A stretch of DNA of 38,975 nt from Planctomyces sp. (GCA_027483405.1 JAIXUU010000018.1:1-38975); one strand, 5' to 3'; numbered from the stretch's first letter, positions 1 through 38,975 are shown. Notes: generated by a model from the letters alone, not told the origin. Made by a program: numbers and translations.

Positions 1-1
1 G

Positions 2-694
2 ACCACAGCCCAGCCAGCGTGGAATGACTGGGCACTGAACCCGTCCTATGTCGTCTTTCAGCTCGATCTGCTCAAATCGCTGATTTCCTCTGATAAAAAT
101 GACGCCTTACGAGTCCCGGGTGAACCAATCCTGCTCTCTCTTGACCCGGCTCTATACACCGATCAGGTCGAGTTGTCGATCCCTGATATCGACGGTCAGA
201 GAACTGTGAGGCTGCAGGCTTCTCCTCAAGATGGCCAGACATCAGCCTCCAGCAAACCAAAGGGAACTGAGGCTTCGGCATCCACCCGACCGGATACGAC
301 TCCAGCTTCTCAACAGAACTCAGCCTCTAACCAAAACTCAACCGTTGGTATTCGGCTGGTCGTCGAAGAGAAAGAGACCGATTTACCTGGCATCTACAGC
401 GTTCGCCTGACAACCCAGAATCAGACCACCGAAGAGAAACTTTACGCCTACAATGTGCCGCTGGAAGAGAGCCAGCTGGCAGTCATTACTGTCGATTCCT
501 TGCGGAAAACAATGGGTAACAACGAAAAACTATCGATTCATGAGGCACAGGATGTCTCCTGGATCGAAGGCGAAGAGGCAGGTTCGGAACTTCGTACCAG
601 TTTGCTGGCGGCGCTCATACTTCTTCTGCTGGCTGAGCAGTGGCTCAGTTATCGACTCAGTTACCACCCGGCGAAAGGTCAGGTGGCGCGATGA
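2..694 (+). CDS. BatA-like membrane protein, C-terminal part (runs in from left edge)
   Basis: The frame is open from the first bases, so the start lies outside the window; 230 residues are visible. The visible part has a beta-rich extracytoplasmic region (a PGIYSVRLT strand, then an LYAYNVPLEES segment), a Ser/Thr/Gln-rich stretch around 220-345, and one hydrophobic segment near the end (SLLAALILLLLAEQWLSYRL) followed by a short basic tail. Planctomycete proteins with an N-terminal BatA (aerotolerance regulator) domain end in this way, and they usually sit directly before a vWA/glutamine-amidotransferase protein, as here. The stop overlaps the next start as ATGA, so the two are probably translationally coupled. 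The BatA assignment rests on the tail and on the neighbour, because the N-terminal domain is not visible. It could otherwise be a generic anchored vWA-operon protein. Confidence 0.7.
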   Translation, partial: TTAQPAWNDWALNPSYVVFQLDLLKSLISSDKNDALRVPGEPILLSLDPALYTDQVELSIPDIDGQRTVRLQASPQDGQTSASSKPKGTEASASTRPDTTPASQQNSASNQNSTVGIRLVVEEKETDLPGIYSVRLTTQNQTTEEKLYAYNVPLEESQLAVITVDSLRKTMGNNEKLSIHEAQDVSWIEGEEAGSELRTSLLAALILLLLAEQWLSYRLSYHPAKGQVAR

Positions 695-3327
695 ACCTGT
701 GGCCTCAATTATTTCAAATGCTTCCCGTAGCGCAATCGGTTGAAAGCCAGGCTTCAACGACCGGGGCCGATACGATTAATCCGGCAGGAACGATCGGTGC
801 AACACCGACTGACTCAACCATCACTATGGTCGAGTGGGGTTGGCCTGAAGATCCACTGACTTGGGCCATTTTGCTGGCGGCTGGAATTGCCATTACCGCA
901 TATGTGGTCTGGCTGTATCGTCGGGATACGACTGAGACCGGTCTGGCCACCCGCATCTGGTTGACAGCCCTGCGCCTGGCGATGTTTGCTGGTCTGCTGC
1001 TCATCTGGCTCAACCCTCAAGAGCGCACTCAAGAGTCGATGACTCGCCCTTCGAGAGTGGCGATTATTGTGGATCGCTCCCTGTCGATGAGGCATCCTGC
1101 CATCGATGCTTCAGCGAACATCTCTGCCTCAGCGGAGTCAGAGCCCAAAGCAACATCCACTCAACCTTCTGTCGATTCAACGGCCACTCGATCAGATCTT
1201 GTGAAAAAGGTACTTGCTGATTCGCCCATGCTCGAAGCCTTGCGGCAACAGCACGAAGTTTCTGTCTTCATGTTTGATTCCACATTACAAGGGCCAGTCG
1301 TCACACTCCCCGTCAGACCGAAGGTGACTGAGAGCAACACCCCAGCCAATCCCAACAAAGCCGAAGCCACTGCCGACAACCCGGCCACTCCTGTTGCCTG
1401 GGATGAGATTCTGGCTCCCAAAGGACTGGAAACACGTCTGGGAGAATCGCTGAGTGATGCTGTCCGTCAACTGGCGGGGCGAACGCTCTCAGGGATGCTC
1501 GTGATCAGTGATGGCTCGAACAATGCCGGTATCGATCTCGATGCGGCCCGTGATCGAGCCCTTTCTCAAAAAGTGAAGCTCATCACCCTCGGAGTGGGAG
1601 GAACAGAACCTCCCAGGAATGTCCAGGTTGCCGATCTGCAGGCGCCCACCGACGTTCAGGTTGGCGATCCTTTTGACGTGGTTGCCTTTGTGACTGCACA
1701 AGGGCTAACGGGACAAAAGGTGCTGGTCGAACTGGTTTCGAGCACCACCGAAGACCCCACGGAGACCATTGTGGCCAGCCAGGAAATGGTCGTCAGTGGC
1801 GACAACCTGCCCATGGAAGCCAAGTTTCCACTCAAGGCCGGAAAGACCGGCTCCACCCGATACACGATTCGCGCACAACCGGTGGTCGCACAGCAGGAAA
1901 TCAATATTGAAGACAATCGACAATCGTTGACCATCAACGCTCTCGACAAACCCACACGAGTGCTGCTTGTGGCCGGTGGCCCGATGCGTGATTACCAGTT
2001 CGTGAGAAACCTGCTGTTTCGACACAAAGGCATTGATGTCGATGTCCTGCTGCAAACTTCGGCTACAGGAACCAGCCAGGAATCTGACAATCTGCTGACG
2101 GCATTTCCGACAACTCGTGAAGAGCTTTACAGCTACGATGTCATGATTGCTTTCGACCCGGATTGGCGATTGATTCCCCCGGAATCGATTGACCTGCTTT
2201 ACGACTGGGTCTTCCAGGAAGCGGGGGGCCTGATTGTCATAGCCGGTGATGTCAATACCCTGCAAGTCGCCGCAGTGTCAGCTTCCACAGCCGAACAGAG
2301 TGCGCTCGGTAAGCAGTTGATGAAACTGCAGGAGCTGTATCCCGTCATTCTGAATTCGTACCTTTCCGACCTGCGATTTGATCAGGAACATTCACAGCCG
2401 TGGCCTTTGGCATTTACTCCGGAAGGCGAAGCTGCCAGCTTCCTGCAATTGACCGATGAAGCCACCTCTTCTCAGGCCCGCTGGAAAGAATTTGCCGGGT
2501 TCTACAAGTGCTACCCTACCAGCGGGCCGAAGGCCGGAGCGACGGTCTACAGTCGCTTTTCGGATCCACGGTCAGAATCAGCGATTTTGATGGCATCTCA
2601 ATTTTTTGGCCAAGGCCGGACGTTCTACCTGGGCAGTGGAGAAATGTGGCGACTGCGTTCTGTCGATGATGAGGATTACGATCGTTTCTGGATCAAAACA
2701 ATTCGGGAGTTTTCTCAGGGCCGACTGAAACGAGGGAATCGCCGTGGACTCTTAATGCCCGAAACCCGCAAAATTGCCTTGGGACAAACAGCTCGTATCC
2801 GTGCCAGGCTTCTCGACGCTCAATTTCAACCTCTCTCGGCTCCTTCAGTACCTCTCCAGTTGATTGATCCGTCAGGGCGACCGGTGGTTCCACCCCGATC
2901 ATTGGTGGCAGATCCCAATCGGCCCGGGGAGTTTGTTGGCGATTTTCGAGCCTCTTTAGCAGGTGTCTACAAACTCTCTGTCGAGATACCGCAGTCTTCC
3001 GAGTTGCTGCAGGAGGAGGTCTCGGTCGCACTTCCCAAACTGGAGGATGAAAATATCCGTCAGAACGTCGTGGGCCTCAAGAATCTTGCCGAAGGTACTG
3101 GCGGTGCTTATTTCAATTTGAACGATCTCAATCTTTCTGCCGCCAAGACGGTTGCTGTGAATGAGTCTGGCATTGATCGAATTGCCGCATTATTGCCCAA
3201 TCGGTCGGAACAAATTCTGATTGACCAGCGTCTGAAAACATTGTGGGATCGAGATTGGGTACTTTTTGTGCTGGTTGGACTGATTTCTGCCGAGTGGCTG
3301 ACCAGAAAGCTGATCAAACTCGCCTGA
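691..3327 (+). CDS. vWA domain plus glutamine-amidotransferase-like membrane protein
   Basis: 878 residues from the ATG that overlaps the previous stop (ATGA). Two hydrophobic segments lie near residues 57-76 and 92-107, followed by a von Willebrand A domain whose metal-binding MIDAS is intact as DRSLSM (D128, S130, S132), with a second vWA strand reading GMLVISDGSNNAG. From about residue 420 a class-I glutamine-amidotransferase-like fold begins (RVLLVAGGPMRDYQ, later GGLIVIAGD); I see no convincing catalytic Cys, so it is probably a binding domain. A beta domain follows and a last TM segment lies at about 856-871. This vWA plus GATase-like arrangement is common in planctomycete MoxR/Bat operons. 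The expected role is in envelope assembly or stress, with the vWA domain facing the periplasm; that role is inference. Confidence 0.85.
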   Translation: MNLWPQLFQMLPVAQSVESQASTTGADTINPAGTIGATPTDSTITMVEWGWPEDPLTWAILLAAGIAITAYVVWLYRRDTTETGLATRIWLTALRLAMFAGLLLIWLNPQERTQESMTRPSRVAIIVDRSLSMRHPAIDASANISASAESEPKATSTQPSVDSTATRSDLVKKVLADSPMLEALRQQHEVSVFMFDSTLQGPVVTLPVRPKVTESNTPANPNKAEATADNPATPVAWDEILAPKGLETRLGESLSDAVRQLAGRTLSGMLVISDGSNNAGIDLDAARDRALSQKVKLITLGVGGTEPPRNVQVADLQAPTDVQVGDPFDVVAFVTAQGLTGQKVLVELVSSTTEDPTETIVASQEMVVSGDNLPMEAKFPLKAGKTGSTRYTIRAQPVVAQQEINIEDNRQSLTINALDKPTRVLLVAGGPMRDYQFVRNLLFRHKGIDVDVLLQTSATGTSQESDNLLTAFPTTREELYSYDVMIAFDPDWRLIPPESIDLLYDWVFQEAGGLIVIAGDVNTLQVAAVSASTAEQSALGKQLMKLQELYPVILNSYLSDLRFDQEHSQPWPLAFTPEGEAASFLQLTDEATSSQARWKEFAGFYKCYPTSGPKAGATVYSRFSDPRSESAILMASQFFGQGRTFYLGSGEMWRLRSVDDEDYDRFWIKTIREFSQGRLKRGNRRGLLMPETRKIALGQTARIRARLLDAQFQPLSAPSVPLQLIDPSGRPVVPPRSLVADPNRPGEFVGDFRASLAGVYKLSVEIPQSSELLQEEVSVALPKLEDENIRQNVVGLKNLAEGTGGAYFNLNDLNLSAAKTVAVNESGIDRIAALLPNRSEQILIDQRLKTLWDRDWVLFVLVGLISAEWLTRKLIKLA

Positions 3328-3371
3328 AAATTCTTGTGACTTTGTTCTCTCATTAAAAGCCTGCTGAATCG

Positions 3372-5858
3372 ATGGTTATGTCGCAAGCTCCCAGTTTCGA
3401 AACATCTGTCGCCAATTCACCAGCCATGAAACCAGCGGCTGGAGGGATCACGATCCGGCAGATCCTCTCACAATTGCGCAGTTCAATTCGCAGATACCTC
3501 TTCTGGCAAGGGTTTTTGGGAACTTTAGCACTGGTGGCTCTCTGGTTCTGGGGAAGTTTTCTGCTCGATGAATTTGTCTTTTCACTCACCCGCTTTGAAA
3601 TTCCTCGCTGGCTTCGTGCTCTACTGCTGGTGACCGCCCTCGGTGGCACAGCCTTGTTCGCTCTGTGGAAACTCGGGACAGCGATGGCCCGTCAGCTCAA
3701 TGAGCGGGCTCTGGCCCTGGTTCTCGAGCGACGCTTCCCTCAGTTGGACAGCCGGCTGATTCTGGCGGTTGAAGCCAATGCCGGGCAGGTACCTGCGGTT
3801 TCACCCATGCACGATGCGATGGTGGCCCGCACTCTTGAACGGGCGAATCAGGATGTGACCACACTCGATCTGGGCCAGGTTTTTAACCCCTCGCCATTTC
3901 GCCGGTCGAGCCTGCTCGCCTCGATTCTCTGGGTACCGATCGCACTTTTGGCTGTCATGAATTTCGGTGCCGTGGCTGCCTGGGCAAATGGGTATTTGAA
4001 GCTTTCCGAAACTTATCGTGATCGGCAAACGGAACTGATTCCTTATGTTCTGGCGCAGCCGGGAGAGCGAAAAGTTCTGTTCAAAAAGGGTGTTTATCGT
4101 CACCCGAAAGGTTCCGATCTGACATTGCAGATTGAGACCGCGGAAGGAAAACTTGCCCCACCCAGAGTTCGCCTCGATTATCGGCTCAATCAAGGTCGCG
4201 GCAGTGGCCGGACTTATCTGCAGGTCGACAGCACTGGCCAGTCATCACATACTTTCACATCATTGCTGGATGACACCAGCATCTGGTTGACGGGTGGAGA
4301 TTACACCACATTGTCACCCCTGCAAATTCAGGTTGTCGATCCGCCGATTGTCTCCGGTCTGTCGATTAACCTCAAATATCCTGCTTATACAGGATTGAAT
4401 ACAGGAGATGGCTTCACCTCGCTACCGGTGATCGGAACAGAAGCCGGTCTGCCACTGGAATCGACATTCGAGTTGCAGATTACAGCTCCGCAGCCACTGA
4501 GCGAAGTTCGCTGCGAACTGCAGGCGGGGCCTCTTCGCTATGAAGTTCTGGCCAGCCAACTGAATTCTCAGCCTCAAATCGAAATTCTCCCGGCCGCCAT
4601 TGCTGGCCAAAGCCGAAAACCGACTCGCTTGCCTGAAAACCTTGCAAAGGCTGCTGTGCGAGAAGGCGGGAAGACACTTGCCATCCCCTTCCGACTGCAT
4701 CACAAGGCCAGTGAACTGCTGGCGAAACAGGCTGCAGGCGAAACACTCGAACTGATTGAGAACGCGATCCCGCTCCCACCGGATACTCTTTTCCGGTTGT
4801 GGCTGGTCGATGCAGAAGGAATCGCCGCCACCGAGCCGGCCAAGCTGCTGCTCAAAGGGATTCCTGACGAAGCCCCTCAGGTGGAAACAGCCTTAAGGGG
4901 CATTGGCACATCGATTACGCGGCTGGCAAGAATTCCAGTCACTGGCGAAGTCAACGACGATTACGGCGTGGATCGCATCTGGTTTGAGTATTCAGTCGAT
5001 GCCGATACCACACTGAAAGAACAACCTCTGGGAGATTATCGCTCGAATCGCCAGAAACGAGTCCAGTTAGAACGATCCGCAGCGGAGCCTTATGTCCGTT
5101 TTGATGTTCTACCGCTCGACCTGGCAATCAAGCAGAAACTGACAGTTAATACTGTAGCCGCCGATGCCAATGACGTTGCTGATGTCGGGCCCAATGTCGG
5201 ACGAGGTCAGCGTTTTGTCTTTACGATTGTCTCTCCCGAAGAATTACTTTCGATCCTTTATGCCCGGGAAATCAACGAGCGTAAGCGATTCGAGCAACTG
5301 ATTTCTGAAGTTCAAAGACTCCGCGATGATCTGGTACGGCATCGCGACATGATTGCCGCCAGCCGGTCCGAACCACCTCCCGCCGACAAAAACGAATTGC
5401 TGCAATCGATTGCCGGTTGTGGAGAAAGATCTTTGTACGCCATCCGTCAGGCGGCTCAGTCAACCGACTCCGTACGGCAGACTTTCCGGGAAATCCGGGA
5501 GGAACTGGTCAACAACAGTGTCGACACACCCCAGATGCTGGATCGAATCGACCGCAAGATTGTCGATCCGCTCAGCCGGCTCATGGATCAGGATTTTCCC
5601 TCCATCGACGCCACCATCGGACTTTTCCGGCTGGCGAATGAACAGGGTTCCGACCCGACAGCCCCCGTCGAAGATGCAATTTTACAGATTCAGGGCTTGC
5701 TCGAAACATTGGATCAGGTTTTGCTGGAGATGAGAAAGCTCGAAACTTTTCATGAGGCACTCGAATTACTTAAGGCCATCATTGGCGAACAGGACGATCT
5801 GGCAGAAAAAACCAAACAGCGCCGAAAAGCCCAGGCACTGAAAGCCCTGGAAGACTAG
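3372..5858 (+). CDS. DUF4175-like three-TM protein with coiled-coil tail
   Basis: 828 residues. The start ATG at 3372 is followed by a second in-frame ATG two codons later, and no strong Shine-Dalgarno sequence is visible. Three hydrophobic segments lie at about 43-65, 81-101 and 178-205. A long beta-rich extracytoplasmic region (about 210-620) comes next, then a charged helical tail from about 636 (ILYAREINERKRFEQLISEV onward) that should form coiled coils. This is the layout of DUF4175-type proteins found beside vWA/Bat proteins. No enzymatic motif is visible. The gene is 44 nt after the vWA gene and 24 nt before the next, in the same direction, so it is likely part of one transcript. A structural or scaffold partner of the vWA proteins in the membrane is the likely role (inference from position). 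Confidence 0.75.
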   Translation: MVMSQAPSFETSVANSPAMKPAAGGITIRQILSQLRSSIRRYLFWQGFLGTLALVALWFWGSFLLDEFVFSLTRFEIPRWLRALLLVTALGGTALFALWKLGTAMARQLNERALALVLERRFPQLDSRLILAVEANAGQVPAVSPMHDAMVARTLERANQDVTTLDLGQVFNPSPFRRSSLLASILWVPIALLAVMNFGAVAAWANGYLKLSETYRDRQTELIPYVLAQPGERKVLFKKGVYRHPKGSDLTLQIETAEGKLAPPRVRLDYRLNQGRGSGRTYLQVDSTGQSSHTFTSLLDDTSIWLTGGDYTTLSPLQIQVVDPPIVSGLSINLKYPAYTGLNTGDGFTSLPVIGTEAGLPLESTFELQITAPQPLSEVRCELQAGPLRYEVLASQLNSQPQIEILPAAIAGQSRKPTRLPENLAKAAVREGGKTLAIPFRLHHKASELLAKQAAGETLELIENAIPLPPDTLFRLWLVDAEGIAATEPAKLLLKGIPDEAPQVETALRGIGTSITRLARIPVTGEVNDDYGVDRIWFEYSVDADTTLKEQPLGDYRSNRQKRVQLERSAAEPYVRFDVLPLDLAIKQKLTVNTVAADANDVADVGPNVGRGQRFVFTIVSPEELLSILYAREINERKRFEQLISEVQRLRDDLVRHRDMIAASRSEPPPADKNELLQSIAGCGERSLYAIRQAAQSTDSVRQTFREIREELVNNSVDTPQMLDRIDRKIVDPLSRLMDQDFPSIDATIGLFRLANEQGSDPTAPVEDAILQIQGLLETLDQVLLEMRKLETFHEALELLKAIIGEQDDLAEKTKQRRKAQALKALED

Positions 5859-5869
5859 AACGGAATCCG

Positions 5870-5879
5870 AAGGAGAGGG
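5870..5879 (+). promoter_or_regulatory. Shine-Dalgarno site of the repeat-protein gene
   Basis: The stretch aaggagaggg lies just before the ATG at 5883. It is one of the few strong ribosome-binding sites in the window and fixes the start of the following gene. Confidence 0.7.
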
Positions 5880-5882
5880 ACA

Positions 5883-7925
5883 ATGAATTCCATAACAGAC
5901 GATCAAACAGAAAACGTCTCTTCATTGTTCGCCGCCAAAAAAGCGTCCCTCGCGAAAAAAGCCTCTGTATGGGGTAGAAATCGGATCTTTATGCCCGCAC
6001 GTGATTCGCGAATTGTGGCTCTAGCTGTGTGGAGCCTGGCCATACTGGCGAACTTTTGGCCGTCACTGATTCTCCAAGGGCAGGAACCACCAGCCGTTCA
6101 GCCACAAACTTCCGCGGAACTGGCGACATCCCAAGATGCGTTGGCTGCCCGGTATCAGCGTTTTGAAAATACGCTGCAGCAGTTGGCAGAATACCTGCGA
6201 AAGACCGATCCGGCCCGGGCTGATTTGATTGTGCGGGCCATTGGGAAGAGTAAAGAAACCCGCGTCCCTGATCAGATGGAAGCTCTCGTTGAACTGCTCA
6301 AACAGGAGCGGCTCGGTGATGCCATTTCTCGACAGCAGGATCTCTCTGTGCAAATGGCTGCACTTTTAGAACTGCTTCAAAGCGAAGACCGCCGCGACGA
6401 AATCGAACGCGAACGGGCTCGCGTGCAGGATCTGATCAAAGACGTCAATAAGCTCATCGGCCAGCAACAGGATACTCGTTCTGCAACCGAACGAGGCGGC
6501 CCTCTGGGCGACATCGAAAAGCGGCAAGCCAAAATCGCCGAAGATGCCCGCAAACTGACTCAAAAAATCGATCAGCAGGATGCAGCCAAGCGATCATCGA
6601 GCCCATCGCAGAGAAAAGGCGACTCTTCCGAAGGCAGTGAAAAACCGTCGGAAGGGAGCGAATCCAAAGATGGCGATCCCTCCAAGCCTGATTCCGGGAA
6701 TGCTGATCCCAAGGAACCGATGAATGGATCCGAGGAAAAGAACAATTCGGAAGGCGAGCAAAGCCCATCATCCGGGAAGAGCGGCAAAGAAAAGTTACCC
6801 GATTCGAAAACGCCACCTGCCGGCAAAAATGACAAACCTTCGGAAAACGACGGCCAAGACCCCAAAGATCCTGCTTCTGAAAAACAGCCGGGGGAGTCTC
6901 CAGGCGATCCATCAAATGGTAAACCCTCTCAGGGGAAGCCGTCAGAAGCTAAACCATCCCAGGGAAAACCATCGCAAGGTAAGCCCTCTCAGGGTAAACC
7001 ATCTCAAGGCAAGCCCTCGGAAGGCCAGCCTTCTGAAAGTCAGCCTTCGGAATCAGGGGATTCAGGTCAGTCTTCTCCGTCAAAAGATGAGAATGGCAAA
7101 CAGCCTGAGAAAACACCCGGCCGTGACGAAGTCGAGCAATCGATTCGGGCCATGGATAAAGCAATCGAAGAACTCCGCAAAAAAAATGCTGGCGGCGCTT
7201 CGGATCAACAGGACAAGGCACTGACCGATCTGATCAAAGCCCGCGAAAAACTCGAAGAGATTTTGCGACAACTGCGCGAAGAAGAGCGTGAGCTCATGCT
7301 GGCGGCCCTCGAATCCCGCTTCCGGGAAATGCTGGCGCGGGAAATCGCCATTTACAACAGCACCATGGGGTTAGCATCTGTTCCTGAAAAACAGAGAACC
7401 GATCGTCATCGTTCACGGGCTCTTGAACTCTCCCGACAGCAGAATGAACTGGTGCTCGAAGCCTCCAAGGCCTTGACGCTCCTCCGCGAAGAAGGCTCTT
7501 CAATTGCCTTCCCGGAAACCGTTGAGCAAATTCAAGCGGATATGAAGACCATTTCTCAGCGACTCGAAAGAGCTGATGTCGCCACATTGACGCAACAAAT
7601 TGAAAAGGACGTGATTGAAGCTCTCGAAGAACTCGTCGATGCCTTAAGGCAGGAAATGGAAAAAATGAAAGACGAGAAACAGCAGCAACAACAGCAGCAG
7701 CAGCAACAGCAACAACAGAAGGCACTGGTCAATCAGCTGGCTGAACTGAAGCTGTTGCGTTCACTTCAGTACCGCGTGAATCGACGCACGAAACTCATTG
7801 GGCGTCTCGTGGATGGTGAACAAGCCATCGATAACGACATGATTGGTCAATTGCGAGAACTCGGGCTGCGGCAAGAGCAGGTTCGAAAAGCCACTTACGA
7901 TCTTGCCACAGGAAGGAATGAGTAA
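5883..7925 (+). CDS. Anchored low-complexity coiled-coil protein with KPSQG repeats and poly-Gln
   Basis: 680 residues, with a good Shine-Dalgarno sequence before ATG 5883. One hydrophobic segment at about 42-62 is a signal or anchor. Residues about 75-235 are charged and helical. A long disordered Ser/Lys/Glu/Pro region follows (about 235-410) and contains a five-residue KPSQG-type tandem repeat from residue 347. A second helical region (about 415-680) is broken by a run of 13 Gln (600-612). There is no enzyme motif. The build resembles TolA/TonB-like spacers: membrane anchor, extended linker, helical distal domain. It overlaps the next gene by one base (TAATG). A role in bridging the periplasm for the vWA operon is inference; proteins of this composition are common in planctomycete Bat operons but uncharacterised. 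Confidence 0.8.
   Translation: MNSITDDQTENVSSLFAAKKASLAKKASVWGRNRIFMPARDSRIVALAVWSLAILANFWPSLILQGQEPPAVQPQTSAELATSQDALAARYQRFENTLQQLAEYLRKTDPARADLIVRAIGKSKETRVPDQMEALVELLKQERLGDAISRQQDLSVQMAALLELLQSEDRRDEIERERARVQDLIKDVNKLIGQQQDTRSATERGGPLGDIEKRQAKIAEDARKLTQKIDQQDAAKRSSSPSQRKGDSSEGSEKPSEGSESKDGDPSKPDSGNADPKEPMNGSEEKNNSEGEQSPSSGKSGKEKLPDSKTPPAGKNDKPSENDGQDPKDPASEKQPGESPGDPSNGKPSQGKPSEAKPSQGKPSQGKPSQGKPSQGKPSEGQPSESQPSESGDSGQSSPSKDENGKQPEKTPGRDEVEQSIRAMDKAIEELRKKNAGGASDQQDKALTDLIKAREKLEEILRQLREEERELMLAALESRFREMLAREIAIYNSTMGLASVPEKQRTDRHRSRALELSRQQNELVLEASKALTLLREEGSSIAFPETVEQIQADMKTISQRLERADVATLTQQIEKDVIEALEELVDALRQEMEKMKDEKQQQQQQQQQQQQQKALVNQLAELKLLRSLQYRVNRRTKLIGRLVDGEQAIDNDMIGQLRELGLRQEQVRKATYDLATGRNE
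6921..7055 (+). repeat. 15-nt coding tandem repeat (KPSQG/KPSEG/QPSES)
   Basis: About nine copies of a 15-base unit encode KPSQG and its variants KPSEA, KPSEG and QPSES. Copies use different synonymous codons (aaa/aag, cca/ccc, tcc/tcg/tct, cag/caa, gga/ggt/ggc), so the array is not a fresh slippage product and seems to be kept at the protein level. Confidence 0.85.
7680..7718 (+). repeat. Poly-glutamine tract (13 codons)
   Basis: Thirteen consecutive Gln codons, mixed CAG and CAA, lie inside a predicted helical region of the repeat protein. Mixing of the two codons lowers the tendency to slip, which suggests the tract is stable. Confidence 0.85.
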
Positions 7926-9088
7926 TGTCGTCATTCACTTTCACGGATTTTTTCACGCGAACTTTGCCAGTTGGAAACGCGACACAGCTCCAGGAACATC
8001 GATCTCCGTTTTGGCTGGTGAGTCTGCTGGGCATCTGCTTCTGGATTCTGGCAGGTTTAATGGCTTGCCCATCGACCTTTGCGCAGGAGTCATCTGTTGA
8101 AGTTTTTGCTCCCCCCTCCGCAGCGATCGTCGAGACCAAACTCAGGCAAAGTCTCCTGAATCTGAAAAATCCTCCTGCCGATGTGGAGGCCATCATCGCA
8201 CCTCTCCAGGAAGCGACAGACGTCGATTCTCGGCTGCTAAAAGTGGTGCAGATCGCTGCCAGTGCAGATCCCGAAATTGGCCGGCTTGTCGCCCAGTGCA
8301 ATCAGCCCACACTAATCCCAGACCCTGCCCAGTTGTCGGCCACTCAGTCATCCGCTGCCCAATGGTCAGCCATGATGGGCCGCAGTGATCTTACGCCTTT
8401 TCTCAAATCCAATCTTGCCTTGTATTACGGAAGATATCTTGTTGAGCGGCAGTTGTATGATGAAGCACAGCTGGAACTGGCGACAGCCGATGCTCGCGAA
8501 GTTGTCTCGCCCGCGACTCTGTTTTTTTTCCGAGCCGTTGTGGCCCAGGCTTTACTTGATGTCGAGAACTGCCGTTTAGCTCTGAATCAGCTGCTCGAAA
8601 AGACTCAGGATTCTCCATTACGTTATCGCTCGACAGCCGAGTTGATCAAAGCCGATCTCGATGCTTTCGAAGCAAAGTCGCTAGGAGAAGTCGCTCGATT
8701 AATGGCCGATTCCCGCCGTCGGCTGGATCTGGGCCGCGCGGGTGAAAAAGTGCAGGGAGTTCAGGAAAAGATCATCACGAACCTCGATGAACTCATCAAA
8801 AAGATCGAGCAGCAGATGGGTGGAGGCGGCGGTGGTGGTGGCGGTGAAGGTGGAAACTCCAACGAAAGTGGGGGTGCTGCTGAAGACAGCTCTGTCAAAG
8901 GCGCAACAGCTCCCGGTGAAAGCGAGAAAAAGAAGTTTTCCAAAGACGGAGCCTGGGGGAATCTTCCCGAAAAGCAGCAGGCTGAAGCCCGTAATATCAT
9001 CAGTCGGAGCTTTCCTCCGAATTACGGCCGAGCGATCGATGCCTACTCGAAAAAACTGGCCAATCGCCCGGCGAAACCATCCCCCTGA
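7925..9088 (+). CDS. Secreted/anchored helical protein with Gly-run and conserved GAWGNLPEKQQ tail
   Basis: 387 residues. ATG 7925 overlaps the preceding TAA by one base. Hydrophobic residues about 35-53 followed by a cleavage-like ...CPSTFAQES form a signal peptide with a long N-region. The middle is helical and somewhat TPR-like (LALYYGRYLVERQLYDEAQL). A run of nine Gly separates it from a short C-terminal block reading GAWGNLPEKQQ then a helix with SFPPNYGRAIDAYSKKLA. I recall this type of tail from many planctomycete secreted proteins of unknown function, ending proteins near vWA operons. It is the last gene of the Bat-like run; 115 nt without overlap separate it from the next gene. No enzymatic role is visible. 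Confidence 0.75.
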   Translation: MSSFTFTDFFTRTLPVGNATQLQEHRSPFWLVSLLGICFWILAGLMACPSTFAQESSVEVFAPPSAAIVETKLRQSLLNLKNPPADVEAIIAPLQEATDVDSRLLKVVQIAASADPEIGRLVAQCNQPTLIPDPAQLSATQSSAAQWSAMMGRSDLTPFLKSNLALYYGRYLVERQLYDEAQLELATADAREVVSPATLFFFRAVVAQALLDVENCRLALNQLLEKTQDSPLRYRSTAELIKADLDAFEAKSLGEVARLMADSRRRLDLGRAGEKVQGVQEKIITNLDELIKKIEQQMGGGGGGGGGEGGNSNESGGAAEDSSVKGATAPGESEKKKFSKDGAWGNLPEKQQAEARNIISRSFPPNYGRAIDAYSKKLANRPAKPSP

Positions 9089-9164
9089 AATCCAAGCACC
9101 TCTCACACGAATCAACTGATCGCTCCGAGTTTTAACGAAACCTGGTGGATCGAGAGCCTGAAAA

Positions 9165-9184
9165 ATCACTGAAAATTCTGTGAT
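9165..9184. promoter_or_regulatory. Quasi-palindrome, possible operator
   Basis: A 20-base quasi-palindrome with arms ATCACTGAA and TTCTGTGAT (8 of 9 positions pair) lies 19 bases before the start of the NPCBM gene. Length and symmetry fit a dimeric repressor site, but no second copy was found in the window. Confidence 0.3.
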
Positions 9185-9203
9185 GCTGCCGGAGTAGAAA
9201 CTT

Positions 9204-10445
9204 ATGCGAGGGATTTCGCTTGTCGTTCAATCAGCTACCAGATTTTCCAAGGTCACTAATGGATTATTTCTGGCAATCTGGTCAGTGACACCCTCACTTC
9301 TGATCGCGGCTGAACTCCCTGTGGCCGTTGAACTCCTGTCAGGAACAGTCACGAATGCCGAGCTTGTGCAGCTCAACGAGACCATTGCAAAACTCAAGCA
9401 GCCAGAAGGCGTTATTGAGGTTCCCCTCTCTCAAGTCCTGACTTTGAAGCAGGCCACCGCTTCAAAACCACCGCGTACTGTTGAAGCTGAAAAAGCCCTG
9501 ACAGATGCCGCGCTTCGCGATGGCAGTCGCCTCAAACTCAGCAGCCTGAGCCTGCAGGAGAGTCGTCTACTGGGGAAGCATCCGGTCTGGGGCGAGATGG
9601 AGTTTGGGCGAAATGAAGTCACTTCCCTCAGGCTGGCTGCCACCGATGCGAAAGTCGATGCCGCCTGGAAAGAACTTTCGAGCCGAGACTTAACGCGTGA
9701 TCTTGTCGTTCTGCGGAAAGGTGATGTTCTTGATCATCTGGAAGGGACTGTTATTGGCATTGGTGAGAAAACCATTCAGTTCTTGCTCGATGGGGATGAA
9801 GTCCCTGTTAAAAGGGAACGTGTTTTTGGAATCGTCCTGGCAAAGGGTGAAGTGCAAAGCCCATCCCTCATTCGATGTGATCTGGACAACAATGAAACGA
9901 TCCTCGTTGATCAGGTGAGTCTGGCCGACGGAAAGTGGATCCTCTCTCGTCAGGGTCAGAACTACGAAGCGGATCTGGAATACGGCCCGATTTCCATCGA
10001 TTACAGCTCCGGGAAATTGCTTTATCTCTCAGAGCAGGAGCCTCGATCGGCCAAGTACACGCCTTTTTTCGGCTACACCTGGGAGTACCGGAAAGATCGA
10101 AGTTTCGAAGGCAGGCCATTGGCTGTCGGTCAGCGAACTTATCGCAGAGGCCTGGCGATTCACTCGAAGTCAGAAATGACATGGCAATTGGGTGGAGAAT
10201 TTCGCCGCTTTCAAACCGTCATGGGTTACGACCCGGAAATTTCTACTGCCAGCACCGCACTGGTACGTATTCTGGGTGATGGCAAAGAGTTGCTGAAGGT
10301 TGATCTGGTTCGTGGAAACCCGCCACATTCAGTTGATCTGGATATCACAGACATCTCTCAATTGACTATCGTAGTCGACTTTGGAACAGATGAAGTGGAT
10401 ATCGGTGACCGCATTCATTTCGGTAATGCGAAGGTCGTAAAATAA
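9204..10445 (+). CDS. NPCBM/NEW2 domain secreted protein
   Basis: 413 residues, with GGAG nine bases before ATG 9204. An N-terminal hydrophobic segment (about 20-35, ending ...LLIAAELPV) is a signal peptide. The middle (about 40-260) is beta-rich with heptad-poor helices and is not recognised. From about residue 270 there is an NPCBM/NEW2-type beta-sandwich, with the typical sequence of RTYRRGLAIHSKSEMTWQL, a FQTVMGYDPE strand and a final DRIHFGNAKVV strand. NPCBM domains were named from glycosidases and are thought to bind carbohydrate. No catalytic domain accompanies it here. It overlaps the following protease gene as TAATG, so the binding protein and the protease are made together; a link between sugar binding and proteolysis is inference. 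Confidence 0.8.
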   Translation: MRGISLVVQSATRFSKVTNGLFLAIWSVTPSLLIAAELPVAVELLSGTVTNAELVQLNETIAKLKQPEGVIEVPLSQVLTLKQATASKPPRTVEAEKALTDAALRDGSRLKLSSLSLQESRLLGKHPVWGEMEFGRNEVTSLRLAATDAKVDAAWKELSSRDLTRDLVVLRKGDVLDHLEGTVIGIGEKTIQFLLDGDEVPVKRERVFGIVLAKGEVQSPSLIRCDLDNNETILVDQVSLADGKWILSRQGQNYEADLEYGPISIDYSSGKLLYLSEQEPRSAKYTPFFGYTWEYRKDRSFEGRPLAVGQRTYRRGLAIHSKSEMTWQLGGEFRRFQTVMGYDPEISTASTALVRILGDGKELLKVDLVRGNPPHSVDLDITDISQLTIVVDFGTDEVDIGDRIHFGNAKVVK

Positions 10446-12337
10446 TGCAGTGCGCAATTCGATTCGATTGTTTTCGTTTGATGATGGTCATTGGTCTGAT
10501 GATCCCGGCTTATCCACAACTGCTCACCCGAGCCTATGCAGATCAGATCGTCCCCGGGAATACATCCCTCTCGAACGAAACTCAGGATGCCGGGCAGTCC
10601 CAGCCCGAGAAGATTCCCGGTATCGTGAAAGAAGCTGAGCAGAAGCGGATTCAAATGATCCGCGACGTCTCACCTGCAGTTGTCGCCATCTTTTCCAGCT
10701 CAGGCGATGGAGGTGGATCGGGCGTTTTGATTTCCCCCGACGGATTCGCTTTGTCGAATTTCCACGTGACCAGTGGTGCTGGCAACTTCATGAAGTGCGG
10801 ACTCAACGACGGAAAACTCTACGATGCCGTCATCGTAGGAATCGACCCGACAGGCGATGTCGCACTCATTCAACTGCAAGGACGCCAGGATTTTCCCTTT
10901 GCCCGGATGGGAAACAGTGATCTGCTGAAACCTGGGGATGCCGTTTTCGCGATGGGAAACCCGTTTCTTCTGGCCACGGATTTCACTCCCACCATCACCG
11001 CCGGGATTGTGAGCGGCCTGCATCGATACCAATATCCTGCGGGAACATTTTTAGAGTACGCCGACTGTATACAGACCGATGCTTCCATCAACCCTGGTAA
11101 CTCAGGGGGGCCACTGTTCAATCTGCAGGGTGAACTGATCGGGATTAACGGCCGGGGATCATTCGAGAAGCGTGGCCGTGTGAATTCAGGGGCCGGATAC
11201 GCGATTTCGATCAATCAGATCCGGTACTTTCTGGGCCACTTAAAGTCGGGACGAATTGTCGATCACGCCACTTTGGGTGCCACAGTGCGCTCGGGATCAT
11301 CACGAGAAGTCCTTGTCGATCAGGTGCTGGAAGGTTCGAGTGCCTGGAACGCCGGTCTTCGAGAAGGTGATGAAATTGTCACCTTTGCGGGACGCCCGAT
11401 GGGAAGTGTCAACCAGTTCAAAAATGTACTGGGGATTTTTCCGAAAGGTTGGTCACTCCCCATGGTCTATCGCCGGGATGGCCAGAAGCAGGAGATTCTG
11501 GTCGAACTGGCCGCTTTGCATACCGATACCGAACTGATGGAATTTGCCTCAGGCGGTGCAGCTCGTCCCGCAGAAAAACCTGGTCAGCCCAAACCCGGTC
11601 AACCCAAACCAGGAGAAAAGCCGACTCCTCAAGAGTCTCCCCCGGAAGGACACTCAGAGAAGCCGGCGGAAAAGCTTTCTCCGGAGCTCAAAAAACTCTT
11701 CCAATCGAAAGCCGGATTTACCAACTATCACTTCAATCAACGGGAACAGAAACGCCTCCTCGGGCATTTGGCGAGTGTCTCTGGTTGGCGGGGTGCCACT
11801 GGTTTGTGGAAGTTCGCAGGGGACGACGCCAAAGGTACGAATCTTTCGCTGATTCTTTCGCCAGATGGTGCTGGCATGCAGTGGGGTGAAACTCCTTTTC
11901 TTCAGCCCGCTGCAGGAGCCAACTGGATTGATGAACCACCATCGAGCGGAGGATTTCTAGCCGCTATGCTGCACTGGAAATGGCTGCTGACCGAAGGCCC
12001 GGAGGCATTTTCTGATGTCTACTATCTGGGAACACAACCCCTGGATGGCCAATTGGGTGATGCTCTTAACACCCCACTTTACGATGCTCTGGTTCTCTCG
12101 AAGACTGGGGCTACTATGACGGTCTTCTTCCGTGAGGATGGAGTGATTGCCGGCTTTGATTTTAAAGCCTCCCGCGACCAGCCCACCTGCAATGTCAGAT
12201 TTTCCTCATGGGGGACACTCGGCGGCCACCCCTTTCCGCAAGTGCTCAAAGTCTCATCTTCTGGTCGTTCTTTCGGTGAATTCACGCTGAAAAACTTCGA
12301 GCAGAAATCCTCCACTTCCAGCGAGGCCACTCGATGA
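10445..12337 (+). CDS. Deg/HtrA-type serine protease with PDZ and extra C-terminal domain
   Basis: 630 residues starting in the TAATG overlap. A signal peptide (hydrophobic to about residue 22, with YADQ near 31-34) is followed by a trypsin-like domain. The catalytic triad is complete: His107 in SNFHVT, Asp138 in GDVALIQL, Ser220 in NPGNSGGP. A PDZ domain covers about 277-357 (GLREGDEIVTFAGRPMG). A Pro/Lys linker with KPGQPKPGQPKPG (about 375-412) leads to an unrecognised domain (413-630), containing GATGLWKFAGDD and a beta-rich end. Length exceeds the usual 450-500 residues of DegP/DegQ because of this extra domain, and only one PDZ is present. Role: periplasmic protein quality control or regulated cleavage. 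It overlaps the next gene as ATGA. It is the only one of the three neighbouring paralogues expected to cleave peptides. Confidence 0.9.
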   Translation: MQCAIRFDCFRLMMVIGLMIPAYPQLLTRAYADQIVPGNTSLSNETQDAGQSQPEKIPGIVKEAEQKRIQMIRDVSPAVVAIFSSSGDGGGSGVLISPDGFALSNFHVTSGAGNFMKCGLNDGKLYDAVIVGIDPTGDVALIQLQGRQDFPFARMGNSDLLKPGDAVFAMGNPFLLATDFTPTITAGIVSGLHRYQYPAGTFLEYADCIQTDASINPGNSGGPLFNLQGELIGINGRGSFEKRGRVNSGAGYAISINQIRYFLGHLKSGRIVDHATLGATVRSGSSREVLVDQVLEGSSAWNAGLREGDEIVTFAGRPMGSVNQFKNVLGIFPKGWSLPMVYRRDGQKQEILVELAALHTDTELMEFASGGAARPAEKPGQPKPGQPKPGEKPTPQESPPEGHSEKPAEKLSPELKKLFQSKAGFTNYHFNQREQKRLLGHLASVSGWRGATGLWKFAGDDAKGTNLSLILSPDGAGMQWGETPFLQPAAGANWIDEPPSSGGFLAAMLHWKWLLTEGPEAFSDVYYLGTQPLDGQLGDALNTPLYDALVLSKTGATMTVFFREDGVIAGFDFKASRDQPTCNVRFSSWGTLGGHPFPQVLKVSSSGRSFGEFTLKNFEQKSSTSSEATR

Positions 12338-13467
12338 AACATCACGCCTTGCACCTCCGAAAAATGCTCCAAACAAGCGGGTGGATCTCCAAAAGTAACA
12401 TCCTTAGACCAGGCCTGGCCTGGCTGATGAGTATCTGTTTCTTACTTTGCGGCTCACAGCTTCTGCCAGCTGCAGATGACGAAATGATTACCGAAGTTCA
12501 GCCGAAACTGGTCAAGATCTTCGGGGCCGGAGGGTTGAGAAACCTGTACTCATACAACACGGGGTTTTTGATCTCTTCGGAAGGGCACATTGCCACGATC
12601 TGGAATCATGTTCTCGACCAGAACACCGTCACCGTTATCCTGCATGATGGTCGCCGTTACGAAGGCAAGGTCCTCGGGGCAGAACCAGGTCTGGATCTGG
12701 CGATCATCAAAATTGATGAAACGCAGCTGGAACATTTCGAGATTGGTGACCCCTCGTCAGGATCGACATTTCCTCTGGCTGCTCCCGGAACTCGCATTGT
12801 CGCCTTCAGCAATATGTTCAAAGTCGCCACTGGTGATGAACCTGTCTCGGTCATTCAAGGAGTGATAGCGGCCCGGACAAAGCTGCCCACGCGTCGCGGA
12901 GCTTACGAATCTTCTTTCCCGGGTGAAGTCTATGTGATTGATGCGATCACCAATAACCCCGGGGCCGGTGGAGGAATTGTGACCACCGTCGATGGTCGAT
13001 TGTTAGGCATGATCGGGAAAGAGGTCAAAAATGCCGACCTGAATACCTGGGTCAACTATGCGATTCCCATTTCGCATTTGCAGCAGGCCATGACTGAGAT
13101 CATGACGGGGAACTTCCGCAGTTCGAAAGAGACGGAAGACAAGGAAAAAACTGCCGGGCAAGTCCCACTGTTTCACTCGACTGACTTCGGGATCGTCATG
13201 CTCCCCAATGTCGTCCCCAGAACACCAGCCTATGTGGATCGAATTCTTCCTGGATCCGCCGCCGAGGTCGCTGGTCTCAAACCCAATGATCTGATTCTGT
13301 TTGTCGGGGATGAACTCATTCAATCCTGCGGCGAATTTCTGGATCAGATCGGTCGGCTCGAAAGTGGCGGCAAAGTGAAACTGATTGTTCGCCGGGAGAA
13401 TGCGCTCATCACTACGGAACTCCCTATCCCTCGGAAATCGAGACCTCCTGCAAAACCACTCAGGTAG
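12334..13467 (+). CDS. HtrA-like PDZ protein lacking the catalytic serine
   Basis: 377 residues, ATGA-coupled to the active protease. A hydrophobic segment at about 28-43 is a signal peptide. The trypsin-like fold keeps His92 (ATIWNHVLD) and Asp121 (GLDLAIIKI), but the serine loop reads NNPGAGGG instead of NPGNSGGP, placing Gly212 where the nucleophile should be. A PDZ domain lies at about 280-360 (DRILPGSAAEVAGLKPNDLI). Without Ser it should not act as a serine protease. Pseudoproteases of this family usually bind partners or regulate the active enzyme; here tight coupling to an active homologue suggests a heteromeric complex (inference). Confidence 0.85.
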   Translation: MKHHALHLRKMLQTSGWISKSNILRPGLAWLMSICFLLCGSQLLPAADDEMITEVQPKLVKIFGAGGLRNLYSYNTGFLISSEGHIATIWNHVLDQNTVTVILHDGRRYEGKVLGAEPGLDLAIIKIDETQLEHFEIGDPSSGSTFPLAAPGTRIVAFSNMFKVATGDEPVSVIQGVIAARTKLPTRRGAYESSFPGEVYVIDAITNNPGAGGGIVTTVDGRLLGMIGKEVKNADLNTWVNYAIPISHLQQAMTEIMTGNFRSSKETEDKEKTAGQVPLFHSTDFGIVMLPNVVPRTPAYVDRILPGSAAEVAGLKPNDLILFVGDELIQSCGEFLDQIGRLESGGKVKLIVRRENALITTELPIPRKSRPPAKPLR

Positions 13468-13482
13468 ATCCATCGTTCCTTA

Positions 13483-13508
13483 GCGGGGTATACCTCGGAA
13501 GTACCCGC
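13483..13508. other. Bulged hairpin in the gap between two HtrA-like genes
   Basis: GCGGGGTA and TACCCGC can pair over seven base pairs with one bulged G and an 11-base loop. No T-run follows, so it does not look like a Rho-independent terminator. It could be an mRNA processing or stability element between the coupled pair and the third HtrA-like gene. Confidence 0.3.
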
Positions 13509-13553
13509 GAAGACTGATGCTGTGACCTGTCAATTGAATGTCGTGAGACCGTT

Positions 13554-15617
13554 ATGAATCTGCTGCTTCCATGGCCTCTCCAGGTTTTTCGAGCTAGCTT
13601 TGCAGCCTTGGGTTTAGCCATCGTAACCAGTTTTTCTATGGCACTGGCCCAGACTGAGACGGTTGTCGTTGCACAAAGTGCAGATGCACCCACTCAGAAA
13701 GAACTGGAACTGGCCGAGGAGAGAGTCTTTCGGCTGGCGACTTCACTGATTGCACCTTCGATCGTACGGATTGAAACCGTCGGTGGATTGGATGAAGTGG
13801 ATGGCATTCTGGCGGTCAATGGCTCGACCACGGGCGTGATCGTGGGAAGTGACGGTTGGATTGTCACAAGTGCTTTTAATTTCATTTCGAAACCCACATC
13901 AATTCTGATCACACTTCCCGATGGCCGGAAGTTTCCCGCAAAGCTGACTGCCACCGATACGCTGAGGATGCTCGCCTTATTGAAAATTGATGCCAGCGAG
14001 CTCCCCACACCCATTATTGCACCACCAGAATCTGTAGAAGTTGGTGCCTGGGCTCTGGCTCTGGGACGCTCGTTATCTCCAGATCAACCCAGTGTTTCGA
14101 TAGGAGTAATCAGTGCCAAAGAGCGTGTCTGGGGAAAGGCGATTCAGACTGACGCCAAAGTCTCTCCTGTAAACTATGGCGGCCCTCTGATCGATCTGGA
14201 AGGTCGTATGACGGGCCTGCTGGTACCTCTCTCACCTCAATCACAGACTGTTTCCGCAGGCTTCGAGTGGTACGATTCAGGAATCGGCTTTGCCATCCCC
14301 GCAGCGGATGTCATGCAGGCCTTACCCCGGATGCAGGCGGGCGAAAATTTGCGGCCAGGACTGATGGGCATCTCGTTCACCGGAAACGATCTTTCTGGTG
14401 ATGCCCCTGTGGTGGAGAGAGTCCGCTTTCAATCACCGGCGGCGGCCGCAGGAATTCTGGTCAATGATGTGATTGTTGCGGCTGATAACATTCCCATTGC
14501 CCGGCTGGGAAATCTCAAGCATGTCCTGGGACGCAAATACGCCGGCGACCAACTCCAGCTCAAAATCCTGCGTAAGAAGGAACCACTGGAAGTGACGATT
14601 CCGCTGGTGGCCGAGATTCCTCCCTGGGATGAGGCGACGGCAGGCTTTCTGCTCAAACGAAACTCATTATCGACTGATGCCGAATCCGAAAAAGAGAAAC
14701 TCATCGTCAGAGCGGTCTTTCCGAATAGCCCGGCCATGTCAGGTGGTCTCCTGGCTGGTGACGAGATTCTCGCCATCGATGGGGAGTCTGTCGCGACTGC
14801 CGATTCACTGCGGAAACTTCTGGATCGACGCAAACCTGGAGACCAGCCTCGGTTCACCCTCCGCCGCCAGAATCAAAATGGTCAGGCAGAAGAAGTCCAG
14901 GTTTCCATCACGTTGGCAGGTCAACCATTTCCTGTCCCTGGAGAACTGCCTGCGATTACGAACGATAAGCCTCTCGCTGAAGGCGAGAATGCTCCCAAAG
15001 CCAAAGGCCGTTTTCTTGAGAAGCTGGCAGTCAATGGCCGCGAGTATTGGGGTTATGCTCCTGCCAGTGCTGCTGGCAAACAGCCGCATGGATTGATTGT
15101 CTGGCTGCATCCCTCAGGAAACTCAATGGAGGCGGCTGTGCTCAAAAGCTTGAAGGTGGAATGTGACCGCCGCCAGATCATGCTGGTGGGCCCCAAAGCT
15201 GAGGGTAAGGGCTGGACTCCCGAAGATGTCGATTTTGTCAAAGCACTGGTGGAACATCTGCGAAGTGAATACCCCATCGACCCCGGCCGGATTGTGGTGA
15301 TGGGACAGACAGATTCGACGAAGTTGGCGTCTTTTCTGGTCTTCAAAGATCCCTCGATCTATCGCGGTGCCATTCTGGTCGGTGGTCCCACAGCCGGTCA
15401 GCCACCCGAGCGGGATCCTGCCGCTCGGCTGCATCTGAACCTCACCATTCCCGAGGGAAGCCGTACTGCCGATGGTCTCAAAAAGCTGGTCGAATCTCTT
15501 AAGAAGCAAAAATCAGTGATCTCAACCATTTTTGTCTCTGGCGACGGAAGTGAATTCCCGGATGGAGCCTGGGCCGAGCAAATTGGCATCTGGATCGATC
15601 AGATCGACCGTTTTTAA
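13554..15617 (+). CDS. HtrA-like pseudoprotease with two PDZ domains and esterase-like C-terminus
   Basis: 687 residues from ATG 13554. The signal peptide runs to about residue 32 (...SMALAQTE). The trypsin-like domain has lost the triad: Phe108 replaces His (IVTSAFNF), Met139 replaces Asp (RMLALLKID) and Tyr208 replaces Ser (SPVNYGGPL). The fold residues around each are kept. Two PDZ-like domains follow (about 265-350 and 360-452; GLLAGDEILAIDGESV in the second). The last part (485-687) looks like a PHB-depolymerase-type alpha/beta hydrolase (HGLIVWLHPSGNS, then RIVVMGQTDSTK), but the nucleophile elbow G-x-S-x-G is GQTDS, so Thr586 sits at the Ser position. Both enzymatic domains therefore appear inactive and a binding or scaffold role is most likely. 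Confidence 0.85.
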   Translation: MNLLLPWPLQVFRASFAALGLAIVTSFSMALAQTETVVVAQSADAPTQKELELAEERVFRLATSLIAPSIVRIETVGGLDEVDGILAVNGSTTGVIVGSDGWIVTSAFNFISKPTSILITLPDGRKFPAKLTATDTLRMLALLKIDASELPTPIIAPPESVEVGAWALALGRSLSPDQPSVSIGVISAKERVWGKAIQTDAKVSPVNYGGPLIDLEGRMTGLLVPLSPQSQTVSAGFEWYDSGIGFAIPAADVMQALPRMQAGENLRPGLMGISFTGNDLSGDAPVVERVRFQSPAAAAGILVNDVIVAADNIPIARLGNLKHVLGRKYAGDQLQLKILRKKEPLEVTIPLVAEIPPWDEATAGFLLKRNSLSTDAESEKEKLIVRAVFPNSPAMSGGLLAGDEILAIDGESVATADSLRKLLDRRKPGDQPRFTLRRQNQNGQAEEVQVSITLAGQPFPVPGELPAITNDKPLAEGENAPKAKGRFLEKLAVNGREYWGYAPASAAGKQPHGLIVWLHPSGNSMEAAVLKSLKVECDRRQIMLVGPKAEGKGWTPEDVDFVKALVEHLRSEYPIDPGRIVVMGQTDSTKLASFLVFKDPSIYRGAILVGGPTAGQPPERDPAARLHLNLTIPEGSRTADGLKKLVESLKKQKSVISTIFVSGDGSEFPDGAWAEQIGIWIDQIDRF

Positions 15618-15806
15618 CGGACTTAAATGGAGATCACTGGCCAAGACTTCCAGACAATCAGCCAGCGATTACATGCAAAAATCCTGATCAGTCTGACTCA
15701 TTCGAGTGGGAATCTGTCGTATAACGCGCCACAATAGAAGAGGTGTATTGTCATCCTGCCATTGATTCCGGGTTGCTGCTGAAAGATCCAGCACGACCTT
15801 GAATCG

Positions 15807-17342
15807 ATGAAAATTCTCTCCCGCCAGGTACGTTCGACGTCTGCTGCATATTCATTTAACGATCTTCTCGGGGCTCGAGAAGCGGAGCAAAAATTAACTG
15901 CTACCAATCGCGAGGCAGTGGATCCGGTCGAGAACGCGAAATCGAATATTGAAGAAAAACTTCTTCGTAGCCCTTTGGGCTCGGTGGCGTTGAATCGGCG
16001 CCAATTCCTCGGAAGAAGTGCTCAACAGGCCGCCAGCGTAGCCGCCACCGCGACAGGGCTGGCAGTTGCCACAAATAACGTCGCTTCGGCAATAAGCCCC
16101 AGTGTATCTGGCAATCCGGCATCCAATCCTCACACAGGTTCCACAGAACTCGAACCATCAAGTGCCGTTCGGTCGATAGATCGACCGCTGCGAATTGGGA
16201 TTATCGGGCTCAGAAATCAAGGACAGTTACTTCTCAAAGAGTTTGCCAATCTTCCACAGGTCGAAATTGTCGCTCTTTGCGATGTCGACAGCAGGCAGTT
16301 TCGCCCTGCACAGGGTCTGCTGACTCGACTGGAGAGACCGCCAGCCAAAGAAATCGGCCAGTGGCAAGAACTGGTGAACGATCCATCAATCGATGCCATG
16401 ATCGTGGCGACGCCTGATCATTGGCATTTCGCAATGGCGAGTGCAGTTCTCACTGCCAGAAAAGACCTTTATCTCGAAACACCAGTGACTCTCAGACCAG
16501 CAGATGCCAGGATTCTCGCTGATCTGGCCACGGCCAACGGTTGTATTGTTCAAACCGGGCTGATTCATCGATCCAGTACGATGTACCAATCGGCGATCAG
16601 AGCAATTCAAAGTGGTGTCCTGGGTAAAATTCCTCTGGTCCGTTCATGGGTCACACATCAAAGGCCTGTGATCGGCCAGCGTGCCCCTGTCTCTACTCCT
16701 GCGGGTGTCGATTACCTGTCATGGCTGGGACCGGCACCTTTGTCACAGTTTCATCCCAATCGCTTTCACCAGAACTGGCAATGGTTCTGGGATTACGGGA
16801 ATGGCGAACTGGGTGCCTGGGGTGTCCCACTTTTAGATGTGGCTTTGTGGGGCATGCAACTTGGGCTTCCCCAGGAGATCCGTGCCAGTGGTGGTCGGTT
16901 GATTGCCCGGGATGATGGCGAAACTCCCGACACGTTGATGGTGGAATACAATTATCCCCAAACGAAACTTCTCTGGGAGCACCGCAGTTGGTCTCCGCAT
17001 GGATTGGAAGGCCGCAGTGCCGCCACAGCCTTTTATGGCGAAAAGGGGACGCTGATCATCGACCGCGGTGGGTGGAAGATCTATGGCACAGGAGCCAGCC
17101 AGAGTGGTGAACCTCAACCGCTCTGGAATCCTCATCTGGCGGATTTTGTGACTTCTATCCAGCAGCGAAAACAGCCCGCTGCGAATTTGACTGTGGCAGC
17201 CAGCAGCACAGCGCTGGCTTTGTTAGGGAATGTCGCCTATCGCACTGGCGAGACGATTCATCTGACGAGCGAACAAACGCTTAGCGAATTGCCCAAGGTT
17301 GACCGCCAGTTGCTGACACAGCAGCCGCTGATCGATCGATGA
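15807..17342 (+). CDS. Gfo/Idh/MocA family oxidoreductase, Tat-exported type, with ETP in place of EKP
   Basis: 511 residues from ATG 15807. A twin-arginine signal (NRRQFLGRSAQQAAS, residues 63-77, then a hydrophobic AVATN...A stretch) lies 62 residues into this reading; GTG at 15984 or TTG at 15990 would give an ordinary-length Tat signal, so the start is uncertain. The NAD-binding strand (LRIGIIGLRNQGQ, from about 128), ATPDHWH (201-207) and the C-terminal family signature (LSWLGPAPLSQFHPNRF, WFWDYGNGELGAWG) are all typical of planctomycete secreted members. The key lysine of the EKP motif is replaced: E224-T225-P226 (YLETPVTLRP). Usual substrates are sugars or polyols with NAD(P). Loss of Lys suggests altered or lost dehydrogenase activity. 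It stands alone, 189 nt after the previous gene. Confidence 0.85.
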   Translation: MKILSRQVRSTSAAYSFNDLLGAREAEQKLTATNREAVDPVENAKSNIEEKLLRSPLGSVALNRRQFLGRSAQQAASVAATATGLAVATNNVASAISPSVSGNPASNPHTGSTELEPSSAVRSIDRPLRIGIIGLRNQGQLLLKEFANLPQVEIVALCDVDSRQFRPAQGLLTRLERPPAKEIGQWQELVNDPSIDAMIVATPDHWHFAMASAVLTARKDLYLETPVTLRPADARILADLATANGCIVQTGLIHRSSTMYQSAIRAIQSGVLGKIPLVRSWVTHQRPVIGQRAPVSTPAGVDYLSWLGPAPLSQFHPNRFHQNWQWFWDYGNGELGAWGVPLLDVALWGMQLGLPQEIRASGGRLIARDDGETPDTLMVEYNYPQTKLLWEHRSWSPHGLEGRSAATAFYGEKGTLIIDRGGWKIYGTGASQSGEPQPLWNPHLADFVTSIQQRKQPAANLTVAASSTALALLGNVAYRTGETIHLTSEQTLSELPKVDRQLLTQQPLIDR

Positions 17343-17411
17343 ATCCTTCGCACTCAGCATCATGCGTCAACATCAAGGCGACGATCACAGTCTCTAAGAC
17401 TAAAGGCAACC

Positions 17412-18692
17412 TTAGAAAGCTTGCTGTCCCTGCTGGCCATCGACTCGGTTACGGGCGTTGGTATTCAGACGTTGAATCACCGATGACCCTGTATCCAGTC
17501 CATCGCGACCGCCTTCGTAGAAGAATCGTGAAAGTTCGATAATGGCGGGCCCCATCAGGAAGAGATAGACCGCCGGCATCAGGCAGAGCACAGTGGGGAA
17601 GAGCAGGCGGAATGTGGCCCGATTTCCCTTCTCTTCCGCGCGCTGTTTGAGACTTTCCCGCATCGTTTCAGCATATTCAGCCAGGGCACCACTGACACTT
17701 GTCCCCATACGGGAAGTCTGCATCAACAGCGACGTAAACGAGTGAACTTCCGGCACATCAACGCGCTGGCTGAAATTTTTGAGCGCGACGTCCATCGAGC
17801 CAATTCTCGACTGTTCGTTGATGATCTTCAGTTCCTGCTCCAGGGCCGGATAGGCACCTTTCATCTCGACGCGAATGCGTTCCAGCGATGCAGGCACCGT
17901 CATCCCCTGACTGACACACATATTCAACATGTCGAGAAGATCGGGCATGGCCTTTTCGATCTCGTTGCGGCGGTCGCGAGCCCGATTGCGAACCATCAGT
18001 CGCGGGAGCGACCAGCCCAGGATTGGCATGAGAACGATGGCACCAATGACTATCGGCTCGAATCGCGGTGGTACGAATAACAGTAGTACGCCGCAGAAAA
18101 TCATGGGAAGAATCATTGCCAGATAACGAACAGCAGAAAAGTTCATCACGGCCCGCGGCGAATAATAACCCGCAGCATAAAGATCCGAGCGGATGGAATC
18201 CTGGCGGCTCCCCGCTTCCGGCAAGAGCGAGGCTAGAGCGGGCGTTAATGCGCCAAATGTCATTTCGCCTTGATTGAGTTCATCAGGCAAGTCTTCTGCG
18301 AGCACTCGAGGCAAACCCCGGCTACGATCACGATAAGTGCTCGATGAATCGACAAAGAGTTTTTCATTTTCCCAGCGGGCAGGGCCACCGGTATTCGCTT
18401 TGCCCGCAGGAACATAAGCGGTCTTGAGAATACTGAGACCTTCGGTTGCTTGCGATACGTCTTCAGTCACTGGCTTCGCGTCGAGTTGAACTGTTGACGG
18501 TGTTGTGATGGCCGCTTCTGGCGCTGCGGAATTGGCTTTCGCCAGCGACCACTGGGACTGATCTGCTTCCGAGTTCTCTTTTACAACTCTGCTGCGGGCA
18601 CTTAACCAGCGCCGGGCCAGACGGTAGACGAGGATCAGACTGATGATCCCCATGGCCAAGAACATCAGATTTGTAAAAGTTAAAGGAAACAT
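17412..18692 (-). CDS. tadC: TadC, type II secretion F-family inner-membrane protein
   Basis: 426 residues, last gene of the minus-strand Tad operon. ATG at 18692 is preceded by AAGGA at a suitable distance. An N-terminal TM segment (about 7-25) leads to a long cytoplasmic region of about 130 residues that is poorly conserved. Two hydrophobic stretches flank the GspF-like helical domain (YLAMILPMIFCGVLLLF at about 190-207, and a neighbouring IVIGAIVLMPILGWSL), and a final pair ends near residue 395 (LLFPTVLCLMPAVYLFLMG). The FLxTV/MDVALKNFSQRV region matches GspF/TadC. Together with TadB it forms the inner-membrane platform on which the CpaF ATPase acts. The 3' end faces the oxidoreductase gene across 69 nt. 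Confidence 0.85.
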   Translation of the reverse strand: MFPLTFTNLMFLAMGIISLILVYRLARRWLSARSRVVKENSEADQSQWSLAKANSAAPEAAITTPSTVQLDAKPVTEDVSQATEGLSILKTAYVPAGKANTGGPARWENEKLFVDSSSTYRDRSRGLPRVLAEDLPDELNQGEMTFGALTPALASLLPEAGSRQDSIRSDLYAAGYYSPRAVMNFSAVRYLAMILPMIFCGVLLLFVPPRFEPIVIGAIVLMPILGWSLPRLMVRNRARDRRNEIEKAMPDLLDMLNMCVSQGMTVPASLERIRVEMKGAYPALEQELKIINEQSRIGSMDVALKNFSQRVDVPEVHSFTSLLMQTSRMGTSVSGALAEYAETMRESLKQRAEEKGNRATFRLLFPTVLCLMPAVYLFLMGPAIIELSRFFYEGGRDGLDTGSSVIQRLNTNARNRVDGQQGQQAF

Positions 18693-18813
18693 GTCTTCTA
18701 TTCCTTAGCCTGCTCAGAAAAATGCTCTCCGGCAGATTCGGTCAACTCTGAAAAACTTCGATGTAATCAATAACTGATACCGCTCAACCGCAATCGACAA
18801 TCCATCAGAGTTC

Positions 18814-19671
18814 TTATGTCCGCTGGCTGTCCCGCAAAATCCTTAACACCCAGATCGTGCCGATCATGGTCAATGTAAAGGCAATAATTGTTCCGTTACG
18901 ACCCCATGAGCTTCCCATCAACTTGGAGAAGTAATCCGGGTCTCGTAGCGTAAAGAAGATGAGCACACCTGGCGGCAATACAACCATCAGTAGAGCTGTC
19001 GCACGGCTGGCTGCCGTCATCGCACGCAACCGGCCCAGATACTGAAGTCGATCACGGATTGTTTTCGAAAGCTGCTCGAGCACCCAGACCAGATCACCAC
19101 CTGTCTGCTGGTGAACGCCGAGCGTCATACAAAACAGTCGTAAAGTCATAAGCCCCGTACGATCCGGCAGGTCGGCGACAGCATCCCTCATCGGCATCCC
19201 CATCTGCATACGCCGCACACACAATTGCAACTCATCACCTAGAGGGGAGGGCGTATCAGCAGCCACGAGTTGCAGACACTGCTCCACACTCCGGCCTGTC
19301 GTGGCGGCGCGCGCCAATTCTTCCAACATCGCTGGCAACTGGCCCAGAATCTGGTTTTGCCGACTCGATCGAACATACATCAGAAAGAACACAGGGAGCA
19401 AAAAACCTACAACGGCCGCCAGTGCTGTTGTCAGAAAGTTTTCCTGAAGGACAAAGATCAATCCTCCCACTGTAATACCACCCAGGAGGCAGAGCATCAG
19501 CACGATCCCGGGCGAAATCCCAAGCCCGGATTGAAGCATCAACTGATCAAACCAGCGATTGAGTCGCTCACCAGAGCCACTGGCCTGTGGCTGGGCGAAC
19601 TCTTCACGCGGCTTCAAAATCGATGAGAAATCGACCGGTCGATCAGCGTTTGTAATGGTTGAAGAAGCCAT
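18814..19671 (-). CDS. tadB: TadB, type II secretion F-family inner-membrane protein
   Basis: 285 residues. Two hydrophobic stretches near residues 58-105 (LMLCLLGGITVGGLIFVL, LTTALAAVVGFLLPVFFLMYV) precede a GspF-like helical domain (QLPAMLEELARAATTGRSV, then QTGGDLVWVLEQLSKTIRDR), and two TM segments close the protein (ATALLMVVLPPGVLIFF, IIAFTLTMIGTIWVL). This is the classical TadB layout. Length fits the family (about 280-320). It lies between cpaF and tadC, as in standard tad loci. Gaps are 65 nt from cpaF and 121 nt to tadC, longer than in many tad operons but in the same direction. No strong Shine-Dalgarno sequence is seen. Confidence 0.88.
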   Translation of the reverse strand: MASSTITNADRPVDFSSILKPREEFAQPQASGSGERLNRWFDQLMLQSGLGISPGIVLMLCLLGGITVGGLIFVLQENFLTTALAAVVGFLLPVFFLMYVRSSRQNQILGQLPAMLEELARAATTGRSVEQCLQLVAADTPSPLGDELQLCVRRMQMGMPMRDAVADLPDRTGLMTLRLFCMTLGVHQQTGGDLVWVLEQLSKTIRDRLQYLGRLRAMTAASRATALLMVVLPPGVLIFFTLRDPDYFSKLMGSSWGRNGTIIAFTLTMIGTIWVLRILRDSQRT

Positions 19672-19736
19672 AGAACCACAACCTTGAAATCAATGACAGC
19701 ACATTTCGAGGCATATAAAAAACGCTGTTACTCAGC

Positions 19737-21086
19737 TTATGCCGAGTAGGGTGCATCATTCGTCTGACTTCCCAGTTCGCGGGCACTGAAGTTCATATGG
19801 GGAACTTCGTAGCCGCGAGCGGCCAGTTTCTTGAGCATCTCTGGTTCATGGCCTGTCGCGTAGAAAGCTCCGCGAGCGCGACCGTCATTGCCGATACCTG
19901 TCATCCGATAGACATAGATATCATTGAGTTCATAGATACCGTCATGATACCCGGTGAGTTCGCTGATACGCATGACTTTGCGTTCACCAGTCCCTAATCG
20001 CGTAATATGCACGAGAATCTGAATCGCGTTCGCGATGTATTGCCGGGCAACGCTGTGCGGCAAATCGACACCCGCTAAAGCGACCATCAGCTCCATACGA
20101 TCCAGAGCATCGCGTGTATCGTTGGCGTGAATTGTACTCATCGAACCATCGTGGCCAGTGTTCATAGCCTGGAGCATATCGAGCACTTCACCGCCACGAG
20201 CTTCGCCCACGATGATCCGATCAGGACGCATACGCAGGCTGTTTTTCAGGAGATCACGCTGAGTGATTTCCCCACGACCTTCAATGTTTGGCGGGCGAGT
20301 TTCGAGCGAAACGACATCTTTCTGCTGCAATTGAAGTTCCGCTGTCTGCTCGATCGTCACCACACGTTCGGTTTCCGGGATAAAACGTGAAATGTTATTG
20401 AGCATGGTGGTTTTACCTGCACCCGTACCACCACTCACCACAATGTTCAGACGCCCGCGGACGGCAGCGATCAGAAAGTCAGCCATTTCCTGTGTTAATG
20501 TGTGCATACGCACCATGTCTTCAAAGACCACTGCACGCGAACGAAACCGTCGAATTGAAACCGTAGGGCCACGCAAGGCCAGGGGAGGGATCACGGCATT
20601 CAGTCGAGAACCATCCGGAAGTTTCGCATCGACCATCGGAGAGACTTCGTCAATTCGACGACCTGTGCGCCCCACCATGCGATGGATAAACTGCATGAGA
20701 TGTTCGTTGTCGGCGAACTGAATATCAGTCCGTTCGATGAGCCCGTTACGCTCTACGAACACCGTATCAGCACCGTTGATCAGCACGTCGGTCACATCGG
20801 TATCGGACATCAGCGGTTCAATCGGCCCGAAACCATAGATCTCATCCATGATGGCAGTGACCATGATCTCACGGTCATCGGCTGGAATATTCGCCTGCTG
20901 CTGCTGACAAAGATGGTTTGCCAAAGCTCGTAACTGGGCGCGCAGATCAGCTTCCGGCAGATCACTGGCCTTGGAAAGGTCGATGGCATCGATCATCTGG
21001 CGGTGAATGCGGGTCTTCAGGATTTCAAATTCCTGACGACGATCTTGCATCCGATTTCCAGAGGAGTTCTGCAGGTCAGCGATCAT
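19737..21086 (-). CDS. cpaF: CpaF/TadA secretion ATPase
   Basis: 449 residues from ATG 21086; a longer GTG start at 21128 would add 14 residues but only the ATG has a good ribosome site (GAGGG eight bases before). The hexameric ATPase motifs are present: Walker [10 protein letters not shown] (219-227), Walker B region RIIVGEARG (290-298) and the His box STIHAN (317-322). The Asp box reads [10 protein letters not shown], with Gln where Asp is usual. It powers pilus assembly or secretion by driving TadB/TadC. The N-terminal 90 residues are charged and typical of CpaF. Confidence in the family is high; whether it powers an adhesive pilus or another secretion function cannot be told from sequence. 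Confidence 0.95.
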
Positions 21087-21093
21087 GGAAAAA

Positions 21094-21098
21094 CCCTC
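21094..21098 (-). promoter_or_regulatory. Shine-Dalgarno site deciding the cpaF start
   Basis: On the minus strand GAGGG lies seven to eight bases before ATG 21086. It supports this ATG over the upstream GTG at 21128, which has no comparable site. Confidence 0.6.
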
Positions 21099-21161
21099 GA
21101 CAATGGTCGCATTTGATACTGGATGCACATCGAAAAACTATGAGCAGCACGAATGAGGAAC

Positions 21162-22664
21162 TCAGTTCGTGAGTCTTAACTGATACAAATACTGTGGTTG
21201 GCTGGTTTGCTGCCTGGGATCAGATGCATCGACGAGTGCCGTACGTGTTGCCAACACTGAGGGCTGGACGATGACTTCGCATCTTCCACCTTTCTCATCG
21301 ATCACTTCCAGAATGCGCACAACAGCCAAAGAGACCGCCGCCACCTGCAAATCGGTCTTTACGCGAGTCGTGCTTGATTCCGACTCGTTTTTGCCATTGT
21401 TCGAATCAGATGTCCCTCCGGCATTGAACAAAATCACAATCCGGTTCTGTCCAATCAATGATGTCAATGCATCGCGTTCGGCCGTCTTCAGATCGATCAA
21501 AGAGGCCGGCATACTCAGACTGACATTTGTTGATAACGCTGAAGCGTCCTGAGCCTCTGAATCTTGCTGCTCTTTCGATTCAGCCAACATCGCCTTGCGA
21601 GTGGCCTCAACGGGAAGGCGAAGTTCACCATTCCAGTGGAGCAGATTTTCGCCATGCACCCCTTCAACCATCTGTGATGCCACCAGATCGGTATTGAAGT
21701 CACTTCCCAGGTCGAGCAAGACTGCATTGGTCACGGCTGAACTGGAAGATGTCGGCAAGCCAAAAGTCAGCTTAAGTTCCGGTAATCCATCGGCACCACG
21801 ACTGATCGTTGATGTCGTCTCGTCGTAAGACCATTCATCGGGCCCACCATTTTCTGTGATCGCCTTCTGCCATGTCTGGTCGACCGAACCAGTCCCCTCA
21901 CTTCTCATGATCGCCAGCGGCAACAGCGGAGTGCTCGATCCATCCAAAGGTCTGAGTCCAACCACGGGACTCAGCAAACTGGCTTCGGCATGAGTGGAAA
22001 CATCACCCCACGGGAGTCCTGTTGCCCCCACGACAAACAGGCCCACAGGGTTTTCACGAAATCGGGTTCGTTCTCCAAACACAACCACACTTGTCGGAGA
22101 TTCGTCTGTCTCAACGAATCGTGTATTTCGAGAAAAGACCACGTTGTCACGGGATGCGGTCAATTCTGTCGGTGACAGAACTCGAGTGGAGTCGTCAGGT
22201 GATGAAACATCCACCTGTGGTGGAAGATCAACATCACCTGCATCGTCTCCAGTCGATTCAAGTTTGCCCAGCCGGATGTCTCCCTGAAATCCCTGATTCA
22301 GTTCTATTGGCTCACCTGCGACAAGATTGAGCGAGGCCACATGAGCGGCCTGGTAGCGAGCCGTTTCGAGATAAGAGAGATCGGGCTTCTCTTTGAGTAG
22401 CTCGTCGCTGGCGAGACTTCTCGCTGCAGCCAGCGCGGCAGTTTCAGTACCGGTTTGAAGCTCGACTCGAGCCGCTTCAATCCACAAACGATCACAAATC
22501 AGTGCCAGCATCAGCATCACCACGACCAATGCCACTGCAAATGCCGGGGTCGTAAAACCCCGGCGATTGCAGCGACTGATCAGGCTGATTCGTGCAGTTC
22601 TCATTTGCGTTCGAAACTCATCCAGATAAGAAAACAGGGTCGCTCGGACATTCTGTCGAGCCAC
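21162..22664 (-). CDS. TadG-like Flp pilus-assembly protein
   Basis: 500 residues from GTG 22664; ATG 22604 is an alternative and removes 20 residues. Basic residues (ISRCNRRG) precede a pseudopilin-like TM segment (FTTPAFAVALVVVMLMLALI, about 37-57), typical of TadG. The rest (about 60-500) is an extracytoplasmic beta-rich domain with Asp/Ser/Thr-rich stretches and no recognised enzyme motif. TadG proteins with a von Willebrand domain exist, but I see no MIDAS here. The gene lies between cpaB and cpaF, with a 75-nt gap to the cpaF ATG. It is probably a minor pilus or adhesion component anchored in the membrane. Confidence 0.75.
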   Translation of the reverse strand: MARQNVRATLFSYLDEFRTQMRTARISLISRCNRRGFTTPAFAVALVVVMLMLALICDRLWIEAARVELQTGTETAALAAARSLASDELLKEKPDLSYLETARYQAAHVASLNLVAGEPIELNQGFQGDIRLGKLESTGDDAGDVDLPPQVDVSSPDDSTRVLSPTELTASRDNVVFSRNTRFVETDESPTSVVVFGERTRFRENPVGLFVVGATGLPWGDVSTHAEASLLSPVVGLRPLDGSSTPLLPLAIMRSEGTGSVDQTWQKAITENGGPDEWSYDETTSTISRGADGLPELKLTFGLPTSSSSAVTNAVLLDLGSDFNTDLVASQMVEGVHGENLLHWNGELRLPVEATRKAMLAESKEQQDSEAQDASALSTNVSLSMPASLIDLKTAERDALTSLIGQNRIVILFNAGGTSDSNNGKNESESSTTRVKTDLQVAAVSLAVVRILEVIDEKGGRCEVIVQPSVLATRTALVDASDPRQQTSQPQYLYQLRLTN

Positions 22665-22717
22665 CCTGGGTGCTCATGGCATGATGTGCATCAAGGCAGC
22701 CGGTTGTCCTCGATGAA

Positions 22718-23722
22718 CTACTGCCGGAAATTCAACAAATTGCGAACGGCCGTGGGGGCCATACTTTTCAGTGGTGCGGGAGCATTGTTTGCACTGGGAG
22801 CATTCGGAGCAGGTGCCGGATCCTGTGCGGCTGGAACAGAGTTATCGCCTCGAGGAAGTACCTGTTGACCATTATCGCGTGCGGGGGGAGGAACTTCAGT
22901 AACGTCGAGCAGCCTGCCTTGCTTGTTGAAATGCTGGACACGTCGCGCCTGACCTCGGTAGATCTCAGTCAGGAGTGGGAGCTGCGGCGGAGCAGGTGGT
23001 TCAAGACCGAGGATCTCATTGAGTGTCACACGTTCCGAGTTTGAGAGTGCTAATCCCCCGCTTCCCGCACCATTCGGATTGAAAATCAATGTTAATGCCC
23101 CTTTGGCCTCAGCAAGAGTAATGATGTTGGCCTGGGCCTGGGTCAGTTCAAGTGTGACTCGGTTCACACCGCGTTCAACTCGGCTCTGTGTGAAACTGCG
23201 ATTGATGGCAATGACTTTGACCCCTTCGAAAAGTCGCATTGTCACGCCACCTTGCAAATCGGCATTCGACTGGGATTCGACAGTGAAGAGCACATCGACG
23301 TAGTTGCCGGGCTTGATCATGCCATCCACAATGCCGACCATTTCCGCCACCGAAATGGAGACCGCCCGCATACCGTCGGCAACTCTCAGATCCGGGAGTT
23401 CACCGGGTTGATAGAGTTGGCCTGCGCGAATTGGTTCGGCGGCTCGAATTTTGGTCCGTGCCACTCGTCCGACGATCACACGATTGGCCAGCAGCATGTC
23501 GGGCTTCAATTGACTGTTCTGCACGGGCCCCAACCCGATATGACCTTCGGTGATGAGAGTTCCCGGTTCAATATCGGAGATCGCCATGGGCACATTGCGG
23601 GTGGCAATGACGGGCTTTTTCTCCTCACGTGCCAGGAGTGATTTTCCGATGTAGGCGACCACGAGAAGTCCCACGACACCGAACATTACCAGCGTCAGAA
23701 GAGCAGGGGTCAGTCGACGCAC
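22718..23722 (-). CDS. cpaB: CpaB/RcpC, Flp pilus assembly SAF-domain protein
   Basis: 334 residues from GTG 23722, with GGAG nine bases upstream. A TM segment at about 7-25 is followed by a SAF domain (IATRNVPMAISDIEPGTLIT) and a RcpC-like beta domain (VSISVAEMVGIVDGMIKPG, YVDVLFTVE). The C-terminal 50 residues are rich in Ala, Pro and Asn and likely disordered. CpaB binds cell wall or stabilises the secretin in other Tad systems. Here the expected secretin gene does not follow; tadG does. Length is close to the family's usual 280-330. Confidence 0.9.
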   Translation of the reverse strand: MRRLTPALLTLVMFGVVGLLVVAYIGKSLLAREEKKPVIATRNVPMAISDIEPGTLITEGHIGLGPVQNSQLKPDMLLANRVIVGRVARTKIRAAEPIRAGQLYQPGELPDLRVADGMRAVSISVAEMVGIVDGMIKPGNYVDVLFTVESQSNADLQGGVTMRLFEGVKVIAINRSFTQSRVERGVNRVTLELTQAQANIITLAEAKGALTLIFNPNGAGSGGLALSNSERVTLNEILGLEPPAPPQLPLLTEIYRGQARRVQHFNKQGRLLDVTEVPPPARDNGQQVLPRGDNSVPAAQDPAPAPNAPSANNAPAPLKSMAPTAVRNLLNFRQ

Positions 23723-23915
23723 TTGAGGTCACTCCGTAGGAATGTCTCTTTCCTCTAGGAGGAAAAAAACGTAATGGCACATTGATCTGCAGAGCACCAG
23801 TTCGACTCGCTCTGCCATCCAACTCACTGGCCTCCGGCCAGAACACCGTGCCACCATCCTTTGCGGCCTGACAACTCGTTCGTAATATCGAGAGATATCG
23901 CCCGTTGAAGGTCTT
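23723..23915 (-). other. 193-nt gap inside the tad operon with two stem-loops
   Basis: Gap between tadE and cpaB. It holds a 7-bp hairpin (GCAGAGC 23789-23795 with GCTCTGC 23809-23815) and a 6-bp hairpin with a three-base loop (CTGGCC tcc GGCCAG, 23827-23841). On the plus strand the first resembles the 3' part of a tRNA (TTCGACTC and a CCATCCA-like end), but the T-stem does not pair. No convincing gene is seen. The hairpins could tune cpaB expression relative to the two genes before it. Confidence 0.4.
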
Positions 23916-24326
23916 TCACTCACGGATCATTCGTGTTTCTGAATACAAATTCTGATCAGCAAGCGAAATTCCAATTACCCACAGCAAATCCGGTGCAGCC
24001 ACCGTCATTGGTACAGAGACTCCAACCGCTACGACATCTCCAGGTGCTTCGGCCAGTTGGCAGTCAACCTGCAGGCCATCCTGTAGTCCTGGACTGAGGA
24101 CACTTCTCACGATGGTTTCGACATCGTCGGCAGTTGTTCCCGGCAGACTGGCTGCCCTGGCACCGGCTCGGCTGGCTTCTACCACCTGGCTGCGTGCATA
24201 GAAAAGCATGGAAAACTGGAGCAGAGCCAGAAGCATCAGTCCCAGGATTGGCAAAGTCAGAGCCAGCTCCATCGTGATGAAGCCCCGTCGTTTACGACAT
24301 GTGCCTGACTGACTGACCGACTTCAT
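23916..24326 (-). CDS. TadE-like pseudopilin
   Basis: 136 residues. A basic stretch (CRKRRG, about 10-15) precedes a pilin-like hydrophobic segment (FITMELALTLPILGLMLLAL) with the Glu that type IV pilins carry five residues after the cleavage Gly (G15-F-I-T-M-E20). This is the TadE signature; length also fits (about 130-160). The rest has a SRAGARAASLPG segment common to TadE/TadF. It is expected to be processed by the prepilin peptidase encoded 12 nt upstream in the same operon. ATG 24326 is the only reasonable start. Confidence 0.85.
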   Translation of the reverse strand: MKSVSQSGTCRKRRGFITMELALTLPILGLMLLALLQFSMLFYARSQVVEASRAGARAASLPGTTADDVETIVRSVLSPGLQDGLQVDCQLAEAPGDVVAVGVSVPMTVAAPDLLWVIGISLADQNLYSETRMIRE

Positions 24327-24338
24327 TTGCCCGGAATC

Positions 24339-24995
24339 CTAATGATTGGCGAGCCTGGGCCCCGCCTTATGGCTGGCTGCAACTGGCTGATGATCGTTAG
24401 AGACAGCCGCCGCAGGTGCCTTTTCGACTTTCCGCTGACTGACGTGTAACACAGTGGCATCCAGAAAGAGCACACACCATGTCGCGAGGGCAATCGGTTC
24501 GGCATAAGCCATCAGGCCACCGACTCGTCGCAAACTCTCTGTCTGAGACTTTCGCCACTTTCCATTTTCGTCTTTGAGCGTCGAGGCCCGCAGGTCTTCT
24601 CGAGTTTTCGAGACACCTCGTCGCAGCACGCTCCAGATCAGCATGACAACTGATCCAATTGCCACAAAGAGAATCGTCAGCACGACCGTATAAAGCGTTA
24701 ACTTCCAACCGAGCCAGACAGAGAGTGCGCCCATCAGCTTGGTATCGCCACCACCACTGGCACCAATGGCAAACAGCAGAAAGAACAGCCCAAAGCCAAT
24801 CGCGAAGCCCAGGCCTGCATCGGCAAGCCCTGGAAGGCCGTAGAAGGCGACCTGATAGATCCACCCCAGAGCAAATGCTGGTAACGTCAACCAGTTGTAA
24901 ATCCGGAAGTACCGCAGGTCGGTATAAGCCGCTGTCGTCGTCAGGACGAGCACACCGGCCAGAAACACCATGGTCTGTGGATTCATATCGAACAT
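24339..24995 (-). CDS. cpaA: CpaA/TadV prepilin peptidase (A24 family)
   Basis: 218 residues from ATG 24995, chosen because AAGG lies nine bases upstream; ATG 25049 would add 18 residues and has no ribosome site. Several TM segments fill the first 150 residues. The two catalytic aspartates of the A24 aspartic peptidases are present: YTDLRYFRI (Asp44 counted from the longer start) and GGGDTKLM (Asp102, same count), matching the family GxGD motif. It processes type IVb prepilins (TadE, Flp pilin) at the cytoplasmic membrane face. A long hydrophilic tail of about 60 residues rich in Ala/Lys, after the last TM segment, is not part of the core family. First gene of the minus-strand tad operon. Confidence 0.9.
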   Translation of the reverse strand: MFDMNPQTMVFLAGVLVLTTTAAYTDLRYFRIYNWLTLPAFALGWIYQVAFYGLPGLADAGLGFAIGFGLFFLLFAIGASGGGDTKLMGALSVWLGWKLTLYTVVLTILFVAIGSVVMLIWSVLRRGVSKTREDLRASTLKDENGKWRKSQTESLRRVGGLMAYAEPIALATWCVLFLDATVLHVSQRKVEKAPAAAVSNDHQPVAASHKAGPRLANH

Positions 24996-25423
24996 GAAAA
25001 TGTGCCTTAACACTGATGCAGTGAGATCCATCAAATCATTCAAACCCATGAAAATCAGAACGCTGGAAACTGGCGCAAGCTGGTTTCGACGGGCTCATCA
25101 AAACATAGGTTGTGTTTTGCCAGCAGGACGAGTTGACTTTCCTGATGTTGACGTGATTCCCGAAAGCGACGGGATGGCAAAATGGCATCACTGCGAGAAA
25201 AAATTCAGGTTCTTTTGAAGTGTTCGGTTGTAGGGATTGTGCTGGCAGTTTAGGTTGCCGTAATGCGAACAAGTTCAAATGCCAGAACGCCCGCTTTCCC
25301 ATAAACTCATGGATCAATGACTGATTGGAAACATGAGCTTGTCGAAAAAAATTGCGCTTGTTTACGGCTTGGGGAAGTCTGTCGCGGCGTGAGAGACAAT
25401 TGGCTCAATACGAAGGAACGTCC
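24996..25423. other. Divergent 428-nt intergenic region between cpaA and the inositol-phosphatase gene
   Basis: No gene is supported here on either strand; short open frames lack family features and no Flp pilin (with its Gly-x5-Glu-Tyr processing motif) is found. It must carry promoters for both directions, but I could not name clear -35/-10 pairs. A 7-bp inverted repeat with a 7-nt spacer lies at 25099-25119. Confidence 0.5.
25099..25119. promoter_or_regulatory. Inverted repeat upstream of cpaA, possible operator
   Basis: CAAAACA at 25099-25105 and TGTTTTG at 25113-25119 form a perfect 7-bp inverted repeat with a 7-nt spacer, about 50-105 bases ahead of the two possible cpaA starts. The repeat is AT-rich and could bind a dimeric regulator of the tad operon. 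No second copy was noticed. Confidence 0.35.
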
Positions 25424-26230
25424 ATGAGTTTAGAGTTGCCCACTGCACAAATACTTGAACAACTGCTCTTTGCAGGCACAAAGGCCGCCCGTCTGGGTGG
25501 AGCCATGCTCGAATCGTGGAGAAGCCGTTTTACTGTCACCGAGAAGAGCCGGGCGAACCTGGTGACGGAGGCCGATTTTGCCTCGCAGAAGCTGATTCAC
25601 GAAACTCTGTTGAATGAATTTCCTGATCATAATTTTCTGGGTGAAGAAGATCTCGCCACGCGCCCCACATCCTCACCGTTTCAATGGGTGGTTGACCCGC
25701 TCGATGGAACATCCAATTACGTGCACGGGTTCCCTTATTATGCAGTTTCTATCGGCCTGGAGTTCGATGGGGAACTGATTGTGGGTATCATCTACGATCC
25801 CACCAGGCACGATTTGTTTACAGCTATCAAAGGACAAGGGGCTTTCCTGAATGGCCAGCGACTGTCTTGTACAGATGTCAATCGCATCGAAGACGCCATG
25901 TGCATTGCCAGTCTGCCGACGGCCACATCGACTTCCGACCCGGCCGTCAAACGATTTCTATCGATGATCGGGCGGAGCCAGACCGTCCAGAGAACCGGCT
26001 CAGCCGCACTCAATCTGGCGTACTTAGCTGCTGGTCGAATTGAAGCCTTCTGGTCATCAAGCCTCAAGCCCTGGGATATGGCTGCTGGGGTTTTACTGGT
26101 TCGCGAAGCGGGGGGTAAAGTTTCCAAGTTAAACGGTCAAAGCTTTGATCTTTATCAGCCCGAAATCCTCGCCACAGCCACAGAATCACTCCACTCACAG
26201 ATCCAACAAATTTTTGTTGAGACGACTTAA
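25424..26230 (+). CDS. Inositol monophosphatase family protein
   Basis: 268 residues. ATG 25424 is chosen because AAGGA lies seven bases before it; the open frame extends further upstream but without support. Metal-binding and family motifs are in order: VTEADF (48-52), LGEE (72-76), DPLDGTSNYVHG (91-102, the classical DPLDGTxNFxHG) and KPWDMAAG (about residue 215-222). Mg-dependent hydrolysis of inositol-1-phosphate, or of related phosphates such as histidinol phosphate or PAP, is expected; which one cannot be decided. Soluble, cytoplasmic. Length fits SuhB/IMPase (about 260-275). The longer frame of the next gene overlaps its 3' end, but that gene's likely start is downstream. Confidence 0.9.
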   Translation: MSLELPTAQILEQLLFAGTKAARLGGAMLESWRSRFTVTEKSRANLVTEADFASQKLIHETLLNEFPDHNFLGEEDLATRPTSSPFQWVVDPLDGTSNYVHGFPYYAVSIGLEFDGELIVGIIYDPTRHDLFTAIKGQGAFLNGQRLSCTDVNRIEDAMCIASLPTATSTSDPAVKRFLSMIGRSQTVQRTGSAALNLAYLAAGRIEAFWSSSLKPWDMAAGVLLVREAGGKVSKLNGQSFDLYQPEILATATESLHSQIQQIFVETT

Positions 26231-26465
26231 TCAGCAAATCCATCGTTCAGTTGATAGACCTGAGAACGCGGATGCCTGCCTGAACATCGGAATAGAGCTC
26301 CCATTCTTTCACCGTGGAATTCGAAGAATAATCAGCGATCAAAAGCTGATTCATCGTATACTCAAGATGCTGTCGATCGGTGGTCTTTCATCAGATAAAG
26401 CATCGAAAATTCAGTCCTCACATCATGGTACTGTCATCGTACTGCGAGAACCCCTGTCTTCGATC
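26231..26465 (+). other. 235-nt gap before the first giant protein gene
   Basis: Open in the frame of the following gene, but composition does not look coding and no ribosome site is visible. It contains the word ATCCATCGTT at 26238-26247, shared with two other intergenic regions of this window. An ATG at 26367 could be used as a start of the next gene. Confidence 0.4.
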
Positions 26466-29400
26466 ATGCAGGAGTTTACGACGAACGGCTGTCGAACATC
26501 TCGTGGTGATATCAGATCCCTTCCAACCGCAAAGAACCATCGCTTGATCTCCCGGCACCTTCTAAATTCTGACAGAATCTGCCCTCGATCTCTAAGCCAG
26601 AGAAAGCAATTCTCTTTTGGCATCAGCCAGCCTGCGTCAATTGGTCAACTTTGTTGGACTATCGTTCTCGGGCTCCTGCTGTTCGCGACTAGAGACTGCC
26701 TGGCACAGACTACAGACTTATCAAATCCTGCTCCCACAATTCCAACCCAGGAAACGGCACCCGCACCTGCTATTCTGCAAGATACCAATCAACCAACAGG
26801 GAATGGTCTTTCTTCTAAGACCAGCCAGGCCAGAGAACTCGAGCAGATTCCCGCCGAAGTGATCTATCTACCCAATGCTGCCGGGACTTTAGTCCCCGTC
26901 CCGGCAGGTGGAACTGTGGAAGGTTACGTCGAGTGGCTCAAAGCACAGCGAAGCAAAAGTAAAGCTCCCAAAGCCCCCTGGAGTGTAAGTTCCGTTGAGG
27001 TGAGTGGAGTTGTTGAAAATGAACATGCTCGTCTCACGATTCAGATCATCTTGGACTCCTTGGCGAGTGATGCCCCATTTTCCATTGCCTTGGGTTTGAA
27101 CGAAGCCACATTAACCAAGATCACCCAAAAGCCTCAGGTTGATTCTGAGCGAGATGCGACCCAGAGCGTCGATCAGGCCAAAGTCAACGAGACAGGCAAG
27201 TTACTGTTTGGTGGTTTTGACCGAGAAGAAGGTTATCGATGGTGGGTTGCCCGCAGTGGTCGGCATGAACTCGAACTCGAGGCCATTGTTCCCCTTCGAA
27301 AGCAATCGGCCACAACCAGGCTGCTGTTGACTTTACCCCCCTCCGCAGTGAGCCATGCTTCCCTGACAATTCCTCAAGTCGATCTGACGATCAAGATGGC
27401 TGAGAGTTTCACTCAGTTACCGGCAAATACATCGACTCCCGGTACGATTATCGATGCTTTCGGATTCGGCCCAAAAATGGATGTTTCTTGGCAACCTGCT
27501 GTCGTGCAGGCTGCCGATGCCAGCCTTGAGTCGTCGACCATTCTGACAGCGCGAGTGAACTCGGAATCATGTGTGATTGATGCAGTCCAACGACTGAGAG
27601 TTCCTACAGGGAATCCCGTCCAGTTTGCCATGCGCATTCCGCAAGGTTTTGAACTCGTCACGATTGAGAGCCGGGATTATCGAGAGCATACCCTGGATCC
27701 GAACGTTCCGAATCGAGTTCTGATCTCACTTTCGGCCTCAACGACGGGTCTGGTGACCTTGAATTGGACTGTTCGTAAAAGTATCGAACTTGGCGAAGCT
27801 ATGACCATCCAGGGCTTTCAAGTCGAGAAGGCACGCCGTCAGAATGGTGAGATTGGTTTAATCGCCAGTGACGGTATTCAACTGAAAACCGATGATCTTC
27901 GCACACCCCAAATGGTGCGGATGGCTGTCGCCGACTGGCAGGCTCAGAATTCCGGCGCGCAGGTCTTTCGAGCTTACCGGTTTTTCGGCTCAGGGTTCCA
28001 ATTGGGCATTACCCCTCAACCTGTGTCTCCGTATGTTGTCTGTGAACCGCAGATCTTTCTGACAGCTTCCGAAAATGAATGGAAGCTGGAAGCCGTTTAT
28101 CCGGTTGAAGTTTACCGTGGACGAATCACCTCGATGGAATTTCATTGGCCCGGCTGGCAACGGCAGAATTGGGTGATGGAGGCCATCGAGCCCCGGGGCC
28201 CGGTGGTTGAGTCATTCATCATTGGTGGAGAGAGAAAAACCCTTGGTGGACTCGATTCGTCTCCCCGCAATCGAGCCAACGCTGAAGTCGACTCCGGGGG
28301 CTCAAACTCAAATCTTACAATTGTCCTGTCATCTCCACGCAGTGAAAGGTTTACGATTCGCTTGCGTGCACGCCGGATGTTCGATGCAGGGAGTGCGTCA
28401 CAGTTTATCACGGTCCCTATGCCACTGGATTCGGCACAGGTGCCGGCAACGCTGGTGATTGCTAACAGTGAGAATATTGAAAGCACCATTCAAACCAGCA
28501 GTAGTGTGCCATTGCGATCTCCTGCGGCCACGACAACCCAGGATCTGCTCTGGCCCGCAGGACTGAATTCATTGCGTCACACGGTCTATCGACTTCCTGC
28601 CGAACTCAATGACCTGCGTGCCACGATTCAGCCCCAACCTCGCAAAATCAGCGGAGCCTCACAGACATCGATTGTTCTGCAAGATCGACAACTCCGCATC
28701 GATCAATCTTTACAGCTGAAAGTTCAATACGAACCACTCGAATCGTTGTTATTGAAAGTTCCAGAAGAGATTGTTGACCGTTGTGAGTTTCGCAGTGAGA
28801 AGGGTGAATTGTTGCCAAGTGTCTGGGGGCCACTGTTGCCCAGCGGACACCGACAGGTGCAATTGAATTTTCGAACTCCCGTCCTGGGGAATTCGATCGT
28901 GAAGGCGACTTATTCGTTTCCGCTTTCCGATCAAGCCACAAAAATCGAGCCAGTCAAAGTACGACTGATTACTCCCGTTGACTTTTCAATCTCGTCCTCG
29001 ACTGTCGAGTATCCCAAAGGCCAGGCACTGGCACCCACCAGCCCGATTGCCGGTTGGAGATCAAACTCATCTCCATCGTCACCGCATCAGTGGATCAGTA
29101 ATGAGGGCGTGGATTCCATCACGTTGCGTCTGGAACCTGGCAGTGAACTGGACGGGGATCGACCAGATGTTGATGAGTGCGTGAATACTGTCATCTGCGA
29201 TGAATCGGGTAAAGATTTGTGGACCACAAGCATACTGCTTTCGTCTTCAGTACCGAACCTGATTGTCGAACTGCCCGGGAATGCACAATCTCCCCGATTT
29301 TTCTGGAATGGGCAGGAAGTGCCTCCCGTTTCCACAACCATCACGACACCCGAGGTCAAGACTTACACGCTACTCAGACCCAATACCGCTCGATCTGAAA

Positions 29401-30251
29401 CTCAATCCAGCCAACGTGTCTTTCCAAATCCGAATACAGGCTCTCAACTCATAGTGGGAAGTAGCAATCCTCTCCTGTTGCAAGTCACATGGTTGAGCGA
29501 GACACCCGTATCCAGTCGCTGGTCGAGTGAAATCCGACTCCAGGGGGCCCAACTTCCATTCGTGAACTGGTCAGGTCAAAGTTACTGGGACGTTAGGCTC
29601 TCGGGAAATCAGTACTTACTGAATTATTCCCGTAAGCTCTCCCCATTGTTTCGTTGGCAGAGACAAGGTTTATTCTGGAGACGAAATTCTCCAGCCACTC
29701 CGATTTCAGAAGGGTTTCAGAAGTACGCCCAACAGCTTCAGACCACGTTAACGCCCGCCGTGCAGAGAGCAGCAAATCCCGACTCGCTTTCAGTCGATTT
29801 GAATCGATATCTGTTCACGGAGTTTGGACGTCCGGATGCCCATCAGATTGCCACCATCAGCATGCCACTGATCGTCTTTTTAGGTGCCGGGTTTGCATTG
29901 GCCACAGGTTTTTTATTGCTGCGGATCCCCAGATTACGTCAACCAATCCCTCTTTTAATGTTCGTCTTTGCGATCTCACTGGTGGGACTCTTTCAAATGC
30001 CAGTCCTGCAACTCCTGGCTCAACCCATCATCATCGGCTTGATCTTTCCAATCCTCGCAATTCTTCTTGAGCGATGGTCAGCTTATCGTCATGGACAATC
30101 GATACTGACACTTTCTCATGATTCGACGGGCAGCTATCGAGCAGCAAGTGCAGAACCATCAATGACGGCCCTGTTCTCGAATGATGGTTCGACACAGTAT
30201 CGACGCCCTCAATTGACACCAGCCTCAGAAGGTGAGCGAGGGTTGTCATGA
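26466..30251 (+). CDS. Giant beta-rich secreted/membrane protein of unknown function (first)
   Basis: 1261 residues from ATG 26466; ATG 26367 would add 33 residues, and neither has a clear ribosome site. A hydrophobic segment with Ala-x-Ala-like end (WTIVLGLLLFATRDCLAQ, about 64-81) is a signal peptide with an unusually long N-region, as planctomycetes often show. The body is a series of beta-strand-rich domains (for example WSVSSVEVSGVVENEHARL), with no catalytic motif that I recognise. Several TM segments form a cluster at about 1126-1203 (SMPLIVFLGAGFALATGFLL and others), followed by a short Ser-rich tail. It overlaps the next gene as ATGA. The early pattern of a VPV...G.. segment, a linker, then alternating strands ending in a plain Gly-containing turn recurs in the next protein, so they are probably paralogues. 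Confidence 0.75.
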   Translation: MQEFTTNGCRTSRGDIRSLPTAKNHRLISRHLLNSDRICPRSLSQRKQFSFGISQPASIGQLCWTIVLGLLLFATRDCLAQTTDLSNPAPTIPTQETAPAPAILQDTNQPTGNGLSSKTSQARELEQIPAEVIYLPNAAGTLVPVPAGGTVEGYVEWLKAQRSKSKAPKAPWSVSSVEVSGVVENEHARLTIQIILDSLASDAPFSIALGLNEATLTKITQKPQVDSERDATQSVDQAKVNETGKLLFGGFDREEGYRWWVARSGRHELELEAIVPLRKQSATTRLLLTLPPSAVSHASLTIPQVDLTIKMAESFTQLPANTSTPGTIIDAFGFGPKMDVSWQPAVVQAADASLESSTILTARVNSESCVIDAVQRLRVPTGNPVQFAMRIPQGFELVTIESRDYREHTLDPNVPNRVLISLSASTTGLVTLNWTVRKSIELGEAMTIQGFQVEKARRQNGEIGLIASDGIQLKTDDLRTPQMVRMAVADWQAQNSGAQVFRAYRFFGSGFQLGITPQPVSPYVVCEPQIFLTASENEWKLEAVYPVEVYRGRITSMEFHWPGWQRQNWVMEAIEPRGPVVESFIIGGERKTLGGLDSSPRNRANAEVDSGGSNSNLTIVLSSPRSERFTIRLRARRMFDAGSASQFITVPMPLDSAQVPATLVIANSENIESTIQTSSSVPLRSPAATTTQDLLWPAGLNSLRHTVYRLPAELNDLRATIQPQPRKISGASQTSIVLQDRQLRIDQSLQLKVQYEPLESLLLKVPEEIVDRCEFRSEKGELLPSVWGPLLPSGHRQVQLNFRTPVLGNSIVKATYSFPLSDQATKIEPVKVRLITPVDFSISSSTVEYPKGQALAPTSPIAGWRSNSSPSSPHQWISNEGVDSITLRLEPGSELDGDRPDVDECVNTVICDESGKDLWTTSILLSSSVPNLIVELPGNAQSPRFFWNGQEVPPVSTTITTPEVKTYTLLRPNTARSETQSSQRVFPNPNTGSQLIVGSSNPLLLQVTWLSETPVSSRWSSEIRLQGAQLPFVNWSGQSYWDVRLSGNQYLLNYSRKLSPLFRWQRQGLFWRRNSPATPISEGFQKYAQQLQTTLTPAVQRAANPDSLSVDLNRYLFTEFGRPDAHQIATISMPLIVFLGAGFALATGFLLLRIPRLRQPIPLLMFVFAISLVGLFQMPVLQLLAQPIIIGLIFPILAILLERWSAYRHGQSILTLSHDSTGSYRAASAEPSMTALFSNDGSTQYRRPQLTPASEGERGLS

Positions 30252-33200
30252 GAAGATGGGGCCTGCGTGTCTGGTTGCTGGTTTCAATCTTGGTGTTTTC
30301 TGGCCTCATCGAGGGAGTGGCGGCAGACGATCTGGGTTTACAGCGGATTAATGTGCCTGCCAATCAGCCTGAACAGTGGCCGAAGGGCAACTGGAGTGCC
30401 ATTCCCAGAGAAGAGTTTGCCGAGTGGCTCAAGAAGATTGAAGAAAAAAACTCACGCCCAACGCGCAGTCGGCTTCATAAAGCAATCTATCACCTGAAAG
30501 TTGTTGATCAGCGACTGGAGGGGACATTTGAACTGAATCTGGCAGGTACATCGTTGCCGGCAGGCGAACTTCTCGATTTAACTCCAGTGAATCTCGCTGT
30601 CAAAAACACCAGTTGGAAAAGTGGCCAACCAGCAGTTTTGGGACTGGCTGGCAACGATAGGCAATACCTCTGGATTGATGGCAAGGGGAATGTCAGCAAC
30701 GATCCACTCACGGGTGAGTGTCTTGTCTCGGGAACACGGCTCCCTCAAAGCCTGTTCTTTCGCTTAGGCCTCTTCCCAGCTGATCTGACGCAGGTACATC
30801 TCGAAGTCCCCCATGGGTATGAACTGGCCTCATCGGCAGGGGTTCTAACTCGTGACCAGAGTCAAGACGGGGGATCATCAAACTTAATGCTGCTCAGCAT
30901 GGCTGGATTGGCTGAATGCGAGCTGACATTCACGCGTAAGCCGGATCAGAACGTCCTGACAAATCATCTCATCTACGAAGAAGATGTCACTGCTCTCATT
31001 CGTGAAGACGAACTGCGTTTTCTAACCACATTGAGCATCGAGACACCAGATCGAGTGTCCATCCGCGAACTGAAAATCAAGCTTCCTGACAACTTTGAAA
31101 TCATTTCGGCAACCCTCGGGGCAGATACAGTTCTTCCCTGGAAACGTTCCGCCAACCCGGCCACTGATTCCTCGATTGTACTGACATTACCTGCCCAGAC
31201 ATCCGGGCGCTTGCGTGCCATTCGCCTGGAGGGGACGTTGCCCGGGAATGTCCTGCCTATGGTTTCGATCCCGCAGGTCGAGTTGGCCCATGCGACGCTT
31301 CTTCGGGGAAGGGCGACTGTTTCCGTCATTTCACCACTACAGGTTCGAAATGTGGAAATGGAAGGCTATCGCGAATCGGGCCCGGTGACCGTGACCGCTG
31401 ATGGTGAAGTTTTCACTTATGATCGGCAAGCGCTTAACTCCTCACTCAAACTCGAAATTCGGCGCCCCATTCCCCGATTTACAGCCACTTCGTCGACCAT
31501 TCTTTACGGTGCGCTGGATCACTGGAGGATTCAGAGCCATGTCGACTGGCAGGTCTCAAGTGGAGCATTGCAACAGGCCGTGGTTTCCGTGCCTCCGGGT
31601 TGGGATATTACCGAAGTGACAGGCGAAGACGAATCCTCACGCCTTGCCGATTGGGAAATCCAACGGGATTCGACGAGATCTTCGCTCATCATGTTGGAAT
31701 TCGCACTCCCTGCTTCCCCCGGACAACCCAGGCGAATCCGGATTTCGGCTCGCCGTTCATTTCCCTCCACACCGGGAAGAATTCCTATACCGGCTGTTAA
31801 ACCATCGAATGCTGAATCGACGGACTATCTTCTCGCAGTGAAGGTAGAATCGGCCGGAAAAGCAGTTCCAGGTGCCAACTCACGCTATGAATCAACAGCT
31901 TTACCGACATCCATCGACCCCAGGTATGTACGAGACATCCAGAGTTTTTCTACGTCACTGAAACCTGAAGATTTCTCCTGGTATCGGGCAACAGACCCGC
32001 AGGTGACGGGAGATCTGGAATTCAGCAGTCAACTGACACCACTCAAAACGACTGCTCAGGTGCTGGTTACAGCGCATGAGGCTTTGATTCACGAACTTTT
32101 TGTGCTGAATATCACTTCCGATGGGCCACCACCTCAAGAAGTGCTGATCTTCATTTCTGAACCTGGAGAGGATATCAACTGGCTGGCGTTCCAAGGTGAA
32201 GAGACCACCCGTCTCGAATCCCGGAGAGCAAATAACCGCACATATGCCGAATGGGGTTATCCAGAAACTGGTGAGCTATGGCTGCTGACCCCCAAAGAGT
32301 GGTCTCGCGGCCCCTTGACAATCGTCGGCTCACGTCAGCGTCCTCAGGAAGCCGCGACCATTGGACTGGCATTCATGCCTCAGGCCACTCAATTCGAGGG
32401 CCATGCTTTTCTCAATACAGGTTCTCTCCAAGGGAACGAGATTGTCACCACATTGCTCGGTTCCGAAACACGGCCCGATGTGAATGTACTGAAATTCCTG
32501 CCTAAGTGGGAAAAACTCCCCGACCATGAAACCAACGGGAGTCCCATTCCGAATGAGCCATTGCCTGCTGCTCAGAAGGAAAAATCTCAAGAACTCAGCT
32601 GGAAACGTTTTGAGTATCGCCTGCTCGATTCACAGCTGAAACTGCAGAGCCCCCTCACGACTGCCGAATTGAATGGCCCGATTCCGGCTGAACTTTTCCT
32701 AACGGCCCAGTTACCGGCAACACTGGGGGGAATCGGTCAAGTCCAACTGGAGTATCGACTTCCCGAGAACCGCCAGTCCCGACTCTTCAATGTGAACTTA
32801 CCAGAGGGTTGGCGACTCAAATCCATTCGTTGTGATGGCACAAATCTGCCGTTGGAAATCGTGAACCAGGCACTGCCAAATATGGAGACGATTCGCTGGA
32901 ATCGACTCGAGCTGGAAATCGAAGGTGTCGTTGCACAGCAATGGCTCAGACAGCAGATGGAATTGCCCCTGCCCAAGACACCTCTGGTGATCCTGAGCGG
33001 AACACTGACACTTCAGGTTCCACCTCAGGTCGATGTTTCGGCGATTTCAGGAGGCTGGTTTCCTCATCAATCCACAGGGCCTGCCTGGACAGAGCGGTGG
33101 TTTGGTCCTCTGGGCAGGAAAAGTTCCGAGACCATCTTCGACCCGCTCAGTCGCCCTGTTTCAAAACTGATTGCCGGTAAAGAAGCCACCCGACAGGCAA

Positions 33201-35617
33201 CTGCCGGGACGCCAGACCAACAACCACAAGATTTGCAGGTAAACCAGACACAATGGAAGACGTTCTGCTTTTCACTTCCTGAGATTGCCCCCACGGGAAC
33301 TTCGTGGAATACAGCGATTGGCACTTCGACAGTTCCACAGAATGATCGATTAGAAAAGCCTGACACAGCCTCGATCATATCCAGCAGTTCGTTCCCCCCA
33401 ATACAATTGACGTTTTTTAATCGAAATGATGTTCAACAGGCGAACTGGGCCATCCTCCTCGGGACAATTCTTGTTGGAGTCGTGGTGATTGCCTGGTTTC
33501 CTCGAAAAGGGGTCATGTCGCTTTTTCTTCTGGGAGTGACCACTGCAGCCATCCATCCCTGGTGGGGAGTCTTTGAACAATCACTCGCTGGATCCTTTCT
33601 GACAGGGATCCTTTTACTATTGGTGATTCCACCTCGACTGTGGACATATCAACTCGCTGCTCCATCTGCGAGCACAGTCCCTGCTGGCAGTACGTTGAGC
33701 TATCGCCTGCCCATTCAATCCATGGTCATGTTGCTGGGAACTGGAATCTGGTGGAGAGTCTTGACTCTCGGGTGGATTGCCAGCCTGCTAGTTCTACCTG
33801 CTGCCGCCAATCAACTCGCGCTGCCTTTCCAGAATTTGGTTGGTATCGAAGCCGAAACAGTACAGGAAAGCACAGCAACATCCGGAAACAGCACGGAAAA
33901 TCTTCGCCCACTTCCGACGACCATCGATCCCGATGATCCTGCGGGGCCACTTCGAAGTGAAGAAACTCCGTTACGGGAACTGCTGGTTCCAGTCGATGCT
34001 CAGGGAAATCCAGCGGCGGAACTTCCACTGGTTTATCTGCATCCCGAAACTGCAAGACGCCTCAAAGCCATGGCTGTTGATATCCCTGCACGACTCAACA
34101 CTTTACTGGGACATGCCAGCTATGTGGGGAAATGGGGGCCGGGGAAGCAGGTGATCTTTGAAGTGACCTGCGGCCTTTGGGTGCTCCCCGGTGCCAACGA
34201 GCCAGAAATCAAAATCCCTGTTTCCAACAGATTCCTGGGTGGGAGAAATTCGGTTCTTCTCGATGGCTCACCGGCCAGTGTGCAGCGTTCTCGGGAGAAC
34301 GACGAGATACTGCTGCTCAAATTGCCTGCTGATGCAACAGTTCAGTCACCAGTCTATCACGAGTTGAAACTCCAACTTCGTCCAGCCCGAATCGACAATC
34401 ATTCAGGATTTTCGCAAGTGGTTCCTCTATTGGGAACATTGCAGACTGAGTTCTCGTGGCCAGATTTCAAGCCAGATGAGATCCGCTTTTCAACAGGCAC
34501 GTCGATGGCATCCTCTGCGGAATCATCAGACTTCCGACAGTGGCTGGGACCATTACGACAGATTTTTCTGCGAACTGCCGTTGATGCCAAGGCTGATAAC
34601 GCCGCTCAGGTCAGCAATCATCTCTTGGAGCAGACCCACCGTGAACTTGTGAATGCCATCGCGACAATTCATCCGGATTCAATTCAGATCACCCATCAGA
34701 GCCGAATCTGGTTAAAGCATGAGACGATGCAATCCTTAAAATTACCGATTCCTAAATCGTTGGTTGTTCGCTCATTACGATCTGATCGATTGTTGCACTG
34801 GTATCGGGAAATCGGATTGGAGACGGATTTCCTGCATCTCGAACTGCGCTCCGTGGCAGAGCCGGCACTATTTACAGAGACAATCGAAACGGGTGCATGG
34901 GTAAGTGTTGAGTTGCTGGCGATATTGCCTAAACAACCATCTCAGCAGGCCATCATTCAACTCGATCAATGGAGCGCTGCTCAAGGTGATTCAACGATCG
35001 AATGCGACTATCAACTGACGACAGACTGCAATCCTGAGTTCCGATTGAGTACTCCTGCCAAACCTTCAGTCGCTTCTAAGGCAGCAGGAGTCAGTGGACA
35101 TGAAGGAACTGGAAATGGGGTGCAGTCGCTGGCTGTTTCTGCATCGAAAATCGTCTCGAGAAGCAGCAAGCCATTTCAGATCGAGTTTGCTCTCAGCCCC
35201 GCAATTCCTGTCATTAAGACCATCGAGTGGCGACAATTCTGCACAGTCATCAACCAAAGGATCGAAGTTGATTACATCGCAACTATTGAAACTGATGATT
35301 ACCCCATGTTCTCTCATCGCTGGTCGATTGACCGCAGACTGCAGATCGAGAATGTCTCGATCACTCAAGGTGGTGCTGAACGACTGGTACGGGTTTCCGA
35401 CGAACGACGTCGTGACCAAGGCCGAACGTTGACCATGCTCCTTTCAAGTCCCTTGAAAGGAATTCATACGGTTCATATTCACGGTTCGATTTCACTGAGA
35501 AATCAGCGAACAGTTCCTCTGCCAAAGTTTGAACTGGCTGGTGCTCCTCCTGTTCCGGGAACGTTACTCGTTCGCAGTTTGCCACAGGTGGCAGTCACCG
35601 TTGACGGTATGCTGTAA
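30248..35617 (+). CDS. Giant modular protein of unknown function, cut by in-frame TAA (second)
   Basis: 1789 residues to the TAA at 35615-35617. It starts in the ATGA overlap and has a clean signal peptide (about 1-26, ...LIEGVAADD). Beta-rich module 1 covers about 27-1060; TM segments follow at about 1062-1133 (WAILLGTILVGVVVIAWF, TGILLLLVIPPRLWTY). A second hydrophobic stretch (SLLVLPAAANQLALP, about 1175-1192) looks like an internal signal-peptide-like start, after which module 2 (about 1200-1789) begins. Module 2 resembles the start of module 1 and of the preceding giant protein. No enzyme motif is visible. The frame continues past the stop without any interruption to 37318, so the native protein was probably about 2356 residues with a C-terminal membrane part. 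Function unknown. Confidence 0.75.
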   Translation: MRRWGLRVWLLVSILVFSGLIEGVAADDLGLQRINVPANQPEQWPKGNWSAIPREEFAEWLKKIEEKNSRPTRSRLHKAIYHLKVVDQRLEGTFELNLAGTSLPAGELLDLTPVNLAVKNTSWKSGQPAVLGLAGNDRQYLWIDGKGNVSNDPLTGECLVSGTRLPQSLFFRLGLFPADLTQVHLEVPHGYELASSAGVLTRDQSQDGGSSNLMLLSMAGLAECELTFTRKPDQNVLTNHLIYEEDVTALIREDELRFLTTLSIETPDRVSIRELKIKLPDNFEIISATLGADTVLPWKRSANPATDSSIVLTLPAQTSGRLRAIRLEGTLPGNVLPMVSIPQVELAHATLLRGRATVSVISPLQVRNVEMEGYRESGPVTVTADGEVFTYDRQALNSSLKLEIRRPIPRFTATSSTILYGALDHWRIQSHVDWQVSSGALQQAVVSVPPGWDITEVTGEDESSRLADWEIQRDSTRSSLIMLEFALPASPGQPRRIRISARRSFPSTPGRIPIPAVKPSNAESTDYLLAVKVESAGKAVPGANSRYESTALPTSIDPRYVRDIQSFSTSLKPEDFSWYRATDPQVTGDLEFSSQLTPLKTTAQVLVTAHEALIHELFVLNITSDGPPPQEVLIFISEPGEDINWLAFQGEETTRLESRRANNRTYAEWGYPETGELWLLTPKEWSRGPLTIVGSRQRPQEAATIGLAFMPQATQFEGHAFLNTGSLQGNEIVTTLLGSETRPDVNVLKFLPKWEKLPDHETNGSPIPNEPLPAAQKEKSQELSWKRFEYRLLDSQLKLQSPLTTAELNGPIPAELFLTAQLPATLGGIGQVQLEYRLPENRQSRLFNVNLPEGWRLKSIRCDGTNLPLEIVNQALPNMETIRWNRLELEIEGVVAQQWLRQQMELPLPKTPLVILSGTLTLQVPPQVDVSAISGGWFPHQSTGPAWTERWFGPLGRKSSETIFDPLSRPVSKLIAGKEATRQATAGTPDQQPQDLQVNQTQWKTFCFSLPEIAPTGTSWNTAIGTSTVPQNDRLEKPDTASIISSSSFPPIQLTFFNRNDVQQANWAILLGTILVGVVVIAWFPRKGVMSLFLLGVTTAAIHPWWGVFEQSLAGSFLTGILLLLVIPPRLWTYQLAAPSASTVPAGSTLSYRLPIQSMVMLLGTGIWWRVLTLGWIASLLVLPAAANQLALPFQNLVGIEAETVQESTATSGNSTENLRPLPTTIDPDDPAGPLRSEETPLRELLVPVDAQGNPAAELPLVYLHPETARRLKAMAVDIPARLNTLLGHASYVGKWGPGKQVIFEVTCGLWVLPGANEPEIKIPVSNRFLGGRNSVLLDGSPASVQRSRENDEILLLKLPADATVQSPVYHELKLQLRPARIDNHSGFSQVVPLLGTLQTEFSWPDFKPDEIRFSTGTSMASSAESSDFRQWLGPLRQIFLRTAVDAKADNAAQVSNHLLEQTHRELVNAIATIHPDSIQITHQSRIWLKHETMQSLKLPIPKSLVVRSLRSDRLLHWYREIGLETDFLHLELRSVAEPALFTETIETGAWVSVELLAILPKQPSQQAIIQLDQWSAAQGDSTIECDYQLTTDCNPEFRLSTPAKPSVASKAAGVSGHEGTGNGVQSLAVSASKIVSRSSKPFQIEFALSPAIPVIKTIEWRQFCTVINQRIEVDYIATIETDDYPMFSHRWSIDRRLQIENVSITQGGAERLVRVSDERRRDQGRTLTMLLSSPLKGIHTVHIHGSISLRNQRTVPLPKFELAGAPPVPGTLLVRSLPQVAVTVDGML
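35615..35617 (+). other. In-frame TAA interrupting the giant gene
   Basis: The codon lies between CTG and AAA in VDGML-stop-KLSSTELQ. The downstream frame has no stop for 566 codons and no plausible start with a ribosome site. A single C-to-T change from CAA, or A/G-to-T from AAA/GAA, would explain it. It is either a genuine nonsense mutation, a readthrough site, or a sequencing error. Confidence 0.7.
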
Positions 35618-37318
35618 AAACTAAGTAGTACAGAACTTCAGTTTCCCGAAGTCAAAGGGATCAGCAGCACAGAGCGAGGTACATTCAAGAATGTTGCTTA
35701 TCGGTGGAATCTTAGTCAGACGCCAACATTGACAGTTACTCCCATCCTGACATCCTTCCCGGCCACCTCCATCACGTTGGTCGATCTCCAGGATGCCCAG
35801 AGAATCGGATTAAAGACCTGGATTCATCTGGATATCGCAACTCACGGCATCAACGAGAATCGTTTCGCAATTGAACTGCCATCCGCTTTAAGAGACTCAA
35901 ATCACACACGTCTGACATCTGAATGGGGCAATATCCGTGAACTGGACGCGCAAAGCGGTCGATTTGAGCTGATTCGTCACGGCATGACGCAACTTGAAAA
36001 ACCAATCTCGAAAGAAGTTCCCCGGGCAACATCAACAGAGTTGGTCATTCAATGCGAATCAGATCTTGCCCTTCCGCGTGAACAGAATTGGACAATACCT
36101 CTGCCTGCGATTGATCAAGTGAGTTATCAGGAACATCTGGTGATGGTGGTTCCTATTGATGCTGATGTGAAACTTTTGAAATCGATTCCAGGTCGATCTT
36201 CGACTCCATTCCCCGCCTGGTTAGAAAAGTTTGTTGGCAACAGCCTGACTAACGAAACCAGTCCCATCATCAGCACAGGGCCGGAACCACCCATCCTGTC
36301 ATGGGGAATGACCACAAACACAATCCCTCAGGCACAGGCTCAGCATGTGATCTGGTTTGGCCAGCAGGGGGGAACTCCGGGAATCTCGTACTTTCAAATC
36401 GACCCGCGCGAAATCAATCTTCAAAACCAGCAGTCGATCCAGCTCAAGATCGCTGCGGAAATCACCCCAGATGCAGTCATTGTTAATCAAAGATTCCGAC
36501 CGATCACGAATATGCAAAGTGGGCAGATCTCTCTCGAACTCGACTCATCAAAGCCAAATGTTATTAGGCTCTTTTGGCATCGGCGCGGGAAACCACCGAC
36601 GTTTCAGAATTTATGGGGATTACTAGATCCTCAAACTGCGTTCGGCTACCAGGAAATGACCGTGCCTTACCTCGTCGGTGTCGCACCGCAAGAACATCGA
36701 GTGCTGCTGGTCTCTTCGCCAGCGCAGCAGGTCGTTACAAATTCCAGAGATTTCTCTCGAGCGAATAGCTCTGCTCCCATCAAAGTTCTACATTTCTTAC
36801 CTCCACTCAGTAAAAATCAATCGCCCATTCGTCGAGCAGAGGCCACTGATCAGCTACCGGGAGATCAGCAGGCGTTGACACTTCAGAGCCTGTTGACCCA
36901 GGAAGAGACTATCCCTCAATATCTGAAGGATGATCAATCGCCAGAAGAGATGGCGATGTCAGGTGCGCAATCGATGAAACCTTCGAGTGGGCATCGTGGT
37001 GCCACGTGGATGCTGATCGATTTCTTCGCTAAACAGACTTTTGAATACCGGCTATCGAGCGGCATCTGGTACTGGATCAGCTGGAGTACAGGGCTGTTGT
37101 TGTTGGGCGGATACCTGTTTTCGCGGTTGAGTCCCGTCGGTCTCAGAGATTGGTTAATCGAGCACCCTCATGCCGCCTATGCACTGTTAGGGTTGGTGTG
37201 GTGGCTGGCATTTGCAGCGAGTGCTGCTGGATTTGCAGTCTGCATTGGGGCTTTGGCCAGCAGTCTCTGGAGTCGCTACAAGCGATGGAAAACTCGACCA
37301 CAACATGTTGCTGCATGA
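35618..37318 (+). pseudogene. C-terminal remainder of the giant protein after the internal stop
   Basis: 566 codons in the same frame as the preceding gene. Read as a free-standing gene it could begin only at TTG 35729 (529 residues) or ATG 35984, and no ribosome site precedes either. The region immediately after the stop (ERGTFKNVAYRWNLSQTPTL) reads as normal protein and continues the beta-rich style. Near the end there are two TM segments (WISWSTGLLLLGGYLFSRL and GLVWWLAFAASAAGFAVCIG), then a basic tail (RYKRWKTR). If translated only as part of the fused product it is the membrane anchor; if the stop is real, the upstream protein loses it. Labelled as a pseudogene fragment because of the missing start. 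Confidence 0.6.
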
Positions 37319-37344
37319 AACTTGAATGAACATCCAGAAAGTTT

Positions 37345-38142
37345 TTATGGTGAGATCATTTGCCAGAGGATGGCTGTCATCCCCATAAGCGCACAATAGA
37401 TGGCGAAGTATCCGAGGCGATTGGCCTGGATCATTCGGAGCAGGAATTCGAGTGAAAGCACACCGACAAGAAAGCTGACGACTATCCCGGTCGTTAACAG
37501 ATCCCAGCGAACGGGAACGTTGCTATCGAGGAGAACTTCTTTCAGCTTTAAAGTCCCCGCACCGCCAATAGCAATGATGGCCAGCAGAAACGAAAAGCGA
37601 GCCGCCGAAGTTCGATCCATCCCCGCAATCAGCCCGCCGCAGATCGTGCTCCCGGCACGAGAGATTCCTGGGAAAATGGCAGCAAAGCCTTGAAACAAGC
37701 CCACAATCAGCGCGACCGGAAAAGGGAGATTCGACAGATCAAACCGACAGCGTTCAACCTGCTGAGCGACCAGCAAAAGGATTGAAGTCATAATCAGACA
37801 AAATCCCACGGTCATGCGATTGGAGAAGTATTCCGTACGAAAATCGCCCAGAAAAACTCCCGCAAGACCAGCGGGTATTGACCCGATGAATAGTAATGCC
37901 AGTAGTCTCGGCTGAAAGAGCATACGAAGCAGGTCGTGGCGGTAAACCACGACAATCGAACCCAGCGTCCCCACATGCAGTGCGATATCCAGCGTGATGT
38001 CATCCCAGGCAAAGGCCGGGGTGATTCCCATTTGAGCAATGGCATGCTTGGCCAGAACGAGATGCCCAGAGGAACTGACTGGTAGAAACTCGGCAATCCC
38101 CTGAAGGATTGCCAGAAGTATCACTTGAATATACTCCGACAC
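37345..38142 (-). CDS. uppP: Undecaprenyl-diphosphatase (UppP/BacA)
   Basis: 265 residues from GTG 38142, with GGAG about nine bases upstream. Family motifs are present: QGIAEFLPVSSSGHL at the N-terminus, with the catalytic Glu and the SSSGH loop, and FPGISRAGSTI with the conserved Arg in the second half, then RFSFLLAI. About eight TM segments fill the protein; length matches BacA (about 265-275). It removes one phosphate from undecaprenyl pyrophosphate so the lipid carrier can be reused for wall and O-antigen synthesis. It is transcribed toward the giant-protein gene, 26 nt from its end. Loss or overproduction of this enzyme alters bacitracin resistance in other bacteria. Confidence 0.95.
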   Translation of the reverse strand: MSEYIQVILLAILQGIAEFLPVSSSGHLVLAKHAIAQMGITPAFAWDDITLDIALHVGTLGSIVVVYRHDLLRMLFQPRLLALLFIGSIPAGLAGVFLGDFRTEYFSNRMTVGFCLIMTSILLLVAQQVERCRFDLSNLPFPVALIVGLFQGFAAIFPGISRAGSTICGGLIAGMDRTSAARFSFLLAIIAIGGAGTLKLKEVLLDSNVPVRWDLLTTGIVVSFLVGVLSLEFLLRMIQANRLGYFAIYCALMGMTAILWQMISP

Positions 38143-38373
38143 TCTTGGCTCCCGTTGACCAGAAGAACTCTGAACGCTATGACGCTTTCAGTAAAGATCC
38201 ATCGTTAAGTGGTTCCTGTAGAACTTGAACAGAAACCTTGCAGAATCACTATCAGTGCGAGAACATTCCGCAGGAGAGACTTATCCAGGATTGCTGATCA
38301 CAGGTCGAGAGCAAAAAGACTTCTGAAGAGTGTGAACCCGTGCGGCAATTCCATCGGCAGGGAGGCTGAAACA
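38143..38373. other. 231-nt divergent gap between uppP and a small membrane protein
   Basis: No gene is supported. Plus-strand frames here continue into the small protein but look non-coding. It holds the third copy of ATCCATCGTT (38197-38206), preceded by AG as at 13466. Promoters for both directions must lie here but I cannot name them. Confidence 0.45.
38360..38365 (+). promoter_or_regulatory. Shine-Dalgarno site of the small membrane protein
   Basis: GGGAGG, eight bases before GTG 38374. It is a near-perfect anti-16S match and decides the start. Confidence 0.65.
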
Positions 38374-38688
38374 GTGAGCGATCAACCCTCAGAATTGCGC
38401 GGTTCACCAACTGCACAGACGATGGCCCACTGGCTGGCGCCGCTTCTAAAAAAATGGCTCCCTCATCTGGTAGCGGGACAACTCATTCTGCTGCTCTTTA
38501 CCAAAATTGCAGGGATCGTGACAATTGTCTGCTGGTTATGCGAACTCATGCCTGTGGTGTGGGGATTGGCTGGGCTGCTGATCGTGCTGATAATCAGTAC
38601 GGGAAGCCTGTTCTTTGCGATTGTATTGAGCCTGGCCATGCTGGAGATTCTGCGGAATGATTCGGCAGGCAATGGCACGCATGCCTGA
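38374..38688 (+). CDS. Small two-TM membrane protein, unknown function
   Basis: 104 residues. GTG 38374 is chosen because GGGAGG lies eight bases upstream; the frame extends to 38209 but the extra 55 residues look non-coding (Arg/Ser-rich, no hydrophobic pattern). Two TM segments, about 36-56 (QLILLLFTKIAGIVTIVCWL) and 63-92 (VLIISTGSLFFAIVLSLAML), flank a short loop with Cys and Pro. No family is recognised. It is divergent from uppP and converges with the gene at the right edge. Confidence 0.6.
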   Translation: MSDQPSELRGSPTAQTMAHWLAPLLKKWLPHLVAGQLILLLFTKIAGIVTIVCWLCELMPVVWGLAGLLIVLIISTGSLFFAIVLSLAMLEILRNDSAGNGTHA

Positions 38689-38748
38689 GAAAGCCGGCGC
38701 CGTGACATGGGTGTTTTTGACAGTCATCTGATGAACACTCAGAGCTTG

Positions 38749-38973
38749 CTAGAGCGGGACGGGAAGCATGAGCAGAGGGTGTTCAAAGAGCACCTGACGA
38801 CCATTTACACCGATAGCAGGTGCAAAGAAGAGCAGGAAAACATAAACACTGAGGGCAGCCAGCAGCAGGACTGACCAGAGCCTTCGCCATAAAAAGAAGG
38901 CCGGCTTTTCGAGCCGCATTGATCGTGAGTAAGCGAGCCCCAGGAGAATTCTCGCTGGATAAACAGTGACGAT
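38749..38973 (-). CDS. C-terminal end of a membrane protein leaving the window
   Basis: 74 residues in frame up to TAG at 38749, still open at the right edge. The sequence RILLGLAYSRSMRLEKP, then a TM segment (WSVLLLAALSVYVFLLFFAP) and a short tail ending in LLMLPVPL, looks like coding sequence of a membrane protein. The internal ATG at 38919 could be a start (56 residues), but the frame upstream is also protein-like, so I read it as the end of a longer gene. No family is recognised. It converges with the small two-TM gene across 60 nt. Confidence 0.5.
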   Translation of the reverse strand: MVTVYPARILLGLAYSRSMRLEKPAFFLWRRLWSVLLLAALSVYVFLLFFAPAIGVNGRQVLFEHPLLMLPVPL

Positions 38974-38975
38974 AA

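Follow-up and report, generated by a model that had tools for sequence, protein, structure and literature searches.

A conserved planctomycete gene trio encoding one HtrA-like protease and two predicted HtrA-fold pseudoproteases at the end of a MoxR-DUF58-BatA operon

Background

Why a bacterium should keep three HtrA-like genes side by side, when only the first of them encodes a complete catalytic triad, is the question raised by this locus of Planctomyces sp. The whole stretch of DNA that was analysed, referred to here as the window, is one contig of 38,975 nucleotides (GCA_027483405.1 JAIXUU010000018.1:1-38975) that starts inside a BatA gene. An earlier note on the same DNA had described a stepwise loss of catalytic residues along the three genes (designated P1, P2, and P3 below) and read it as duplication with conversion of two copies into pseudoproteases, which might regulate the active copy or serve it as scaffolds.

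The working unit of HtrA proteases is a trimer. In the chloroplasts of plants, two different HtrA paralogues, Deg5 and Deg8, are found in one complex; the likeness to the present trio is that different HtrA paralogues occur together, and the difference is that both Deg5 and Deg8 are regarded as active proteases. A live HtrA (MamE) and a dead relative (MamO) are encoded in one gene cluster of magnetotactic bacteria, where the presence of MamO is needed for MamE-dependent proteolysis, the MamO triad is dispensable, and MamO binds metal ions (PMC4794232). Proteins with PDZ domains are numerous in planctomycetes (PMC6411480), and Planctopirus has been the subject of a published genome-wide transposon study (PMC10632474). 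The main text of the P. limnophila essential-gene paper does not mention the genes considered here. The open-access literature, which was the scope of the search and leaves out most subscription papers, contained no account of this trio, nor of a MoxR-DUF58-BatA block extending to it.

Locus organization and gene annotation

Three consecutive open reading frames on the + strand occupy the interval 10445-15617, as had been noted, and matches to the Trypsin_2 and PDZ families confirm that they are HtrA-like. The features of the window that bear on the trio are as follows.

2..694, + strand: C-terminal part of a BatA-like protein, at the contig edge
640..9088, + strand: four conserved genes of the block, at 640-3327 (895 aa), 3372-5858 (828 aa), 5883-7925 (680 aa), and 7925-9088 (387 aa)
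9204..10445, + strand: NPCBM-domain protein, directly 5' of P1 with a 1-base overlap; conserved neighbour
10445..12337, + strand: P1, 630 aa, predicted HtrA-like serine protease with intact triad, probably exported; trypsin domain at residues 91-234, one PDZ domain at about 275-355, C-terminal domain at about 405-630
10763..11104, + strand: predicted catalytic residues of P1, His107 (10763-10765), Asp138 (10856-10858), and Ser220 (11102-11104)
12334..13467, + strand: P2, 377 aa, predicted HtrA-like pseudoprotease; trypsin domain at residues 76-226, one PDZ domain at 299-363
12607..12969, + strand: pseudo-active site of P2, His92 (12607-12609), Asp121 (12694-12696), and Gly212 in place of Ser (12967-12969)
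13554..15617, + strand: P3, 687 aa, predicted HtrA-like pseudoprotease; trypsin domain at residues 93-222, PDZ1 at 269-351, PDZ2 at 384-438, alpha/beta-hydrolase-fold domain at about 484-687
13875..14177, + strand: pseudo-active site of P3, Phe108 (13875-13877), Arg138 (13965-13967), Met139 (13968-13970), and Tyr208 in place of Ser (14175-14177)
15003..15614, + strand: C-terminal esterase-like domain of P3, without conserved Ser nucleophile; Thr586 in this sequence

All three proteins scored far over the Pfam cut-off for Trypsin_2 (PF13365; P1 108, P2 65.8, and P3 81.5 bits), and PDZ-type Pfam matches were obtained once in P1, once in P2, and twice in P3. The PDZ domain of P1 reached 24.1 bits with PF00595 (cut-off 23.2) and fell slightly under the cut-offs of PF13180 and PF17820. 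The coupling of P1 and P2 by ATGA was located at 12334-12337, where the start codon of P2 overlaps the stop codon of P1; 86 bases lie between the P2 stop and the P3 start, and P2 and P3 overlap in some relatives. A scan for promoters and terminators gave no signal clearly over that of shuffled sequences. The three proteins are probably exported, since each starts with a hydrophobic, signal-peptide-like stretch.

The triad states His-Asp-Ser, His-Asp-Gly, and Phe-Met-Tyr were found as first read. P1 carries the full GNSGG and His-Asp motifs, P2 reads NPGAGGG where the active form has NPGNSGG, and P3 reads SPVNYGG at the Ser motif. The His position of P3 was off by one (F108 or N109) in a gapped HMMER alignment to DegQ, and the ungapped match to P1 favours Phe108. 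The conclusion that P3 has lost its triad is independent of this choice, because its trypsin domain has no conserved His (none in at least 85% of the orthologue domains) and no conserved Cys either. The genome encodes 16 Trypsin_2 proteins, among which Ser is absent only in P2 and P3; it is kept in 13 of the 13 others, and the losses are therefore special to these two. His and Ser were assigned by eye from the sequence for L314-L316, where the alignment was poor.

No NCBIfam model was found whose cut-off is reached by P1, P2, or P3. With TIGR02037 (DegP/HtrA subfamily) P1 obtained 223.9 bits against a cut-off of 416.2, which makes it HtrA-like and places it outside the curated subfamily. With NF040961 (MamO, cut-off 800 bits) the scores were 61.7 for P1, 30.6 for P2, and 22.5 for P3, which by this model places the trio outside the MamO family. 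DegP, DegQ, and DegS share the fold and the protease-PDZ layout of the trio, including the full motifs of P1; unlike them, P2 and P3 are without nucleophile, P1 and P3 have extra C-terminal domains, and the scores stay below the subfamily and equivalog cut-offs of NCBIfam.

Predicted structures and additional domains

AlphaFold2 models of P2 and P3 (pLDDT 86 and 87, respectively) matched DegP/DegQ/DegS and other HtrAs first. For P2, Foldseek gave E 1e-21 to DegP/DegQ/DegS, and the whole-chain superposition on DegP was poor (TM about 0.45, rmsd >10), which a different placement of its two domains might explain. For P3, the VIA match to Legionella pneumophila DegQ had a Z score of 28.1 and an rmsd of 7.9 over 366 residues. 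Judged by these modelled folds and by the Pfam matches over cut-off, the HtrA fold is kept in both proteins.

The fold of the C-terminal domain of P3 was assigned from sequence profiles and the predicted order of strands and helices; this domain is absent from the VIA list, whose rows span residues 46-453. The leading profile match was LC-Est1C (E 3.4e-14), followed by other esterases, and alpha/beta-hydrolase families of Pfam were obtained in some members and in none when the window sequence was used alone. At position 586, the nucleophile elbow (GxSxG), the residues in 68 sequences were G (22), A (14), T (8), D (6), E (6), and S (6). P3 thus appears to carry two predicted enzyme folds, both without nucleophile. 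A sequence-based fold search with the C-terminal domain of P1 yielded no PDB match at E<0.1.

Conservation of the residue losses

Orthologues were extracted and aligned (about 70 to 76 per protein) from 120 genomes of the family, representing 58 genera. With few exceptions, genomes of reasonable completeness had all three genes; where a strong match to P2 or P3 was lacking, completeness was below 90%, and one genome (93% complete) had no strong P1 match. The triad of P1 was invariant in ungapped rows (His 67/67, Asp 68/68, Ser 70/70). At the Ser position of P2, 44 of the 76 orthologues had Ala, 31 Gly, one Glu, and none Ser, while His was retained in 68/76 and Asp in 64/76. P3 had Tyr208 in 74/74 and Phe108 in 70/74, with Met at the Asp position in 55/74 and Arg or Lys at 138 in 71/74. 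The glycines of the PDZ loop were kept as well, Gly286 of P2 in all sequences and Gly272 of P3 in all but one.

A second set was assembled by a P3 profile scan of GTDB contigs (Planctomycetaceae, Schlesneria, Gimesia, Thalassoglobus, Pirellulales, and others); it partly overlaps the family set, so that the counts are not additive. P3 had Tyr in 80/80 of these sequences, P2 never had Ser, and P1 was His-Asp-Ser. A single-sequence scan of genome contigs with P2 returned no relatives, whereas the P3 profile scan did find some. Loci of other families repeated the pattern, with His-Asp-Ser in P1, never Ser in P2, and Tyr in P3 in 30 of 30 strict orthologues. Distant P2 proteins are mostly without His too. 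Where P2 retains His and Asp, as it often does, these residues could have another use, a point against a role of P2 as partner of P1.

The earlier note had named two findings that would overturn its reading, namely other residues taking over the triad roles and losses of the kind left by neutral decay. The first is unsupported, as no His is conserved in P3 and, in the orthologues of both P2 and P3, the nucleophile position is never occupied by Ser, Thr, or Cys. Residue 211 of P2 was considered as a substitute nucleophile and rejected, being Ser in 15/76 and Ala in 58/76 and hence not conserved. Neutral decay of duplicate proteases would account for the losses as such and for the spread of A/G/P/Q/Y at the Ser position of P2 across family and distant orthologues, a single site free to vary once lost. 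In the trypsin domains of three congeners, however, dN/dS was 0.03-0.04 for P2 and 0.00-0.01 for P3, as it was for P1 (0.00-0.01), and values of 0.00-0.04 mean that purifying selection acts strongly on the two dead domains. Together with the open frames, the conserved pattern of losses, the invariant Tyr, and the retention of both genes across the phylum, this makes decay so extremely improbable that we regard it as excluded.

The constraint on the pseudo-active site of P3 (Tyr208 invariant, Arg or Lys at 138 nearly so, Phe108 in 70/74) would also suit a repurposing of P2 and P3 for other chemistry or for a ligand, unrelated to proteolysis, for which MamO and its metal ions provide a known case (PMC4794232). 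In MamO itself the Ser position is occupied by Thr and there is a di-His metal site, in contrast to the Tyr and Phe of P3. A MamO-type di-His site was considered for P3 and rejected, since its trypsin domain has no conserved His; the lack of a conserved His or Cys there and the low scores of P2 and P3 with the MamO model speak against repurposing, which we judge quite improbable.

Distribution and gene fusions in the phylum

In a sample of 294 genomes of the phylum, strong matches (E<1e-70 for P3, E<1e-45 for P2) were obtained for P3 in 17 genomes of the family of the window and in 30 of other families, and for P2 in all 17 of the former and 29 of the latter. P2 and P3 were accordingly both present in 46/294 genomes, with P3 alone in one, where it lies close to a contig end, and P2 alone in none; the next P2 score under the strong set was 1e-34. 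The genomes with both genes belong to 17 family codes, the majority of which lie outside the class of the window. Outside the family, P1 lay beside P2 and P3 or was fused with P2 wherever this was looked at and the contig allowed it. Four genomes from three families encode P1 and P2 as one open frame with both domains.

The three genes are unlinked in a few genera, being scattered over the genome, with all three kept, in three cases (G028, G048, and G070), and a fusion of P3 to P1 was never seen in the loci examined. The unlinked genes and the missing P3 fusion count against a partnership with P1, whereas the retention of all three genes after their dispersal counts in its favour.

As far as comparison of sequences can tell, the proposal that P2 and P3 are conserved HtrA-fold pseudoproteases is strongly supported by the residues of their orthologues, by dN/dS, and by their co-retention. 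The two dead copies very probably have a genuine function.

History of the three clades

The stepwise series from P1 through P2 to P3 did not hold. In trees of the trypsin domains, P1, P2, and P3 each formed a clade of their own with good support; every one of these clades included several families from outside the class of the window, and P2 is therefore not an intermediate toward P3. Most likely, on the evidence of these trees, the three had separated before these lineages diverged from their common ancestor. A quick tree paired P1 with P2, and a careful tree gave no support either way for that pairing. A single tandem duplication is a possible origin of the trio.

Steps of loss were seen among relatives of P3. 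Distant relatives with Phe at the His position had Asp and Ser kept (L331/L346 and L335/L345), Val for Ser (L290, L330, L332, and L334), or Thr for Ser (L341 and L342), and in most cases they adjoin a live P1 relative. The states among P3 relatives therefore include F-D-S, F-D-V or F-D-T, and F-x-Y. L290 branches below P3 proper in the careful tree; if the relatives with intermediate states do so generally, His would have been the first residue lost in the P3 line.

Tandem arrays in which one HtrA is live and two are dead, diverged from the strict trio, recurred in these families (L334, L345, L346, L347, L349, L351, and L352), and no MoxR operon genes were found near them within the sequence stretches examined.

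Association with the MoxR-DUF58-BatA operon

The order of the upstream genes before P1-P2-P3 is repeated at many loci of the family and also in other families. None of the four genes in 640-9088 matched a family over the Pfam cut-off. In the window only the end of BatA remains of the operon genes; in a complete congener (L291) the order is MoxR, DUF58, BatA, the 895, 828, 680, and 387 aa genes, the NPCBM gene, P1, P2, and P3, with an HSP90 gene further upstream of the block. MoxR, DUF58, and BatA likewise stand in this order upstream of the trio at two loci of other families (L297 and L298), where the order of the block is the same or nearly the same, and MoxR and DUF58 lie between the NPCBM gene and P1 at L280/L302. 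The trio is the usual end of the operon. Known MoxR-DUF58-BatA (Bacteroides aerotolerance) operons similarly have genes for MoxR AAA_3, DUF58, and the BatA N-terminal domain in order; here, unlike in those, the block extends through further conserved genes, including the NPCBM gene, to three HtrA-like genes. The link of the trio to MoxR/Bat may be one of expression only; this possibility, and the position of the divergent sets outside that operon, speak against a joint role with MoxR/Bat.

This long conserved neighbourhood could mean that P2 and P3 serve the MoxR/Bat complex on their own, as non-catalytic PDZ scaffolds or chaperones that hold exported clients and do not bind P1, which would be a mere neighbour. 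Conserved PDZ domains would suit such a role, and the esterase-fold domain of P3 without conserved nucleophile resembles a binding module. We nevertheless think it unlikely: P1 and P2 are fused in three families, the MoxR operon is not the only setting of live and dead HtrAs in tandem, and outside the family no P2 or P3 was found without P1 nearby where contigs allow.

Proposed function of the trio

Partnership with P1 is the reading we prefer and consider rather probable. P2 and P3 would join P1 in an exported complex of the cell envelope as partners with PDZ domains and without catalytic activity; the complex would be encoded at the end of the MoxR-DUF58-BatA operon, and P1 would be the only protease of the trio. 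The suggestion that the dead copies are regulatory or scaffold partners of P1 gained support from co-occurrence, gene order, and the P1-P2 fusions; their binding to P1 and their inactivity we infer. Constant co-occurrence and fusion argue for a joint function, in which the three proteins would act together outside the cytoplasm. P2 and P3 might bind P1, its substrates, or both through their trypsin-fold and PDZ surfaces, and might regulate P1, recruit for it, or complete its oligomer, much as MamE activity depends on MamO but not on the MamO triad. Regulation or recruitment by dead partners is favoured because MamE/MamO is the nearest tested case, from which the present system differs by its second dead partner, its occurrence in planctomycetes, and its usual place at a MoxR/Bat operon. 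The trio could take part in assembling the envelope proteins that the MoxR/Bat membrane system handles, or in their quality control.

A more specific form of this partnership, an obligate 1:1:1 heterotrimer of one live and two dead subunits in Planctomycetota, is suggested by the trimeric units of HtrAs in general and by the recurring count of one live and two dead genes. Such a unit would have a single active site, with the dead subunits giving substrate-binding PDZ domains and allosteric control, and the recurring sets, both strict orthologues and divergent ones, would reflect a fixed stoichiometry. We put it forward tentatively, as possible and somewhat doubtful.

Conclusions

HtrA-fold pseudoproteases were already known, and this planctomycete trio of one live and two dead members is a new variety. 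Bacterial pseudoproteases are rarely documented, MamO being the clearest case found in the literature searched. The present trio is kept together in 17 coded families of the phylum. It combines an invariant Tyr for Ser with extant intermediates of the loss, naturally occurring fusions, and a connection to MoxR/Bat, a membrane system that is poorly understood. Should P2 and P3 form a complex with P1, the control of an active HtrA by an inactive subunit could be tested directly.

C-terminal domain of P1 and other genes of the same genome

The C-terminal domain of P1, the first of the three tandem HtrA-like genes (the trio), is conserved across the organism's family, at Gly424, Asn427, Phe430, Asn431, and Gly529 among other residues, and had no match among solved structures.

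Window 11657-12334: P1 C-terminal domain, ~220 aa
Window 17412-25049, - strand: Tad/Flp pilus-like cluster
Window 26145-37318, + strand: three large ORFs (1368, 1789, and 529 aa)
L313 846-2429, - strand: Trypsin_2 protein, same genome

The Tad/Flp pilus-like cluster encodes two platform-like membrane proteins, a T2SSE ATPase, a TadE/G-like protein, RcpC/CpaB, and an A24 prepilin peptidase, and adjoins the trio in only some relatives. The first and third of the large ORFs were searched against Pfam, with no match for either. The Trypsin_2 protein retains His, Asp, and Ser and has an unusual loop, GMSGAA instead of GNSGGP.

Related arrangements in other genomes

In genome G136 (L280 / L302), MoxR and DUF58 genes lie between the NPCBM gene and P1; this is a rearranged form of the trio's usual MoxR/Bat operon. 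Further planctomycete families carry divergent tandem clusters, located away from MoxR/Bat genes within the stretches covered, of one HtrA-like gene with an intact triad and one or two with a broken triad.

Loci with divergent clusters: L331/L346, L335/L345, L290, L330/L347, L334, L341, L342, L343/L349, L338/L351, L340/L352

Relatives of P3 (the third gene) in divergent clusters show intermediate states at the His, Asp, and Ser positions, namely F-D-S, F-D-V, and F-D-T.
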